Shown here: in pieces, positions 1 through 64,000 of the stretch | Numbering within the stretch: the first letter of the stretch is position 1 | Layout of the letters: every line of letters begins with the position of its first letter | The notes under the pieces: model-generated | What the model was told of the DNA's origin: nothing | Seen by the model: the letters and a program-made list of their open reading frames with translations, nothing else | The model's database searches: none | Translations under genes and position numbers: made by a program | Assembly (NCBI GenBank): GCA_009773005.1 | Contig: WOUT01000005.1 | Coordinates: 1 to 64,000 of the forward strand | Reading direction: 5' to 3' | Length of the DNA stretch: 64,000 bases | Origin: Chloroflexota bacterium | GTDB taxonomy: Bacteria > Chloroflexota > Anaerolineae > Anaerolineales > Anaerolineaceae

Positions 1-84
1 TATGTATATACTAATGGCATCGCTAATAGATTCACGCAAACCCGTGTATCTATTGAACAATGCTTACAACATGGGAGGGAAATC

Positions 85-3000
85 ATGAACAGCATTCTCA
101 GTATTGGATTAATTGTATCTTTGGTATTACAGGTTATTTCTCCTTTTTCAACGAGTACTATTAGTTCTCCCAAGCAAGACGGTCTGGCGTCCAGCGCACT
201 CGCACAACTGACCGACTCCGCCCCTATTCTTGGTGAACAACTGAAATTGGCCAACGATAAGGTTGAAAAGACCGAGCGTGTAAACTTAAAACTGAAGGCG
301 ACTCCGCAGTTGGTGATACCGGGGGAAACGGTCCTGATTGAATGGAGCGTTACTTCATGGAACAAAGTAAAAGATTCTGCAGCGCTCACACTCGAAGTTG
401 ATCTTCCGGAGGGGATCGCCACCACAGAAAAACTTGAAACCAAAGCAACCGATTATGGAACGACCGCAATGCTGCCAGTTTCTTTAGCTGCAGGCATATT
501 ACCTATAACCATCGCAAAGGACGCGAAACTTCCCATTGTGGTGGACGTGAAATTACGCTCGAATGGCAAGCAGATTGACGCCAACTCGGTGCTGCTCGGT
601 CAGGCGCGTTACCGCGCAGACAATGGAAAGTCCACTACCATCATTGCCAAAGATGGAAAAGTAAAGATCGAGATCCCGGCCTCGGCGATCAGCGAGAATC
701 TCCTGATGGATGTGCGCGACCCCGGACCTTCGAATGAGCGCGGGTATTCTCTCAGCGGTTATCCGGTTGAAATATTGGCGGTTGGTGAAAAGACGAAAAC
801 TAATGTCAACCGGTTCAAGGGTGAAATTACCCTGACCGTTCAGTATGACCCTGATAATATTTTCGATTGGTCGGAAGACGACTTATCCTTATTTTATTTT
901 GATGAAAGCACACAAGACTGGTGGCCAATTGCGACCACTGTCAACAAAAAGACGCATGAGTTAACTGCCAAGGTTAACCACCTGACTGTCTTCGATTACA
1001 AAGCCAACTCCTGGCAGGGATCCCGCACGCCCACCGTGGATGGCGCGCAAGTCTCTTCCTATACCGGCGCGGGCACCTACAATATGTCGTTCTGGACGCC
1101 ACCAGCCCCGGGAGGGTTTCAGCCCGGCTTTTCATTAGACTACAACAGCCAGGTTATCGACAATTCCACTGCTTTTACCCAGGCATCCTGGGTGGGCATG
1201 GGCTGGTCTCTGGACACCGGGTATATCGAACGCAACATGCATTCCACCAACAGCGACTTAAGCGATGATACTTACTCCTTAATGTTAAATGGCACCAGCA
1301 CACAGCTTTTACCTGTTGAGGTAGCTGGATCAATCACTCGCTACGCCACCAAAGACATCAATGACTGGACGATCGAATTTAACTCCTCCACTGGCAATTG
1401 GACTGTGTATGACCAGGCGGGGACACATTATCATTTTGACGATCAGGCTAAAACACACACAACCAATGGTTGTATCACCACCCTGGCCAGCCTGGATCTG
1501 GCGTGGCGCTGGTCGCTTTCTGCTGCGACGGATAAATTTGGGAACACGCACAGTTTTACTTATTACAAGCAGCCCAAAGCCGGTTCCTGCGTGAACCAGG
1601 TGGCCGTGTATCCTGATACCATTTCCTATCCGAATGGGAAATACCAGATCAAGTTCATTCGCGAGACCCGTTCGGATTACCAGACTGCCTGGGAAGCTGC
1701 GGCTTCAAAGACTTTCTATTCAAATCAGCGGCTGGACAAGATCCAGGTACAACAAAACACCGGCGGTTCAAACTGGGCAACGATCAGGCAGTTTGATTTT
1801 TCCTATTCTGCCGGAACAACCAACCAGATCTATCCACCCTTCATTTGGACGAAAGGCGCCAAGACCTCGACATTGGTAGGCGTGCAGGAACTCAGCGGGG
1901 ATGGCACGTCCGCGCTTCCGGCAACCACTTTTTCTTATAGCGATTACATGCACCTGACCCAGGTAAACAACAGCCAGGGCGGCAAGGTTACTTACGCCTA
2001 TCAACGCTGGCAATACCTGGATGATGTCAATAAAGACATCCGCCATATTTACACGGCGTTTGGTGATTATGGGCAAGAGTGCAGCGCCTCATGGGGATAC
2101 ACCACGCTGTGGTATACCATGCCAGGCGGATATGGTTTGGTGAAGTGCGAAGCGGATATGCTGCAGGTGGATCGCCGCAGTAACTCGGTTGGCGTCGGAC
2201 TGCGGGAGTTCCCGCAGCATATGATCAAACCCGGCGGTCAGTACCGCATGGTCATCAAGGCCCGAAATATCTACGCCACCACCAGCGTGGAGTGGGGATT
2301 TACGGATGGTTACAACAGCGTGGATATTCAAGGAAGAATTTCCGGGGTCGGAACTGCTTTTGTGGAACCGGAATTTGCCGGTGAAATGGCCGTTTTATTC
2401 AACCCGAATGCGACAAAACTGATCATTGAATGTGATAATTGCTATGTCAAGAAGATCAATTTTGCTCTCATGCAGCTTTATTACCGCGTCACCACCCAAA
2501 CTGTTGAAGACACGGTCACGGGCAGAACCTCCACCTACAACTACAATTACGATGAACCGACTGCCAATGATTGGGTGCACTCAGACGTATTGTCTAAATC
2601 TACTGACTATACCAAATTCTATGTTCCCCCCATGCGGGATTACCGCGGCAACGCCATGACCATGGTCAAGAACCCGGATGGATTGCTCAACACCACCTGG
2701 TTCCATCAAACGGATGTGCTTTCCGGCAACCCTTACCGCACCCTGACCAGTTCGCAAGACCTCTATGACGGGTTTGACGCATTGAGCGCCACCAACTGGA
2801 ATTACAGTCACCAGAACACGCGCCAGGTGATCAGCAGCCAGGATGGGGATAATTCCTTAATGAACACGAACCCCGCCGCAGATTGGACATCCGTGGTGAA
2901 CCGCGCCAGTTATACGCTCGGTAACGGGGATGTGATGTACGCCCAATTCAAGGCGTCGGGCGCCAATGTGCAAAATGAACTAGGAATCACCAACAGCGCT

Positions 3001-3603
3001 GGAGACTTTTTCGGCCTGGTAGAGAAAATCAGCGGAGCCCAAAAAGTGGTGCAAATGCGCACCACGGTCGGCGGAACCACCACCGATTCCGCCACTCTGA
3101 TCACAGGTTCCGCCTTCAAGTTGGATACCTGGTACATGGTGATGATCTTCGTGGATGCCAATGACGGCTTCCACATCCGCGTGTGGGAGAAAGCCAGACC
3201 CCAAACTTATGGCGAGGGAGCTTCTAGCTCGCTTAATGGCAATACTGCCTGGCGATTGCGGCAGAAAACGTATAGCGGCACCGTCTATCTGGATACTTAT
3301 ATGGAAGGTGTTCCCTATTCCGAAACGGAAACGAGCTACAGCGCCAGTGTGTTGTATGATACCGATACCACCACCACAACCATCCCGAATATTGCCAGCA
3401 CGGGATTGATGAGCTTTGTCGATCTGCAGGTCAACCGGGTTTATGTTAATTCGACTATCTCGCGCTTGTTCGATAAGGATTATTCATTTTCTGGCACGCG
3501 CACGGCTTATGACTATAACACGGCTGATCAGGGCGGAACGCAGTACGGCAACCTGACCCGCGTGGTGGAATCCTCATGGAACGGCAGCCAGTGGGTGGAT
3601 TAG
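85..3603 (+). CDS. RHS/YD-repeat secreted protein, N-terminal portion (separated from its C-terminal half by a frameshift)
   Basis: The 1172-residue product starts at an ATG preceded by a GGAGG at about 74-78 and has a hydrophobic signal-like N-terminus (residues about 1-25), so it is probably exported. Residues about 30-330 form a beta-rich region. From about 335 to 420 the sequence ([25 protein letters not shown]) resembles the SpvB/Tc-toxin-like start of giant RHS shells. A segment at about 930-1040 looks like a LamG/jelly-roll domain. The protein stops at 3601-3603 in the middle of an RHS-type stretch (ending NGSQWVD), and the same protein evidently continues in another frame in the ORF that starts at 3576. 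An intact RHS protein of about 2,380 residues is inferred. RHS shells normally encapsulate a C-terminal toxin. The coding DNA is moderately GC-rich, unlike the toxin ends downstream. Confidence 0.8.
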
Positions 3604-3606
3604 CCC
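3576..3606 (+). other. Frameshift junction inside the RHS gene
   Basis: The upstream RHS frame ends in TAG at 3601-3603, and homologous RHS sequence continues without interruption in the frame that is shifted by one base (reading [10 protein letters not shown]). The two frames overlap by 28 bp. The continuity of YD-repeat sequence on both sides shows that one gene has lost or gained a base, in the cell or during assembly. No slippery heptamer is evident here, so programmed frameshifting is less likely. Confidence 0.75.
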
Positions 3607-6600
3607 GCCTCACCAAACTTCCCTCACGCACAATAACGCTGGATTGCGCCAGCGGCTGCGACTTCACTAACGAGACCGGTAAGACCGCTGAAAACCTGAT
3701 GCTCTATGATAATGCCACGGCAGCAACCACTGCGCCAACTGCAGGTAAACTAACCGCCGCCCGCACCTGGGTGGGTGGAACGAATTATTCGCAGGTGACC
3801 TATGGCTATGATCCCTACGGTAACCAGAATACCCAGACCACCTATACTGGCTATGGCACGGCAAGTGCAGCGCCAACGACTGGAGCAAGCAGCGCCTCCA
3901 CGGTGTATGACACAACTTTTAACACTTACCCGGTTTCACAAACCAATGCGCTGAACCATACCACCCAGACCGCCTATAACTATGCTGTCGGGTTACCCGT
4001 CAGCATCACCGACCCCAACAACGTGACCACCTCTGCCCAATATGACGTCTTCGGGCGCATGGTCAAGGTGGTTGCTCCTGGCGACAGCGACGCCTCGCCG
4101 ACTCTCGCCATCACTTATTACGATACCCGCATTCCATTCCAGATTCTCCTGAACCAGAAAGTGGACGGATCTGGAGCCTCCATCCGCCTCAGTCGCTTTT
4201 ACAACGGGCTGGGGTCGCAGATCCAGACCCAATCGGTGGGCGCGGTGGTGAACGGTGTGCAAAAGAACATGATCGTGGACTCACAATTCGACAACCTGGG
4301 AAGGCTGATCAAGGAAACCAAGCCGTATTCCATCAATTACAATGCTTCGCCAGCCTTCCAGGCGCAGACATTTACCCAAGCCTTGACGCAGACCGCCTAC
4401 GACCAGGTGAGCCGCCCGCTCACCGTGACAGAGCCGAACTCAAATGCCGTCACCTATGCTTATAACGGCTTATACACCAGTGTCACCGACCCGGCCCAGC
4501 AGGTGACCACCACCCTTAAAGACGCCTGGGGACGGGTAGTGAGTGTGGACGCTCCAACCGGACCCGACCTGACTTACAGCTACGACATCCGCAGCCTGCT
4601 CACATCCGTGCAAAAGGGAACCGGTGGATCAGCCACTGTCACGAGCATTGGTTATGACCAGGCCGGACGCAAGATCGCGATGGATGACCCCGACATGGGT
4701 GATTGGACCTACGCTTATAACGCGCTGGGCAGCCTGGTCAGCCAGACCGATGCCCGTTCCTGTGTGACCAGCCTGGCTTACGACGCGCTCAACCGCCTGA
4801 CCGGTAAATCCTTCAGTGGAACGGGTTCCTGCGGCGCCACTCCGTCCATTTCCTATACCTATGACAGCGGCGCCAACGGTAAAGGCCACCGCACCGGTAT
4901 GGAAGATGGATCTGGTTCCAGCGCCTGGGTTTTCGACGCGCGCGGCCGCACCCTCAGTGAGGTCAAGGTGATCAGTGGCAGCAGCTTCACCAGTTCATGG
5001 ACGTATAATAGCGCTGATCAACCCGTGACCATGACCTACCCGGACGGCGAAATGTTGACCTATGCGTACAACAGCCAGGGCGCCTTGAACGCCCTCAGCA
5101 ACAACCAGAGCTTCACCTATTTGGCTTCCACTCAATATGATGAAGCCGGGCGCATCACCCAGATGAACCTGGGCAGCGGCAACCTGCTGCGAAAAACCTT
5201 TACTTATTACGGCTGGACGACCAGCGTGAACGGCGGCAAGCTGAACAACATGACCGTCACCAACAGCAGCAACGCCACCCTGCAGAACCTGGGCTACAGC
5301 TACGATTCGCGCGGCAACATCACCCAGATCACGGATGGGGTCAATAGCGAAAGCTCCGCCTTTAGTTATGACTCGCTCAGCCGTCTGACCGCCATGACCG
5401 TTACCAATGGCGGTACGACCGTGCACAGCGAAGCTTTCACCTACGACGCTGCCAACGGCAACCTGAGCGGCAAGGGACCTGCTCTGAATACCTTGATTTC
5501 GTACACCTATGATGCCAGCCATCCGCACGCAGCCAGTGGGTTTGGCGTCAACAGCTACGCCTACGATGACAACGGCAACCAGACCGGGCGCGTGATCAGC
5601 GCGAATGAATTTGCCTTGACCTATGATGCCGCCAACCAACTGGTGAGCGTGGAGGTTGTGCTGCCCCCGGCCCCCACCCCCACGGCCACCGCCACGTTGA
5701 CCGTCACACCTACCCAGACGCTCACGCCCACCGCGACGAATACCCTGGTGCCCACCGAGGCCTCAACGCCAACTGAGACGGTCACCCCGACCGAAACGCC
5801 GGCTGCCACCGAGACGGCAACAGAAACCGCCACACCCACCGAAACCACAACCGTGATCGTGACCGAAACCGAGACCGTAGCCGCGACACCCACACCGACC
5901 GAGACGGCTACACCCACCGAAACGCATACACCAACGGTGACAGCAACCGCAACAGTTACCGCCACATCGACGCTCACGCCCACTGCCACTTTAACCGCCA
6001 CCGCGACCAGCTCGCCGATAGCCACCGCAACCGCCGCCCCGATCCCGGGAGAAGCTGAGTATACTTATGATGGTGACGGAAATTTGGTGAAGTCCGTGAT
6101 CGGCAACGTGACCACCTACTACCCGGGTACGCATTACGAGAAGCGGGTGGATGGACTGACTGAAAAGAACTTTAAATACTACTTTGTAGGTTCAACCCGC
6201 ATCGCCATGCGCGAAAATGGAACAATAACCTGGTTAATCTCGGATCATTTGGGGAGTACCAGCGTCACCGCCGATGCCTCTGGCACGTTACTCAGCTCAA
6301 TGCGCTACACTGCCTTTGGAGAGATGAGAACATATAGCGGAACGACTTCAACCGACTATCGCTATACCGGGCAAAGGCAGGAATCTGAAATTGGCCTATA
6401 CTTCTATAAAGCTCGCTGGTATGATGCCTCGTTAGCCCGTTTCGTGCAGGCGGATACGATTGTGCCGAACCCGGGCAGCATCAAGTCTTATGACCGGTTC
6501 GCGTATGTCAACAACAATCCGATCAACTTCAACGATCCGAGTGGGCATACTCCGGTCTGTGTGCTTGGAGGTACAAATGGGTGCTTACAATGGGCTGGAT

Positions 6601-7253
6601 TAACTGGCGTGAATGCAGCCGCTGGTATGGAAGGATTTGATGATGATATACATGCAAATCTCCATATGTATGGCATTAGAACCAACAGCATTGAAGGTCA
6701 AAATTCGCAAAAAGTTTTTACGGCAGTTGTTGCGGTTGCCAAAGCCATCAGCTCGGTAACTAATCTGTCATATCAAGAAGGTTACAAAAAGACAGCCGGG
6801 AAAATCAACTTTCAATTGTCTGGAATCGGTATATACGGTTTTGCTCCTCCATATGAAAAGTCCATATACATTAGAAATGATACAGCAGTAGACCATATTA
6901 TTCATGAAATTGGTCATCGCGTTGATTTTAACGGGTTTTTAATGAACTGGGATAATTACAAATCACAGAAGTTTATTGAAACCAACAGCTCGAATTGCTT
7001 GTCATCGATCGTTGGTTGTCTAGGAAACGATGCATCAAGTTTATACAAATTGGCTAATTCTCTTACCGGGGGTTCACCTTCTGGCACATATTCTACAACA
7101 GGTCGAACAACAACATATGGCCGCACATCCTCCATTGATGATTATGCGGACAGCTTCACAGCCTTTGTTCTACGCATTAATGCGATTAATTCAGATCATT
7201 ATGACCAGGTTGATGATTCAAGAATTGCTTTGATAATCGATTCACTCAAGTAA
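3576..7253 (+). CDS. RHS/YD-repeat protein, C-terminal portion with HExxH putative metallopeptidase toxin domain
   Basis: The 1225-residue frame continues the upstream RHS protein; its nominal ATG at 3576 is probably not a real start and reading is expected to enter near 3600. YD repeats are plentiful (YDVFGR, YDQAGRK, YDALNRL, YDEAGRI, YDSRGN). A Pro/Thr/Ala-rich tract lies at residues about 697-823, and the conserved core end follows at about 910-990 ([47 protein letters not shown]). Everything after PSGH is a different, AT-rich domain of about 235 residues. It contains HEIGH at residues 1110-1114 and a later acidic DDYADSF motif that could supply a third metal ligand. A zinc-dependent peptidase toxin is inferred from this; its target is unknown. 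The next gene, 15 bp downstream, encodes a lipoprotein that may be its immunity partner. Confidence 0.82.
5668..6045 (+). repeat. Pro/Thr/Ala-rich low-complexity linker-coding tract in the RHS gene
   Basis: About 125 codons encode irregular PT, TAT and TET repeats (for example [14 protein letters not shown]), using mostly ACC/ACG/ACA/CCC codons. The tract separates the block of YD repeats from the final core segment and probably acts as an extended, exposed linker. The mirrored valine-rich reading frame on the other strand is only a shadow of it. Confidence 0.85.
6283..6548 (+). repeat. RHS core-end repeat, copy 1
   Basis: The DNA encoding the RHS core end (from [12 protein letters not shown] to NFNDPSGH) is closely matched at 8391-8690. 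Identity is highest over roughly the last 115 bp, with long runs of identical bases. Such a conserved boundary in front of variable C-terminal domains is the usual substrate for toxin-cassette exchange by homologous recombination. Confidence 0.85.
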
Positions 7254-7268
7254 TAGGAGATAAAGGAC

Positions 7269-7976
7269 ATGAAATCCCATGCACATAATTTCATTTTTTC
7301 TATCATTAAAATCTCCCTCAGTTTTATGTTATTACTCGTTGGATGCGAGAATTATACACACCGTGGAACTGATCAACCTCAACTCAAAAGTGTGTGGGTT
7401 GATAGAATTTTGAACGAAAAGATCTGCAATCTTCCCTGTTGGGAAGGTATCACTCCTGGAATGACTACGATATTTGAAGCACTGGAAATTCTTCAATCCA
7501 ACGACTTATTTATAGGATTAAAAGACCCGGTACTCATTCGCGACAGCCCAATAACGTATGAACTTGCATGGCAAACAAAATCAGATACAGGAGGAGGTAT
7601 TGCCAGGTCTGTAGGTGAAAATTATGCCATTCGATCCATCTATTTATCACTCTCAAAAGAAAGGCCGGAAATAACAATAAATGAAATTATTGCTCATTTT
7701 GGTGAACCCGATTCGCTAATTATAGAAGAAGACCGTGGACTATGCATCGGTAATTTGTTTTATTCTGAAAAGGCTGTCACAGTGGTTTTTTCCGAACGTT
7801 GTCGCAAAAAAATGTCAGTGTCAGAGAATCAAGTAGTTGATAGTATTGAACTTTTCCCACTAGGAATCTCCACTTTTCCTGAAGTTGAGTATTTCCGTTC
7901 CAATACTCTCGAGTTTATACTTTATTGGACAGGGTATGGCGAGTATCCGATCACTAAGAAAATACAAATAGAGTAA
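7269..7976 (+). CDS. Putative lipoprotein, candidate immunity partner of the upstream HExxH RHS toxin domain
   Basis: This 235-residue protein starts 15 bp after the RHS gene with a GGAG-type site upstream. Its N-terminus is a typical lipoprotein signal (hydrophobic stretch, then LLLVGC with Cys26), so it is probably anchored to the outer face of the membrane. After the signal comes LPCWEGITPGMT and later a GEPDSL segment. The lipoprotein at 9420 has the equivalent LPPCWFDITPGVT and GEPEYY, so the two are paralogues, and each follows an HExxH-containing RHS end. The pairing suggests immunity against an externally delivered peptidase, but this is an inference from position. The gene is AT-rich compared with the RHS core. 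Confidence 0.6.
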   Translation: MKSHAHNFIFSIIKISLSFMLLLVGCENYTHRGTDQPQLKSVWVDRILNEKICNLPCWEGITPGMTTIFEALEILQSNDLFIGLKDPVLIRDSPITYELAWQTKSDTGGGIARSVGENYAIRSIYLSLSKERPEITINEIIAHFGEPDSLIIEEDRGLCIGNLFYSEKAVTVVFSERCRKKMSVSENQVVDSIELFPLGISTFPEVEYFRSNTLEFILYWTGYGEYPITKKIQIE

Positions 7977-8333
7977 TGAGGTTGCTTTGGATTTCTTCTG
8001 ATAAAAAAAACTTGCATTGCTACTTCACCAATAAAGACGGATACTCATATTAATATTAGAGGAATATTTCCCCTTACCCATTATTTTAAGCAACCTTACC
8101 AACTGTATATTCTAGTAATAAACTCCGTTTACCCCACGGAGACGGAGTAAGGCGGAGGTGTGGTAACCATCATCCGATCTATGAGGAAAACATCGAGCGA
8201 CCATCCCTTGTAAAGTCTAACTCGATCCGGCAAAAAACAATTCCGTAAATTACATATCTCGAGACAGGGTCATACATCTCAAGGTACTTTTCGGTAGAGA
8301 AACTCTTGTTCTTTATCAATCTCATACATCACC
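7977..8333 (+). other. Intergenic stretch between the first lipoprotein gene and the displaced RHS cassette
   Basis: No gene is recognisable in these 357 bp. The sequence includes a small hairpin with tandem ACGGAG units (8123-8147) and otherwise AT-rich, probably degenerate DNA. Any earlier RHS coding sequence that once preceded the second cassette is no longer identifiable here. Confidence 0.5.
8123..8147 (+). repeat. Small hairpin with tandem ACGGAG units
   Basis: CTCCGT (8123-8128) can pair with either of two adjacent ACGGAG copies (8136-8141 and 8142-8147). There is no T-run after it, so it is not a convincing terminator. Its role is unknown. Confidence 0.45.
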
Positions 8334-9398
8334 ATGCCCTCTGGTGTCGACAAATTGAATTTGCTCGACCTTGCATGCCATGATGCCATGGGTGGGCTGC
8401 TCAGTTCATTGCATTACACCGCCTTTGGAGAATTGCGCTCAGGAACAGCTGCGACTGATTATCGCTACACGGGGCAAAGAGAAGAATCCGAGATCGGGTT
8501 ATATTTTCGCGATCTTGGCGCCCCCGAGGAGATTGTCCGAGAGGGGTACGAGGCACGCTGGTATGACGCTGCGTTAGCCCGTTTCGTGCAAGCGGATACG
8601 ATTGTGCCGAACCCGGGAAGTCTGAAATCTTATGACCGGTTCGCGTATGTCAACAACAATCCGATCAATTTCAATGATCCGAGTGGACATTCTACATGCG
8701 AGAATATTGATGATTGCAGGGTTTCTAATCGAACAAAAACGACCTCTGAACTAATAAATATTGTACATAACACTTTTTCTTGGAGTGTTTCCGGAGATTT
8801 TGCAAGTAATCAAATCATCGAAATAATCAAAGCCGGAAATGCAATAATGAGCTATATGAATAAAATTAACAGCGGGCATGGGCGAGATTGGATACAATTA
8901 AACCTATCCTCAACAAAATTCGTAAAAAGTGAGGATACAATTCAACTGGCTGGAAAACTTAATGCACTGGCTTTTGTTTGGCCATACTACACTATAAAAT
9001 TTGGCTCATCTACAGTTGGCAAAGATGCTATTATTCATGAACTTGGACACGTTTTGGATAATAATCTAAAGGTTGGATTGGTTCCTGCAACAGTAAACGG
9101 AGGGGGACCAGCTGATAGTATGGTCCGGGCTATGGGTGGGCATCCAGGTAATAATCCATTAAGAATGCAGTATGGTGATCTTCAAATAAGCCCCTCTCTC
9201 AGTATCAACATAGTTTCCGATTATGACAGTTATTCTAAAAGCGTAGCAGGTAAAGACCCTTGGTTAAATGACTATGCAAATAATGGTGTTTCCGATGATT
9301 TTGCCCAGACTTTCAAGTACACGATAAATGGTATCAAATCACCGCTTGGATTCCGAACCAACTGGATGGCAACTTTTTTGCAAGGGCTCAGTTACTAA
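8334..9398 (+). CDS. Displaced RHS C-terminal cassette with second HExxH domain (orphan toxin end)
   Basis: The 354-residue frame lacks the large RHS shell. Residues about 19-118 repeat the core end of the gene at 3576 ([38 protein letters not shown]). The remaining 235 or so residues form a different AT-rich domain with HELGH at residues 235-239 and a downstream DDFAQTF motif, in the same order as HEIGH and DDYADSF in the first toxin end. The two domains therefore look distantly related. Thirteen extra residues interrupt the core (8508-8546). The ATG at 8334 has no clear ribosome site and the module may be silent until recombined onto a full RHS gene. A related lipoprotein gene begins 21 bp downstream. 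Confidence 0.68.
   Translation: MPSGVDKLNLLDLACHDAMGGLLSSLHYTAFGELRSGTAATDYRYTGQREESEIGLYFRDLGAPEEIVREGYEARWYDAALARFVQADTIVPNPGSLKSYDRFAYVNNNPINFNDPSGHSTCENIDDCRVSNRTKTTSELINIVHNTFSWSVSGDFASNQIIEIIKAGNAIMSYMNKINSGHGRDWIQLNLSSTKFVKSEDTIQLAGKLNALAFVWPYYTIKFGSSTVGKDAIIHELGHVLDNNLKVGLVPATVNGGGPADSMVRAMGGHPGNNPLRMQYGDLQISPSLSINIVSDYDSYSKSVAGKDPWLNDYANNGVSDDFAQTFKYTINGIKSPLGFRTNWMATFLQGLSY
8391..8690 (+). repeat. RHS core-end repeat, copy 2
   Basis: This is the second copy of the segment at 6283-6548, in the same orientation about 2.1 kb away. It differs by scattered substitutions and a 39-bp in-frame insertion. Recombination between the copies would replace the first toxin/lipoprotein pair with the second. 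Confidence 0.82.
8508..8546 (+). repeat. 39-bp in-frame insertion within the RHS core-end repeat
   Basis: The parental core reads [10 protein letters not shown], whereas this copy reads LYF, then RDLGAPEEIVREG, then YEARWYD. The extra 39 bp are GC-rich, keep the frame and contain CCCCGAG and GAGAGGGG segments. The insertion resembles the footprint of a small protein-coding repeat element, but no second copy was identified in the window. Confidence 0.55.
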
Positions 9399-9419
9399 TT
9401 CTATTCTTTGGAGATTCTG

Positions 9420-10082
9420 ATGAATAAAAGAATATGGAATATCTTTCTCATTATTTTCTTACCAGTATTAATTTCATCATGCTCATCAAATAGAACTTCA
9501 TTGCTAAAAGAAAGCTCGTGTTTGCCACCATGTTGGTTTGATATAACACCAGGTGTAACTAAGTTTGATGATGCAGTAGACCTTTTAATTAAAATACCAG
9601 GTATCAAATCCGATGCAGAAAAATTAAAATCAAAACTTGAATACAATAAAATCCTAGATTTATCAAATGTCAGAGAAAATGGTCTTCAGATTTCCGTATC
9701 CAATGAATACGTATCTAGGATTAGCATTTTTACCTCTGGATGGATGTATTCTGAAATAAAAAACCTCTATGGTGAACCTGAGTATTACCTTTCCTATTAT
9801 CAGCAATTTGAATCAATACATCGCTTTGTTTTCATTATTTATCCAAAGAGTGGTTTGATAATTTCGTTGGAAGCTAATGAATTCAACCCAGAAACAAATA
9901 ATTCAATAATTTCATTTGACTCAAAAGTCACTTCGGTTACTTTTATTTCATCGGAACATTTTTTTGAACATTTGGATTCTAACCTTGTTGGGTATCAAAA
10001 CAATTTCATCACAAAGAAACTTGAGCCTTGGCAAGGTCTAGGTGAGTTAGAAACAACAAAGTATGAAATTTTAACAAATTAA
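9420..10082 (+). CDS. Putative lipoprotein, candidate immunity partner of the displaced RHS cassette
   Basis: The 220-residue product starts at the ATG at 9420, six bases after GGAG (9410-9413); a TTG at 9408 is in frame but overlaps that site. It has a lipoprotein signal ending LISSC with Cys21. After the signal comes LPPCWFDITPGVT, matching the lipoprotein at 7269, and later YGEPEYY aligns with its FGEPDSL. Both proteins follow RHS ends carrying HExxH motifs. Surface anchoring is expected from the lipobox; immunity function is inferred from the repeated gene order. The gene is strongly AT-rich, consistent with transfer. Confidence 0.6.
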   Translation: MNKRIWNIFLIIFLPVLISSCSSNRTSLLKESSCLPPCWFDITPGVTKFDDAVDLLIKIPGIKSDAEKLKSKLEYNKILDLSNVRENGLQISVSNEYVSRISIFTSGWMYSEIKNLYGEPEYYLSYYQQFESIHRFVFIIYPKSGLIISLEANEFNPETNNSIISFDSKVTSVTFISSEHFFEHLDSNLVGYQNNFITKKLEPWQGLGELETTKYEILTN

Positions 10083-10270
10083 CTCATGCAACTCCATAAT
10101 AGATCTTCAATATATACTCAATAAGTTATGTCATTTTTGTAATAAATATTACCTCCTTATTGTTGCCTTCTTACTCTTACCGTATTATTAAATATTTCTG
10201 CCATTAGAAACCTCATACTACTCAATATTATTAGTTTATAAATTAAAATGCTTTTTCACGCCTTCCCACC

Positions 10271-10956
10271 TTTACACTCGCGCCGGTCCCGGGCGAGGCG
10301 AACTATGTGTATGACGGCGACGGTAACCTCGTTAACTCAACTATTGGCGACGTCGTTACGTATTACGTTGGTTCATATTATGAAAAGAAAGTGGTCGGAA
10401 CGACCCAGGTCGAAAGAAAATACTACACTGTTGGCACGACCAGAATTGCGATGAGACAGAACGGTGTATTAACCTGGCTGCTGGGGCGAGTGCTGCGGAA
10501 GCTACAGCTGCTGGGGTGACAACTGCTAGTGTCGCCCAAACCGCAAATATTGCTTGCAATGGAGATATGTGTGCAGGCGAAGTTAAAGATGCTAGCGTTG
10601 CAATTCCAAAATTAATACCCGCTACTCAAAATTTGGTGAGTAATACAATTACTACTGCTCAGAACGTTGGTGTCCCTGTGCAGAAAGGAATAACAGCAAT
10701 CGGGAACCGTGCTGATACATTATGGGTTTCTCAGAATTTACCTGGAGTTAGGACTTTAGTTAATGTCCAGAATTGGACCCCAAAAATGAACATTCGATGG
10801 TTGGATAGCGCGTTGCGTCGAGGAGATGAAATATGGAAGGTTACAGATCCAAAAGTATGGATAGAATTCAATAAAAGGTCTTTTTATTTTCAAGAAATAA
10901 GATACATAGACTATATTGGTAAGGGTAAAATTATAGATATGCTCCTAAAGAAATAA
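10271..10956 (+). pseudogene. Decayed RHS fragment fused to a third C-terminal domain
   Basis: From about 10271 to 10480 one frame encodes an RHS core piece (PVPGEANYVYDGDGN, TTRIAMRQNGVLTWLL) that matches 6030-6240 of the large gene. At about 10480 homology stops and the reading continues in another frame with AAGASAAEATAAGVTTASVAQT, the alanine-rich region that often opens RHS C-terminal domains. It then continues to KKIIDMLLKK-like AT-rich sequence ending at 10956. The core end (YTGQR to PSGH) that should lie between them is missing, so an internal deletion joined the two parts, possibly at the repeated GCTGCTGGGG bases. The domain after 10516 (residues with WLDSALRRGDEIW) has no function I recognise. 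Confidence 0.6.
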
Positions 10957-10964
10957 GGACAAAA

Positions 10965-11570
10965 ATGGACAATGATTTGGAACAATTGTTTTGCGAAATG
11001 GTACCAGTCAGATATGATTTTTTAATCAAAGAGTTCGGTTTTTCTTTTTATCAAGACCATACTTGGCGATTTAGAGCCGAGTCACCCAATTGTCGTATTG
11101 TAATGGAATATGAAAAAAATCACTCTGCTTGCTGGATCGAAAGAATTGACGATGGCAGTGCTGGGACAGAAATGTATCATGGGATTAATGTGAAGTTGAT
11201 TGCAGAATGTAAAGGATACGATAGTCTTGCATCTGGTCCCCAATTTCGCTCAAGTAGGGAGACCATTGAAAGGGAGATTGATGAATATACAATGTTACTT
11301 AAGGAGTATTGTGTAAACTTCCTTAGAGGCGATTTCTCGGAGTGGGCTTTAATTGTCACTTGTCTAAAATTTCAGAATGATAGTAGAGAAAGAAAAGAAA
11401 ACCTCATTGTGCAAGCACGTTTACACAAAGAAATAAGAGAGAAAGCTGAATCTGCCTGGAAAAATAAGGATTTTGCACAAGTAGTTACCCTTTACACCAG
11501 TATTTTTGATTTCTTGTCCCCTACTGAGAAAAAGAAAGTTGAATATGCTAAGAAGCAATTACATCAGTAA
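10965..11570 (+). CDS. Hypothetical protein, possible immunity partner of the third RHS remnant
   Basis: This 201-residue soluble protein starts 8 bp after the decayed third RHS end, with AAGGACAAAA upstream. It lacks a signal peptide or membrane segment. The N-terminal two thirds are mixed alpha/beta in character. The C-terminus (residues about 150-200) is Lys/Glu-rich and helical and could form a TPR-like hairpin. Position directly after a toxin-like end is the only pointer to an immunity role. If its toxin partner is dead, the gene could still protect against kin carrying the intact toxin. Confidence 0.45.
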   Translation: MDNDLEQLFCEMVPVRYDFLIKEFGFSFYQDHTWRFRAESPNCRIVMEYEKNHSACWIERIDDGSAGTEMYHGINVKLIAECKGYDSLASGPQFRSSRETIEREIDEYTMLLKEYCVNFLRGDFSEWALIVTCLKFQNDSRERKENLIVQARLHKEIREKAESAWKNKDFAQVVTLYTSIFDFLSPTEKKKVEYAKKQLHQ

Positions 11571-11696
11571 TTGGCACGAATAATGTTTTAGAAGGATGTT
11601 GTGTTTATCGAGTAAAGAAATACCCATAAATAGACAACCTTTACTTAGTTGTGATTTCTAGTCTGCCCCGAGATTATCATGGGATGAAATGGCGTA

Positions 11697-11813
11697 TTTC
11701 TGGTCACCGGAAATTGCGACACCCTGGGCGATACGCTCAAGACCTGGGTCTTCACCTATGATGGTGATGGTCGCGGTCTTCGCACTCCCTCGCGCTGCTC
11801 GGGGACGCAAAGA
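11697..11813 (+). pseudogene. RHS repeat remnant
   Basis: Read from the ACC at 11697, the frame gives GNCDTLGDTLKTWVFTYDGDG, which contains the YDGDG motif of RHS repeats, then degenerates into unrelated sequence and a stop. No start or continuation exists on either side. It marks the downstream limit of RHS-derived DNA. Confidence 0.55.
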
Positions 11814-11872
11814 TATCAGAAATGGTTTTTTTTGTTTTAAGGCGATAATTTTCTTTACCTATTGTACTGGTG

Positions 11873-11878
11873 TATAAT
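11873..11878 (+). promoter_or_regulatory. Possible -10 box of the lysC-asd-thrC-thrB operon
   Basis: A perfect TATAAT lies 140 bp before the aspartate kinase start. The region about 17 bp upstream is only T-rich and gives no good -35 match, so the assignment is tentative. Confidence 0.35.
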
Positions 11879-12018
11879 CCACATAATAAATCCGTGTTGG
11901 GTCTTCGTATCACTCAAACGGTTAAACCCAAAACGAAAACTAAATTCAATTACATACAAAATACCGACAAGTAATGTTCCGACACGAGCTCAGCGCTGGA
12001 GTGCATGGAGGTTTATTC

Positions 12019-13464
12019 ATGACATCAACACTTTCTCCAATAATAAACCAAACATTGGTTTTGAAGTTTGGCGGCACTTCAGTGGGCACAGCTGACGCCA
12101 TGCGCCAGGTTGTATCCATTATAAAAATTGAAAAACAACAATGGAAAAACATTGTCGTAGTGACATCGGCCTTGAGCGGGGTTACTGACACTTTGTTAAA
12201 GATGGCATCATATCTTACTGCAGACCAATCAGGAATCCTTGAGGAATCGGCTAACGATTTGATCCGCCGGCACGACGAGATTGCTAAGAGTCTGATCTAT
12301 GATGAGGTCTTATTTCAAAGCGCTATACAAGAAGTGAACGAAATCATCAAACAAGTTTTAAATCTTTGCCAAGCTATTTCGGTTTTAGGTGAATCTACTC
12401 CACGGGTGATGGATACAATTGCCTCAGCTGGAGAGCGCATGTGCGTCCGCCTGCTCGCAGCTGCTATCCAAACAGCCGGCATCCCAGCTGAAGTGGTAGA
12501 AGCAACACGACTGATCGTAACAGATGATCATTACACTGATGCTCATCCCGATCTCGCAAAGTCAAAACTGATGACATGCGAAGTACTTACCCCGATCCTG
12601 GCTAAAGGAATTGTTCCAGTAATCACCGGTTTTATTGCTTCCACTAAAAATGGCAATATCACAACACTTGGCCGCGGAGGTAGCGACTACTCCGCTGCAC
12701 TAATCGGAGCCGCCCTCCCTGCAGATGACGTCTGGATTTATACCGATGTAAATGGCGTGATGACTGCTGATCCACAACTTGTGCCCGACGCTGCCACAGT
12801 TCCGGTTTGTTCATACCGCGAGATTGCTGAACTGGCTTATTACGGCGCCAAAGTGCTTCACCCTAAAACCATCCGCCCGGTGATAGAAGCCGGAATCGGT
12901 CTGCGTGTCTGTAATACTTTTAACCCTTCCCATCCCGGCACTCGACTGGTTGCGGAATTAAATGCGAGGGATGGAGTAATAAAAGCAATTACTACTGTCC
13001 GCGGGTTGCAATTGGTTACTCTGGAAGGCCGCGGTATGTTGGGTGTTCCAGGTGTCGCTGCCCGTACCTTTGATACGGTTGCAAAACTTGGCACCAGTGT
13101 TCCCTTGATTACACAGGCATCTTCTGAGCAAAGTATTTGTTTTGCTGTTCCTGTTGCAACGGTTAATCGCGTTCTCCAAATGTTAACAACTGCATTCGCA
13201 CATGAAATAGAAAGCCGCGATATTGACCGGGTATGGGCTACTGAAGAAGTTGGCATCGTTTCAGTTGTCGGTGAAGGTATGCGAGCCACCCCTGGGATTG
13301 CAGGCCGGATCTTCACCGCATTAGGAGAGAACGAAGTTAATGTTATCGCTATTGCACAAGGCTCCTCCGAAGTATCTATCAGCCTCGTGATCAAAGCAGA
13401 TTCAATTCAGAAAGCAATACGCGTTTTACATTACTTAATTCAACCACCTAATCCTGCCACATAG
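12019..13464 (+). CDS. lysC: Aspartate kinase
   Basis: Aspartokinase phosphorylates L-aspartate in the first step of lysine, threonine and methionine synthesis. The start at 12019 is chosen because GGAGGT (12007-12012) stands seven bases before it; an upstream ATG at 11974 lacks such a site. The 481-residue protein has the N-terminal LKFGGTSV kinase motif, the RGGSDYSAA substrate/ATP motif and the YTDVNGVMTADP loop. The C-terminal third has two ACT regulatory domains (around residues 325-470), so feedback inhibition by threonine or lysine is likely. There is no fused homoserine dehydrogenase. It is the first gene of a four-gene operon. Confidence 0.92.
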   Translation: MTSTLSPIINQTLVLKFGGTSVGTADAMRQVVSIIKIEKQQWKNIVVVTSALSGVTDTLLKMASYLTADQSGILEESANDLIRRHDEIAKSLIYDEVLFQSAIQEVNEIIKQVLNLCQAISVLGESTPRVMDTIASAGERMCVRLLAAAIQTAGIPAEVVEATRLIVTDDHYTDAHPDLAKSKLMTCEVLTPILAKGIVPVITGFIASTKNGNITTLGRGGSDYSAALIGAALPADDVWIYTDVNGVMTADPQLVPDAATVPVCSYREIAELAYYGAKVLHPKTIRPVIEAGIGLRVCNTFNPSHPGTRLVAELNARDGVIKAITTVRGLQLVTLEGRGMLGVPGVAARTFDTVAKLGTSVPLITQASSEQSICFAVPVATVNRVLQMLTTAFAHEIESRDIDRVWATEEVGIVSVVGEGMRATPGIAGRIFTALGENEVNVIAIAQGSSEVSISLVIKADSIQKAIRVLHYLIQPPNPAT

Positions 13465-13496
13465 CGAGGATTTCAGTTTTTATCGGAGGAATCAAT

Positions 13497-14555
13497 ATGT
13501 CAAGCCGTATTCCAGTCGCGGTTTTAGCTGCCACCGGCAGTGTTGGACAACGTTTCATTCAATTGCTTGATAATCACCCATTTTTCAAAGTTGAAGCTCT
13601 GACTGCGTCCGACCGGACTGTTGGTCAATCGTATGAGCAAGCTTGTCATTGGATCCTCTCTGGGGATATGCCAGACTGGGCACGCAGAATGGTCATCCAA
13701 CCCACCGTCCCGGCTTCAGCTGTGGTTCCCCTTGCTTTTTCCGCTCTCCCTGCAGAGGCTGCTGTCGAAGTCGAACCCGCTTTTGCCCGTGCGGGCACAA
13801 TAGTTTGCTCCAATGCTTCCACCTATCGTACCGTGGTAGATGTGCCCATCCTTTTGCCGGAAGTAAACCCGGATCATGCGGAAATCCTGCCGGTCCAACG
13901 CCGTCAACACGGATGGTCTGGCGGGATTGTTACTAATTCCAACTGTACCAGTACCGGCATTACCATAGCTCTCAAAGCGTTGTACGATGCCTTTGGCGTG
14001 AAGAAAGTTTTCGCCGTATCCATGCAAGCGCTTTCAGGCGCAGGTTACCCGGGTGTTCCTTCAATGGACATTATTGATAACATCATTCCCCTGATCAAAG
14101 GGGAAGAAGAAAAAGTTGAAACTGAACCCTGCAAAATTCTTGGACATGTGGAGGGGAATGTAATTTTGTCTGCTGGTTTTGCCATTTCTGCCCATACAAA
14201 TAGAGTGGCTGTTGTGGACGGCCACTTGGTTTGCCTTTCAATAGAGCTTGGCAAAAAAGGGACTGTTAGTGAAGTAATTCAGGCACTTCGTAATTACCAG
14301 GCGCCTGAAATCAGCCGGAATTTACCCTCTGCTCCAAACCCGGTGATTGCCATCCGTGACGAAGTGGACCGTCCCCAACCCCGCCTCGACCGTTCCACCG
14401 GTAAAGGGATGACCACCGTCGTTGGGCGCGTCCGCCCTGACACGCTGTTTGATATAAAAATGGTAGTTCTCTCACACAATACCATCCGCGGAGCAGCCGG
14501 AGGTTCGATTTATAATGCCGAGCTTCTTGTGAAGCTGGGGTATGTTTCCAAGTAG
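13497..14555 (+). CDS. asd: Aspartate-semialdehyde dehydrogenase
   Basis: This enzyme reduces aspartyl phosphate to aspartate semialdehyde with NADPH. The 352-residue protein starts 32 bp after lysC behind a CGGAGGA site. It shows the N-terminal nucleotide-binding TGSVGQRF motif and the catalytic cysteine in NSNCTSTG (around residue 147). A later LSGAGYPG-type segment and HTNRV match the archaeal/eukaryotic-like branch of the family, which is usually about 350 residues. Order and spacing place it in the threonine operon. Confidence 0.92.
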   Translation: MSSRIPVAVLAATGSVGQRFIQLLDNHPFFKVEALTASDRTVGQSYEQACHWILSGDMPDWARRMVIQPTVPASAVVPLAFSALPAEAAVEVEPAFARAGTIVCSNASTYRTVVDVPILLPEVNPDHAEILPVQRRQHGWSGGIVTNSNCTSTGITIALKALYDAFGVKKVFAVSMQALSGAGYPGVPSMDIIDNIIPLIKGEEEKVETEPCKILGHVEGNVILSAGFAISAHTNRVAVVDGHLVCLSIELGKKGTVSEVIQALRNYQAPEISRNLPSAPNPVIAIRDEVDRPQPRLDRSTGKGMTTVVGRVRPDTLFDIKMVVLSHNTIRGAAGGSIYNAELLVKLGYVSK

Positions 14556-14564
14556 AAGGTCATT

Positions 14565-15629
14565 ATGACTATTTATTCCGGTGTTCTTGAAACCTATCGT
14601 CCATATCTGGACATCCCTGCGCACACGCGCACTGTCACCCTTCTGGAGGGAAATACTCCCTTAATCCCCCTTCCTCGTTTGGCCAAAACTCTTGGCGGCG
14701 GGTTTGAGCTCTTTGTAAAATTTGAAGGGTTGAATCCGACTGGATCCTTTAAAGATCGCGGAATGACAGTTGCGATCAGCGAAGCTTTTGGCAGAGGCGC
14801 AAAATCGGTCATCTGTGCATCGACAGGCAATACAGCTGCATCAGCAGCTGCTTATGCTTCACGCGCAAACATGCGTTCGATCGTGATCATTCCCGCAGGT
14901 AAGGTTGCTGCGGGTAAACTTGCTGGCGCGGTGGCGTATGGGGCTGAAGTAATCCAGATCGATGGGTCATTTGATGACGCGCTAAATTTGGTCGTCGCAA
15001 TTTCTGAACGACACCCGATTGCTCTGGTAAACTCTCTCAACCCATATCGTCTGGAAGGGCAAAAAACAGCTGCCTTTGAAATCTGTGAAGTCCTCGGCAC
15101 TTCACCTGATTGGTTAGCCCTGCCTGTTGGCAATGCAGGCAACATCACTGCCTATTGGATGGGTTTCAAGCAGCTTAATGATCGAGAAGCAACTGGTTTG
15201 CCCCAGATCCTTGGGGTTCAAGCGGAAGGGGCAGCGCCCCTCGTCCTGGGTCATCCTGTCGAACATCCAGAAACTGTGGCAACTGCAATTCGCATCGGTC
15301 GCCCGGCTCGGGCAGAACAGGCGCTTGCAGCCGCCGAAGAATCCAAAGGACGCATTATCGCTGTCAGTGATGGTGAAATCTTAAGCATGCAAAAATTATT
15401 GGCAGCCAACGGGGTTTGGGTCGAGCCTGCCTCGGCAGCCGGGTTGGCTGGATTAGCACATGAACTGGAGCATGATCTAATCAATTTAAAAGGAAAACGG
15501 GTTACTGCAGTATGCACCGGTCACGGTCTGAAAGATCCCGATATCATCACCCGTGAAATGGCTAAACCCCATGTTTTACCCGCTGAAATGAACGCCCTCG
15601 AAGATTACCTGGTGCAGGAAAGGGAATAA
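14565..15629 (+). CDS. thrC: Threonine synthase
   Basis: PLP-dependent threonine synthase converts O-phosphohomoserine to threonine. The 354-residue protein begins 9 bp after asd. It has the LEGNTPL start motif, the PLP lysine in PTGSFKDRG (about residue 66) and the GNTAASAAAYA phosphate-loop region. Its length fits the short class II-type synthases common in Gram-positive bacteria and Chloroflexota. The next gene, homoserine kinase, starts directly at the stop codon, so the two are translationally coupled. Confidence 0.92.
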   Translation: MTIYSGVLETYRPYLDIPAHTRTVTLLEGNTPLIPLPRLAKTLGGGFELFVKFEGLNPTGSFKDRGMTVAISEAFGRGAKSVICASTGNTAASAAAYASRANMRSIVIIPAGKVAAGKLAGAVAYGAEVIQIDGSFDDALNLVVAISERHPIALVNSLNPYRLEGQKTAAFEICEVLGTSPDWLALPVGNAGNITAYWMGFKQLNDREATGLPQILGVQAEGAAPLVLGHPVEHPETVATAIRIGRPARAEQALAAAEESKGRIIAVSDGEILSMQKLLAANGVWVEPASAAGLAGLAHELEHDLINLKGKRVTAVCTGHGLKDPDIITREMAKPHVLPAEMNALEDYLVQERE

Positions 15630-16538
15630 ATGCGATTCCGTGTGCGAGTGCCTGCCACAACAGCAAACCTCGGACCGGGGTTTGATTGTCTGGGACTGGC
15701 TCTTGATCTGTGGAATGAACTTGAGGTTGAGACCACTGGAAATCACTTGCAAATCCTAGTTGAGGGCGAAGGCCAATCCGTTCTGCCGACAAACAAAACA
15801 AATGCGATCGTTAAGGCAATGGAGATTTATGCCCACCAGCACTGTAAAACCCTTCCTGCCGGGATCCAAATCCGTTGCAAGAACAATATTCCACTGGGAT
15901 CAGGCCTCGGTTCCAGTTCAGCCGCTGTCGTCGCCGGGATCCTTGCTGCCGCTGCCTTGCTCAAGATTCCTGAAAACAAGCAAGACCTTTTGGAATGTGC
16001 AACACAAATTGAAGGACATCCTGATAATGTAGCTCCCTGCCTCCTGGGCGGTTTAATCTCCTCGTTTGTGGATAACAATAAAGTCATATCAAGAAGAATT
16101 CCAATCGCCCCCCTCATACTACTGATTGTCACCCCTAACTTCAGTTTTCCCACCAGCCAGGCGCGCGCTGCTTTGCCAGTTGAAGTACCCCATAAAGATG
16201 CTGTTTTTAATCTCAGCCGGGTTGTGTTACTGACCGAAGCGCTGAGAAATGGTGATGTTGATCTTTTATCGCTAGCCATGCTAGATCAGATCCATCAGCC
16301 TTATCGAATTCCCTTGATCCCGGGGGCGACAGCTGCCATTATAGCCGGTCGAAAAGCTGGAGCTGCTGCGGTCGTCCTCTCTGGCGCCGGGCCCAGTCTT
16401 TTGGCAGTTTTGAGAAATCAATCTGAACTCCAGGACGTCGCTGCTGTCATGGTAGATGCGTTTGAGCGCGCTGGTTTGACCGCCCGCGTATTTAATCCAC
16501 CTTTCTCTAATAAAGGGGCATCAGTCATAGAAGTTTAA
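15630..16538 (+). CDS. thrB: Homoserine kinase
   Basis: A GHMP-family kinase that phosphorylates homoserine, supplying the substrate for the preceding threonine synthase. The 302-residue sequence has the N-terminal VPATTANLGPGFDCLG motif, the ATP-binding PLGSGLGSSSAA loop (about residues 88-99) and the C-terminal LSGAGPSL motif. Its ATG follows the thrC stop with no gap. Homoserine dehydrogenase, needed between Asd and ThrB, is absent from this operon and must be encoded elsewhere. Confidence 0.92.
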   Translation: MRFRVRVPATTANLGPGFDCLGLALDLWNELEVETTGNHLQILVEGEGQSVLPTNKTNAIVKAMEIYAHQHCKTLPAGIQIRCKNNIPLGSGLGSSSAAVVAGILAAAALLKIPENKQDLLECATQIEGHPDNVAPCLLGGLISSFVDNNKVISRRIPIAPLILLIVTPNFSFPTSQARAALPVEVPHKDAVFNLSRVVLLTEALRNGDVDLLSLAMLDQIHQPYRIPLIPGATAAIIAGRKAGAAAVVLSGAGPSLLAVLRNQSELQDVAAVMVDAFERAGLTARVFNPPFSNKGASVIEV

Positions 16539-16593
16539 TTTTTAGATATGCCATTCTTAATTAATTGCATTTACTGGTTAAATTCAGCCAAAT

Positions 16594-16636
16594 AAAAAAA
16601 GAATCCCTCTTTTGAAAAAAAATCGAGGAGGGATTC
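16594..16636 (-). terminator. Rho-independent terminator for the leftward sugar-epimerase transcript
   Basis: The arms GAATCCCTC (16601-16609) and GAGGGATTC (16628-16636) are perfectly complementary. Read leftward, the hairpin is followed by a run of seven T residues. It lies just after the stop of the minus-strand gene at 16652. In the rightward direction there is no T-run, so it mainly serves the minus strand. Confidence 0.75.
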
Positions 16637-16651
16637 ATCAGTGTCTACAAC

Positions 16652-17614
16652 TTAAGCCCAGAACATTTCTCCAGGTGTCTCCACGGTAACAACCTCTCTC
16701 AAGGCAGATAATCCCTTTTTCACACCTTCATCAAATGACATCATGCCATCTTCGTGCTCAAGCGAAATTGCGTGGTCGTAGCCAACCATGCGCAAGGCGG
16801 AAACGATATCCTTCCACACTTTGAGATCATGCCCATATCCAATCGTACGGAAAGTCCAGGATCGATGAGAAATATCTGTATATGTCTTATGGTCATTACA
16901 CCCATTAACTGCCACATTGTATGGGTCAACGAAACAATCCTTGCCGTGCACATGCACGATCGCATCACCCAGTTTACGTATCGCTGAAACCGGGTCAACC
17001 CCGTTCCAGAACAAGTGGCTGGGATCAAAATTGCAGCCCATTGCCGGTCCGCAGGCTTCACGCATGCGCAGCATCGTCTCAACATTGTAGATGAGCATTC
17101 CGGGGTGCATTTCCACCCCAATCTTCACTTTGTGATCTTGAGCGAATTTGGCTGCACCACGCCAGTAAGGAATGGCAACCTTGTTCCACTGATAATCCAG
17201 AATTTCAAGAAAATGCGGCGGCCATGGACAGGTGACCCAGTTCGGCATCGTATCCACCGGCGAACCTGACGGCAAACCGGAAAGAACATTCACAACCGGA
17301 ACTCCGCACATTTCAGCCAATTTGACTGTCTTACGAAACACATGGTCAGAAGCCGCGGCTATTATCTTGTCCGGGCCAATCGGATCCCAATGGCAACTGA
17401 AAGCGCTGATGACCATTCCGCGCGTCTCGACGGCTTTCAAATAGGCTTTGAGTTTTTCTGCACTCTCCAATAGCGCGTCCAGATTGCAATGGTGAGCGCC
17501 GGGTAAACCGCCCGTCCCAATTTCAACTGCAGTCGCACCGAAAGACATTATCTTGTCCAGTGCTTTTTCGTAAGGAAGCTGCTGAAAAATTACCGAGAAT
17601 ACTCCGATTCGCAT
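16652..17614 (-). CDS. Sugar phosphate isomerase/epimerase family TIM-barrel protein
   Basis: The 320-residue protein belongs to the xylose-isomerase-like TIM-barrel superfamily, whose members isomerise, epimerise or cleave sugars and keto-sugars with a divalent metal. Metal-ligand motifs are visible: GVEMHPGML, CNFDPSHLFW, HVHGKD and SLEHEDG. The motif order is the same as in the protein at 43751 (EPHPNELVYNVET, FDPANL, HVHAKD, YEHED), so these are paralogues at opposite ends of the island. AGGAGG precedes the ATG. It is the last gene of a leftward unit with the Gfo/Idh/MocA gene upstream, a pairing often seen in keto-glycoside or inositol breakdown. The substrate is unknown. Confidence 0.82.
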   Translation of the reverse strand: MRIGVFSVIFQQLPYEKALDKIMSFGATAVEIGTGGLPGAHHCNLDALLESAEKLKAYLKAVETRGMVISAFSCHWDPIGPDKIIAAASDHVFRKTVKLAEMCGVPVVNVLSGLPSGSPVDTMPNWVTCPWPPHFLEILDYQWNKVAIPYWRGAAKFAQDHKVKIGVEMHPGMLIYNVETMLRMREACGPAMGCNFDPSHLFWNGVDPVSAIRKLGDAIVHVHGKDCFVDPYNVAVNGCNDHKTYTDISHRSWTFRTIGYGHDLKVWKDIVSALRMVGYDHAISLEHEDGMMSFDEGVKKGLSALREVVTVETPGEMFWA

Positions 17615-17666
17615 ATTTTCCTCCTAATAAAATCCTGGCCAGAAAGTCGTGATATTAATTTGCAGT

Positions 17667-18830
17667 TTACTGTTTTTCAATCTCGGATACTTTTACCCAA
17701 CGTTTTTCAAGCGCCGATCGCCGGATCGCATCACAGAGTTGCATTTCATGATGTCCGTCTTCGAAGGTGGCGAATTTTCCGGTTTCAGGCATTTTACCGG
17801 ATGCTATAGCCCCGTAAAATTGACTGAAAACCTGTACAAACGTGTCGGGATAACCTTCTGCATGTCCACCAGGGAACCCGGTGAGAGCGCGCGCTTCCGG
17901 GTAGAAAAGGGACGGATCTTTTGATAATAATTGATTCGGCTGATCGCGATAGCCGATCCAGAGTTCATTGGGATTTTCCTGATCCCAACGGATTGCAGAT
18001 TTTGATCCACTGATCTCAAACCAGAAGAAGTTCTTTCTGCCTGCACTCACCTGCGATAGGCTTACATTCCCTAGAGCACCATTTTCGAAACGGAAGAGGA
18101 TTACTGCCACATCTTCGGTCTTTATGGAAACTTCGTTGGTTGAGAGATTCTTTTCAAGCTTCCCTGCATAGGTTGCGATCTCAAAAGTCGGTTGAAGGCG
18201 GATGGGGTGGATAGTTGAGAAATCAGCCATAACCTCAGTGATCTTTAACCCGGTCAAATAAGTCACCATATCCATCCAATGAGTACCGATGTCCGCTACA
18301 ACACGCAGATTACCACCCTGTTGAGGCTCCAAGCGCCAGTTCCAGTCTGATTTCAGGAACAACCAGTCCTGCAGATACGCGCCATGGATCAGATATGGAA
18401 TTCCCAATTCACCAGCAGCGATCCTTGCACGGGCTTCCTGGCAGATTGGATAAAATCGAAGGTTGTAATTTACAGCGGTCACGAGGTCTTTTTCCTTGGC
18501 AAGATCGGCTAACTCGCGCGACTCAATCATGGTCATGGCCAAAGGTTTTTCACATAAAACATGTTTGCCTGAAATAAGCGCTTTTTTTGCCTGGCTAAAA
18601 TGAAGGTTGTTTGGCGTACAAAGGTGAACAGCTTGAACTTCCGGATCCTCGATCGCTTCGTCAGAGTTTCTATACCACTTGGGAATCGATAATTCAGATG
18701 CAGCTGATTTTGCTTCATCCTCACTAATGCCAGCAACCCCATACACCTCAATGCCCAATCTTCTCAAAGAATGAATGTGGGTTCGACCCATGAATCCCAA
18801 TCCAATGACAGCAACCTTAGGATATTTCAT
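17667..18830 (-). CDS. Gfo/Idh/MocA family NAD(P)-dependent oxidoreductase
   Basis: The 387-residue protein has the N-terminal Rossmann motif (VAVIGLGFMGRTH), the family lysine in CEKPLAMT (about residue 95) and the DIGTHWMDM segment that carries the usual catalytic Asp/His. These enzymes oxidise sugars, inositols or glycosides at a hydroxyl group. GGAGGT stands before the ATG and the epimerase-like gene at 16652 follows 52 bp downstream, indicating one transcript. The unit probably has its own promoter at 18922-18951. The substrate cannot be assigned. Confidence 0.85.
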   Translation of the reverse strand: MKYPKVAVIGLGFMGRTHIHSLRRLGIEVYGVAGISEDEAKSAASELSIPKWYRNSDEAIEDPEVQAVHLCTPNNLHFSQAKKALISGKHVLCEKPLAMTMIESRELADLAKEKDLVTAVNYNLRFYPICQEARARIAAGELGIPYLIHGAYLQDWLFLKSDWNWRLEPQQGGNLRVVADIGTHWMDMVTYLTGLKITEVMADFSTIHPIRLQPTFEIATYAGKLEKNLSTNEVSIKTEDVAVILFRFENGALGNVSLSQVSAGRKNFFWFEISGSKSAIRWDQENPNELWIGYRDQPNQLLSKDPSLFYPEARALTGFPGGHAEGYPDTFVQVFSQFYGAIASGKMPETGKFATFEDGHHEMQLCDAIRRSALEKRWVKVSEIEKQ

Positions 18831-18921
18831 GTTACCTCCGAAGACTTAAAAAAATAGAGAAGCGTGTCTCTTATTACTAATGAAACCTGTATTTTTATAC
18901 TGCTTGACTAAAAAACACTAA

Positions 18922-18951
18922 ATCCTAGTTGTACGGTTAGCATATTGTCAA
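18922..18951 (-). promoter_or_regulatory. Predicted sigma-A type promoter for the 17667/16652 unit
   Basis: On the minus strand TTGACA (18951-18946) is followed after 18 bp by TAGGAT (18927-18922), about 90 bp before the dehydrogenase start. A partly symmetric TGTTATCAAATAATTGACA sequence lies just upstream of the -35 box and is a weak relative of the island operator described at 32313. Confidence 0.5.
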
Positions 18952-18977
18952 GTAATGTTATCAAATAATTGACACAA

Positions 18978-19008
18978 ATGGGAATGGCGCTCTCGCAACC
19001 ATTCCCAT
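18978..19008 (-). terminator. Hairpin terminator after the 19017 gene
   Basis: Perfect arms ATGGGAATGG (18978-18987) and CCATTCCCAT (18999-19008) enclose an 11-base loop. The hairpin lies 8 bp past the stop of the gene at 19017 and is followed leftward by a moderately T-rich stretch. It separates two leftward transcription units. Confidence 0.6.
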
Positions 19009-19016
19009 TATGAGGA

Positions 19017-19844
19017 TTAAATCAGTTTACTTAAATGCTCAAAACTTCGAATCGCATCGGGCACCGTTCCACATTCCACGCTCAAGACAATGTCATTCGG
19101 GCATTTTTTAACAATGTCAATCACACGCTTCCAATCCACTACACCATCACCGCAAGCGCATCCCACAGGAGTTCCAGTTACTTTTCCTTTTTCCGAACCG
19201 CTTTGTGAAAAACTGATGTCTTTCGCATGTAAATGAACCAACCGGTCTGAAACATGGGTTAACCATTCATACGTGTCTGTTGTTCCCGCCAGATAACTAT
19301 TACCGGTATCATAGTTGATGCCGATTGAGGGAGAGTTAACCAACTCATAGATACTGTCAAGCCCTTCTTGTGATTTACTGTATTGTTGATGGGGTTCGAT
19401 CCCGATCTTTACCCCATAACGCTCAGCTACCATTGATGCTTCTTTGAGCGTATAAGTCATCAACTGGTAGTCCATTTCTTTTGTGGTCCATTCAGGTTTA
19501 GGACCCTCATCGGTATTCACCACCGGCGCACCTGCGTCAGAAGCCCAACGAATTGCCTGTTTTAGATATTCCACGCTAATTTCAGGTTTGCATAAAGGAG
19601 TGTGAGCAGACAGCCCTGACATTTTGATCTTATGCTTTTGACACAAGTCACGTGCCCAGCGTGGATCATCGTACATTGACACACTGTGAAAATACCGTGC
19701 TTCACTAAGCAGTTCGCGTCCGAGGTGTACCATTGGTTCGACGAATTCGTAACCGATCTCAGCCGCTTTTTCGACTCCCCAGGCAAACGGTTTGTCATGG
19801 TGCCGGACAAATTCCATATTCACGCCCAAAAATATTTTGCCCAT
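19017..19844 (-). CDS. Sugar phosphate isomerase/epimerase family TIM-barrel protein
   Basis: The 275-residue protein is a xylose-isomerase-like TIM barrel. Candidate metal ligands sit in GIEPHQQYS, NYDTGNSYLAG, HLHAKDIS and SVECG. The NYDTGN/IEPH pattern matches the protein encoded immediately upstream (19890), so the two are recently related and may act on successive or mirror-image substrates. GGAGGAG precedes the ATG. Only 45 bp separate it from the upstream gene, so both lie in one unit that is fed from the ABC transporter operon if its terminator is read through. The exact reaction is unknown. Confidence 0.82.
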   Translation of the reverse strand: MGKIFLGVNMEFVRHHDKPFAWGVEKAAEIGYEFVEPMVHLGRELLSEARYFHSVSMYDDPRWARDLCQKHKIKMSGLSAHTPLCKPEISVEYLKQAIRWASDAGAPVVNTDEGPKPEWTTKEMDYQLMTYTLKEASMVAERYGVKIGIEPHQQYSKSQEGLDSIYELVNSPSIGINYDTGNSYLAGTTDTYEWLTHVSDRLVHLHAKDISFSQSGSEKGKVTGTPVGCACGDGVVDWKRVIDIVKKCPNDIVLSVECGTVPDAIRSFEHLSKLI

Positions 19845-19889
19845 GTTCTACTCCTCCAGTTTTGTGGTTAAAAACTTGTTTGCCTGCCT

Positions 19890-20762
19890 TTAGACTGCGA
19901 GGCGCTTGTTCGCGTCTTCGACTAGTTTACGCGCGAAGCTGAGGCTTTTCTCGATCATCGGCCCACCCTGTCCTTCACATTCCAGACTGACGATACCGTT
20001 GTAATTGATGTCAACGAGGATATCAAAACACTTCTTAATGTTTTCACTATTCACGCCATCACCAATAGCACACTGGCTAACCGCAATACCGGTGAGTTCA
20101 CCGCGCAGGGAGGCGGCTAGAGTCTCGCTCACATCTTTCACATGAACGTGGCTGACCTTATTCTTGAATTTTTGCAGGAAAGCAACGGGGTCCTGCCCTG
20201 CGATGAATGTATTACCGGTATCCATATTCATTCGCAAATATGAACTATCGACAAAAGCGAGCATTTTTTCCATGAACTCTGGTTTGGTCGTGTAAAAACC
20301 GTGAGGTTCGATATCTATGATCATTTTGTAGCGTTCGGCGACTTCCATGATCTGGCAATATGATCTTTTCATCATCTCTAAAGCCTGATCATTCGTCAGT
20401 CCTTTTGGTGCAAATCGGTCATCAGTAGTATCAATATGGTCGCAACCTGCCAGGTAAGCCCAGCGGATCGTGCGAAGCACATACTCTACTCCAAGCGATG
20501 CTCCCTCCGGTAAAGACATTGGAAAAGCAGCGTCAATTTGTGAAAAACGCACTCCGTATTTTGCAGCCGTTTCACGCCACATCATGGGGTCTTCCCACAT
20601 GGCAACATGGGGTTGGTATCCAAGACCGTGGATCCAGCTGACACCATCGATCATGCCGCATTCGATCCAATGCACATCATTTTTCTGTGCCCATTGAAGG
20701 CATTGTTCAAAATTCCAATAACTGCTATTAAACGCATCTGTATGAAATCCGATTTCGATCAT
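19890..20762 (-). CDS. Sugar phosphate isomerase/epimerase family TIM-barrel protein
   Basis: A 290-residue xylose-isomerase-like TIM barrel with the ligand motifs DIEPHGFYT, MNMDTGNTFIAG, HVHVKDVS and SLECEGQGG. It starts at an ATG with AGGAG upstream, 94 bp beyond the substrate-binding-protein gene and its terminator hairpin. Together with the neighbouring 19017 product it forms a tandem pair of diverged paralogues. It is probably cytoplasmic, as it has no signal. The conserved EPH, DTGN, HxKD and EC(E/G) motifs are typical of epimerases and of the newer keto-glycoside lyases; sequence alone does not decide between them. Confidence 0.82.
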   Translation of the reverse strand: MIEIGFHTDAFNSSYWNFEQCLQWAQKNDVHWIECGMIDGVSWIHGLGYQPHVAMWEDPMMWRETAAKYGVRFSQIDAAFPMSLPEGASLGVEYVLRTIRWAYLAGCDHIDTTDDRFAPKGLTNDQALEMMKRSYCQIMEVAERYKMIIDIEPHGFYTTKPEFMEKMLAFVDSSYLRMNMDTGNTFIAGQDPVAFLQKFKNKVSHVHVKDVSETLAASLRGELTGIAVSQCAIGDGVNSENIKKCFDILVDINYNGIVSLECEGQGGPMIEKSLSFARKLVEDANKRLAV

Positions 20763-20800
20763 GGATATCGAACTCCTTTCATGGAATAATACCGTGCTTG

Positions 20801-20837
20801 AAAATTAGCCCGCCCGAGACTCGAGCGGGCTAATTTT
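20801..20837 (-). terminator. Strong hairpin terminator after the sugar-binding-protein gene
   Basis: The arms AAAATTAGCCCGC (20801-20813) and GCGGGCTAATTTT (20825-20837) are perfectly complementary over 13 bp. A-runs and T-runs on both sides make it work in either direction. It lies 19 bp beyond the stop of the binding-protein gene and would reduce expression of the downstream epimerase genes relative to the transporter. Confidence 0.85.
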
Positions 20838-20856
20838 TACTGGGACCTTACAATGA

Positions 20857-22146
20857 TTATGGAAGAACGTCTACGTATTTAGTTGTGTCAACGTTAATCC
20901 ATGCATCCGGCCAGTTCTTCATGTCTTCAGCCCCACTCAGAGCATAGTAAAGCGGGGGCATTGCCGCATTATAGTATTTATCCAGATTTTCCTGGGTTAC
21001 ATCCGGCTGGGGCAAAACCCAACGATGCTGAACGGTTTCCCCTTGCAGGATTTTAACGGCGATCAGAACAGCAGAGCGCCACTGGAAAGTCGGGAAGGTG
21101 GGTGCGATGGCAGTTAAATTATTTTCTTTCCAGAATTTCAGGTAGTCATTCTGGTCTTCACCAACCATCACAGGGAAGGGCAGTCCAAGATCCTGATAGG
21201 CTTCAAGAGCGCCTACAGCGGGGCCGCCAGCGTCCATCCAGATCCCGTCAATATGACCAAATCGGTCAATGTAATCGCGGACGATGGTGTTGGTCTTCAC
21301 AGTGTTATAGTCGTCGAATTCAACACCAACTACGTTGATATTTCCGGCCTCTTCAAAGATCCTCTTGGCTGCGCCCCATCGCTGCTCAAGCACATCAACC
21401 CCTGGGAGGATGCGGAATGCAAGAACGTTACCTCCTTCGGGCAGATTATCAACGATAAACTGGGCGCCAGAGATACCAAAGGCATAACCACCGATGGTCT
21501 TTTCAAAGACAACCGGGCAATCGGTTAAGACACCGCGATCAAAAACGACCACAGGCAGTTTCTCGCATGCTTTTTCAACAGCAGGAGTGAGAGCTTCACT
21601 GGTGTTCGGGGAGACGATGAGAAGATCGCATTTTCCGGGGGTAGCAATCAAATCTTCAATGTCCGCGATCTGTTTCGCGTCCTGACCCTGGGCATCCACG
21701 TGAATGAAGTTCTTGATCAAGCCGGCTGCGCGAAGTTCCTCAACCTGTTCACGCATAGTTGTGTAACCAACCACGCGCCATGGGTTGTTGACGCCAGCGT
21801 TCGAGAAGCAGATATTGTACGGGGGTGCTTTTTTATACTGAGTGGTGTCAACAGGGTCATTGATAAGATACTGCATGTAAATTGGGGCATCCGGGTTCAA
21901 TGGAGCCTGTTTCATCAATTGCAGAGATTCATCGAAGTCCGCATCGTTATAAAACTGAGGAGCCACTTTGGCTGCATCCATCTGAAGCCCTTGATTCTTC
22001 GGGGCATCAGGTACCACGGGGGCTTCAGTTGCTACCGGGGCTTCAGGTTCGACGGGTGCTGCGGTCGGTGCTGCGGGCTTGCAAGCTGCGAGCAGCATTG
22101 CAAAAACAACGATCACCGAAACAACTAACAACATGCTTTTTTTCAT
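20857..22146 (-). CDS. Sugar ABC transporter substrate-binding lipoprotein
   Basis: The 429-residue protein begins at 22146, where AGGAGGAG stands at the right distance; an in-frame start nine codons earlier lacks a site. It has a lipoprotein signal ending LLAACKP and an Ala/Pro/Glu-rich tether, then a type I periplasmic-binding fold (PYNICFSNAGVNNPWR, LIVSPNTSEALTPA, GIWMDAGGPAVGALEAY) of the ribose/xylose/inositol-binding class. It captures the substrate outside the membrane and delivers it to the two permeases encoded upstream. It is the last gene of the leftward ABC operon, and a strong terminator follows. The sugar bound is not evident; the cluster suggests an unusual monosaccharide or polyol. 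Confidence 0.88.
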   Translation of the reverse strand: MKKSMLLVVSVIVVFAMLLAACKPAAPTAAPVEPEAPVATEAPVVPDAPKNQGLQMDAAKVAPQFYNDADFDESLQLMKQAPLNPDAPIYMQYLINDPVDTTQYKKAPPYNICFSNAGVNNPWRVVGYTTMREQVEELRAAGLIKNFIHVDAQGQDAKQIADIEDLIATPGKCDLLIVSPNTSEALTPAVEKACEKLPVVVFDRGVLTDCPVVFEKTIGGYAFGISGAQFIVDNLPEGGNVLAFRILPGVDVLEQRWGAAKRIFEEAGNINVVGVEFDDYNTVKTNTIVRDYIDRFGHIDGIWMDAGGPAVGALEAYQDLGLPFPVMVGEDQNDYLKFWKENNLTAIAPTFPTFQWRSAVLIAVKILQGETVQHRWVLPQPDVTQENLDKYYNAAMPPLYYALSGAEDMKNWPDAWINVDTTKYVDVLP

Positions 22147-22307
22147 TTGATTTACTCCTCCTATACAAGACACTTTTAGTTGTACATCGTCATACTGTAC
22201 TTCAGACTTTAAAGCATTTATCTTTATTTGTGCACCACCTCCCTTACAAGCTAATTCTCGTCGATAGTAAATGTTTTGAATAAATTCAACGAGTTGGTGA
22301 ATTTTGT

Positions 22308-23312
22308 TTACCGTTTTTTGCGCGTACTAAGTGCAACATAAGCAACAGCGCCAATAATAATCAAACCCTGGACAGCATCTTTGTAGGGTTTGGGTAAACC
22401 AAGAAGATTGAGGAGGTTAAATAAAGCTTCGAGCGTAAAGGCGCCAAATACTACACTGGGCACAGACCCTTTTCCACCTAAAAGCAAAGTGCCACCAACT
22501 ACTGCTGCTGATACAGCTTGCATCTCGAGACCATCGCCAACATTCGTCGATATCCCACCGTATCCCCCAAGCAAGATTGCCGCAACTACAGCAAGCAGCG
22601 CGGAATACACAAATGCAAGAACCCTGATTACCCGAACTCTAACACCTGAGAGTTGACTAGCCCGAACGTTATCGCCTATGGCTAAAATTTGTTTTCCAAA
22701 ATTGGATTTATGAAAGAGATAATAAGATAATAAGGCAATAACAATCATAATTAGCAATGCAATCGGAAATTTTCCGAATATTGGGACATTTTCGATATTA
22801 CCTCGTCCAAATATTCTAAAATTATCGGTAAAGTACCCTCTTGGAGCGCCGCCACTCCAAAACATCGCCACGCCTTTAACTAACAAGAGCATACCCAAAG
22901 TGACAATTAATGATGGCACTTTGAGAAAACTGACCGTAACGCCATTGATTAATCCAACTATTACACCGACTCCTAACATGATCACAATTGTTATCATCGC
23001 TTTTTCGGGATCATTGTTAAGCAACATTGAGCTTCCCACAATAACAAAAGTAACCAATGATCCCATAGAAAGGTCAAACCCTCCAGATGAAAGTACAAAC
23101 ATCTGACCAATGGCGAGAATAGCAAGTGGTGAAGCCCGGCGAAGGAAAACAAAAATCCCGTTCGCGGTCTGGTAATTTGGATTCAAAAAACCGACAGTCA
23201 GGAAGATCAGGATAAAAATCGGATATACGGGTGGAATTTTTTTTATCCACGTCCAAATAGTATTTAATACCTTTACCGCGCGAGACGATTTAGCCATTGT
23301 TGTTGTTGTCAT
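22308..23312 (-). CDS. Ribose-type ABC transporter permease
   Basis: The 334-residue membrane protein has eight to ten hydrophobic segments and the family hallmark regions AIGQMFVLSSGGFDLSMGS and AVSAAVVGGTLLLGGKGS, which contact the ATPase. It belongs to the RbsC/AraH type (BPD_transp_2). An in-frame ATG five codons in could also be the start. It lies 18 bp downstream of a second, diverged permease gene, so the channel is a heterodimer. The binding-protein gene follows after a 161-bp gap. Confidence 0.9.
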   Translation of the reverse strand: MTTTTMAKSSRAVKVLNTIWTWIKKIPPVYPIFILIFLTVGFLNPNYQTANGIFVFLRRASPLAILAIGQMFVLSSGGFDLSMGSLVTFVIVGSSMLLNNDPEKAMITIVIMLGVGVIVGLINGVTVSFLKVPSLIVTLGMLLLVKGVAMFWSGGAPRGYFTDNFRIFGRGNIENVPIFGKFPIALLIMIVIALLSYYLFHKSNFGKQILAIGDNVRASQLSGVRVRVIRVLAFVYSALLAVVAAILLGGYGGISTNVGDGLEMQAVSAAVVGGTLLLGGKGSVPSVVFGAFTLEALFNLLNLLGLPKPYKDAVQGLIIIGAVAYVALSTRKKR

Positions 23313-23330
23313 TTCTTGCGCTCCTTGACT

Positions 23331-24326
23331 TTATGCTGCTTCACGTTTCGAGCGAAGTGTATAGCTGGCAACCGCCAGGATAATTATTACCCCTCGAAGC
23401 ACGTTTTTCAAAAAAGGATTGACACCTAATTGATTAAACAATGTGTCAATCACACCAAAAATTAATACACCGCCGAGAGTACCCCAAACCCCGCCCTTTC
23501 CTCCTGAAAGCGCTGTACCACCAATTACAGTCGTTGCAACAGATTCAAGATCATACACTCCATCAGGACCGATCCAGGGAGCGCCCGCGCGAAGGCGGCT
23601 TACAATAAATAAACCAGTCAAGACAGCAGTAAGGCTACAAATTACATGGGCACCGATCAACACCCGGTGAGTCCTCAAGCCTGATAAGCGCGCAACCTCC
23701 GAATTACCGCCAACACCATACAATTGCGATCCAAATTTGGTTCTTGCTAAAATAAACCAACCTAACAAAACAACGCCAAGGAGAACAAATATTGAAATAG
23801 GGATTGGTCCAATTCGTCCATATCCAAAAGTTTCATAACTTCTTGGCACCGATCCGGTAAAATTTGCAAAGGTGGCATTTAATATACCCTTTAGAATCAG
23901 TGCCGTTCCTAAGGTGGCAATAAAAGAATTAACACCAAGTTTTGTAATTATTAATCCGTTTACCAAACCAATAACCGCGCCAATTATAAAGACCACGAAT
24001 ATCGCTGTGGGAACTTTTGTTGGATCTCCTTGCATGATAAATGACGACATCACCGCAGTCATACTGATCGTATACGCCACTGAAAGATCAATCGAAGCGC
24101 CAATTAAAACAAATGTCTGCCCAACAGCCACGATACCCAATGCCACTGAACGCACAAAAATATTTGTCAGGATGGCGCGATTTGTAAGAATTTGACCATC
24201 CGCAAAGTAAAAATCCAGAGCAGCGCCACCAATGAAAATCACCAATAGGAAATAATAAACGGGTGGAATTCGTATTGAATGTAAAAATTTATTAAACCCG
24301 TTGGCTGAAACAGATGAAGTTGTCAT
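23331..24326 (-). CDS. Ribose-type ABC transporter permease
   Basis: A 331-residue RbsC/AraH-type permease with the conserved AVGQTFVLIGASIDLS and ATTVIGGTALSGGKGG motifs and multiple hydrophobic segments. It is paralogous to the downstream permease but clearly diverged. The gene starts 3 bp after the ATPase stop, indicating translational coupling. The pair of permeases plus a duplicated ATPase is the standard composition of CUT2 sugar importers. Confidence 0.9.
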   Translation of the reverse strand: MTTSSVSANGFNKFLHSIRIPPVYYFLLVIFIGGAALDFYFADGQILTNRAILTNIFVRSVALGIVAVGQTFVLIGASIDLSVAYTISMTAVMSSFIMQGDPTKVPTAIFVVFIIGAVIGLVNGLIITKLGVNSFIATLGTALILKGILNATFANFTGSVPRSYETFGYGRIGPIPISIFVLLGVVLLGWFILARTKFGSQLYGVGGNSEVARLSGLRTHRVLIGAHVICSLTAVLTGLFIVSRLRAGAPWIGPDGVYDLESVATTVIGGTALSGGKGGVWGTLGGVLIFGVIDTLFNQLGVNPFLKNVLRGVIIILAVASYTLRSKREAA

Positions 24327-24329
24327 GCT

Positions 24330-25916
24330 CTATTCCTTTCCTGCCTCATCATTCTTGTTGGAATGATTATTTGTTTCATGCCCGGTAGCGAGTAACATCA
24401 CATCGGATTCTGTCGATTTCGCTGGTAATTCGCCGGCAATGCTGCCATCCCACATTACCAGAATGCGGTCACTCATCCCTATGATCTCCGGCAATTCAGA
24501 AGATATCATCAGAACTGCAATCCCTTTTTTTGTTAAACCGCGAATCAAGTCGTGAATACTGGCTTTGGCTTCAACATCAATACCTCGGGTCGGTTCGTCA
24601 AAAATAAAAATATCGGCGTTAGAAGCCAACCATTTTGATAAAGCCACTTTCTGCTGGTTGCCACCGCTAAGGAACTGTACTTCACGGTCATAATTATCTG
24701 TTCTGACATCCACCTGTTTTGCCAGGGTTGGAACCATTTTTCTTGACTTTCTAATTCCATCGTTAAAGATGTTTCCAAGAATTGACTGCATTGATCGCAC
24801 AGTCAGTAACATATTGTCTCGAATAGGTTGTTTCGGTAATAATCCTTCAGCTTTTCTGTCTTCGGTCATAAACCCCATGCTATATTTAATGGCGGTTGAA
24901 GGGGCTTTAACGGTTCTGGTTTTACCGTTAATTTCCATAGTACCGGTTTTGAATGGCATCACACCGAATAATGCCTGAGCCAATTCAGTGCGCCCGGATC
25001 CCTGTAACCCTGCTATTCCTAACACCTCTCCCTTTCGAAGTTCCAAATTGATATTTTTTAGAAAATGGTTTGAGCAGTTATTTACCCGAAGGACTACCTC
25101 ACCAAAATCCTCTTTCTTGCCAAGAGGAGGAAAGTAATGATCGAGTATACGACCAACCATCATGTGCACTATCTTTTCCGCATTGACATCTTTAGCTAAC
25201 TCTGTGCCTACCAATTGCCCATCTTTCAGGACAGTGATCTTGTCGGCTATATCGAAAACTTCGACCAAGCGATGCGAGATAAATATCAACGCCATACCAC
25301 GAGTTTTTAAACGCGAAACAAGGGCGTTAAGTATTCTAACTTCCACCAAAGTCAACGCCGCGGTAGGCTCGTCCATAATCAATACTTTTGAATCAAATGA
25401 AATGGCTTTCGCGATTTCCACGATCTGCTGTTCAGCAACAGACAGCGTGTTACATAAAGCAGTAGGCGAGATCATCTCATCCGCGCCCAATTCTTTTAAT
25501 ACTGTCAACGCTTTTTTATTCAAAGCGCGAATATCTATCACTCCGAACTTCGATGGCTCTCTTCCGAGATAGATATTTTGAGCAACGGTTCGCTCAGGCA
25601 GCAGATTGAACTCCTGATAAATAATGCTGACACCTTGTTCATGAGCTTCTTGCGGATGAGAAAATGAGACTTTCTTTCCTTGAAGCAGGATTTCGCCGGA
25701 ATCGGCAATATACGCGCCCGCCATAATTTTCATTAGGGTTGATTTGCCAGCGCCATTTTCTCCTACAACCGCATGCACTTCACCTTGCATAAATTTAAGC
25801 GAAACATCGTCCAGTGCTAGAACACCCGGAAACCGCTTAGTAATATTTCGAACTTCCAGCAATGGCTCTGGTTGAGTTTTTCTTAATACGGTTGTTTTAT
25901 TCTGCTCTTCGGTCAT
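24330..25916 (-). CDS. Sugar ABC transporter ATP-binding protein (duplicated, CUT2 type)
   Basis: The 528-residue protein contains two ABC domains, as in RbsA/MglA/XylG. The first has Walker A GENGAGKST, signature LSVAEQQIVEIAKA and Walker B VLIMDEPTAAL. The second has the degenerate GLQGSGRTE loop usual in this class, with LSGGNQQKV and IFIFDEPTRGID. It energises import by the two permeases encoded downstream. GAGG precedes the ATG, and the epimerase gene lies 25 bp upstream, so it belongs to the operon that begins with the ROK regulator. Confidence 0.93.
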   Translation of the reverse strand: MTEEQNKTTVLRKTQPEPLLEVRNITKRFPGVLALDDVSLKFMQGEVHAVVGENGAGKSTLMKIMAGAYIADSGEILLQGKKVSFSHPQEAHEQGVSIIYQEFNLLPERTVAQNIYLGREPSKFGVIDIRALNKKALTVLKELGADEMISPTALCNTLSVAEQQIVEIAKAISFDSKVLIMDEPTAALTLVEVRILNALVSRLKTRGMALIFISHRLVEVFDIADKITVLKDGQLVGTELAKDVNAEKIVHMMVGRILDHYFPPLGKKEDFGEVVLRVNNCSNHFLKNINLELRKGEVLGIAGLQGSGRTELAQALFGVMPFKTGTMEINGKTRTVKAPSTAIKYSMGFMTEDRKAEGLLPKQPIRDNMLLTVRSMQSILGNIFNDGIRKSRKMVPTLAKQVDVRTDNYDREVQFLSGGNQQKVALSKWLASNADIFIFDEPTRGIDVEAKASIHDLIRGLTKKGIAVLMISSELPEIIGMSDRILVMWDGSIAGELPAKSTESDVMLLATGHETNNHSNKNDEAGKE

Positions 25917-25941
25917 AATTACCTCATCTTTAGGATGTCTG

Positions 25942-26790
25942 TTACGACAACAGAGATTTTAGAAACTTTAATCCTTGCACCGCAATTGCATCCTGGCTGG
26001 GTGCGACCTCCCGCCAGATACACACTGCCCTGGCGATCTCTTTCACCTGAGATGTAAAAGATTCAATCACAACCGGACCTTGATATCCTGCATCCTTTAA
26101 TGCCTGCGCAATCTCTTGCCATCGAACTTGTCCAGTTCCGGGCACACCCCGGTCATTTTCAGAGGCGTGGAAGTGAAATATTTTTTCTCCCGCCTGGTGA
26201 ATTGCTACTGTAGTACTTTTTTCTTCAAGGTGCATGTGAAATGTGTCCAAATGGAACCCGACATTATTTCGTCCAACATCATCAATAAACTTTTTTCCTT
26301 GCATTACGACATTAATCATGTCTGTTTCAAAACGATTAAGAGGTTCAAAAGCCAGTTTAACGCTCTTGGCAGCGCCATAATCTGCCATTTCGCGAATCCC
26401 GGATACAGCCATGTCCCATTCATTTCTTCTGGACTCACTGTTCTCCAAGTGGTCTTTCCCAACTGAAGAATACATGGGTCCGCAAACCACTTCAGAACCA
26501 ATATCATAGGCCGCGTCAATTAACCAGCGGATATAAGTTTTCGCGTTTTCGCGAATTTTTGGATCCTCGCTGCAAATATTTCGATCTGGACCAAATGCCC
26601 CGCATATAATCCCTTCCAATTGGTTGTCTTTCAATATTTCATTTACAATTTTTGTGTCAATCAATTCAGGGTTTTCCACTGAGATCTCAAGAATATCAAA
26701 ACCCATTGCCTTCACGCGTGGGGCGAGTTCTTTTACCGAGGTGGTTGAGCATGGTGAAATCCAAACAAATGTGTTAACCCCAAATTTCAT
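25942..26790 (-). CDS. D-tagatose/D-allulose 3-epimerase-like sugar epimerase
   Basis: The start at 26790 is supported by GAGGAG just upstream; an earlier in-frame start would overlap the ROK gene. The 282-residue TIM barrel has the full metal-ligand set of the ketose 3-epimerase group: EPLNRFETD, HLDTFHM, HASENDRG and VIESF. These enzymes interconvert free ketoses at C3 (tagatose/sorbose, fructose/allulose, or L-ribulose/L-xylulose). It is the most clearly assignable of the six TIM barrels in this island and lies between the ROK regulator and the ABC transporter genes, so its substrate is probably imported by that transporter. Confidence 0.82.
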   Translation of the reverse strand: MKFGVNTFVWISPCSTTSVKELAPRVKAMGFDILEISVENPELIDTKIVNEILKDNQLEGIICGAFGPDRNICSEDPKIRENAKTYIRWLIDAAYDIGSEVVCGPMYSSVGKDHLENSESRRNEWDMAVSGIREMADYGAAKSVKLAFEPLNRFETDMINVVMQGKKFIDDVGRNNVGFHLDTFHMHLEEKSTTVAIHQAGEKIFHFHASENDRGVPGTGQVRWQEIAQALKDAGYQGPVVIESFTSQVKEIARAVCIWREVAPSQDAIAVQGLKFLKSLLS

Positions 26791-26806
26791 AGCAATCTCC
26801 TCGCTC

Positions 26807-28114
26807 TCAATCCTGCTCACCATTGCTTGATGAGAGCGTGAACATATAATCCATAGCCAGATTGACCGCGCCAATTACACCCGCGTCAGGCCCTATCCCG
26901 GAAAAAACAATATGAAGATCGCGAGTTGCCAAAGGTAAAGAACGATTTAATACGGTTTGACGGATCGAAGAAAGTAAAAGATTGCCAAGATTACTTACAC
27001 CCCCGCCAATTACAATCATCCCGGGGTTATAAAAATTCACCAAGCCGGCAAGCACATCTCCAACAAATTGTCCGCTCTCACGAATTACTTCAATTGCAAA
27101 CGCATCACCCTCTCGCGCAGCATCTCCAACGTCTTCAGCTCTCAAGACCTTTCCGTTTTTTTCATAGAGTTTCAATAGGATCGGGCTTTTGCCTGCCTGC
27201 GCTGCAATTAATGATCGTTCAGCAATCGCCGGGCCTGCAGCTACCGCTTCAAGACAACCCTTATTACCGCAATGGCACAATGGACCAGACTTATTCACAC
27301 CAATATGGCCGATGTCGCCCGCGCATCCGTTGGATCCACGGAAAATTTTTCCCTCGCACACGATCCCGGCGCCGATGCCAGTTCCGATTTTTATAAAGAT
27401 CAGGTTGTCAACTCCTCTACCGGCACCCTTATAAATTTCTCCTAAAGCCATTACATTGACATCATTATCAACAACAACGTTTGCAGACGGGAACCATTGC
27501 TGTACAGTTTGGATGACAGGATAACGGTCCCATCCAGGCATAATTGGCGGTGATACCAAAGTGCCGATTGAAAAATCCACCGGGCCTGGAACACCAATCC
27601 CGATTCCATTTAGTTGCTCGGAGCTAAAGTTATTTTCATGGAGCATTTTTTCGAGCAGCGAACACACCCTGCCCAATATTTTTATCGGTCCGTCTTTGAC
27701 AGATGCGGGTTCAGCATAACGCGCAAGAAGCTTGCCAGAAAAATCCGCAATACCGATATCAATACTGGTTGCTCCTATATCAAAACCTGCCACTAGGCCC
27801 AGTTTGCCATTCATACTAAATGTCTTCGAGCGGCGACCGCCCGTATATTCAGTGGCATTATTCGCAATTATGATCTTTTTGTTGAGGAGGGAGTCAATAC
27901 AACTCGTGATCTTGGATCTTGAATATTCAGTGAAAGTAACTAAATCTGCTTTTGTAAATTCACCATACTTACGAACCAGATCTATCAATTCTTTTTCTGA
28001 GTCGGTAATAAAATTTCGGTTCGGTAAAGATTCGGCTTGATATAACCAAATTGGCATATCCAGTGAGGTAAATGTTCGCAATTTCTTATGTATTACTTCG
28101 CGTGCTGTTCCCAT
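26807..28114 (-). CDS. ROK family transcriptional regulator
   Basis: The 435-residue protein has an N-terminal winged helix-turn-helix (about residues 28-80), then a ROK sugar-kinase fold with the ATP-binding GFDIGATSIDIGIAD segment and the zinc motif CHCGNKGCLE (about residues 280-290). This is the NagC/XylR/Mlc type of regulator, which binds a sugar ligand and represses transport genes. It is the first gene of the ABC operon. No strong ribosome site precedes the ATG at 28114, so a start some 19 codons in (MPIWLY) remains possible. Its promoter carries an operator shared with the GntR gene. Confidence 0.85.
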   Translation of the reverse strand: MGTAREVIHKKLRTFTSLDMPIWLYQAESLPNRNFITDSEKELIDLVRKYGEFTKADLVTFTEYSRSKITSCIDSLLNKKIIIANNATEYTGGRRSKTFSMNGKLGLVAGFDIGATSIDIGIADFSGKLLARYAEPASVKDGPIKILGRVCSLLEKMLHENNFSSEQLNGIGIGVPGPVDFSIGTLVSPPIMPGWDRYPVIQTVQQWFPSANVVVDNDVNVMALGEIYKGAGRGVDNLIFIKIGTGIGAGIVCEGKIFRGSNGCAGDIGHIGVNKSGPLCHCGNKGCLEAVAAGPAIAERSLIAAQAGKSPILLKLYEKNGKVLRAEDVGDAAREGDAFAIEVIRESGQFVGDVLAGLVNFYNPGMIVIGGGVSNLGNLLLSSIRQTVLNRSLPLATRDLHIVFSGIGPDAGVIGAVNLAMDYMFTLSSSNGEQD

Positions 28115-28283
28115 TACTGTTTATGGCTCTCTTTTCTAAGGTTGCAAGGTTTTCAACATCAATATGAAAAAGGACACCAAAGGACACCAAAAACGTGAAT
28201 CAGCAACTACATGATCGAATCACTTTTTTAAATGTAAACACTCAGAACAAATATGTAACCGGATGAATACCGGAGAAAGAACT

Positions 28284-28301
28284 GGTAATTACATGATTAC
28301 A
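28284..28301. promoter_or_regulatory. Operator O2, shared 18-bp near-palindrome
   Basis: GGTAATTACATGATTACA matches the consensus TGTAATTACAGGATTACA at 16 of 18 positions. It begins 4 bp downstream of the -10 box and covers the expected transcription start, exactly as at 32313. Repression of the ABC operon by steric block is the likely role. GntR is the likely ligand-responsive binder, but the ROK protein is not excluded. Confidence 0.7.
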
Positions 28302-28305
28302 TATC

Positions 28306-28333
28306 ATTATAGCCAACCGCGTCTCAATGTCAA
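28306..28333 (-). promoter_or_regulatory. Near-consensus promoter of the ROK/ABC operon
   Basis: On the minus strand TTGACA (28333-28328) and TATAAT (28311-28306) are separated by 16 bp. Both hexamers are perfect. The leader to the ROK start is about 185 bp. Confidence 0.82.
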
Positions 28334-28357
28334 TATGTTTTGTGATAATTACATCAT

Positions 28358-28380
28358 CTTATAACTTATTTAGTTATAAG
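28358..28380. promoter_or_regulatory. Inverted repeat upstream of the ROK operon promoter
   Basis: CTTATAACT and AGTTATAAG form perfect 9-bp arms around a 5-bp spacer, 25 bp upstream of the -35 box. It could be a second regulator site (ROK or a global regulator) or a weak hairpin ending the upstream transcript. Confidence 0.45.
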
Positions 28381-28448
28381 TTTCACTATATTTGTGTTTT
28401 ATTCGTAATGGTAGATAGTTATTGGAAATAACCTACACGTTTCCAGCT

Positions 28449-29780
28449 TTAGGTTGTGATGCACTCCAGGTCGAATACTTTTGAAACCATTTCCAGTTCA
28501 TTTAAGTTGTGCCCCGTTGTAATAATATAATGGTGTGAAACCAAGTCATTGACAAGACGTTTGCCGTTTGGTACACAAATCACTGCACCATTTAGACAAT
28601 GTGAATTCTTAAACTGAGCATATTTTGGCAGATCCCCTTCCACAACTGACCAGCGGTCGTAAGGAGGCATGAGTTTGACAAGCGTGATTTCCCCTTCCGG
28701 GAGCCGCGCATCAATTGCGGTCGCGTTATCATCAACAATTGCCAATACCTTCTCTTGTAGTTTCCATTCCGTTGAAAAAGACTGGGGAACCACACCCAAA
28801 TATCCACAGTGCGCAGCCAAAATATAATTCTCCGGAGCGCCTGCTACATCTGGAAAATTAGGAATATGCTCGTGTTTTAAAGCCGCATTCCCCATTTGGA
28901 ATGGATAGAGATTGGTCATCATGAAGGGTACTTCGAGCGTTTTTCCTATCAAGACTTTAGTGAGCATCGAAACCAGGTCGGCTTCGCACCCCCATACGAT
29001 GCGTTGATCTTCATACAGAAAGTTCCAGGCCAGGCAAGGGGTAGTTTCAGAAAACATTGATTCGTTCAAACAATTGATACCCACAGCAATAATATCTGGG
29101 TCCTTGGCGAGATCCATCTGCACTGCCATATAGGTTTTCACTGCGCTCAAAACTGCCCGATTGGAGATTTTGCCAATTGGGGTGTTGGTTTTCTTTTGCG
29201 CCCAAACGATCTGGGCTGATTCGTCAGAAATTGCTCTTGCGTCCTCTGCCAATTTTTTGAAACTCTTTTTAACTACACTGATACCATATTTTTTCTCGAT
29301 TGAATTAATACATTCCGGTTCCCACCAATAGAATCTTTTGAAGATTTCATCCTGGTTGCCCCCGCCACTGGCAGGGTTATCCTGATATACCAATAGTTTG
29401 GATTGTTTCAATTGTCTTTTTAATGCGAAAGCCCGGCAAACTTGTTTGGTTTTTTCCAGGTTTGTGGGTCCGATTACTTTTACGCCTTTGGTTGTCAGAT
29501 AGCTGTTAATCTCCCAGTCCCACATGGAGACGGTGCCGAATTCTGATGTAACGATTAGGAGTGGTTGAGGGAGTTTTTTGATCTTTTCCACCTCCCTATA
29601 GGCTTCTCCCAGCATTTGCGGGAAAATCACACCGTCAGTTTCAGGCACTCTTGATCCTAAATGTACTGGTTCCAATATTTCCGCTACGTCAGCCAGAATT
29701 TCCCGCAGTTTTAGCAACTGAAAAGAAAAATCCGGATCATCAGGTGTTTTGAAATAAATTGGGACGAGTTTCGCTTTCAT
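28449..29780 (-). CDS. L-fucose/L-arabinose isomerase-like protein
   Basis: The 443-residue protein starts behind CAGGAGA. Its overall pattern resembles the fucose/arabinose isomerase fold: an N-terminal alpha/beta region, an AVKTYMAVQMDL segment, a conserved GINCLNES motif, acidic/His positions near GCEADL, and a C-terminal domain with AAHCGYLG and HYIITTGH. Enzymes of this fold convert aldoses to ketoses with a Mn/Mg ion. It is shorter than FucI (about 590) and AraA (about 500), so it belongs to a less studied branch and its activity on a free sugar is an inference. It is the last gene of the leftward unit starting at 32001. Confidence 0.5.
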   Translation of the reverse strand: MKAKLVPIYFKTPDDPDFSFQLLKLREILADVAEILEPVHLGSRVPETDGVIFPQMLGEAYREVEKIKKLPQPLLIVTSEFGTVSMWDWEINSYLTTKGVKVIGPTNLEKTKQVCRAFALKRQLKQSKLLVYQDNPASGGGNQDEIFKRFYWWEPECINSIEKKYGISVVKKSFKKLAEDARAISDESAQIVWAQKKTNTPIGKISNRAVLSAVKTYMAVQMDLAKDPDIIAVGINCLNESMFSETTPCLAWNFLYEDQRIVWGCEADLVSMLTKVLIGKTLEVPFMMTNLYPFQMGNAALKHEHIPNFPDVAGAPENYILAAHCGYLGVVPQSFSTEWKLQEKVLAIVDDNATAIDARLPEGEITLVKLMPPYDRWSVVEGDLPKYAQFKNSHCLNGAVICVPNGKRLVNDLVSHHYIITTGHNLNELEMVSKVFDLECITT

Positions 29781-29907
29781 GATTTTCTCCTGCCTTGGTT
29801 AGAAAAAAGTGCCAAATGGTATTCATTCAAGAGAGGGACGGATTGCGAAAATAAATCTGTCCCTCTCCTCGTGATCAACTATCCTTCGTAAGTCGTAAGC
29901 CCGGACA

Positions 29908-31071
29908 TTACTTGACGTCGGAAACGGTTACCTTTCGACCAGTAGTTGCCGAAATAATTGCCGCTTCCAGTACCTGCATGTCTTTCATCCCGTCATACAA
30001 GTTAGGCGTTATCGTTGTGCCTTTTTCCATTGCATTTAGGAAATCCACGACAGCATGCGTAAATTCGTGTTCATAACCGATGATGTGCCCAGGCGGCCAC
30101 CAGGCCCCGACGTACGGATGGGTGGAATTAGTCACCAGGATCGTTCTAAATCCCTGTTCATCGACCGGATCAGCCAGGTTTAAGAATTGAAGTTCATTCA
30201 TGCGCTCAAGGTCAAATGCAAGGCTGCCTTTGCTGCCATATATTTCAAAATAGTTGTAATTCTTACGACCACTGGCAAACCGGCTCGACTCGAATGCGCC
30301 TAATGCGCCATTTTCAAATTCAGCAACCATGAATGCCGCGTCGTCAACAGTTACCGCTCCCTTTTCCGTGGCCCCGGAACCTGATTTGAAGGTGCCGGCA
30401 TCCTTGCCCGGTAACGGTCGTTCGGTCACGAAAGTTTTCATCATCGCGGCAACTGATTCAACCTCACCCACCAGAAAGCGCGCAAGATCAACGCTATGAG
30501 AATTTAAATCATAATGCGGACCTGCTCCCGCGAATTTCTTTTGCAAGTGCCAGGTCAAAGGGAAGTTAGGGTCTGTGATCCAATCTTGAAGATAAGTCCC
30601 TCGCCAATGGAATATCTTTCCAATTTTTCCCTGATCGATCAATTGTTTTGCAAAAGCAATTGCCGGCGTCCGGCGATAGTTATGATTTAGATAATGCAAG
30701 ACGCCAGCTTTTTCAGCCGCTTCGAACATTTCCTTAGCCTCAGCAAAGTTTAAAGCAATCGGTTTTTCGCAAAATATTTGTTTGCCATTTTTTGCAGCTG
30801 CAATAACAATCTCTCTATGCAGATAGGTTGGCGTGCAGATATCAATGATATCGATATCCGGGCGTTCAACCACTTTCTTCCAGTCAGAATCCGTTTCTTC
30901 CCAGCCCCAATTTTTTGCAAAATCACCAGTACCTTTTACATCCTGGCCACAAGCAACTTTAAGAACTGGTTTTAATCCCACACTGAAGAACTTCGGCGCA
31001 TTAGTCCAGGCATTGCTGTGCGCCTTGCCCATGAATTTTGTGCCGATGATTGCCACATTTACGTTTTTCAA
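29908..31071 (-). CDS. Gfo/Idh/MocA family NAD(P)-dependent oxidoreductase
   Basis: I place the start at a TTG at 31071, because AGGAGAGG precedes it by the normal distance and the Rossmann motif (VAIIGTKFMGKAH) then begins at residue 4. The ATG at 31119 would add 16 residues overlapping a perfect hairpin. The protein of about 387 residues has CEKPIALN and SHSVDLARFL, the usual cofactor and catalytic regions. It is related to the dehydrogenase at 17667 and probably oxidises a sugar, inositol or glycoside. It follows the TIM-barrel gene at 31141 in the same leftward unit. Confidence 0.83.
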   Translation of the reverse strand: MKNVNVAIIGTKFMGKAHSNAWTNAPKFFSVGLKPVLKVACGQDVKGTGDFAKNWGWEETDSDWKKVVERPDIDIIDICTPTYLHREIVIAAAKNGKQIFCEKPIALNFAEAKEMFEAAEKAGVLHYLNHNYRRTPAIAFAKQLIDQGKIGKIFHWRGTYLQDWITDPNFPLTWHLQKKFAGAGPHYDLNSHSVDLARFLVGEVESVAAMMKTFVTERPLPGKDAGTFKSGSGATEKGAVTVDDAAFMVAEFENGALGAFESSRFASGRKNYNYFEIYGSKGSLAFDLERMNELQFLNLADPVDEQGFRTILVTNSTHPYVGAWWPPGHIIGYEHEFTHAVVDFLNAMEKGTTITPNLYDGMKDMQVLEAAIISATTGRKVTVSDVK

Positions 31072-31095
31072 GGGATCCTCTCCTTTAATAGTAGA

Positions 31096-31111
31096 CTCCC
31101 GATCACGGGAG
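31096..31111 (-). promoter_or_regulatory. Perfect hairpin between two leftward genes
   Basis: CTCCCG, ATCA, CGGGAG form a 6-bp stem with a 4-base loop between the TIM-barrel gene (stop at 31141) and the TTG start at 31071. No T-run follows, so RNA processing or expression tuning is more likely than termination. Confidence 0.45.
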
Positions 31112-31140
31112 AACGTCATGTTCTCAATGAATGGGTTAAT

Positions 31141-32001
31141 TTACTTCAATGCCGCAGCTATTTTCTTTAATTCTTTAATACTCAACTCCACTGCTTCATC
31201 TTCCCGCCCGGTCCAATCTGTGTGCGGGTGATCGATCTCTACAGCCAGGAATCCTTTAAAGTTAGCCTTATGAAGCAATTGAGCTAAAGCCTGGTTATCG
31301 ATCAAACCCTTCCCGACTGGAACGCCGGCAAAGAAATGCCAGTCGGTCGGTCGAGCATTCTTGTCAGGCATCAGATCTTTGACATGGGTTGCCAGCACAT
31401 AAGGGGCAAGTTTTTCCATCCCTTTTATGGGATCATCGAGCAGGCGAAGGAAATTGCCAGTATCAAAGTTCAATCCAAAGTACTCAGAGTCAACTTCAGT
31501 CAATAACTGAAGGATCTCGTCAGAAGTGAAATCGATATGGTTCTCCACAGCTAATTTCACGCCCACATCCTTGGCGACCTTAATAGCTTTTTTGAACATT
31601 TTTACGAGAGCCTTGATTTGAGGACCATGCGGTTCATGCCGAAACATGAGGCTGCTACCGACAACGCGCATCACATCCGCACCAATGGCTTTTGCATAAG
31701 GGATCATCGTGATCATTTCTTCATAGGCAGTCCAATTCTTGCCGCGTTCCAATCCATCCGGGTGACCCCAAGCATAAACACGATCGAACTTAAATTCATC
31801 CAGTTGAACTTTTAGTTCTTTAAACCATCCAAGGTCTGTGGAAGGGAAGAAACAGGATTCCAACGAGACGCCGTCTACTTTTAGTTCATGGGCGCGTTTG
31901 AGAAAATCTTCCATGGTCATGTTCTTTACCGGTGGTTTCTGATCTGGATACACTTCACCAAAGAAGCGATGGTAACAATAACTATCAATTCCGACTTTCA
32001 T
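31141..32001 (-). CDS. Sugar phosphate isomerase/epimerase family TIM-barrel protein
   Basis: A 286-residue xylose-isomerase-like TIM barrel starting after a CCAGGAGGA site. Candidate metal ligands are in AVENHIDFTS, NFDTGNFLRLL, HVKDLMPD and AVEIDHPH. It is the first gene of the leftward unit divergent from the GntR regulator and is followed by a Gfo/Idh/MocA dehydrogenase and the fucose-isomerase-like protein. Its promoter (32145-32173) carries the shared operator, so it should respond to the same signal as the kinase/aldolase arm. The exact reaction is unknown. Confidence 0.82.
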   Translation of the reverse strand: MKVGIDSYCYHRFFGEVYPDQKPPVKNMTMEDFLKRAHELKVDGVSLESCFFPSTDLGWFKELKVQLDEFKFDRVYAWGHPDGLERGKNWTAYEEMITMIPYAKAIGADVMRVVGSSLMFRHEPHGPQIKALVKMFKKAIKVAKDVGVKLAVENHIDFTSDEILQLLTEVDSEYFGLNFDTGNFLRLLDDPIKGMEKLAPYVLATHVKDLMPDKNARPTDWHFFAGVPVGKGLIDNQALAQLLHKANFKGFLAVEIDHPHTDWTGREDEAVELSIKELKKIAAALK

Positions 32002-32124
32002 CTTATTCCTCCTGGTTTTTGTTGTTAATGCTTTTATGGTTTGAATTCTAATTACCTTTATTTCATTATCATCAATAAAAAACGTGGACTACTTTTCCCA
32101 ATTGATAGCGCGAACAACTGCACT

Positions 32125-32142
32125 TGTCATTACAGGATAACA
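32125..32142. promoter_or_regulatory. Operator O3, shared 18-bp near-palindrome
   Basis: TGTCATTACAGGATAACA matches the consensus TGTAATTACAGGATTACA at 16 of 18 positions. It begins 2 bp downstream of the -10 box of the leftward promoter and overlaps the expected transcription start. Confidence 0.68.
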
Positions 32143-32144
32143 TT

Positions 32145-32173
32145 ATTATAACGATGAGCTCCTTATATTTCAA
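32145..32173 (-). promoter_or_regulatory. Promoter of the leftward 32001-28449 unit
   Basis: On the minus strand TTGAAA (32173-32168) and TATAAT (32150-32145) are separated by 17 bp. The leader to the start at 32001 is about 140 bp. Confidence 0.72.
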
Positions 32174-32279
32174 GAGATTTAAGATTACTAAATCAGAGAT
32201 TGTAATGAAATAGACTGGGGTAAATTTATATGAAATTCTTAACCAATTTTCTAATCCTGTTTTTTTTAAGATTATTCTA

Positions 32280-32308
32280 TTGACAGGTTGGGTAGTTTTT
32301 CCTATAAT
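32280..32308 (+). promoter_or_regulatory. Consensus promoter of the gntR-led rightward operon
   Basis: TTGACA (32280-32285) and TATAAT (32303-32308) are both perfect and 17 bp apart. Because transcription must begin near 32315, the regulator gene cannot start at the in-frame ATG-like codon at 32280. Confidence 0.87.
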
Positions 32309-32312
32309 AAGT

Positions 32313-32330
32313 TGTAATAACAGGATTACA
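32313..32330. promoter_or_regulatory. Operator O1, shared 18-bp palindrome at the gntR promoter
   Basis: TGTAATAACAGGATTACA lies within a perfect 8-bp inverted repeat (GTTGTAAT 32311-32318, ATTACAAC 32325-32332). It begins 4 bp after the -10 box. Its position over the start site predicts autoregulation of the GntR gene. Confidence 0.78.
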
Positions 32331-32363
32331 ACAAATCATCTTGAGTACCGGGGATGGATATAT

Positions 32364-33185
32364 ATGAATGGAACAATCAATTTCGAGAGTCACATTCCAT
32401 ATTACATACAATTAATGGACATCCTGAAAGAAAAGGTTCAGCAAAAAAATTGGCTTCCAGGCGATCAAATCCCGGGTGAACAAGACCTTTGCGAACTCTA
32501 CAAGGTTAGCCGGACTGTTGTTCGGCAAGCCTTACGCGAATTGGAGCTTGAAGGAGTGGTCAATCGCCGAAAAGGCAAAGGCACCTTCATCTCCCTCCCA
32601 AAAATCAATGAGGGGCTTGTTCAAAAATTGACCGGTTTTTACCAGGACATGGTGGAACGCGGTTTCAAGCCCGTTACAAAGGTGCTTCACCAAACAGTCA
32701 TCCCTTCAAATGAAAAAGTGGCGCGTTTTCTCAGCATCAAACCGGGCGAAAAAGTGATCGATATTCAACGACTAAGGTTTATCAATGAAGAGCCCATCCA
32801 ATTGGTTACAACCTACATTCCATTTGAAGTTTGCCCTGCTCTTGCAAACGTTGATTTGACCAACCGCTCTTTGTATGAATATTTAGAAAAAGAACGCGGT
32901 GTATTTATTGCAAAAGGACGCCGATACATTGAAGCTGTTCTCGCAAACGAGACTGAAGCTGCGCTTCTTGGCATCGACCGTGGGGACCCCCTGTTGATGC
33001 TCGATAGTATCAGTTTTTCAGAAAATGGTCTGCCTGTTGAGTATTACCATGCATTACATCGCGGAGACCGGACTCGCTTTGAAGTCGAATTGCTAAGGTT
33101 GCGGGAAACTGACTCAAAAACCGTGGAACTTGGACCGAATTTTTCAGGCGCACCGAAGATCCTTTCAAAGGATGAAGTTTCTTAA
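32364..33185 (+). CDS. GntR family (HutC subfamily) transcriptional regulator
   Basis: The 273-residue protein starts at 32364, downstream of the promoter. Residues about 10-75 form the winged helix (PGDQIPGEQDLCELY, VSRTVVRQALRELE, GKGTFIS). Residues about 100-250 form a UTRA effector domain (KPGEKVIDIQRLR, NRSLYEYLE, GDPLLMLDS). HutC-type regulators are usually repressors released by a pathway sugar or sugar phosphate. The gene heads the rightward operon and has a palindromic operator over its own start site. The same motif recurs at two leftward promoters, which makes this protein the best candidate for master regulator of the island. Confidence 0.9.
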   Translation: MNGTINFESHIPYYIQLMDILKEKVQQKNWLPGDQIPGEQDLCELYKVSRTVVRQALRELELEGVVNRRKGKGTFISLPKINEGLVQKLTGFYQDMVERGFKPVTKVLHQTVIPSNEKVARFLSIKPGEKVIDIQRLRFINEEPIQLVTTYIPFEVCPALANVDLTNRSLYEYLEKERGVFIAKGRRYIEAVLANETEAALLGIDRGDPLLMLDSISFSENGLPVEYYHALHRGDRTRFEVELLRLRETDSKTVELGPNFSGAPKILSKDEVS

Positions 33186-33240
33186 TTACAAGGTTCCGAT
33201 TGGCATCCGTTTTTTTAGATTAAGCTTGTTGGAGACAATA

Positions 33241-34773
33241 ATGCAAAAGAGATACCTGATCGGTGTTGACCTTGGAACAAGCAGTACCAAGGCTGCGCTC
33301 TATCAGATTGACGGAAAACTCATTTCTGATGCTTCAGTTGAAGTTCCACTCTTTTACCCGAAGCCCGGTGTCGTGGAACAGGAAAATGAAGATTTTTATA
33401 CGTCAGCAGCCCAGACCGTGCGGAATTGCATTGAATCCAGTGGGGTTGAACCAAAAGAGATTGCCGCAATTGCATTTGATTCACAAATGGCAGGGGTTGG
33501 ATTAGTCGATGAAAATTTTCATCCAGTTGCCCGTTTTGATTCCTGGCTCGATATGCGTTGCCAACCCTATATTGAAATGGTTGATAAGGATTGCGGCGAC
33601 CTTGTTACAAAATTGACTGGTTGCCCGCCAACTTGTGACCATGGATCAAAGATGCTGTGGTGGAAAAACGAACAACCGGAAATCTACCGCCGCACTGCAA
33701 AATTTGTTATGCCGGGAACTTATGTGGCTGGGCGAATGGCCGGGCTGAACTCCGATCAAGCGTTCATCGACTATACATACATTCATTTCTCCGGCTTCGC
33801 AGATGCTGAGCGCGGACAATGGTCTGATCAACTCTGTTCAAGGTTTGGTTTGGATATTCAAAAACTCCCCAAGATCGTTGAGCCCTGGCAAGGCGTTGGT
33901 GAAGTCACCGTGTCAGCTTCAAAAACATTTGGACTGGCTCCCGGAACGTTGATCGCTGCAGGCGCAGGCGATACTGCGGCAAACGCGTTGGGGGCTGGGA
34001 TCGTCGAACCAGGAATGATCTTCGACGTTGCCGGAACAGCCGCAGTTCTTGCAGGATGCACAGACAAATTTGTGGCGGATTCAAAGTTTAGGGCGCTTTT
34101 AACCATGCGCTCTGTTATCCCCGGGTTATGGAATCCGCTCGCTTATATCGGTGGCGGAGGTCTCGCGCTTCGCTGGTTCCGCGATCATTTTTTTAATACT
34201 TTGCATGGCAAAAAACTGACCAGTGATGAATCTCTATATTCCGAGATGCTCCACCTCGCAGAGGCAGTACCCGCTGGGTCAGACGGATTGTTCTTCTCAC
34301 CACACCTGGGAGGCAGGATCTGTCCGTCCAATCCAAAAATGCGGGGGGCTTGGGTCGGTGTTTCATGGTCTCACTCCCAGGCTCATTTCTTCAGAGCTAT
34401 CCTTGAAAGCGTTGCGTACGAATATGCCTATTACCTTCACATTCTTCGAGAATTGGTGCCGGATTTGAAACTTTTCGAAGCAAGAGTTGTGGGCGGAGGA
34501 GCAAAAGGGAAAACATGGAACCAGATCAAAGCCGACATTCTGGGTGTACCCTATCAACGACTAGCCGGGAATGAATTTGGTACTTGGGGAGCTGCCATGA
34601 TCGCAGGCAAGTCTGCTGGAGTTATCAATAATCTTGCAGAACATGCAAAAAAAACCGTTTTTCCAGAAGGAACCCCCTTTCACCCGGAGGAGAGTAATCA
34701 TCAGATATATAAACCAATTATTGAGAAATACATTGAAATGCAGTCGATGCTAAATACTTTTTTTATTAATTGA
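33241..34773 (+). CDS. FGGY family carbohydrate kinase
   Basis: The start at 33241 follows GGAGACAATA; an earlier in-frame start overlaps gntR. The 510-residue protein has the N-terminal phosphate motif GVDLGTSSTKAAL, the GAGDTAANALGAG ATP-site motif and the GGGAKGKTWNQ adenosine motif of FGGY kinases such as xylulokinase, ribulokinase and glycerol kinase. The sequence looks xylulokinase-like, but FGGY specificity is not predictable from these motifs. As the first enzyme gene after the regulator it probably phosphorylates the pathway ketose or sugar acid. A second FGGY kinase is encoded at 41956. Confidence 0.88.
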   Translation: MQKRYLIGVDLGTSSTKAALYQIDGKLISDASVEVPLFYPKPGVVEQENEDFYTSAAQTVRNCIESSGVEPKEIAAIAFDSQMAGVGLVDENFHPVARFDSWLDMRCQPYIEMVDKDCGDLVTKLTGCPPTCDHGSKMLWWKNEQPEIYRRTAKFVMPGTYVAGRMAGLNSDQAFIDYTYIHFSGFADAERGQWSDQLCSRFGLDIQKLPKIVEPWQGVGEVTVSASKTFGLAPGTLIAAGAGDTAANALGAGIVEPGMIFDVAGTAAVLAGCTDKFVADSKFRALLTMRSVIPGLWNPLAYIGGGGLALRWFRDHFFNTLHGKKLTSDESLYSEMLHLAEAVPAGSDGLFFSPHLGGRICPSNPKMRGAWVGVSWSHSQAHFFRAILESVAYEYAYYLHILRELVPDLKLFEARVVGGGAKGKTWNQIKADILGVPYQRLAGNEFGTWGAAMIAGKSAGVINNLAEHAKKTVFPEGTPFHPEESNHQIYKPIIEKYIEMQSMLNTFFIN

Positions 34774-34808
34774 AAGCGATCTAGAGTAATCCACAACAGG
34801 AGAATTAA

Positions 34809-35846
34809 TTGAAAAGTCAAGTTCGGATTTGTATGTTCGGCGCAGGGCGTGTTGGAAAGAATCATTCCAAAGCGATCACACGGCATATCCCTGGCGGAAA
34901 GATCGTAGCGCTCGTTGACCCAATAGAAGCTGTCCGCAAAGAAACTGCTGTTGAATATGGTATTGAAAAGGGATTCGACACATTTGAACAAGCAGTGGAA
35001 GGGGCAGATTTTGATGCCGTTGTGATCACCACTCCCACACCCACTCATCTCCCCTTGGCTGCCCTGGCAGCGGAGTACGGAAAACATATCTTTCTTGAGA
35101 AACCTATGGCTTTGAATTTGCAGGAATGTGACCAGATTATCGAAGTCGTAAAGAAAAACCACGTCCTTTTACAGGTTGGTTTTATGCGCAGGTTTGATCC
35201 TGAATTCGTTACCGCAGCACAACGCATTGAAGCCGGTGAGATTGGGCAGCCAATGATGATCAAATCGAATACTCACGGACCAGGTCTACCACCTCCATGG
35301 GCACGCGACTTGCGCACCTCTAATGGAATGCTTGCAGAGGTGAACAGTCACGATTGGGATACAGTGCGATGGTTGATGGGATCGAATCTCGAACGCGTCT
35401 ATACAGAAGTTGCCAATTTCAAAGGTCCCGCCAATAATGTGGATACCCCTAATTTTTACGACAATGTACTCGTTAATTGCAAGTTTGAAAGTGGCGGTTT
35501 AGGCTTGATCTCTGGTGTATGCCCATGCGGTTACGGATATGACGCCCGGGTGGAGATCATTGGAGAAAAAGGGATCATGCAGCTAGGCACTCTTGAAGGA
35601 CAAGCGGTTGTCGTTTGCACAAACCGTGATCAGGGCTTGATCAGACCTATCGTGCGTACCTGGCCGGAGCGGTTTGCATGGGCCTATATTTATGAACTCG
35701 AACACTTCGTTCAATGTATTCAGACAGATTCAACTCCGCGAGCCGGGGGGAGTGAAGGCCGGTGGGCAGTCGCGGGGGTTCTCGCTGGAACAAAATCATT
35801 CCTGGAACAACGTCCAGTTTATCTGAAAGAAATTATTGGTGAATGA
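34809..35846 (+). CDS. Gfo/Idh/MocA oxidoreductase, inositol 2-dehydrogenase-like
   Basis: The 345-residue protein starts at a TTG (34809) behind AGGAGA. It has the Rossmann motif MFGAGRVGKNH, the EKPMALN cofactor lysine and EVNSHDWDTVRWL, with the catalytic Asp/His. Its length and motif set are those of myo-inositol 2-dehydrogenases and relatives, which oxidise an axial hydroxyl with NAD. The alcohol dehydrogenase gene follows directly. In some bacteria an inositol dehydrogenase followed by a zinc dehydrogenase and a hydrolase opens the inositol ring, so inositol is one candidate substrate for the operon. This remains an inference. Confidence 0.82.
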   Translation: MKSQVRICMFGAGRVGKNHSKAITRHIPGGKIVALVDPIEAVRKETAVEYGIEKGFDTFEQAVEGADFDAVVITTPTPTHLPLAALAAEYGKHIFLEKPMALNLQECDQIIEVVKKNHVLLQVGFMRRFDPEFVTAAQRIEAGEIGQPMMIKSNTHGPGLPPPWARDLRTSNGMLAEVNSHDWDTVRWLMGSNLERVYTEVANFKGPANNVDTPNFYDNVLVNCKFESGGLGLISGVCPCGYGYDARVEIIGEKGIMQLGTLEGQAVVVCTNRDQGLIRPIVRTWPERFAWAYIYELEHFVQCIQTDSTPRAGGSEGRWAVAGVLAGTKSFLEQRPVYLKEIIGE

Positions 35847-35868
35847 AGTTAAAGGCAATGGAGGAAAA

Positions 35869-36912
35869 ATGTTAGCTGCCGTTTACCATGGTCCGAATGA
35901 CATTCGGGTTGAGAATGTTCCGGTTCCAAAAATTGGCAAAGGAGAATTACTCGTCAAGGTACTCAGCGCGAGTATTTGCGGAACCGATTTACGGATTTTT
36001 CATGGAAGTCATAGAATGTATACGCCTGGGACGATTCGCATTCCAGGGCACGAAGTGGTTGGTACAATCGCGGAAGCAGGCGCAGAAGTTAACAATTATA
36101 CGATTGGTCAGCGTGTGTTTTGCGCGCCAAATACCGGCTGCGGTCGCTGTCTGCAATGTGTCACCGGCGATAATAATTTATGCGCTAGTTATGACGCAAT
36201 CGGCGTGACCTCAGATGGCGGTTTTGCAGAATATGTCCGTATTCCTGCCAACTCTGTTCAACAAGGCAATGTGATCCCTGTCAGCGAAACTATTGATCCA
36301 GCTGTTGCTGCTTTGATGGAACCGTTTGCATGTGTACTCAGAGGACAGAACGCATTGTACATAAAACCCGGTGAAGTTGTTTTAATCATCGGCGCAGGTC
36401 CAATTGGAGTGATGCATACCAAACTTGCCAAAGCACGCGGCGCAGGTCGCGTTATCGTTAGCGAACCCATCGCAGAGCGCGCTGCGCAAGTCAAACGGAT
36501 GGGAGCTGACCGGGTGGTTGATCCTGCAACGGAAGACCTAAAATCAGTCCTTCTACAGGAAAGCCAGGGGCGTGGAGCAGATGTAATCATCGTAGCAGCG
36601 CCCGTCCATGTTGCCCAAGAAAGCGCTCTAGACCTCGCAGCCATTAGCGGAAGGATCAACTTTTTTGGCGGTCTCCCCAAAGACCGTCCTACGATCAATT
36701 TTGATTCCAACCTGGTGCATTATAAAGAACTGGTGATCACGGCTACCACCGCTTGCAGCACTGCCGATTGTTGGCAGGCAACTCAAATTATTAATTCCGG
36801 CTTGGTTGATCTTTCCGATGTTGTCAGTCAACGTTTTCCATTAAAAGATGCTGTAATGGCTTTTGCAGCTGCAGAAGATCGAAAATCATTAAAGATCATT
36901 TTGGAACCATAA
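35869..36912 (+). CDS. Zinc-dependent medium-chain alcohol/polyol dehydrogenase
   Basis: The ATG at 35869 has GGAGG upstream; an in-frame start 11 codons earlier overlaps the preceding gene. The 347-residue protein has catalytic zinc ligands in SICGTDLRIFHG and IPGHEVVG, the structural-zinc cysteines of TGCGRCLQCVTGDNNLC, and a Rossmann motif (IIGAGPIGVMHT). It belongs to the sorbitol/threonine dehydrogenase branch and probably oxidises a secondary alcohol of a polyol or sugar acid with NAD(P). A paralogue is encoded at 44752. Confidence 0.87.
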   Translation: MLAAVYHGPNDIRVENVPVPKIGKGELLVKVLSASICGTDLRIFHGSHRMYTPGTIRIPGHEVVGTIAEAGAEVNNYTIGQRVFCAPNTGCGRCLQCVTGDNNLCASYDAIGVTSDGGFAEYVRIPANSVQQGNVIPVSETIDPAVAALMEPFACVLRGQNALYIKPGEVVLIIGAGPIGVMHTKLAKARGAGRVIVSEPIAERAAQVKRMGADRVVDPATEDLKSVLLQESQGRGADVIIVAAPVHVAQESALDLAAISGRINFFGGLPKDRPTINFDSNLVHYKELVITATTACSTADCWQATQIINSGLVDLSDVVSQRFPLKDAVMAFAAAEDRKSLKIILEP

Positions 36913-36917
36913 ATCAG

Positions 36918-37880
36918 ATGACATTTTTCCCTCCTCTCTCCGCTCCGCGCCCGGTAATTACCGTCCAGGGTCCTGTTCCATACGAACGTCTGGGTATTAC
37001 AGACGCTCATAGCCATATGTGGATAGAATCTGTTCCGGGCGCGGATCCAAGCGGACCAGTTATAGACCAATTCGACCCGATCCTCAAGGAATTGGCCGAG
37101 TATCGCGCAAAAGGTGGTCAAACCGTATTGGATTGTCAACCAGAAGGTTGTGGCCGGAACGGGAACAGGTTATTAACACTTTCAAAGGACTCCAAGGTCA
37201 ATATCATCGCGTGCACAGGTTTTCATCGCAAGAAATACTACCCTCAAAACCATTGGCTTTGGGGAGTGAGAGCTCAAAAAGTTTGCGATTTCTTGTGTTC
37301 CGAATTCGAGCATGGTCTTTATGAAACCTTGAATTTGTCGTCACCGGTCAAGGCTGGTTTTATCAAGATTGCCCTCGAATCTTCCTGGGCCGACTGCCCA
37401 CAAGCAGCCTTGGAGGGTGCAGCCTTTGCTGCGGTCATATCGAAAGCGCTTATTGAGATCCACACTGAAAAAGGCGCCCTGGCCGAGAAAGCATGCGTTT
37501 ATTACACAGACCGGGGGGTGCTGCCCAACCAATTGGTCTTGTGCCACATGGACAAAAGGCCGGATGCAGGTCTTCATAAAGAACTAGCCCGTCTGGGGGT
37601 ATTGCTTGAATACGACACTTTTTATAGACCCAAGTACAACCCGCAGACAAACCTTTGGCCGTTGATCGAATCTATGGTAAGCAACGGTTTTTCTGACCGG
37701 GTTGCTCTCGCGACGGACATGGCAGAGACTGAACTTTACCACTACATCGGGGGTGGTGCAGGTTTGGCAAGCTTGCCAGGAGAGATACAAAATCGACTTA
37801 ATGAAAATGGATTCCCGGAAACCGCTTGCAAGCAGATGCTTGGTGGCAATATCGCCCGCCGTCTTGCCGGGATAAATTAA
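36918..37880 (+). CDS. Phosphotriesterase-family metal-dependent hydrolase (probable lactonase)
   Basis: The 320-residue TIM-barrel hydrolase shows the binuclear metal site of the phosphotriesterase family: HSH in ITDAHSHMW (about residue 34), a lysine in GFIKIALES that could be carbamylated, histidines in IEIHTEKG and VLCHMD, and an aspartate in ALATDMAE. Members found next to sugar dehydrogenases usually open sugar lactones. Here the gene directly follows two dehydrogenases and precedes a cupin isomerase, so a lactonase or cyclic-ketone hydrolase role is the most reasonable guess. Confidence 0.75.
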   Translation: MTFFPPLSAPRPVITVQGPVPYERLGITDAHSHMWIESVPGADPSGPVIDQFDPILKELAEYRAKGGQTVLDCQPEGCGRNGNRLLTLSKDSKVNIIACTGFHRKKYYPQNHWLWGVRAQKVCDFLCSEFEHGLYETLNLSSPVKAGFIKIALESSWADCPQAALEGAAFAAVISKALIEIHTEKGALAEKACVYYTDRGVLPNQLVLCHMDKRPDAGLHKELARLGVLLEYDTFYRPKYNPQTNLWPLIESMVSNGFSDRVALATDMAETELYHYIGGGAGLASLPGEIQNRLNENGFPETACKQMLGGNIARRLAGIN

Positions 37881-37899
37881 ACAAATTTTGGAGAATGCA

Positions 37900-38472
37900 A
37901 TGACAGATCTTCCCTTTTCTTTCACGCTTCCCATGCCGCAGGTCATTCCTTCCAGAGTGGATAACCATATCGAAAGGCGGCTTTCCGAAATGCGTGGTCA
38001 ATTCTTTGACCTGGAGATCTATGACAAGATGCTTGCGACAGAAGATCAATTGATCTATGAAGTCTATGAAATTAAACGCCCTGAAGTGGAAGGTGAGTTG
38101 CTAATGGGCGTCTCTGTAGTCCATCCCGGTCAAGTCGGAAAGGAATTCTTCATGACAAAAGGACATTTCCATTCCGTCCTTGCAACTTCAGAGATCTACT
38201 ACTGTTTACGCGGCGAAGGCTACATGATGATGGAAACTCCCGAAGGAATCACTTCAATAGAACCTCTCTCCCCTGGAAAAGTTCTTTATGTACCTCCAAG
38301 GTGGGCTCATCGATCTGTGTGTACATCCCGTCTGGAAGACCTGGTCACTTTCTTCGCTTACCCTGCAAATGCCGGCCATGATTATGGCACCATTGAACAA
38401 ACCGGATTTAGAAAGTTAATTTTTGACGGTGTAAACGGTCCTGAAATCGTTGATAACCCACGCTGCCATTAA
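37900..38472 (+). CDS. Cupin-type glucose-6-phosphate isomerase-like protein
   Basis: The ATG at 37900 follows GGAG (37890-37893) by six bases. The 190-residue protein is a single cupin domain with the metal-binding GHFHSVLATSEIYYCLRGEG motif (His, His, Glu) and a later histidine in PPRWAHRS. This is the pattern of archaeal-type cupin phosphoglucose isomerases (cPGI), which interconvert aldose and ketose phosphates. In a catabolic operon with kinases and aldolases it may isomerise a different phosphosugar. Confidence 0.8.
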   Translation: MTDLPFSFTLPMPQVIPSRVDNHIERRLSEMRGQFFDLEIYDKMLATEDQLIYEVYEIKRPEVEGELLMGVSVVHPGQVGKEFFMTKGHFHSVLATSEIYYCLRGEGYMMMETPEGITSIEPLSPGKVLYVPPRWAHRSVCTSRLEDLVTFFAYPANAGHDYGTIEQTGFRKLIFDGVNGPEIVDNPRCH

Positions 38473-38484
38473 TCCAGAGGATTT

Positions 38485-39450
38485 ATGAACCTGAAAGTAT
38501 GCCGCTTACTTGTTACACCTACTTCTTATGGTAAGAATGATCCCCGGCTGAAAACTGAATTGGAAGCGCAAGTTGGCGAAGTAATTTACAACCCGACTGG
38601 GAAACCGCTTTCTTCTGCCGACGTTGCACAGTTACTTCCAGGGATTGATGGATATATTGCAGGGTTGGATTGTATCGACGCAAACGCTTTAAGTGCCGCT
38701 GACCAACTTAAAGTAATCGCTCGCTACGGGGTTGGTGTTGACAATGTCGACCTGGTTGCAGCCCGTGAAAAAGGAATAATTGTAACCAATACACCCGGAG
38801 CAAATTCTGTTTCGGTTGCTGAACTGGCTCTTGGATTAATGCTTGCGGTAGCACGGAATATCCCCGAAGCCGTTGAGGCAGTACAACAAGGAAAATGGCC
38901 GCGTTATTCAGGGGTCAGTCTTGAGGGAAAAACCATCGGTATTTTGGGGCTTGGCGCTATCGGCAAACAACTTGCCCGCCGACTCAGTGGTTTTGATTGC
39001 AAAATTTTAGCATTCGATCCTTTTACCGACACTGCATTTGCAAAGAACAATCATATTGAGCTTGCCACCTTGGAAGAAGTGATCAGGCAGGCTGATTTTG
39101 TCAGTTTGCATCTTCCACTCTTGCCCGAGACACGCGGTATTGTAAACGATACCTTTTTATCCAAAATGAAAAAAGGATCGTTCCTGATCAACACTTCTCG
39201 CGGCGAAGTAGTTGATGAAGACGCATTATTGAGAGCGCTTCAACGTGGTCACCTCAAAGGGGCAGGGTTGGATGCCTTTACAATCGAACCTCCTGATCCC
39301 AAGAACCCTCTACTGGCTCTGTCGCAGGTGATTGCCACACCTCATCTGGGCGCGCAGACAGATGGCGCCACAAGCAATATGGGTTGGCTTGCAATGAAAG
39401 ATTGCCTGGCAGTGTTAAAAAACGAAAAACCTGACTTCAGGGTTGCCTAA
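38485..39450 (+). CDS. D-isomer-specific 2-hydroxyacid dehydrogenase (phosphoglycerate dehydrogenase-like)
   Basis: The 321-residue protein has the NAD-binding motif GILGLGAIGKQLARRL (about residue 150) and the catalytic Arg/Glu/His set in NTSRGEVVDE, DAFTIEPPDPKNP and TPHLG. It lacks the ACT domain of biosynthetic SerA. In this operon it probably interconverts a 2-keto acid and a 2-hydroxy acid produced from sugar breakdown, for example a hydroxypyruvate or keto-aldonate intermediate. It begins 12 bp after the cupin gene behind GAGG. Confidence 0.85.
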   Translation: MNLKVCRLLVTPTSYGKNDPRLKTELEAQVGEVIYNPTGKPLSSADVAQLLPGIDGYIAGLDCIDANALSAADQLKVIARYGVGVDNVDLVAAREKGIIVTNTPGANSVSVAELALGLMLAVARNIPEAVEAVQQGKWPRYSGVSLEGKTIGILGLGAIGKQLARRLSGFDCKILAFDPFTDTAFAKNNHIELATLEEVIRQADFVSLHLPLLPETRGIVNDTFLSKMKKGSFLINTSRGEVVDEDALLRALQRGHLKGAGLDAFTIEPPDPKNPLLALSQVIATPHLGAQTDGATSNMGWLAMKDCLAVLKNEKPDFRVA

Positions 39451-39487
39451 TATCATTGGTGTTGAGAGCCTATTTTTTGGAGAAAAC

Positions 39488-40132
39488 ATGAATAAAGCTG
39501 AAGTGTTGGAACAAGTTAAAGAACTGGGCGTGCTGGCTGTGATCCGCGGTCCTTCACGTGAATTAACTGTCAAAATGGTAGACGCGCTCGTTGCAGGTGG
39601 TATTTTAGGCATCGAGATCACCTATAGCACCCCCGGGGCTGAAGATGTGGTACGAACACTCTCTTCTAAATTCGGCAGCAGAATTGTGCTTGGAATGGGA
39701 ACTCTCACTAAACCGGAACAGGTCTTATCTGCCAAAGATGCTGGCGCGTGCTTTCTCGTCAGCCCGATTTGTGATGCAAACCTGCTCAAAGAAATGGTTT
39801 CAAGCGGATTATTGACCATGGCTGGCGCATTAACCCCCACCGAAGTTTTCCAGGCATACAGCCTGGGTGCAGATGTCATAAAAATCTTCCCTGGTTCGCT
39901 GGGAGGGCCTGCCTATATTAAAGCTCTCAAAGGTCCCTTTCCTTACATCCCGATGATACCGACAGGTGGAGTAAACGCCGGCAATGTGGCTGAATGGTTT
40001 TCTACCGGAGTTGTTGCTATAGGAGCAGGAAGCGAGCTTTGTCCGCCACAACTAGCAAAAGAAGGAAAATTTGATGAAATATCAGAACGAGCCGCTGAAT
40101 TCGTACGGGTTGTAAAAACCTCAAGGATCTAA
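39488..40132 (+). CDS. 2-keto-3-deoxy-6-phosphogluconate (KDPG)-type aldolase
   Basis: Start at 39488 behind TTGGAGA; an earlier in-frame start overlaps the preceding gene. The 214-residue class I aldolase has the catalytic set of KDPG/KDPGal aldolases: Arg in AVIRGPSREL, Glu in GIEITYSTPGA, and the Schiff-base lysine in VIKIFPG, followed by the phosphate-binding PTGGV. It cleaves 2-keto-3-deoxy sugar acid phosphates to pyruvate and an aldehyde phosphate. Its presence implies that at least one branch passes through a dehydrated sugar acid, though no obvious dehydratase gene is in the island. Confidence 0.88.
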   Translation: MNKAEVLEQVKELGVLAVIRGPSRELTVKMVDALVAGGILGIEITYSTPGAEDVVRTLSSKFGSRIVLGMGTLTKPEQVLSAKDAGACFLVSPICDANLLKEMVSSGLLTMAGALTPTEVFQAYSLGADVIKIFPGSLGGPAYIKALKGPFPYIPMIPTGGVNAGNVAEWFSTGVVAIGAGSELCPPQLAKEGKFDEISERAAEFVRVVKTSRI

Positions 40133-40154
40133 AACCAATTACAGGAGCGCTAAT

Positions 40155-41114
40155 ATGAATGATGAGAATTATCCAGTTGTAAAAAAATCGATTCCGACGT
40201 TTTACTTTATCGGCGTAACCACCGGTAAATCCTCGATCATGAAGGTTTTTCCATTATGGATGAAAGTGCTGGGTCTGGAAGATGTTGTAATGGAAGGAGT
40301 GGATTGTAAAATACATGATGTCCCCGAGGTATACCGCAAAGCAGTCGCCCAGATCAAATATGATCCCCTTTCGCTCGGCGCGCTCGTCACCACCCACAAG
40401 ATTGACCTCCTCACCGCGGCACGCGACATGTTTGACTATCTCGATCCTTATGCGATGATCACTGATGAAGTCTCCAGCATTTCCAAACTAGAAGACCGAT
40501 TGGAAGGCCACGCCAAAGATCCGATCACTTCAGGCGCCAGCCTGGATGCGATCATCGAAAAAGACTATTTTGGCAAGACACATGGCGACGTACTTTGCTT
40601 CGGAGCTGGCGGATCTGCCATCGCGACTCTCTTGCACTTGATCAATAAAAAGGACAAAGGGGACCGTCCAGATAAATTCACCTTCGTAAATCGTTCTCAA
40701 GGCCGTTTGGATCACGCCATGGAAATGGTGAGAGGACTAAAAACCGATATCGAGATTGAATACATCTGCAACTCAGATCCTGAAATCAATGACAAGATTA
40801 TGGAGCAGTTCCCTCCTTACAGCATTATCATCAACGCGACCGGGATGGGCAAAGATACTCCAGGTTCACCACTCACCTGGGCGGGAAAATTCCCGATGAA
40901 CAGCGTCTCTTGGGAATTCAACTATCGTGGTGAATTAGATTTTCTTCATCAATCCTTGGCACAGGTAGAAAGCCGAAAAGTGAAAGTGGAAGATGGTTGG
41001 TTATATTTTGTTCATGGTTGGACGCAAGTCGTTGCGCAAGTGTTGCACTTTGATCTCACGCCTGCCTTATTCGACAAGTTGAACGAAGTTGCTTCTTCAG
41101 TCAAAGGTGTATAA
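40155..41114 (+). CDS. Shikimate dehydrogenase-like protein in a sugar-catabolism operon
   Basis: The 319-residue protein starts behind AGGAG. It has an N-terminal region like the AroE substrate domain (FIGVTTGKSSIMKVFP, GALVTTHK with the catalytic-type lysine) and an NADP-binding half with LCFGAGGSAIATLLHL, FVNRS and IINATGMG. The usual SxS shikimate-binding start is altered to TGKSS. Genes around it are all sugar-catabolic and no other aromatic-pathway gene is present, so it probably acts on another cyclic or keto-hydroxy compound, such as a cyclitol or quinate-like intermediate. Confidence 0.72.
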   Translation: MNDENYPVVKKSIPTFYFIGVTTGKSSIMKVFPLWMKVLGLEDVVMEGVDCKIHDVPEVYRKAVAQIKYDPLSLGALVTTHKIDLLTAARDMFDYLDPYAMITDEVSSISKLEDRLEGHAKDPITSGASLDAIIEKDYFGKTHGDVLCFGAGGSAIATLLHLINKKDKGDRPDKFTFVNRSQGRLDHAMEMVRGLKTDIEIEYICNSDPEINDKIMEQFPPYSIIINATGMGKDTPGSPLTWAGKFPMNSVSWEFNYRGELDFLHQSLAQVESRKVKVEDGWLYFVHGWTQVVAQVLHFDLTPALFDKLNEVASSVKGV

Positions 41115-41231
41115 AACCAAATCAAGGAACATCGTTGGCAGAAATAAGATTGATATGAAAACAAATGTTTTATCGAGGAAATCCAGGATTTTGTCGGATA
41201 ACATCCGCTTAATTAGAAAGGTTGATTTTGA

Positions 41232-41927
41232 ATGTTTTTGACTGCAAAAGATATCGCCAAGGTGATCGACCTCTCCTGTGTGCGCACTACCTCCAATAAA
41301 ACAGATATCGAGGAAATGGTGGCTGCCGCTCGAAAATACAGCTTCGGGCAAGTCTCAGTGATGCAGTGCTTCATTTCTCACACCAAGCAATTGCTAAAAG
41401 ACAATTCGCAGATCCATGTGGTCGGCAACGTCAGCTTTCCGTCTGGTTCAGATTCGACCACTCTCAAAGTATTTCAGGCAAAAGAGATGGTTTCGGCAGG
41501 ATGTGACGAAATCGATATGGTCATGAATATTGGAAAACTACGCTCAGGTGAACTTTCTGAAGTTGAGACGGACGTTCGCGCAGTGATCGAAACCGTGCAC
41601 CCCCTCCAAGTGAAGGTAATAATCGAGATCATGTACTTGACCCGGGAAGAGACAGAGCAGGCTTGCGGCATTTGCATCCGCTCCGGTGCTGCATTTGTGA
41701 AAACAGGCACAGGTTGGGCTGACCGTGGAACGACCCTGGAGGATATTCACCTGATTAAATCATTTGTTGGCGACCATATCAAGATCAAAGCTTCCGGCGG
41801 TATCCGCGATCTGGATATGCTGGTGCAAATGTATAAAGCCGGGGCAAGGCGCTTCGGGGTGAACCTTGCGAGTGGCATAAAGCTCATGGAAGAGTGTTTG
41901 TCACTGAGATCCGGGGTCGAAGTTTAG
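41232..41927 (+). CDS. Deoxyribose-phosphate aldolase (DERA)-family aldolase
   Basis: The 231-residue TIM-barrel aldolase has the catalytic Asp in DEIDMVMN (about residue 97), the Schiff-base Lys in FVKTGTGW (about 158) and the activating Lys in IKASGGIRD (about 185). DERA normally cleaves deoxyribose 5-phosphate, but close relatives act on other short sugar phosphates. Position between a shikimate-dehydrogenase-like gene and a second FGGY kinase argues for a dedicated catabolic aldolase rather than nucleoside salvage. It starts 117 bp after the preceding gene with only a weak AAAGG site. Confidence 0.83.
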   Translation: MFLTAKDIAKVIDLSCVRTTSNKTDIEEMVAAARKYSFGQVSVMQCFISHTKQLLKDNSQIHVVGNVSFPSGSDSTTLKVFQAKEMVSAGCDEIDMVMNIGKLRSGELSEVETDVRAVIETVHPLQVKVIIEIMYLTREETEQACGICIRSGAAFVKTGTGWADRGTTLEDIHLIKSFVGDHIKIKASGGIRDLDMLVQMYKAGARRFGVNLASGIKLMEECLSLRSGVEV

Positions 41928-41955
41928 GTAAAAATGAAAAACCAACGGGTGTGCA

Positions 41956-43494
41956 ATGAATAAAAAAATCCTCTCTTTTGATCTTGGAACTGGCGGCAAT
42001 AAAGCATCGGTGTATGATACAGAAGGGAATTGCCTGGCAAGCGCATTCGTTCCTTACACCACACAATATCCTCAGATAGGCTGGCATGAGCAGCGCCCTG
42101 CGGACTGGTGGAACGCGGTCGTGGAAAGTACACACCAACTACTCAAAACAAGCGGTATAGATAAAAATGACATCGTGTGTTTAGGTATCTCTGGACACAG
42201 CCTTGGTGCAGTTCCAGTCGATAAAGACGGTAATCTACTGAGAGATGAAACCCCGATCTGGTCTGACATTCGCGCGCAGAAAGAAGTGGATGACTTTTTC
42301 AAGGGAGTGAATCCCGATCATTGGTATTTGACCACTGGAAATGGGTTCCCTGCGGCGTGTTATACGGTCTTCAAAGTGATGTGGTATAAAAACCACGAAC
42401 CAGAAATGTGGAAAAAGGTTTTTAAGATCCTTGGTACAAAAGACTTTATCAATTTCAAACTGACTGGAAAATTTATTACAGACTACTCCTACGCCTCGGG
42501 AACCGGGATCTACGATCTCAAGGGCTGGAAATATAACGATGAGTTCATCGCTGCCAGTGGTATCCCGGCTGAGACTTGGCCAGAAATCGTTCCATCGACC
42601 CAAGTTCTGGGCATAGTCGCCCCCGAAGTAGCGAAAATGCTGGGATTGAGCCCCATGGTTCAAGTGGTCTGCGGCGGAGTGGATAACTCGTGCATGGCGC
42701 TAGGAGCCAAGAACATTCGCGACGGGCGTGTGTACACCTCACTAGGTTCCTCTGCCTGGATCGCTGTTTCAGCGGAGCAGCCGGTTCTTGACAAGCGATA
42801 TAAACCTTTTGTCTTCGCGCACGTGATGCCAAATATGTTCACATCAGCAGTTAGTATCTTTTCCGCTGGCACATCCTTCAGTTGGGTGAAAGACAACTTA
42901 TGCAAGGATCTGATCGAAAAAGCAAACAAAGAAAACAAAGATGTTTATGTGCTGATGAACCGAGAAGCTGAGAAAGCGCCGGTGGGCTCAAATAAATTGC
43001 TCTTTAATCCCAGTCTGGCGGGGGGTACCTCACAGGATACCAGCGTGCATATTCGCGGCGCGTATATCGGCTTGGACTTGAAACACGGTAAACCTGAGCT
43101 CATTCGCGCTGCCATGGAAGGTATTGCCATGAATCTGCGCCTTCGATTGGATCTGCTCCGAAAATATACGAGACTCGAAGACGAGATCCTTTTTGTGGGT
43201 GGTGGCGCAAAAAGCCTTTTTTATCTGGGTATCTTCGCGGACACGTTTAACACCCGCATTCTAAAGACCAATATCGATCAAGATGCAGGCGCGCTAGGCG
43301 CAGCAGCAATTGCTGCAGTAGGGTGTGGATTGTGGAAGAATTTTGACAAAATCGACGAAATTCACAAAGCAGTTGAGGTAGTTGAACCCAACAAAGAAAA
43401 CAACCGCAAATATGAAAAATTGTTACCAGTTTTCAGCCTTGCAACTGAATACCAAGCTAAAGTCAGTGACGCACTTCGCGAAATCGCACTATAA
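41956..43494 (+). CDS. FGGY family carbohydrate kinase
   Basis: A 512-residue kinase with LSFDLGTGGNKASVYD, the catalytic-type DSW/DIR region (PIWSDIRAQKEVD), the GGVDNSCMALGA motif and FVGGGAKSLFYL. It is clearly different from the FGGY kinase at 33241, so the operon probably phosphorylates two substrates or handles two branches. It follows the DERA-type aldolase by 28 bp. A 256-bp gap after it ends this block of tightly packed genes. Confidence 0.87.
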   Translation: MNKKILSFDLGTGGNKASVYDTEGNCLASAFVPYTTQYPQIGWHEQRPADWWNAVVESTHQLLKTSGIDKNDIVCLGISGHSLGAVPVDKDGNLLRDETPIWSDIRAQKEVDDFFKGVNPDHWYLTTGNGFPAACYTVFKVMWYKNHEPEMWKKVFKILGTKDFINFKLTGKFITDYSYASGTGIYDLKGWKYNDEFIAASGIPAETWPEIVPSTQVLGIVAPEVAKMLGLSPMVQVVCGGVDNSCMALGAKNIRDGRVYTSLGSSAWIAVSAEQPVLDKRYKPFVFAHVMPNMFTSAVSIFSAGTSFSWVKDNLCKDLIEKANKENKDVYVLMNREAEKAPVGSNKLLFNPSLAGGTSQDTSVHIRGAYIGLDLKHGKPELIRAAMEGIAMNLRLRLDLLRKYTRLEDEILFVGGGAKSLFYLGIFADTFNTRILKTNIDQDAGALGAAAIAAVGCGLWKNFDKIDEIHKAVEVVEPNKENNRKYEKLLPVFSLATEYQAKVSDALREIAL

Positions 43495-43750
43495 GGTTCA
43501 AACCGTAATATTCTGTGAAGTAGAGTTTACAAGTATAAAAATCGCTTCTTATTGGAATTGTGAATTTTGGTGGATCTTTTCATAATCATATGTTTTCATA
43601 ATATCTAACGCTATAGTTCCGGGCAGGTGTGATTTATCAAGATAAGTTAATAAAAATTGATGAGCAAATTGACCGACAATTGAGTTTTCCAAGAATAAAA
43701 AGTGGCACTTACCGTCAAATATTTCAAAACTTTCGAAAGGGTAAAACAAA

Positions 43751-44722
43751 ATGAAAATTGGATTATTCACAGCCACATATTTGGATTTGCAGTTGGAAGA
43801 GGTTTATAAACTTGCCTCCGGTTTGGGCTACGAAGCAGTAGAAATACCCGCCTTCACTGGTAACCCACACCTTGATATCGAAGAAATCCTCAAACCCAAC
43901 AGAGCAACAGATTTGAAGAAACTGACCCAATCCTACGGTCTGGTCATTTCTGCTCTCGCCAATCACCCTGAAGGTCAGATCGTCCTCGGACCCTTCGGCA
44001 AGGATACCGATGCAATCTTCAAGGGAACCAAAGAAGAGAAGATCAAGTTTGGTACTGAACGCATGATTAAAACCGCCCAGGCAGCCAACGCACTGGAAGT
44101 CCCCGTAGTGACCGGCTTCATCGGTTGCGAGAACTTTGGCCGATTTTTTCCATGGCCATATTCCAAGGGTTGGGCTGATATGGAAGTCGAATTCGTTGAA
44201 CGCTGGGGCAAAATCCTGGATAAATTCGGTGAATACGGCGTTAAATTCGCCCATGAACCCCATCCAAATGAGCTTGTTTATAACGTTGAAACTGCCTTAC
44301 AGGCAGTTGAACTTTTGGGCGGACGCAAGGAGTTCGGTTTCAATTTTGACCCCGCCAATCTCATATACCTCGGTATTGATGTCGAAAACTTTATCGATGC
44401 TCTCGGTAAACACATCCTGCACGTCCACGCCAAAGATGGGGAAATCGTTGCACACAATGTTCGCCGCTCCGGCGTAATTCCGCAGGGCGACTGGCAGCGC
44501 CTGGATCGCGGATTCCGGTTCAGGATCCCCGGTTGGGGTTCAGTCCCTTGGAAAAAAGTGATCACCGAGCTTTCAATGATTGGTTATGACTATGTAATGA
44601 GTTACGAACATGAAGATGTGACCATGAGCCGCCACGATGGCATTACCAAGACCATCGCCTACCTGAAGCCCCTCCTGATCGAAAAACCTTATGAGGGACG
44701 TAACGACGTTTTATTTAACTAA
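43751..44722 (+). CDS. Sugar phosphate isomerase/epimerase family TIM-barrel protein
   Basis: A 323-residue xylose-isomerase-like TIM barrel with candidate metal ligands in AHEPHPNELVYNVET, FNFDPANL, HVHAKD and SYEHEDV. It shares motif order, length and the unusual EHED end with the protein at 16652 and so is its paralogue. It opens the last rightward block, 256 bp after the second kinase, and is followed by a zinc dehydrogenase, suggesting they act in sequence. No promoter is obvious in the gap. Confidence 0.82.
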   Translation: MKIGLFTATYLDLQLEEVYKLASGLGYEAVEIPAFTGNPHLDIEEILKPNRATDLKKLTQSYGLVISALANHPEGQIVLGPFGKDTDAIFKGTKEEKIKFGTERMIKTAQAANALEVPVVTGFIGCENFGRFFPWPYSKGWADMEVEFVERWGKILDKFGEYGVKFAHEPHPNELVYNVETALQAVELLGGRKEFGFNFDPANLIYLGIDVENFIDALGKHILHVHAKDGEIVAHNVRRSGVIPQGDWQRLDRGFRFRIPGWGSVPWKKVITELSMIGYDYVMSYEHEDVTMSRHDGITKTIAYLKPLLIEKPYEGRNDVLFN

Positions 44723-44751
44723 TAATCAATTATTGATAAGGAGTAGATTCT

Positions 44752-45810
44752 ATGGCAAATATGATGAAAGCAGCTGTTTTTGAGAAAATAGGCGTCATTA
44801 AGGTCAAAGAAGTTCCTGTTCCAGAGATCGGCGACAATGATGTTCTTATTAAAATTAAATACACTGGTATATGCGGAACAGACTGGAGCATTTACAACGG
44901 CTGGTATTCCGCCGATAAATTGCCCATGATCCCCGGTCATGAATTCTCGGGAGTGATCGACAAACTCGGTAAGAATGCCAAGGGTTTAAAAGAGGGTGAT
45001 CGTGTCACTGCCGACATCAATATAGGGTGCGGTACTTGCTTCTATTGCATCCGTGGAGAAAAACTTTTATGTGATCGTTTTTCCCAACTCGGCATTCACA
45101 CAAACGGAACCTTTGCCGAATATGTCAAAGCCCCAGCAGCTCAAGTACACATCCTTCCAGATAAATTAAGTTTCGAAGAAGGCGCTTTCATTGAACCAGT
45201 CTCTTGCGTCATCCACGCTGCCAAAGCCATGGATGCCCGCCTCGGCAGCAGCGTCGTCGTCATTGGCTGCGGTCTGGGTGTTCTTCATGCTCGCATGGCA
45301 GTCCTGCGGGCATGCGCACCCGTTATTATATTCGGTGATAACCGTAAAAGATTACAGATCGCCAAAGATATGGCTGCAGATTATGCCATTCATATTGACG
45401 ATATCGCTGATCCCGTTGCAGAGGTAATGAAACTCACCGGAGGTCGCGGTGCGGATTATGTAATCGAGGCGGTCGGATCAGTAAAAACTTACGAGCAAGC
45501 GTTTGCCATGCTGCGGCGCGGTGGCAAACTCTCAGCCTTCGGTATTACCGGAGAACACGATGAAATGAAAATTCGTCCCTTCGAGTTCGTGCTCGGAGAA
45601 AAGAAAGTTACCGGTTCATGCGCTGGTGTTGGCAGTGACTGGCCGGACGCAATGACTCTCATTTCCAATGGCAGGATTGACCCCAAACCATTGTTCTCTA
45701 TGAAAGTTCCTTTGGAGGATTTGGATTGGGCGCTGCACGAGCTGCGCAAAGACATGAGTCTGTTCAAGATCTTTGTTTCACCCGATATCACAAAACGGGA
45801 ATTGATGTAA
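44752..45810 (+). CDS. Zinc-dependent medium-chain alcohol/polyol dehydrogenase
   Basis: The 352-residue protein starts behind AAGGAG. Catalytic zinc residues lie in GICGTDWSIYNG and IPGHEFSG, structural-zinc cysteines in IGCGTCFYCIRGEKLLC, and the NAD-binding turn in VIGCGLGVLHA. It is paralogous to the dehydrogenase at 35869, again of the sorbitol/threonine dehydrogenase type. It sits between the TIM barrel at 43751 and a VOC protein. The substrate is unknown. Confidence 0.87.
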   Translation: MANMMKAAVFEKIGVIKVKEVPVPEIGDNDVLIKIKYTGICGTDWSIYNGWYSADKLPMIPGHEFSGVIDKLGKNAKGLKEGDRVTADINIGCGTCFYCIRGEKLLCDRFSQLGIHTNGTFAEYVKAPAAQVHILPDKLSFEEGAFIEPVSCVIHAAKAMDARLGSSVVVIGCGLGVLHARMAVLRACAPVIIFGDNRKRLQIAKDMAADYAIHIDDIADPVAEVMKLTGGRGADYVIEAVGSVKTYEQAFAMLRRGGKLSAFGITGEHDEMKIRPFEFVLGEKKVTGSCAGVGSDWPDAMTLISNGRIDPKPLFSMKVPLEDLDWALHELRKDMSLFKIFVSPDITKRELM

Positions 45811-45871
45811 GTCGATTATATACAGTCCATTGCAGTGTGGGCTGTATATCAGCATAGTCGGAGTCTCTCAA

Positions 45872-46261
45872 TTGAAAATCATGAATTTCGACCACGTCTC
45901 GATCAACGTTAATGACATTAATAAATCACTTGATTTTTACAGCCGTATCCTGGGGTTGAAACAGCAACAGACTGTGGACTGCGGCGAGTTTGACATCACC
46001 TATTTCAGTCTGCCGAGTGGTTCGCGGTTGGAGTTATTTGATTATCACGGCAAAAACCGTAGTGTTCCACGCGAAGAGAGCGAAGTCGGACTCAGGCATA
46101 TTGCTTTTCAGGTGGAAGACGTTGCCTCACACGAAAAACACTTAAGTGCCGAAGGAGTCGAGATTACCCTGTCAACATGTGATTTGCCGAATCTTGGAGT
46201 TAGAGTTCTGTTATTCCTTGACCCTAACGGTGTGACCCTTGAGTTCTGCGAAAAACTGTAA
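45872..46261 (+). CDS. VOC (glyoxalase/bleomycin-resistance/dioxygenase) superfamily protein
   Basis: The start is placed at a TTG (45872), eight bases after GGAG (45860-45863); the ATG at 45881 is too far from any site. The roughly 129-residue protein has paired beta-alpha-beta-beta-beta units with metal-ligand candidates: His in FDHVSINV, Glu in SRLELFDY, His in GLRHIAFQ, and Glu in GVTLEFCE. The four-ligand set supports an active metal enzyme such as a lyase, isomerase or epimerase acting on a keto-acid or aldehyde. Function within the pathway is not known. Confidence 0.75.
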   Translation: MKIMNFDHVSINVNDINKSLDFYSRILGLKQQQTVDCGEFDITYFSLPSGSRLELFDYHGKNRSVPREESEVGLRHIAFQVEDVASHEKHLSAEGVEITLSTCDLPNLGVRVLLFLDPNGVTLEFCEKL

Positions 46262-46328
46262 GTAATTTGTTATATGTCAGCTGTAAAAAATATTCCAAGA
46301 ATTTAATAATTACAGGAGGTAAATGGAA

Positions 46329-47570
46329 ATGGGTAAGAAAGAGATCCTGCTTTCACCAATCAAAATTGGAACACATACCAGTGTCAACCGTTTCTTCTGT
46401 CAGGCCATGGAATGCACTGATGCGGATACCGACGGGAATCCATCTGACCTGACTTATCAGCGCTACGAGAATCTTTTCAAAGGCGAAGCAGGCATGGTCA
46501 GCCTTGAGGCAATCACCATTACAGATAAGAATCGCTCGCGCCTGAACCAGCTATTTATTATGCCAAAGAACCAACCCGCCTTAACCAGGTTTGTCAGTCA
46601 TCTAAAAAAGATCAACCCTAAAACGATTTTCATCTTCCAATTAACCCATTCTGGTGAGTTGAGCAATCCGGAATTTTCAAAGCGCCTCTCTGTAAAACCT
46701 CTCCCGGGTTTCACTGCAGATGTGTTCACTGAGGACGCGTTCGAAAAGATCATGGCAGATTTCGTCCTGGCAGCCAGGATCGCCTATGATTCTGGCGCTA
46801 ATGGTATCGATATGAAATTTTGCCACGGTTATCTGGGTTCACAAATCCTGCGCCCCTACAACACCCGCAAATGGAAATACGGTGGTAAGTGGGAAAACAG
46901 GCGTCAATTTGCCTTCGACCTCTATGAACGCATTCAAAAAGCAGTGCCTGACAAGAATTTCCTCATCGGTTCAAAGATCTCGGTATGGGAGGGTTTCCCC
47001 GGTGGCTTCGGGACAGCCGGTCCAGACACCCCGGTGATCGATCTGACCGAGCCTATCGATCTGGTTAAAGGTCTGGAAGAACGCGGTGCACAGTATTTTA
47101 TCCAATCCGCAGGCAGCCCCTCGATCACTATCAGCCTCACCCAGGCGGATAAGGAACACCCGTATTTTGCCTACCTGCACCAGTATTTTGCCAAAGTTTT
47201 CAGAGACAACCTGAAGAAAGAAACGGTAGTCATCGGTTCGAACTACTCGGTTTTCGGTAAAGGCAAGAACAAACTGCATGCCGTCAACTCGGAAGACAGC
47301 GCCCTGCTGGCATATGGAGCCCAGAATATCACTAAGGGGTACACGGATATGGTTGCTCTAGGGCGGCAGTCATTCGCTGACCCACTACTGCCAAAGAAGC
47401 TGCGCGAAGGTCGCGAGGATGAGATCAATTACTGCACTGCTTGCGATAACTGCCTTGAGTTGCTCATCCAACAAAGCCCGATCGGCTGCTGTACATATAA
47501 CAAGTACTATACCGATGTATTGGTCAACACTCGCAAGGAAAAAGGCAAACTTACAGTAGACCATACTTAG
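46329..47570 (+). CDS. Old-yellow-enzyme family NADH:flavin oxidoreductase with iron-sulfur motif
   Basis: I place the start at 46329, nine bases after AGGAGG; an ATG at 46323 is too close. The 413-residue protein is an FMN TIM barrel (LSPIKIGTHTSVNRF, FQLTHSGELSN). A C-terminal CTACDNCLELL followed by GCC suggests a 4Fe-4S cluster, as in 2,4-dienoyl-CoA reductase-type members. It lacks their C-terminal FAD/NAD(P)H domains. The usual HxAHGYL catalytic segment reads MKFCHGYL, so one of the standard residues is replaced. It might reduce or eliminate across an enone formed during sugar or cyclitol breakdown. Confidence 0.8.
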   Translation: MGKKEILLSPIKIGTHTSVNRFFCQAMECTDADTDGNPSDLTYQRYENLFKGEAGMVSLEAITITDKNRSRLNQLFIMPKNQPALTRFVSHLKKINPKTIFIFQLTHSGELSNPEFSKRLSVKPLPGFTADVFTEDAFEKIMADFVLAARIAYDSGANGIDMKFCHGYLGSQILRPYNTRKWKYGGKWENRRQFAFDLYERIQKAVPDKNFLIGSKISVWEGFPGGFGTAGPDTPVIDLTEPIDLVKGLEERGAQYFIQSAGSPSITISLTQADKEHPYFAYLHQYFAKVFRDNLKKETVVIGSNYSVFGKGKNKLHAVNSEDSALLAYGAQNITKGYTDMVALGRQSFADPLLPKKLREGREDEINYCTACDNCLELLIQQSPIGCCTYNKYYTDVLVNTRKEKGKLTVDHT

Positions 47571-47590
47571 GATCTAGTGTTATGCGTTAA

Positions 47591-47634
47591 TACAAAGTCC
47601 TGCCATAATTCCTTGGGCGGGTCTTTGTATTTAT
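47591..47634 (+). terminator. Rho-independent terminator of the rightward sugar operon
   Basis: The arms TACAAAGTCCTGCC (47591-47604) and GGCGGGTCTTTGTA (47616-47629) pair with two imperfections, and TTTATC follows. It is placed 20 bp past the last gene of the island. Confidence 0.75.
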
Positions 47635-47790
47635 CTTGATAAATTCTCGTGATATTTTGTGCTTAGGAACCAATCCCGCAACGCGATATTAAATGTTTAT
47701 TAAACCAAACGAGATAGCATCCTAAATAATTACTATGATACATTATTTCAAAAACGACCAAAGATCATCCGTCCTCCCAAAAGGGGTGAT

Positions 47791-47890
47791 ACTCAGGTGA
47801 AGCCACTGCACGGAACCTAAATGGTATTCATCCCGGCTCCAGGTTAACCTCTCAAATTACTGAGATAAAAGTTCCGGTAGTGTAGGCGAA
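47791..47890 (+). other. Possible structured element with alternative pairings
   Basis: CTCAG (about 47793) can pair with CTGAG (about 47859) and GAACCT with AGGTT, while GGAAC within that fold can instead pair with GTTCC downstream, joined by GCCACT and AGTGTAGGC. The two folds exclude each other. The element lies between convergent genes, so it has no obvious target on either strand. No known riboswitch core matches. Confidence 0.25.
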
Positions 47891-48005
47891 TCTACTCTCC
47901 GTTACTGTTTTCCAGACTCCAAGAAATGGTCATCACTCGACTGATATTGGTACGAAATTTTATAATAATTCGATATTGGGAAAATTTGGATTTATTGGAA
48001 TATTC

Positions 48006-49046
48006 TTACGGCAGGACTTTTTTGGCTGCACGACGCAGCCTGTCACGAATGGCTAATCCTGGACCATGCTCACCCAAATCACGCGCCAGAATCACATCCA
48101 CATTCTGATCATCTAACGCGCGCATACCTGCGTAAAGCCGGTGAGCAGCCTGCCACAAGTCGCTCTCTTTGCCGAGGGAGAACTCCTGAACCGGTAGTCC
48201 GGTAAAATGCCGTAAATCCTCTTCTACCATCAATAAGCCAACCCGCCGTCCGCGGCTGATTTCTTCTTCGATTTTCTTGCGGATAACGGTAAGGGCAGTC
48301 TGGGCTAACAGCCCATAAAAGTAGATCAGTTCAGCGCGAGGGGAATAATGGTGTGCCAATAATCCTGGAGAGATTTGCGGACCAGCATAGCTCACATCAT
48401 TCATTATTGAAACGCTGCCAAGGGTTGAGATCAATTGTTCTCGGGTAACGCCACCAGGTCTTAAAATAGTCGGCTCCGATCCGGTTAAATCAAGTACTGT
48501 TGATTCAATACCAATATTGGTTTCACCGCCGTCGACCAGCACATCAATTCGATCGCCCAAATCATTAAGAACATGACTTGCGCATGTGGGACTGGTATGC
48601 CCAAAGCGATTGGCAGATGGCGCAGCAACCAAAATGCCGGAAGCCTTCAACAGAGCCAGTGCTACCGGGTGAGCCGGAACACGTACCCCAACAGAATCGC
48701 GGCCGGCGGTAACCAAATCCGGCACTACCGAGAGTTTTGGAAGGATAAGCGTTAAAGGACCGGGCCAGTACTCCTCTGCAAGCTGCCATGCAACTGGTGG
48801 AATACTACGGGAGACCCGCGTCATCCAGGATGCATGCGCTATGTGGACAATCAACGGGTCTTCAGCAGGGCGTCCTTTCGCAATAAAAATTCGTGCGACC
48901 GCATCTTCATCGAGGGCGTTTGCCCCCAATCCGTAAACAGTTTCAGTGGGAAATGACACCAATTTTCCTTGACAGAGTGCGTCAGCTGCATGTTTTATGA
49001 GTTCCGGTTCAGGATGTTCCGGATGAATGGTTATTACTTTAAGCAT
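48006..49046 (-). CDS. L-threonylcarbamoyladenylate synthase (Sua5 type)
   Basis: Sua5 makes threonylcarbamoyl-AMP from threonine, bicarbonate and ATP for t6A modification of tRNAs reading ANN codons. The 346-residue protein has the YrdC domain (KLVSFPTETVYGLGANA, KGRPAEDPLIVHI, APSANRFGHTSPT) and the C-terminal Sua5 domain joined by a linker with ISPGLLAHHYSPRAEL. This two-domain length separates Sua5 from short TsaC/YrdC. It is encoded 17 bp after the DUF4914-like gene, in the same direction. Confidence 0.92.
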   Translation of the reverse strand: MLKVITIHPEHPEPELIKHAADALCQGKLVSFPTETVYGLGANALDEDAVARIFIAKGRPAEDPLIVHIAHASWMTRVSRSIPPVAWQLAEEYWPGPLTLILPKLSVVPDLVTAGRDSVGVRVPAHPVALALLKASGILVAAPSANRFGHTSPTCASHVLNDLGDRIDVLVDGGETNIGIESTVLDLTGSEPTILRPGGVTREQLISTLGSVSIMNDVSYAGPQISPGLLAHHYSPRAELIYFYGLLAQTALTVIRKKIEEEISRGRRVGLLMVEEDLRHFTGLPVQEFSLGKESDLWQAAHRLYAGMRALDDQNVDVILARDLGEHGPGLAIRDRLRRAAKKVLP

Positions 49047-49063
49047 GCAATCACATTTCTACC

Positions 49064-50932
49064 CTAATACATCGGGATCAGTTTCTCGTAGTCTTCTAGG
49101 CTTCCATCTGCTTTGCAGCATTCGATAATATCCCTGCCCAACGGATTGAGATCATCGACTTCAAAATCCTTCAGGCATAAGAGGAAAAATTCTCTTAGAA
49201 TTTTCGCGCCTTGATCATAAGCTTCTTCTCCAACCTCTGGTTGAGTATCCACTTGCAGTAACCAGCGCGGAATCTGGTATCCTTCCATCTGACACTGATG
49301 CATGGCATAACCCAGCAATGTGCTTCGCGCTTGACGAATATGATGCGGCTGGAAACGTGAACTTCCACGCCTGGCAAGGTATTCCCGGGCGATCCATTGC
49401 GGAAAGAAGCCAACTTTCCAGGCGCCAATATACTGGTTTGGACAGAGAATGTAGCGCATGCGACGAAAGGTGTTGAACTGGTCAAGGAGTGCATTAGCTT
49501 GATTCACTCGCAATCCACTGACAAATGGCCAGTAAGAACCAACTCCTTCGCTGCTCATACCGTTATCATCGACAATACTGGGATTATCATGACCACGAGG
49601 AGAAACTAACCGCCAGAGCCAGGCAAGCGCTGGGGGCAACAAGTGGAACAGACCAATAATGCCGTAACTGGGCGATTCACGGGTGCAGGGTGGGGTACGC
49701 ACACCAAATGAACGGATGTCTACAGCCACTGGCTCGTTAATAATATTGGAAACAATATGTCGAGGAACAACAACTCGCGGGTTTGGGCAGGGTTTTCCTG
49801 GTTGATCTTCAATGTGTTCCCATATCAGAGCGCGGCTGCCTGCAACAGCATCGATATTCAGAAAGAGTAGCGGTGATTTAGGTAAGGCCGTCAGTCGTTC
49901 CAGATAAGGGTCAGTCCCATAGGTATTGATGTGGTTCACACGCAAGAACCAGGCTTTTTCAGCGTCTACCAGGTAGAGCTTTCCGTTTCCATCTTGCAGG
50001 CTGGGGTGGCAGAGAGCCATGTCATCTGCGATTGGATGCAGGTCACAGCTGCGAGGAAGCTGGAGGTGGCGTTCTTCACCGGTGATGATATTTTCAGCAA
50101 ATGCCCAACGACCATCATCTTTACGGTGGGCTTGCTCAAGCATCTCGCTCTTGCCACCTCCGCTGGCCCCTTCATGCATGATGGTTACTTGATTGTCATA
50201 AGGTGTGACCACTTGTACAGCGGAACAGTGCGCAGTCACCCAGCCCTCACGTTCACCAAGATCAAGAAGCATACCAAAAACGCCTTTTTTTGCGCTCGGT
50301 CCGGGATAAAGATTGTAGGAGAACATCTCATAAAGACCCTCCGCCCGGTTGTGCACGACTGATTGGCGGCCCCCAAAGTACATCATTCGGAAAACCGGTG
50401 CGGTATAGATAACAGCCTTGGGATCAAAAGTTTCGGGTAAATCCTGAGGTGCAATGATGCCTTGTAACATTGCCAGTCCTAGAGCAAAAAAACCTGCATT
50501 AGCTGGAACGATTGCCAATGCATCAATGCCCATCTCCGGTCTACCTGCGGTGAAGAAAAAACAAGCCAACTCTTGCTTGCTGAGCCAATCGAACGTTTGC
50601 TGTCGTAAAACCCCAAATTCTGTGTGGTACAAATCACGAAAACGCGGTTTATCCGACGGCCAATCATCACCTACAATCAGGCAGTCCGGGTCGCGTCGGC
50701 GCATATAGGGATCAGTATAATTAGCAGAAACCCCGTTTCGCACACGGACAACTTTTGCCTCAATCACCCGGCCGTGTCCAGGAACATCGTATGCAACTTC
50801 AAAGGAATCACTTCCAGGACCACCACAAGCCAGGTCTATTAATTGTTCAACATTTTCAGCAAACGTGACTTTTGGCGCAGATTCTAACAATCGAAGCGCT
50901 TCGACTGGTAATTTATAATTCTGCCAATTCAT
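49064..50932 (-). CDS. DUF4914-like protein with PEPCK/HprK-type P-loop
   Basis: The 622-residue protein most resembles the DUF4914 family as I recall it; this is not certain. A P-loop-like GASGGGKSEMLEQ lies at about residues 253-265, preceded by HSA and followed by acidic residues (DLHPIADDMALC), a pattern reminiscent of PEP carboxykinase or HPr kinase. An aromatic-rich region with RRMRYILCPNQYIGAWKVGF lies near the C-terminus. It is probably a soluble nucleotide-using enzyme. It forms a unit with the Sua5 gene, but no functional link is known to me. Confidence 0.6.
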   Translation of the reverse strand: MNWQNYKLPVEALRLLESAPKVTFAENVEQLIDLACGGPGSDSFEVAYDVPGHGRVIEAKVVRVRNGVSANYTDPYMRRRDPDCLIVGDDWPSDKPRFRDLYHTEFGVLRQQTFDWLSKQELACFFFTAGRPEMGIDALAIVPANAGFFALGLAMLQGIIAPQDLPETFDPKAVIYTAPVFRMMYFGGRQSVVHNRAEGLYEMFSYNLYPGPSAKKGVFGMLLDLGEREGWVTAHCSAVQVVTPYDNQVTIMHEGASGGGKSEMLEQAHRKDDGRWAFAENIITGEERHLQLPRSCDLHPIADDMALCHPSLQDGNGKLYLVDAEKAWFLRVNHINTYGTDPYLERLTALPKSPLLFLNIDAVAGSRALIWEHIEDQPGKPCPNPRVVVPRHIVSNIINEPVAVDIRSFGVRTPPCTRESPSYGIIGLFHLLPPALAWLWRLVSPRGHDNPSIVDDNGMSSEGVGSYWPFVSGLRVNQANALLDQFNTFRRMRYILCPNQYIGAWKVGFFPQWIAREYLARRGSSRFQPHHIRQARSTLLGYAMHQCQMEGYQIPRWLLQVDTQPEVGEEAYDQGAKILREFFLLCLKDFEVDDLNPLGRDIIECCKADGSLEDYEKLIPMY

Positions 50933-51077
50933 TTTTTCCTACCTTCCATTAAATTCATGTGATTATTATGTAGTTGGGTTGGTTTGTCAATCCTACGGTC
51001 GGGTTTTTCACATCCCCCTTCGTAGTTGGGTGTTCCTGAAACGGGTCGAGTTTTTTCTTCGCCTAAATTAGCCATTA

Positions 51078-51091
51078 CCTGATTGATCAGG
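51078..51091. promoter_or_regulatory. Palindrome in the divergent promoter region
   Basis: CCTGAT and ATCAGG are perfect arms around TG. Position between divergent promoters suggests a regulator site, but the regulator is unknown. Confidence 0.4.
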
Positions 51092-51236
51092 CTCAGCCGG
51101 ATTCAAATTATATACCATGCACTTTCGTTTCGAATGGGTTTGAACTTATCCCGTCGAAGATATTTATCAAGATTTATCTGATTGACCTAGAATAAACATG
51201 TCATTGAAGATTGTTACCGATTTCGATTGGTTCGGA

Positions 51237-51242
51237 TATAAT
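51237..51242 (+). promoter_or_regulatory. Possible -10 box for the DUF485/symporter operon
   Basis: A perfect TATAAT lies 42 bp before the start at 51284. The sequence 17 bp upstream (TTACCG) is a weak -35 match. Confidence 0.4.
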
Positions 51243-51283
51243 TTATTCAACACATTCCACAAATTCGTAAAGGAGCCACGTCC

Positions 51284-51583
51284 ATGCTACATGAACCCTC
51301 AACTCCGGCAGGAAAAGACCCTGCAGGTCCTTACAAGATACGTTTAGGCATTTGGATGTTTATTGCATATTCACTTTTCTATGCAAGTTTTGTGGCAATC
51401 AACCTGCTTAATCCATTGGCGATGGCAGCGATTGTCTTTGCAGGATTGAATCTGGTGACTGTCTATGGTTTTGCATTAATTATTGTGGCACTGATCGAAG
51501 CCCTCGTTTATGATTGGTTTTGCCGTCGAAAAGAGGCTTTCTATTTAAAAGCCGAAGAATCAAAAGAAAAAGGACAGGATTAA
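51284..51583 (+). CDS. DUF485 family small membrane protein
   Basis: The 99-residue protein has a polar N-terminus and two membrane segments (about residues 25-45 and 55-80), with a GLNLVTVYGFALIIVALIEA stretch typical of DUF485. Proteins of this family (YjcH type) are encoded immediately before acetate permease ActP and are thought to assist the symporter. The ATG follows AAGGAG. Its stop lies 3 bp before the symporter start, so the two are translationally coupled. Confidence 0.82.
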   Translation: MLHEPSTPAGKDPAGPYKIRLGIWMFIAYSLFYASFVAINLLNPLAMAAIVFAGLNLVTVYGFALIIVALIEALVYDWFCRRKEAFYLKAEESKEKGQD

Positions 51584-51586
51584 TCC

Positions 51587-53482
51587 ATGGCGATCTTCAT
51601 TTTTCTAATCTTTGTTTTTTTTGTAATCGGACTTTCTCTTTATTTGGGTAAAAAAACAAAAACTTCCAGCGCGTACTATGCGGCTGGCGGCAAGATTCAT
51701 TGGGGAGTGAATGGCGTGGCATTTGCCGGGGATTATCTTTCGGCAGCGTCTTTTCTCGGAATCTGTGGCATGATTGCTACGGTTGGTTTTGATGGTTTCC
51801 TCTATTCCATTGGTTATTTGGCTGGTTGGATTGTCGCGCTCTTTGTCGTGGCTGAACCACTTAAAAAGCTGGGGAAATATACCTTCACGGATGCCCTGGA
51901 TGCAAACTACAACTCGCGCGGAATAAAATTAGCCGCTGCAATTAGCACACTGGTTGTCTCTATCTTCTATCTTATTCCGCAAATGGTGGGCGCCGGTGTA
52001 TTGGTGGAACCCTTATTGGGTATCCCTCATTCCTGGGGTGTGTTGATGGTCGGCGCAATTGTGATCACGATTGTGGCTACCGCAGGGATGGCATCAACCA
52101 CTTACGTACAATTCCTTAAAGGGTTCCTGTTGGTCATTTTCTCCTCCGTTTTGGTGGCTGCAGTGGTTATTCGAGGTCTATCCACTCAACCGGATCAGGG
52201 TGGCAAAGTTGCCTTCTATGAATATTCCCACCTCAGTGCGTCTAGATCCGGAGAGCAGATCACGGTAAACGAGGCTGGTTGGAGCGTTTTGGAACAAAAA
52301 GAAATCAAAGGCGGTTTGGTTTTTGTCAAACTTGGGCGCGATAACATGGAAACCTGGTGGTCAGTGTCTGAAAGCAACGGCGCCATCACGCTTGATGAGT
52401 CCCAATCTGTGGTTGTAAAAACTGATGGCAAATGGATTAACGGCGCCCCCGCTTCTTCGACAAATCATTTGCGTCAAGTGGGCAACCTCGAAAAAATTAA
52501 TGGCGAGAGCAATGTCGAGACCGGCAGGCTTTCCCTCTTTGGGTTTTTGTCGACCCTTACCAATAAAGACACCATGGTTCAAACTTGGAAAACAGCTAAC
52601 TTTGTGGATGGCGCCGGTGAGAAGGTAACCGTCTATTATCCCAAGATCGTGTCTGGCGACCGCATCATGCGGCCTGGACTTAAATTCAAAGTTGAGGGCA
52701 CCTGGCTTGAAAAACTGGATTTCCTTTCTCTAATGCTGGCTCTGTTCATGGGGACCGCTGCCCTTCCGCATATTCTCATCCGTTATTACACCGTGCCCAA
52801 CCCGGCCAGCGCGCGCAAATCCACAATTGTGGCTATTGGGGCGATCGGCTTTTTCTATATCTTGACTCTCTTCATGGGTTTTGGAGCCTTGGTGAATGGA
52901 ACTGTCAATCCTGCAGATAGCAACATGGCCGCGCCGCTGCTGGCACGCTCTTTTAGTGAGTTGCTCTTTGCGGTTATCTCGGCCATCGCCTTCGCTACCG
53001 TATTGGGAACCGTCAGCGGTTTGATCGTAGCTGCCTCAGGTGCAGTCGCGCATGACCTGTTTGACCGCTATCTGAAAATTAAAATGGATGACCACCAGAA
53101 AGTTACCGCCGGGAAAATTGCAGCCTTTGTCATTGGTGGAATTGCCATCCTGCTTGGTATTCTATTCAAAGGCATGAATGTTTCATTTCTCGTAGGTTTG
53201 GCTTTTGCAGTTGCAGCCTCAGCAAACCTGCCTGCAATTCTCATGATGCTTTTCTGGAAAAAAACTACTGCTAGAGGGATCGCCGCCTCGATTGTGGTAG
53301 GCATCGTCTCTTCCTTGGCCTTGATTGCGTTTTCACCTGAATTGTATACGCTTTACGGACGGAATCCACTGGATGCGCCAATCCCGCTCAATAACCCTGG
53401 GATTGTCTCCATTCCATTGAGTTTTATCACACTGATAGTAGTATCCCTTCTCACTGTGAAGAAAAAAGAGGCCATAGCATAA
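51587..53482 (+). CDS. Sodium:solute symporter, acetate permease-like, with large soluble insertion
   Basis: The 631-residue protein belongs to the SSS family and resembles cation/acetate symporter ActP, as also indicated by the coupled DUF485 gene. The family start (YYAAGGKIHWGVNGVAFAGDYLSAASFLG) and SSS motifs (ALFMGTAALPHILIRYYTVP) are present. ActP is about 550 residues. Here a hydrophilic segment of roughly 160 residues at about 205-375 (including TWWSVSESNG and KFKVEGTWLEKLD) interrupts the membrane core and may form an outside domain. It probably imports acetate or another short carboxylate. A terminator follows the gene. Confidence 0.85.
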   Translation: MAIFIFLIFVFFVIGLSLYLGKKTKTSSAYYAAGGKIHWGVNGVAFAGDYLSAASFLGICGMIATVGFDGFLYSIGYLAGWIVALFVVAEPLKKLGKYTFTDALDANYNSRGIKLAAAISTLVVSIFYLIPQMVGAGVLVEPLLGIPHSWGVLMVGAIVITIVATAGMASTTYVQFLKGFLLVIFSSVLVAAVVIRGLSTQPDQGGKVAFYEYSHLSASRSGEQITVNEAGWSVLEQKEIKGGLVFVKLGRDNMETWWSVSESNGAITLDESQSVVVKTDGKWINGAPASSTNHLRQVGNLEKINGESNVETGRLSLFGFLSTLTNKDTMVQTWKTANFVDGAGEKVTVYYPKIVSGDRIMRPGLKFKVEGTWLEKLDFLSLMLALFMGTAALPHILIRYYTVPNPASARKSTIVAIGAIGFFYILTLFMGFGALVNGTVNPADSNMAAPLLARSFSELLFAVISAIAFATVLGTVSGLIVAASGAVAHDLFDRYLKIKMDDHQKVTAGKIAAFVIGGIAILLGILFKGMNVSFLVGLAFAVAASANLPAILMMLFWKKTTARGIAASIVVGIVSSLALIAFSPELYTLYGRNPLDAPIPLNNPGIVSIPLSFITLIVVSLLTVKKKEAIA

Positions 53483-53492
53483 GTTAGTGAAC

Positions 53493-53532
53493 AAAGGCTG
53501 GGTGTTGTGAAATCGACATCCAGCCTTTTATT
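53493..53532 (+). terminator. Rho-independent terminator after the symporter gene
   Basis: AAAGGCTGG (53493-53501) pairs with CCAGCCTTT (53520-53528), and TTATTA-type sequence follows. It begins 11 bp after the symporter stop and separates it from the large sensor-like gene. Confidence 0.78.
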
Positions 53533-53570
53533 AACCAATTTTCGATCGATTTGCCAAAGGTTTACGGTGT

Positions 53571-53588
53571 ATTATTACTGGTAATAAT
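53571..53588. promoter_or_regulatory. Perfect palindrome upstream of the multidomain gene
   Basis: ATTATTAC, TG, GTAATAAT is an exact 18-bp palindrome, 100 bp before the start at 53688. TTGCCA about 20 bp upstream could be a -35 box with TATTAC within the palindrome as a -10. It is probably an operator at the promoter. Confidence 0.55.
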
Positions 53589-53687
53589 GCAGAATTGATA
53601 CAAAATAAAAACCGCTCTGATCGTCCTGTAAATGCCGCAAAAAAGTGCGCCCGGTTGCCTGATACTCCTGTTTTGTGAGTCCTTGTT

Positions 53688-56600
53688 ATGGATACTACAA
53701 TTCTTGTCAATTTTCACTGTCACACCATCTTTAGCGATGGCGAACAGACCCCCGAGGCACTTGCCGGAAACCTGGCCTCGGAGGGTGTGCGCTATGCTGC
53801 GCTGACAGACCATGACACGATTGAAGGCTTGCCGCGTTTTCAGGATGCCCTCAAAAAACGCGGAATAGCCTTTTTGCCTGGTGTGGAATTGACCACGCGG
53901 TTCAACGGTCGTGAAGCGCACTTGCTTGGTTACGGTATTGACCCAGAGTATCCCGAACTAACCAATACGTTGCTGTCTCTGCGCCAGGTACGCAGCCTTG
54001 AAGTGCATAGTATCGCCGGGTCATTACGCAAGGTTGGCAGTAGTGGCTCGAACAATACAAGCACCTCCCAGGCGGTCAGCGCCGCTCCGAAAGGCGAACT
54101 GGAAATTGGTGAAGCCATCGCACTGATTCATCGCGCCGGCGGGCGTGCCTTTTGGGCACATCCGTTTGTGTTCGAATCCAACCTGGAACAACTGGATGTC
54201 ATGATCGGGGAACTAGGATCGAAAGGACTGGATGGAATCGAAGCGATTTACGCCTCCTTTTCTGAAACAGAGCAACTCAGCCTGCGTTCTTTAGCCCAAA
54301 AACACGACCTGCTCGTTTGCGCAGGGACTGATTTCCACGACACGAATGGCAAATACAGTCATTCTTATGGTATAGAAATGCTACGGGAAGACTGGACTAA
54401 ATTTCGGCGAGCGCTATTTTCAAGTCCAACATTTACAGCAGATGCCGCTGCTTCTGAAAAATCAAAAACCACTGCCCAGGCAACACAAGGTTATCAAACT
54501 GGTAAGGTGCACCACTATCAACGGCGTTCTTTTATCTTACGTATTTTTCTGCCAACTTTTATTGCAATTGCTCTTTTCCTGGGCGCTTTTTGGGGGTTTG
54601 TCTTGCCCTCCTTTGAGGAAACCCTTCTCGAACGCAAACGAGAAATGATTCGCGAATTGACCAATTCTGCCTGGAGTATCCTTTCTTCGTATCAGCGTGA
54701 TGAACAAAACGGCGTACTTACGCGCAAACAAGCGCAGGAACTGGCAATCGCGCGCATCGAAACCTTGCGGTACGGCCCTGAAGGCAAAGATTATTTTTGG
54801 ATTCAAGATATGCAGCCTCGCATGATTATGCACCCGTACCGCTCGGATTTAAACGGTCAGGACCTGCTCAATTTATCCGATCCCCGCGGAGTGCGCATTT
54901 TTGTTGAGTTTGCCAATTTAGTGCAACGCGAGGGTGAGGGGTATATTGATTACGTCTGGCAGTGGAAAGATGATCCGCAACGTCTGGAACCTAAAGAATC
55001 GTTCGTGAAGGGCTTCGCACCCTGGGGTTGGATTATTGGAACTGGTATTTACATCGATGATGTCAATCAAGAAATTGCGCTCATTGAACGTAGCCTGACC
55101 AATACATCGCTGGCAATTTCTGGCGCGATCGTAGTGCTGCTCCTGTTCGTCCTTCAGCAAAGTCTGCGTATCGAAAAGGAACGGCAGGAAGTTGTCGATG
55201 ACCTGCGTGAATCAACGGAGCGTTACCACTCTCTGGTCGAGGCCACCACCGAGGGCACTCTGCTCGTTTTAGATGACCGCTGCCGTTATGCCAACCCTAC
55301 TTTTTTGAGCATGCTTGGTTACACGACTCAACAATTGGATTTTTTGGAAATAGCAGACCTATTACCTCGTAAAACTGATAACGCAGCCATTTGGGAACGT
55401 TTTCAGGACTTGAATGGCGGACAGACAGAAAAGGGAGACGCGCTAGAAGGTTGCCTGATGCGGATCGATGGCAGCCTGGTAGAGTGTATCCTGACAATCA
55501 ACCCGATCCTGTACGCCGGGCAACGCGGTTTCATCTTACTGGCCAAAGACATTTCCCGACAGCCTGCTTCACTTGGCAATGATGGATTAGCTCTCGCTGC
55601 ACTTTCCATTCCAGTGGGTATCTTCCGTGCTCGCGCCGCTCGACGTGGCGTCTTCCTGGAAATCAATCAGACAGGACGATCCTTCCTCCCCCATTTGTCG
55701 ATTGCTGAAGTCTGCCAGCCAGCCTTGGCGGATTTCTTTTCCGATGCCGAGGAATACGAACAGGTTTTCCAAACCCTGCTCACTGACGGGGAACTCAAGA
55801 ACCACATCCTCCACCTTGAAACCAGCGATGCCACTGCCTGTTTCATCTCACTCTCGGCACACCTGGTTCGCGATGAACATGGCCAACCTGCCTACATTTC
55901 CGGGCTGTTGGAGGATGTAACTACTGCCCGCAAAAATGAAGCAGGACGTGAAGCGCTGATTGCGAAATTACAAGCTTCACTTCTGTTCTTGCATGAACCG
56001 ATTACCAGTCTGGGTCGGGATTTTGTAATTTGCCACATGGACACCAGCATTGAACAACTATCCCGGATTATGACCGCGCGCAAGGTGACAGCTGTTCTTG
56101 TTGCGAGTGAAACCGCAACAATCATTGGTATTGTCACTGATCATGATTTGCGTGCGCGTGTACTGGCAGAAAATATCGAGCGAAGCGCCCCAATCCATAC
56201 CATAATGAGCTCACCGCTCACAAGAATCGCGGAACATGCACTGGTTTACGAGGCGCTCATGAGCATGGAAGAAAAAGGTGTGCGTCACCTGGCTGTTGAA
56301 GACCAGAACGGTCAGATTGTCAGCGTGATTGATAGCAAGTCTCTGATCCAATTCCAGAGGTACGGCCCGATAGTGCTTTACCGTGAAATTGCGCGGGCTA
56401 AAACTACAGACGAGGTAGCCCAATGCTGTGAGCGCACTTCACCCCTGGTCAAGGCTCTCATGGACAGCAGCGCCCGCCCGCGTCATGTTACCAATATGCT
56501 GGCTTCCATCTGCGACTCAGCCACCGAACGGCTGATTCAAATGGCTGTGAATGATCTTGGTCCGACGCCCGCCACTTTCGCCTTCATTGCCATGGGCAGC

Positions 56601-57407
56601 CAGGGACGCCAGGAACAAACCTTGCTGACCGACCAGGATAACGGCATATTATTTGCGCCTGCAGCGAATGCCGACCCTGAAAAGGTGAAGGATTACTTCA
56701 TGCAATTGGGAACACGAGTGTGTGATGGTTTGAATCGCGCCGGATACCCATTCTGTCGCGGTCAGGTAATGGCGAACAATGCACGTTGGTGTCGCTCTCT
56801 GCCCGACTGGCTCTCTGGTTTTGACGAGTGGGTGCAAAAGTCGGAGCCGCAGGAAATTGTTGACCTTAGTATTTTTTTTGATTTTCGCACAGTTTATGGA
56901 GACACGGAACTGGTGCATGAATTGCGCCGGCATATTCACTCAGTCCTGCTGGATAAACCGGCGATCTTTCATTTTCTCGCGCAGAATACGCTGCTGTTCA
57001 AACCGCCCTTCCGGCTGCTTGGCAATATCTATTTAAGCGGCGGTACCAAAGAACATTCCGGCGAAATTAATCTAAAAGACGCCATGATGCCGATCGTCAG
57101 TTTTGCGCGTTTGTATGCATTGCGGCACCATATGAACCAGACCCATACTCTCGCAAGGATCGAAGCTCTAGCGGAAAGAAATGTAATCCTTTCCTCGAGC
57201 CGCGATGAAATTACCGCTGCTTATGATTTCTTGATGCATTTACGTCTGCAGAATCAACTATTTGATATCCAGTCCGGGCGTCTTCCCCATAACATCATCC
57301 ACCCTGGCAAATTGGTCAATATTCAGCAGGAATTGTTAAAGCAAGCGTTTACCCAGATCGCTGCGATACAAAAGAAAGTCAGTTATGATTTTCTTGGAGG
57401 GGTGTGA
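53688..57407 (+). CDS. PHP-Cache-PAS-CBS-DUF294 multidomain signalling protein
   Basis: The 1239-residue protein appears to join five modules. Residues about 5-230 are a PHP phosphoesterase domain (NFHCHTIFSDG, LTDHDT, PGVELTT, AGTDFHD) with its metal ligands intact. Two membrane segments (about 282-305 and 474-495) bracket a Cache-type sensor domain (DYFWIQDMQPRMIMHPY, GFAPWGWIIGTGIYIDD). Next come two PAS-like regions (about 505-755), a pair of CBS domains (about 765-895), and a DUF294 nucleotidyltransferase-like domain with GSQGRQEQ and DQDNG (about 969-983) plus its C-terminal partner. CBS-DUF294 proteins often accompany sodium:solute symporters, which fits the upstream gene. It probably senses an external ligand and adjusts uptake or metabolism. 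Confidence 0.85.
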   Translation: MDTTILVNFHCHTIFSDGEQTPEALAGNLASEGVRYAALTDHDTIEGLPRFQDALKKRGIAFLPGVELTTRFNGREAHLLGYGIDPEYPELTNTLLSLRQVRSLEVHSIAGSLRKVGSSGSNNTSTSQAVSAAPKGELEIGEAIALIHRAGGRAFWAHPFVFESNLEQLDVMIGELGSKGLDGIEAIYASFSETEQLSLRSLAQKHDLLVCAGTDFHDTNGKYSHSYGIEMLREDWTKFRRALFSSPTFTADAAASEKSKTTAQATQGYQTGKVHHYQRRSFILRIFLPTFIAIALFLGAFWGFVLPSFEETLLERKREMIRELTNSAWSILSSYQRDEQNGVLTRKQAQELAIARIETLRYGPEGKDYFWIQDMQPRMIMHPYRSDLNGQDLLNLSDPRGVRIFVEFANLVQREGEGYIDYVWQWKDDPQRLEPKESFVKGFAPWGWIIGTGIYIDDVNQEIALIERSLTNTSLAISGAIVVLLLFVLQQSLRIEKERQEVVDDLRESTERYHSLVEATTEGTLLVLDDRCRYANPTFLSMLGYTTQQLDFLEIADLLPRKTDNAAIWERFQDLNGGQTEKGDALEGCLMRIDGSLVECILTINPILYAGQRGFILLAKDISRQPASLGNDGLALAALSIPVGIFRARAARRGVFLEINQTGRSFLPHLSIAEVCQPALADFFSDAEEYEQVFQTLLTDGELKNHILHLETSDATACFISLSAHLVRDEHGQPAYISGLLEDVTTARKNEAGREALIAKLQASLLFLHEPITSLGRDFVICHMDTSIEQLSRIMTARKVTAVLVASETATIIGIVTDHDLRARVLAENIERSAPIHTIMSSPLTRIAEHALVYEALMSMEEKGVRHLAVEDQNGQIVSVIDSKSLIQFQRYGPIVLYREIARAKTTDEVAQCCERTSPLVKALMDSSARPRHVTNMLASICDSATERLIQMAVNDLGPTPATFAFIAMGSQGRQEQTLLTDQDNGILFAPAANADPEKVKDYFMQLGTRVCDGLNRAGYPFCRGQVMANNARWCRSLPDWLSGFDEWVQKSEPQEIVDLSIFFDFRTVYGDTELVHELRRHIHSVLLDKPAIFHFLAQNTLLFKPPFRLLGNIYLSGGTKEHSGEINLKDAMMPIVSFARLYALRHHMNQTHTLARIEALAERNVILSSSRDEITAAYDFLMHLRLQNQLFDIQSGRLPHNIIHPGKLVNIQQELLKQAFTQIAAIQKKVSYDFLGGV

Positions 57408-57740
57408 GTGTTTTTTTCAAGTCTTTGTGACAACCCCGTTATAGAGTAGCGATTAATTTTTTTCTAATTACGCAAAGACCGGTATTATTGGATTTCATCC
57501 CTGCGCTATTACATAATGGAGTTTAATAAATTGCCCAGCTACACAGCGGAACAGGAAACGCCGAATTTAATCATGAATGATCATGTTGAAAAATACAGAT
57601 CAGGTATTGAAAACTCTTCCCAAAAATAACAACCTGGCAGATGATCAAATGAATCAGAAGCAAGAATAATTTTTACACTGCTGATCTCCTGCGTTGGTAT
57701 TTCGATCTCCAGGAACATCCGGTTATTTTAGGTCAATTTC
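57408..57740. other. Convergent intergenic stretch
   Basis: These 333 bp lie between the multidomain gene and the hydrogenase operon end. I see no gene, no clear terminator hairpin and no repeat. Confidence 0.5.
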
Positions 57741-57833
57741 TTAATTCGCCATATCGCGTGCCAAGAATAGATTTTCAATAGTAGAGATCAATATATCTTT
57801 ATCCTCTATCAGTACCTTGACCACATCACTCAT
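57741..57833 (-). CDS. Possible 30-residue ORF coupled to the hydrogenase protease gene
   Basis: The ATG (57833-57831) overlaps the TGA of the protease gene as ATGA, the usual arrangement for translational coupling. The frame reads MSDVVKVLIEDKDILISTIE and continues ten residues to a TAA at 57743-57741. The peptide is amphipathic and probably helical, with no similarity I recognise. It may be a real small protein or a remnant of a longer one; the overlap could also be chance. Confidence 0.3.
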   Translation of the reverse strand: MSDVVKVLIEDKDILISTIENLFLARDMAN

Positions 57834-58315
57834 ACTGATAAGTCTTGGGAACAGGTCTTTATCCATTCCAAGGCAAGGTTCTTAATTTTTGGAATGCAAT
57901 CTGCAACGAGCGGGGTTAAGCGCTCAGAAAATTCGAACCTTGGATTGATCTCGATAGCCAGGATATCAATTGTTGTGGGTAATTTCTCGCCCAGTTGAGA
58001 GCCAAACTCGAGCGCATTTTTCAAGGAACTGTCGTGTGGAGAATTGGTGGTTAATGAGGGTAAATCAGTAACCTTCAGCTCGACAATGGTTCCGGGTTCC
58101 TTACCATAACCGGTGATCGAATCGATAATGAGTGCCCGATCATATCCAATCAGGCGCTCCATTAAAGAAATTCCCCCACGATAGAACTGATCCACCTCCA
58201 CGTCGTTAATTTCGCGTGTTTTAAGATCCACCTCGATCTCACGGGCGCAATTACAACCAATTGCATCATCACCCATGATCGGGTTTCCCAATCCCAGGAT
58301 CAGAGTTTTCACCAC
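57830..58315 (-). CDS. NiFe hydrogenase maturation protease
   Basis: The 161-residue protein belongs to the HycI/HyaD/FrcD endopeptidase family (LGLGNPIMGDDAIG, with Glu/Asp nickel ligands, and DSITGYGKEPG). After nickel insertion it removes the C-terminal tail of the large subunit. The large-subunit gene is directly upstream (1 bp gap) and encodes the required tail, so the substrate is almost certainly that protein. Confidence 0.9.
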   Translation of the reverse strand: MVKTLILGLGNPIMGDDAIGCNCAREIEVDLKTREINDVEVDQFYRGGISLMERLIGYDRALIIDSITGYGKEPGTIVELKVTDLPSLTTNSPHDSSLKNALEFGSQLGEKLPTTIDILAIEINPRFEFSERLTPLVADCIPKIKNLALEWIKTCSQDLSV

Positions 58316-58316
58316 T

Positions 58317-59786
58317 CTAATCTCGGGTTACTACATCCAAAACGGTTCCATCCGTATCATGGATTATGACCTGCAAAGGCATTTTTCCAGGCAAGGAGTG
58401 CGTGGCGCAGCCAAAACAAGGATCATACGCCCGAAATGCCATTTCGATCATGTTTAATACAGGTTCAGTAACCTCCGTACCTTTTTTGATCAAATTCTTG
58501 GCGGCTTTATTAACCGACATCGCAATGGATGCCATGTTGTTGGTTGTACCCACGATCAGATTGACTTTTGTCAGAATGCCGCGTTCATCTGTCCAGTAAT
58601 GATGAGTGAGGGTTCCGCGCGGAGCTTCCACAATCCCCACTCCTTCGGTCGGCTTTTCACTGGGAACCGCGTGGAAATTGGAGGATGTGATTTCAGGATC
58701 AGTCGCCAACTCAACCCATCTTTCAGCAGCGTACAACAATTCAATCAGGCGTGCCCAGTGGGTTGCGAGACGCTGATGAACAGGTTTCCCTCCCAGTGTC
58801 GTATAAAATTTTTCAAATTCTGCTTGTGCCCGAGGGGTAGCCATCCCATCCGATGCATTGAGACGCGAAAGCGGGGTTGCCGTATAGACACCGGAATCTT
58901 TTCCATCGACGAAACCTTTCCAACCTACTTTCTTCAAGTATGGGAATTTAATGTAGGACCAGGGTTCTACCCGTTCAGCGATCCAATCGAGGTATTCATT
59001 CGGACCGTATTTTCCGATTCGTTCACCATCCGGCGACATGACACTCACTTTTCCGTCATAGAAATTCACTTTGTTATTTTCATCGACTGTGCCGATATAA
59101 TATGTCCTGTGAGTGTAGATGTCACCCAGTATGAGGTCTACATACGCTTTATTACCCAGTACAATTTCGTCAAAAAGCTTAAGGCTGAATTGTGCAAACT
59201 CGACTGCCCAACGCCCCATCTTCTCCATTTCGCAACGTTGTTCCTCTGTTATCCCAGTGGTTTGACCGCCTGGAATTGCAGTGCAGGGATGCACTTTCCG
59301 ACCGCCTATCATTTCGATCACCGAGTGTCCATATTTACGCGCTTGAATTACTTTTCCACCGATTTCAAGTCCGACCTTGTGAATAACACCAAGGATATTT
59401 CGTTCAGCGACCGGCGCATCTGGTCCCATAATAAAATCGGGGCCTGCCAGCGCATAAAAATGCGTTGTGTGATCTGTAACATAAAATGCGCTATACAATA
59501 ATTCCCGCAGCATTTTTGCTGTGCGGGGGATTTCGACCTTATAAACGGCGTCCGCCGCTTTTGCCGCCGCCATATGATGCGCTTCGGGACACACCCCGCA
59601 GATCCGGTTCGTTAATAAAGGCATTTCCTCCACTGGGCGGCCAACGCAAAATCGCTCAAAACCGCGCAACTCAGGGATCTGGAAGTATGTGTTTTCCACT
59701 TCACCTTGATCATTTAGAAATATTTCGATCTTTCCGTGGCCTTCCAGGCGGGTGATTGGGTTTATTGATATACGTTTATATTCCAT
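58317..59786 (-). CDS. mvhA: NiFe hydrogenase large subunit, MvhA type
   Basis: The 489-residue protein carries the nickel-iron site ligands in RICGVCPEAHH (about residue 62) and DPCFGCATHSLPGK near the C-terminus. Cleavage after the histidine would release a tail of about 30 residues. The sequence and the adjacent MvhD, MvhG and HdrA genes place it in the group 3c (methyl-viologen-reducing, HdrA-linked) hydrogenases. These oxidise H2 in the cytoplasm and feed an electron-bifurcating complex, or run in reverse. Confidence 0.9.
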   Translation of the reverse strand: MEYKRISINPITRLEGHGKIEIFLNDQGEVENTYFQIPELRGFERFCVGRPVEEMPLLTNRICGVCPEAHHMAAAKAADAVYKVEIPRTAKMLRELLYSAFYVTDHTTHFYALAGPDFIMGPDAPVAERNILGVIHKVGLEIGGKVIQARKYGHSVIEMIGGRKVHPCTAIPGGQTTGITEEQRCEMEKMGRWAVEFAQFSLKLFDEIVLGNKAYVDLILGDIYTHRTYYIGTVDENNKVNFYDGKVSVMSPDGERIGKYGPNEYLDWIAERVEPWSYIKFPYLKKVGWKGFVDGKDSGVYTATPLSRLNASDGMATPRAQAEFEKFYTTLGGKPVHQRLATHWARLIELLYAAERWVELATDPEITSSNFHAVPSEKPTEGVGIVEAPRGTLTHHYWTDERGILTKVNLIVGTTNNMASIAMSVNKAAKNLIKKGTEVTEPVLNMIEMAFRAYDPCFGCATHSLPGKMPLQVIIHDTDGTVLDVVTRD

Positions 59787-59794
59787 TGCTTCTC

Positions 59795-60790
59795 CTATTC
59801 ACCTTTCCAGGCATACTTACTAGATCGTAATAATGATTTTGCAAGGTTGAAGCGATAAAACTGGCCAGCCGGGTCAGGGATGCTTTCCAGAATACTTTCA
59901 ATTTCATCAGGATCATTACTGTCGATCACTGATGCAAATGCTGACATCAATCTGGCACCATAGTCAATCACGCCACCAGCGGGACCATAACAACCGATAC
60001 ATTGCGCCCCCACTGCTGGACAGCGCGCGTCACATCCAGAACTTGTCGCGGGTCCGTTACATGGAATTCCCTGATCAAAAAGACATATTTCCGGGTCGAT
60101 CCGTTCAACATCCTGAATGCGCATGAATTTCTTGATTTTCTTTTCGGTGCGGGTTCGTTTACACTCATCACAAACTGTTGAAGTTCCCGCCCCGATCACG
60201 GAACCTTTAGGGGGAAGCTCAGCTTTTCCGTTTAGCACTTGAATAACCAAATCAATGACTGCTCCAATTTGGTGTGGTTCAGGCGGACAGCCAGGCATGA
60301 AATAGTCTACCGGAACAACCTGATCTAGGGTTCTTAATACCGGGTACATTTTTGGCAGATGCAGCTGACCAAATTGAGATTCAAAGCTGGTTTTTGGATA
60401 AATCTGTTCAGGATTCTCGGTACTCACGCCGAAATAGGCCGTATCGAATATTGATTTCATCGTACCGAGGTTCCCTAATCCGGGAATTCCGCCCTCAGTA
60501 GCACAAGACCCAAATGCCACCATGATTTGGGTTTTTTTACGCAGTAACCTGGCAATTTCCTCATTTTCGTCGTTTCGAATGCCGCCATTGAATAAAGTAA
60601 GCAGGATTGAATTATCTTCCATGGCTTCAAGGTCTTTGTATTTTGAATCCATTGCAACTGGCCAGAATACGACTTCAAAATTAGCGTCAACTTCAAGGAT
60701 TTTTTCGTGAATATTCAATACAGATATTTCACATCCGCCACAGGACGCCGCCCAATACATGGAGAATTTTGGTTTTCCGTTTGTGGACAT
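59795..60790 (-). CDS. mvhG: NiFe hydrogenase small subunit, MvhG type
   Basis: The 331-residue subunit carries iron-sulfur clusters that pass electrons from the NiFe centre. Cysteine motifs are visible in AASCGGCEISVLN, GSCATEGG, PGCPPEPHQIG, CDECKRTR and GCDARCPAVGAQCIGCYGP. There is no twin-arginine signal, so it is cytoplasmic, as expected for group 3 enzymes. The gene lies between mvhD (no gap) and mvhA (8 bp). Confidence 0.9.
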   Translation of the reverse strand: MSTNGKPKFSMYWAASCGGCEISVLNIHEKILEVDANFEVVFWPVAMDSKYKDLEAMEDNSILLTLFNGGIRNDENEEIARLLRKKTQIMVAFGSCATEGGIPGLGNLGTMKSIFDTAYFGVSTENPEQIYPKTSFESQFGQLHLPKMYPVLRTLDQVVPVDYFMPGCPPEPHQIGAVIDLVIQVLNGKAELPPKGSVIGAGTSTVCDECKRTRTEKKIKKFMRIQDVERIDPEICLFDQGIPCNGPATSSGCDARCPAVGAQCIGCYGPAGGVIDYGARLMSAFASVIDSNDPDEIESILESIPDPAGQFYRFNLAKSLLRSSKYAWKGE

Positions 60791-61270
60791 TTATTTCTCC
60801 TCCACTACAACTTCATAATCCGCTACAACTTCAAGAGGTTTATCCCACTTGGGCCAATTGAGCGGTCCAAGCTGGCGGACTTCTTCTACAAATTTTTCGA
60901 TCTCATTCGCTAAAATCATCCCTTCTGCTGCGCTTGCCCATACCAATTTAAGTCTGCCACGTTTAACACCCATCTGGTCAAGGGTTTTATGTAAAAGCTT
61001 GAACCTCCGCATGGTCTTATAGTTCTGCTCTACATAATGGCAATCTCCAGGATGACAACCAGTGACAAGTACTCCATCGGCGCCTTCGGCAAATCCCTTA
61101 AGTATAAATTGGGGATCAAGTCGACCAGAACACATCAATCGTATTAATCGAATATTGGGAGGGTATTTGAGCCGGGCCAGACCAGCATTATCTGCGGCTC
61201 GGTACGAACACCAATTACAGGTAAAACCAAGGATTAAAGGTTCGAATTGGTTATTTGGATTGTCACTCAT
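60791..61270 (-). CDS. mvhD: MvhD-type iron-sulfur subunit
   Basis: The 159-residue protein has the MvhD pattern CNWCSYRAADNAG, MCSGRLDP and GCHPGDCHY, which bind a 2Fe-2S cluster and join the hydrogenase to HdrA. Its stop abuts the mvhG start, and HdrA is 12 bp upstream. In methanogens MvhD docks MvhAG onto HdrA; the same role is inferred here. Confidence 0.92.
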   Translation of the reverse strand: MSDNPNNQFEPLILGFTCNWCSYRAADNAGLARLKYPPNIRLIRLMCSGRLDPQFILKGFAEGADGVLVTGCHPGDCHYVEQNYKTMRRFKLLHKTLDQMGVKRGRLKLVWASAAEGMILANEIEKFVEEVRQLGPLNWPKWDKPLEVVADYEVVVEEK

Positions 61271-61282
61271 GCTATCTCTCCT

Positions 61283-63268
61283 TTACTTCGACAACTGCAA
61301 TGCAGGGTCAAGAATACCCTCAATTTGTGACAGTATTTGTTTGTCACTGTAGTGAGTACCTGATATTGCTCCTGCCGGGCAGGCTGCGACACAGGTTCCG
61401 CAACCTTGACAGAGCGCCACGTTCACAGAACTTACTTCCTTGATTTCATCAAACGTGATGGCAGTAAATGGACAGAGGTTATTACAGATCCGGCATCCAG
61501 AGCATCTGTTCTCATCAATTGAAGCCCGAATTGGTTCCAGCAATACTTGTCCCTGCTGGATTTTTGAAATGACACGGGCTGCGGCTGCCGCCCCCTGCGA
61601 AACACTTGCCGGGATATCTTTTGGGCCTTGCGCGCATCCGGCAATAAAAACACCTTCCGTCATGGTTGCGACCGGATCCAGTTTTGGATGGCGTTCAATC
61701 ATCCATCCTTGGGCTCCACAAGCGATGCCAAATAGTTTCCCGACTTCAACCGAATCACTTCGTGGTTCGAGCGCCGCAGAAAGGATGACCAAATCCACCG
61801 GTATTCGCCGCTGAATGCCGGCAAGGGTATCAAATGCCTGAACGATTAATTTACCTTCTTCTTCAGCCGTTCTTGGAATATTGGTGATTTCACCAACTTT
61901 TCCACGAATAAATAGAGTGCCTTCATCTAGAATTCGATTATAGAACTCCTCGTAATCCTTCTGAGGTGTTCGAATATCAATATAGAAGTTGTAAACCTGT
62001 GCGCCTGTTTTTTCGCGCGCCAGGTGGGCAAATTTCAAAGACTGCATACAACAAATCGATGAACAATATTCGTTGTAATTCTTATCCCTGCTGCCGACGC
62101 AGTGAACAACCGCGATGGTTTCAGGTTTGCGTCCATCAGCAAGCAGGATTTCTCCGTTGGTCGGACCAGAAGCATTGGTCAGACGTTCGAATTCGAGGCT
62201 TGTGATCACATTCGGCAACTTACCGTAGCCATACTGAGGAATTCGTCTTGCATCGAAGAGATCGTAACCGGTAGCCAGGATGATGTTTCCAACTTTGAAT
62301 TCCAGCAATTGGTCTTTCTGTTCATAATCAATTGCGCCAGTCGGGCAAACCTTCTGACACACCTGGCATTTTCCGGTCTGGAAAAATGTGCAATTCTCCG
62401 TATCAAGAACTGGTTTATTGGGAACAGCCTGAGGAAATGGCACATAGATTGCTTTTCTTTTTGCCATTCCAACTTCATAAACATCGTCAATTACCCGTTT
62501 CGGGCATTTCTCCTGACAGACAAGGCAGCCCGTGCACAAATCTTCAATAACCATGCGGGCTTTCTTGCGGATTTTTATTTCAAAATTTCCCACATAGCCG
62601 TCCACACTCTCGACTTCGCTCCAAGTCAGGAGGGTGATATTGGGATGGTTCCCGATATCAAACATTTTTGGAGTGAGAATACATGCTGAGCAATCCAGCG
62701 TAGGGAAGGTTTTATCAAACTGAGCCATGTGACCTCCAATGGAGGGTTCCCTTTCAACAAGGATCACATGGCTTCCACTATCAGCGATTTCGAGAGCGGC
62801 TTGAATCCCCGCCACTCCTCCTCCAACAATTAACGTATCCGCTGTAATATCAACCTTTATCGGCTCAAGAGATTCATGGTTTATTACACGCCGGATTGCC
62901 CCGTCCACTAAAGCTTTGGATTTGATGGTCGCTTGAAGTTTGTCTTTTGTCACCCAGGCTACTTGCTCTCGTATGGATGCCATTTCAAAAAAGTAAGGGT
63001 TCAGACCTGCTCTTTGACAAGCGCCCCGAAATGTTTTTTCATGCAGATGCGGCGAACATGCTGCCACCACCACCCGTGTGAGACCTAAATCCTTGATATC
63101 GTTCTCAATGAGTTCCTGTCCGGGACTGGAACACATAAATTTATAATCTCTACTGACCGTGACTTCCGGGAATTTTTCTTTTGCCCATCTGGCTACCTCT
63201 TCAACATCAACAACCCCGGCGATATTGCTTCCACAGTGGCAAACATATACTCCTATTTTTTCGCCCAT
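61283..63268 (-). CDS. hdrA: HdrA-type FAD/iron-sulfur subunit
   Basis: The start at 63268 follows GGAGGA; a longer in-frame extension to 63415 has no site and overlaps the upstream gene. The 661-residue protein has the N-terminal HdrA domain (VYVCHCGSNIAG, ACSPHLHEKTF), the FAD motif IVGGGVAGIQAALEIADSG, the inserted ferredoxin-type clusters (CTGCLVCQEKCP and CQVCQKVCPTGA), and C-terminal 4Fe-4S motifs (CSGCRICNNLCP and CQGCGTCVAACP). HdrA is the flavin bifurcation centre that links MvhADG to a low-potential ferredoxin and a higher-potential acceptor. Confidence 0.92.
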   Translation of the reverse strand: MGEKIGVYVCHCGSNIAGVVDVEEVARWAKEKFPEVTVSRDYKFMCSSPGQELIENDIKDLGLTRVVVAACSPHLHEKTFRGACQRAGLNPYFFEMASIREQVAWVTKDKLQATIKSKALVDGAIRRVINHESLEPIKVDITADTLIVGGGVAGIQAALEIADSGSHVILVEREPSIGGHMAQFDKTFPTLDCSACILTPKMFDIGNHPNITLLTWSEVESVDGYVGNFEIKIRKKARMVIEDLCTGCLVCQEKCPKRVIDDVYEVGMAKRKAIYVPFPQAVPNKPVLDTENCTFFQTGKCQVCQKVCPTGAIDYEQKDQLLEFKVGNIILATGYDLFDARRIPQYGYGKLPNVITSLEFERLTNASGPTNGEILLADGRKPETIAVVHCVGSRDKNYNEYCSSICCMQSLKFAHLAREKTGAQVYNFYIDIRTPQKDYEEFYNRILDEGTLFIRGKVGEITNIPRTAEEEGKLIVQAFDTLAGIQRRIPVDLVILSAALEPRSDSVEVGKLFGIACGAQGWMIERHPKLDPVATMTEGVFIAGCAQGPKDIPASVSQGAAAAARVISKIQQGQVLLEPIRASIDENRCSGCRICNNLCPFTAITFDEIKEVSSVNVALCQGCGTCVAACPAGAISGTHYSDKQILSQIEGILDPALQLSK

Positions 63269-63309
63269 AGCATTCCTCCGTTTCTTCGTGACGTTTATCC
63301 CGAATAAGA

Positions 63310-64000
63310 TTAGAGCGCTTCGTAGACCAATTCGATAAGATCTTTCACATTCAATTTGTCTTCCAGAGATGTTGTTTTCACCGCATCCTGGAACATGCTT
63401 ATATCTTTGGGACACGCTACGACAAATGTAGATACATCTTTCAACGTGACTCCCTCCCGAATCCTGTTTTCACTCGGTCGTTCAGGCATGGTTCCTTCAT
63501 CGAGGTATATGCGTCCACCACCTGCTCCGCAGCAGAAACCGTGTTCGCGGTTACGGGGCATTTCAATCAATTCACAACCCGTGGCATGGATCACACGCCG
63601 TGGGGCATCGTACACGCCGTTGTAGCGTGCCAGGTAACATGGATCGTGATAAGTTACCTTAAGATCGAGTTTTTTATTGAATTTGAGTTTTCCGGAGGCA
63701 ATCAGTTGATCCAGCAGTTCTGAATAATGAAGAATTGGTCGTCCGTTTATCACTTCTTCGGGGTACTCATTTTTCAATGTGTTATATGTATGGGGGTCAG
63801 TGGTCACAATCGCTTTGAAATCTGCTTTTTGAAGCGCTTTGCTGTTCTGTTCCACCAAAACTTCGAATAGTCCTTCTTCGCCTACCCGTCGGACGTCATT
63901 TCCAGCATTCCGTTCAGTGTCGTACAATATTCCAAAGTCAACGCCTGCGGATCTTAAAACTTTGGCTGTTTTTATCGTTGTTTCCGTTAGTGTTGGGCTG
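63310..64000 (-). CDS. CCG-domain iron-sulfur protein (HdrB/HdrD-like), 5' end beyond the window
   Basis: The frame is open to the right edge (SPTLTETTIKTAK precedes the first in-frame ATG), so only the C-terminal 229 or so residues are visible. A CCG cysteine motif occurs in YHDPCYLARYNG and HGFCCGAGGGRI, which in HdrB/HdrD and related proteins bind a noncubane 4Fe-4S or similar cluster. Its position directly upstream of hdrA suggests the acceptor side of the bifurcating complex (in place of HdrBC). The stop lies 41 bp before the hdrA start. Confidence 0.82.
   Translation of the reverse strand, partial: SPTLTETTIKTAKVLRSAGVDFGILYDTERNAGNDVRRVGEEGLFEVLVEQNSKALQKADFKAIVTTDPHTYNTLKNEYPEEVINGRPILHYSELLDQLIASGKLKFNKKLDLKVTYHDPCYLARYNGVYDAPRRVIHATGCELIEMPRNREHGFCCGAGGGRIYLDEGTMPERPSENRIREGVTLKDVSTFVVACPKDISMFQDAVKTTSLEDKLNVKDLIELVYEAL

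Follow-up and report, generated by a model that had tools for sequence, protein, structure and literature searches.

A conserved protein family joining PHP phosphoesterase, Cache sensor and DUF294 nucleotidyltransferase domains, and its possible role as a writer/eraser receptor for carboxylates

The closest described systems are operons in which a CBS-DUF294 gene accompanies a gene for a DEDDh 3'-5' exonuclease. These systems share with the protein studied here a CBS pair, a DUF294 nucleotidyltransferase (NTase) domain and a DUF294_C domain, and they often stand beside sodium:solute symporter (SSF) and DUF485 or DUF4212 genes. In the part of PMC9927547 available to us, the CBS protein gene pp_0354 and the exonuclease gene pp_0353 of Pseudomonas putida share an operon; growth on pyruvate suffered when either pp_0353 or actP-I was lost, and growth on succinate or acetate was undiminished in cells lacking pp_0354 or lacking pp_0353. 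Putative DUF294 proteins of this kind are pp_0354 and P. fluorescens Pflu5625; for Pflu5625, a cAMP-binding domain has been described together with CBS and a nucleotidyltransferase domain. In the CBS-DUF294 relatives that we scanned, sensing falls to a cNMP-binding domain with CBS, or to CBS alone, and the exonuclease is separate or fused. The present protein, on the other hand, is a Cache-PAS-PAS membrane protein with a fused PHP domain and with no exonuclease nearby.

Comparable domain combinations occur in GlnD and GlnE, which, like the present protein, pair a Pol-beta NTase with a helical HEPN-type domain. GlnD combines NTase, phosphodiesterase and sensor domains in one chain, using an HD domain and ACT sensors, and GlnE has two NTases, whereas here PHP, Cache, PAS and CBS domains are found in a membrane protein. 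A Pfam scan of this protein to E 1 found neither an HD nor an ACT domain, so that it does not have the make-up of GlnD. The replicases DnaE/PolC and the polymerase PolX also carry an NTase with a PHP domain in one chain, but these are DNA polymerases without sensors or a membrane part. In C-family replicases, PHP and DnaQ-type exonuclease domains interchange and substitute for each other as proofreaders, according to the available parts of PMC7694242 and PMC12926913.

In the window, the whole 64,000-nt stretch of DNA analysed here, a single open frame at 53688-57407 (+) encodes 1239 amino acids in the order PHP, transmembrane segment, sCache_2, transmembrane segment, PAS, PAS, CBS pair, DUF294, DUF294_C. 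DUF485-like and SSF genes lie directly upstream on the same strand. The features are as follows.

51284..51583, +, gene for a small DUF485-like membrane protein, 99 aa (DUF485 21.7 bits, below the 28-bit cut-off)
51587..53482, +, sodium:solute symporter (SSF) gene, 631 aa (Pfam)
53688..54422, +, PHP phosphoesterase domain, about residues 1-245 (NCBIfam models, solved structures, predicted model)
54531..54587, +, transmembrane segment 1, residues 282-300 (mean hydropathy 2.24)
54630..55085, +, extracytoplasmic sCache_2 domain, residues 315-466 (Pfam)
55110..55166, +, transmembrane segment 2, residues 475-493 (mean hydropathy 2.20)
55218..55553, +, PAS domain 1, residues 511-622 (Pfam PAS)
55638..55931, +, PAS domain 2, residues 651-748 (Pfam PAS_4)
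56016..56357, +, CBS domain pair, about residues 777-890 (two Pfam CBS matches; fold match)
56433..56852, +, DUF294 nucleotidyltransferase domain, residues 916-1055 (Pfam PF03445)
56964..57392, +, DUF294_C, a HEPN/KNTase-type helical domain, residues 1093-1235 (Pfam PF10335)

The Pfam calls on the 1239-residue protein lie above the curated cut-offs, and both DUF294-family models do so (PF03445, 148.1 bits against a gathering value of 21; PF10335, 121.4 against 22.5). The HEPN kinship of DUF294_C is described in the available part of PMC3710099. For PHP, the Pfam match covers residues 9-73; the NCBIfam PHP models extend over 7-126 plus a second stretch, and the alignments to solved PHP structures run over 4-121 and 139-218. 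The sCache_2 domain is flanked by two strong hydrophobic stretches (282-300 and 475-493). An earlier note on this DNA had proposed this domain list, its order and a Cache domain bracketed by membrane segments, and Pfam and hydropathy bear the proposal out.

The architecture search that the note had called for found PHP together with DUF294 in 43 of 62 related loci from named genomes, in 39 of these 43 within one frame, and by record title the loci span eight phyla. The entire order can be aligned from end to end, in one segment, with dozens of further loci (40-78% identity) and so reflects more than chance; proteins with the PHP...DUF294 order form a conserved family and are no isolated case. 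The misassembly of two genes that the note had named as a refutation is ruled out, as the full-length order recurs across many separate assemblies; these are nearly all metagenome-assembled, and their bin labels can err. One such suspect label is the 'Calditrichaeota' locus L051, which is cut by its contig, shows 63% identity across the part present and stands outside the eight phyla. In 4 of 49 PHP-plus-DUF294 genes, the coding sequence is divided between two overlapping frames. The note was right about the fusion and its order, and it missed both the status as a conserved family and the exonuclease partnership described below. Phrase searches of the accessible literature for the architecture or for the DUF294/exonuclease pair found no PHP-DUF294 protein. 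DUF294 itself is common: of 100 genomes sampled from one phylum, 43 had strong matches (E under 1e-25).

Both predicted active sites are well kept. The PHP domain has nine metal ligands (H10, H12, D17, H42, E67, H78, H158, D215 and H217), and 48 of the 49 distinct copies retain their motif, HHDHEHHDH. It fits the active nine-ligand motif HHDHEH[C/H]DH, and a replicase survey scores HHDHEHHDH as active (PMC12926913, available part). The DUF294 site comprises G970, S971, R974, E976, D982 and D984, with D1065 just past the domain. All of these are kept in 48 of the 49 PHP-fused copies, and the GS-R-E-D-D residues we take to be catalytic by membership of the Pol-beta superfamily. In the sole exception, L038, two PHP ligands and one DxD aspartate have been lost jointly. 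The loss of catalytic residues across the family that the earlier note had named as a refutation is therefore not seen.

The predicted model of the PHP domain best matches RNase AM. On the one hand, RNase AM (YciV) and the 3',5'-nucleoside bisphosphate phosphatase Cv1693 share the PHP fold and the nine metal ligands with it. On the other hand, the folded insertion domain of RNase AM is absent from the model, which has a low-confidence loop at about 103-138 in its place, the equivalent of Arg201 is V161, and an RNase AM-type pocket arginine, R102, is present in 25 of 49 copies. The NCBIfam equivalog models for PHP enzymes score far below their cut-offs (NF041577, the best, 132 of 400 bits; another, 105 of 375). 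By equivalog scores, insertion domain and basic pocket, the domain falls outside both the RNase AM and the 3',5'-nucleoside bisphosphate phosphatase families.

The model of the CBS-DUF294 part most resembles the N-terminal half of GlnE (1v4a, VIA Z 27.7), the C-terminal half of GlnE (3k7d, 26.5) and the AMPylator DrrA (6yx5, 25.2), all of which are protein nucleotidylylation enzymes. This fold similarity suggests that DUF294 may belong among the nucleotidylylating enzymes of the GlnE/GlnD/DrrA type. No biochemistry for any DUF294 protein was found in the literature searched. Of the available sequences, 51 of 53 and 39 of 44 entered the alignments used for structure prediction.

These folds bear on two other readings. 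RNA could be the common substrate, with DUF294 extending an end that the PHP or exonuclease trims, so that the stability of mRNA or small RNA is tuned for transport genes. The DEDDh partners are exonuclease relatives, the nearest structures of PHP are those of RNase AM, a 5'-3' exoribonuclease (PMC9410882, available part), and decay of mRNA by pp_0353 was a speculation of the P. putida study (PMC9927547, available part). However, the full-length NTase fold matches modify proteins, the Pfam scan of the 1239-residue protein found no RNA-binding domain, and the insertion domain and pocket arginines of RNase AM are not retained; we consider this reading unlikely. Still less probable to us is a small nucleotide signal, such as an adenylylated metabolite or a short oligonucleotide, with DUF294 as its synthase and PHP as its hydrolase. 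Pol-beta-type NTases do include small-molecule nucleotidyl transferases, the PHP relatives act on 3',5'-nucleoside bisphosphates (best NCBIfam match NF041577), and adenine nucleotides are ligands of CBS domains, an example being the AMP-bound structure 2rif, which the CBS part matches. Against this, the fold matches favour protein substrates, and our local survey of 201 neighbouring ORFs yielded, apart from SSF and DUF485, no recurrent family that could be the receptor, although one may be encoded elsewhere.

The main clue to opposed activities, though a suggestive one, is the partnership with exonucleases. A DEDDh exonuclease adjoins (within 3 kb) or is fused to 78 of 85 PHP-less DUF294 genes, and to none of 27 PHP-fused genes, including the gene in the window. 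These counts cover genes with 3 kb on both sides; the 35 of 147 genes left out give 0 of 22 and 9 of 13 for the PHP-fused and PHP-less sets, respectively. In the evenly drawn phylum sample, 47 of 51 PHP-less genes have the exonuclease. Two of the seven PHP-less genes lacking one within 3 kb have it at 3.1-3.4 kb. In L213 and L157, the exonuclease is fused N-terminally to CBS-DUF294, which is the position that PHP occupies here. In the genome of the window, RNase_T matches occur in three places, all on other contigs. The Myxococcota loci contribute 12 of the 85 PHP-less genes, two genes per exonuclease, and without them the count is 66 of 73. In all seven loci with Myxococcota PHP-less orthologues, the orthologue adjoins an exonuclease with a companion DUF294 whose site is damaged by the absence of a catalytic aspartate, of both or of the entire motif, and these exonucleases may serve the companions and not the Cache orthologue.

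As for the genes behind these numbers, the one-phylum sample used 56 of 57 strong DUF294 matches (contig-cut G527 was left out), another match set contributed ten of 15, and 14 of 74 plasmid records were hand-picked for variety. L077 and L078 were counted as PHP-less though they are contig-cut pieces of PHP-fused genes, and L158 is a cut stretch of the same locus as L216, which was covered by an ORF list. Trees were built from 143 of 147 genes and from 64 rows. Because the tree allows one to three independent switches between PHP and exonuclease, their complementarity is only suggestive, and for the same kinship the Fisher test is kept as a count and gives no fair probability. A table footnote concerning Bacilli, in the available part of its source, mentions an operon with DUF294 and dnaQ, and the gene column cannot be assigned.

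The small number of switches would also suit a lineage accident, in which PHP and DUF294 have unrelated jobs or PHP is a structural or regulatory module, and an inactive PHP is retained as a structural part of the E. coli replicase (PMC3666897, available part). We consider this improbable, as the nine ligands are retained in all copies but L038, in which both sites are damaged together. The exchange of PHP for exonuclease, the replicase parallels and the GlnE/GlnD-type analogues speak indirectly for the idea of the earlier note that the PHP domain undoes what DUF294 adds, and we lean slightly towards a shared substrate for the two domains.

The sCache_2 pocket consists of Y369, W371, H382, F405, Y422, W424 and K436. 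These are identical to all seven C2/C3 carboxylate contacts of PscD and are invariant in the 44 sequences aligned, from 51 at hand. The domain is thus likely to be a C2/C3 carboxylate sensor of the PscD and McpP kind, as predicted from its residues. The MctS model matches residues 308-504 at 86.4 bits of a 700-bit cut-off. The sCache_2 chemoreceptors of the PscD type share this pocket, but the output is methyl-accepting there and a kinase in MctS, whereas an NTase/phosphodiesterase output is predicted here.

We propose, with about even confidence, that this single protein is a GlnD-like writer/eraser transmembrane receptor for C2/C3 carboxylates. The extracytoplasmic Cache domain would read acetate, propionate or pyruvate, and PAS and CBS would supply cytoplasmic cues, namely redox or another ligand and adenine nucleotides. 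The signal would set the balance between the C-terminal DUF294, which would move AMP or UMP from an NTP onto a target-protein hydroxyl, and the PHP domain at the N terminus, which as a three-metal phosphodiesterase would remove it. Most other DUF294 enzymes sampled come with a separate DEDDh exonuclease, which the fused PHP would replace. It is a tentative further step, somewhat short of even confidence, to see here a new class of one-component carboxylate receptors that mark a symporter system, and a general rule that a DUF294 writer needs an eraser (DEDDh or PHP; HD in GlnD). If true, protein nucleotidylation would join the known bacterial controls of nutrient uptake, and proteins could be de-modified by an enzyme with an exonuclease fold. 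Together, the fusion of PHP and its exchange with exonucleases give a testable writer/eraser hypothesis for the common DUF294 proteins, one that names a candidate signal (acetate-like acids) and a candidate target.

The likeliest targets would be the symporter encoded alongside or the DUF485-like protein that partners it, a possible but still doubtful assignment. The symporter link of the earlier note recurs beyond the window: of the 27 PHP-fused loci with complete flanks, 22 have SSF at a distance of up to 3 kb and 18 have a DUF485 homologue at up to 4 kb. Among 201 neighbour ORFs of these loci, only SSF (19 loci, by BLAST clusters) and DUF485 (16) recur broadly, the next family being found in 6 loci and the others in at most 4. 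The nearest NCBIfam model of the symporter in the window is the monocarboxylate transporter MctC (441.6 bits against a cut-off of 670). The genome of the window has two acs matches, and because both are below cut-off, acetate activation by Acs is unsupported here. Several tyrosines of DUF485 are conserved in 34 sequences, and none could be singled out as the target residue. As SSF is missing nearby in 5 of the 27 loci, four of them Armatimonadota, the symporter is not the target everywhere. Ten neighbour proteins of these five loci have no family in common; in one of the five, L036, the upstream gene encodes an amino-acid permease with a Usp domain.

We have found that the DUF294 module of the window is part of a single frame (53688-57407, +) encoding 1239 residues, in which profile scans gave the order PHP, sCache_2, PAS, PAS, two CBS, DUF294 and DUF294_C. 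The earlier note had reported this fusion order, and it was borne out by 43 further distinct PHP-plus-DUF294 genes among 62 loci encoding relatives of the window protein. Thirty-nine of the 43 are single-frame genes, and the other four (L017, L037, L058, L060) are split into two overlapping frames. Seven loci, all from Myxococcota, are without PHP, and the remaining 12 either run off their contigs or match in no more than the Cache or PHP part. By record label, the PHP-plus-DUF294 genes belong to Chloroflexota, Armatimonadota, Lentisphaerota, Verrucomicrobiota, Thermodesulfobacteriota, Fermentibacterota, Spirochaetota and Walliibacteriota (the last being one of the split cases), almost all in metagenome bins. 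Among 301 genomes of the window's order, with a few candidates at most scored per genome, the gene was full length in at least 10 and present only in pieces in at least four more, so its distribution is patchy. At some loci the protein is shorter: the second PAS is missing from L052, L053 and L058, and both the second PAS and CBS from L054-L057 and L060, with PHP, Cache and DUF294 retained; in the relative L049 our own profile detected no CBS. The window's genome (2.86 Mb, 105 contigs), which the closest named relatives of the protein place with the Anaerolineae of Chloroflexota, holds no second DUF294 gene. A description of PHP with DUF294 was not found in the non-subscription literature searched.

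The CBS-DUF294 part was modelled at a mean pLDDT of 87.3 (51-row alignment), and the top three Foldseek matches were, in order, the GlnE C-half 3k7d, DrrA 6yx5 and the GlnE N-half 1v4a, all three being enzymes that put AMP on proteins or take it off. In VIA-align, these three ranked above CBS-pair matches.

VIA-align matches of the CBS-DUF294 model
1v4a, GlnE N-half: Z 27.7, 330 residues, rmsd 5.4
3k7d, GlnE C-half: Z 26.5, 308 residues, rmsd 3.1
6yx5, DrrA: Z 25.2, 297 residues, rmsd 3.5

The PHP part (mean pLDDT 91.4, 39-row alignment) matched RNase AM 7ug9 best (E 2e-18). Such fold matches point to kinship, not to activity. We mapped the PHP metal ligands by alignment onto those given in the RNase AM structure paper (PMC9410882). 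Of 49 distinct genes (the 43, the window's and five others), 48 have HHDHEHHDH at the nine positions, and the residues of the DUF294 nucleotidyltransferase (NTase) are likewise complete in 48 of the 49. Judged from these alignments, both active sites of the family look live. Only in L038 are residues missing, namely two PHP ligands together with one aspartate of the NTase DxD pair, and no symporter lies nearby; a shared cycle would predict such joint decay, of which this is a single case. The catalytic centre is like that of RNase AM, but the folded insertion domain is absent, its equivalent being a low-confidence loop in the model, and the pocket arginines are not retained in the 49-gene alignment. 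Accordingly, the window PHP has an RNase AM-type centre with a probably different substrate, and is RNase AM-like, not an RNase AM.

In the proposed reading, DUF294 would be a writer, adding a nucleotide, and PHP an eraser, removing it. Fourteen DUF294 plasmid regions were picked for variety out of 74 records; an exonuclease gene lay inside the 6 kb flank in 11 of the 12 annotated ones, Skermanella being the other. The wider test took in stretches around Chloroflexota DUF294 genes (n=10) and 56 of 57 strong matches from 100 evenly drawn genomes of Pseudomonadota, the phylum of a Malikia genome. All loci were searched with purpose-built profiles for NTase, PHP, Cache, CBS, sodium:solute symporter (SSF), DUF485 and exonuclease. 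After merging at 97% identity, 147 DUF294 genes remained, 49 with PHP and 98 without. Among genes with at least 3 kb on each side, an exonuclease was fused or within 3 kb in 78 of 85 PHP-less genes (79 loci; 72 same strand, 4 opposite, 2 fused), whereas this was so in 0 of 27 PHP-fused genes.

PHP-less DUF294 genes with an exonuclease, by source
Phylum sample: 47 of 51
Plasmids: 10 of 12
Chloroflexota: 7 of 8
Myxococcota genes: 12 of 12
Others: 2 of 2

No exonuclease was found on any fetched stretch of the 49 PHP loci (0.73 Mb, whole window included). RNase_T occurs at three places in the window's genome (2.86 Mb), each on another contig, so an exonuclease close by in 78 of 85 cases lies far beyond the background level. 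The DEDDh residues of the partner exonucleases appear largely kept in the alignment (n=75: D 74, E 74, D 67 with 8 E, H 74, D 74). In two chains, L213:5461-7596 (-) and L157:6097-8868 (+), the DEDDh exonuclease is joined to CBS-DUF294 and lies N-terminally, in the place of PHP in the window protein; this is the mirror case of the PHP fusion.

Several of these loci showed further features. The partner exonucleases of L202, L205, L211 and L189 are about 700 aa with long N-terminal regions, and near them lie ORFs of about 870-910 aa that match the SSF profile in their N-terminal halves and are perhaps CrbS/MxtR-type kinases. L196 has DUF294 genes back to back (3514-5427, - and 5707-7575, +) with an exonuclease for each. 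A Desulfobacula protein (L216:5842-8118, -) has a DUF294 C-terminal end and, read by eye, an apparent PAS and kinase-type start.

The NTase tree places the PHP-fused genes in a single 58-row group (SH-aLRT 98) of 48 with PHP, eight Cache-bearing proteins without PHP (seven Myxococcota and L187) and two contig-cut pieces (L077, L078). There is one independent pair differing in PHP if only well-supported branches are used, and three at most, so the exonuclease counts describe the contrast strongly but carry little statistical weight. In random pairings, exonuclease presence was opposite to PHP in about four fifths, with no difference in the remainder. In these quick trees without bootstraps, the most economical course would be that PHP was gained once and later lost in Myxococcota and L187. 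L187:5455-8016 (-), from the Pseudomonadota sample, is a Cache-PAS-DUF294 protein with a DUF6915-like domain (24 bits, cut-off 27) in the PHP position, and its fetched stretch holds no exonuclease.

Six of the seven Myxococcota loci (L040, L043, L044, L046, L047, L059) carry on one strand, in this order, genes for a plain DUF294-type relative, for an exonuclease, for the PHP-less Cache-PAS-PAS-CBS-DUF294 protein, for DUF485 and for SSF; in L045 the plain relative and exonuclease are divergent. In four loci the plain relative combines CBS with cNMP-binding domains, in L045 it has CBS only, and in L046 and L047 it is recognized by Pfam DUF294_C only. In all seven its active site is damaged, with one catalytic aspartate, both, or the entire motif gone; these damaged relatives beside the exonuclease (L040, L043-L047, L059) are likely exonuclease-paired pseudo-enzymes. 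The Cache-bearing protein keeps the NTase motif, so the window protein's orthologue is the one writer left intact here, and the exonuclease lies close to it. A writer/eraser pair whose eraser acts in trans would look like this; alternatively, the exonuclease may work solely with its damaged companion.

The earlier note had proposed opposed activities of PHP and DUF294. Partner exchange now adds support to this proposal, more than the fusion alone, for activities that stay predicted. In GlnD, an NTase is coupled with an HD phosphodiesterase for opposed addition and removal; the window protein would work similarly but is not a GlnD. The exchange resembles that in replicases, where PHP and exonuclease both remove polymerase-added product: PHP is the proofreader of most bacterial replicases, and a DnaQ-type exonuclease superseded it at least three times, as separate subunit or fused domain (PMC7694242). 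In the C family, PHP is universal but often inactivated (PMC12926913). A DnaQ-type exonuclease also hydrolysed the p-nitrophenyl ester of TMP (PMC7694242), which may resemble a tyrosine-linked nucleotide. For the relative Pflu5625 of P. fluorescens, nucleotidylation had already been predicted as mode of action, and deletion affected acetate growth negligibly (PMC5715377). In P. putida, the CBS protein gene pp_0354 and the RNase_T gene pp_0353 form one operon; loss of pp_0353, likewise of actP-I, harmed growth on pyruvate, neither pp_0353 nor pp_0354 mattered on acetate, and mRNA decay was among the mechanisms suggested (PMC9927547).

Hydropathy placed one membrane-spanning stretch on each side of the Cache domain, two in all; therefore PHP and all parts from PAS onward should be cytoplasmic and the Cache domain outside. 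The ligands of the Cache sensor PscD are acetate, glycolate, propionate and pyruvate, contacted by Tyr90, Trp92, His103, Phe126, Tyr143, Trp145 and Lys156 (PMC5062169). All seven align in the window protein (Y369, W371, H382, F405, Y422, W424, K436) and are invariant across 44 of 44 aligned family Cache domains, which makes a C2/C3 carboxylate the likely predicted ligand. Such a ligand would agree with the type of the neighbouring symporter. A DUF485-like gene and the symporter gene lie upstream on the same strand, and the symporter comes nearest to the NCBIfam models for MctC (monocarboxylate) and ActP (acetate) transporters, in every case below the cut-off. When the 201 ORFs neighbouring the 27 fully flanked PHP loci were clustered by BLAST, SSF (19 loci) and DUF485 (16) led; the next cluster reached 6 loci and all others at most 4, mainly from the closely related L023, L025, L037 and L048. 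By profile, 22 of the 27 loci had SSF within 3 kb, and 18 had DUF485 within 4 kb.

Transporter models match the window symporter (51587-53482) in two parts separated by about 150 residues (near 200-355), an insert when compared with MctC/ActP. Adjoining the symporter operon, 49064-50932 (-) encodes a DUF4914 protein (1007 bits); it also shows weak PEPCK-like similarity (E 0.15). At 8001-12000, G+C falls to 0.389, against 0.44-0.51 in the rest of the window.
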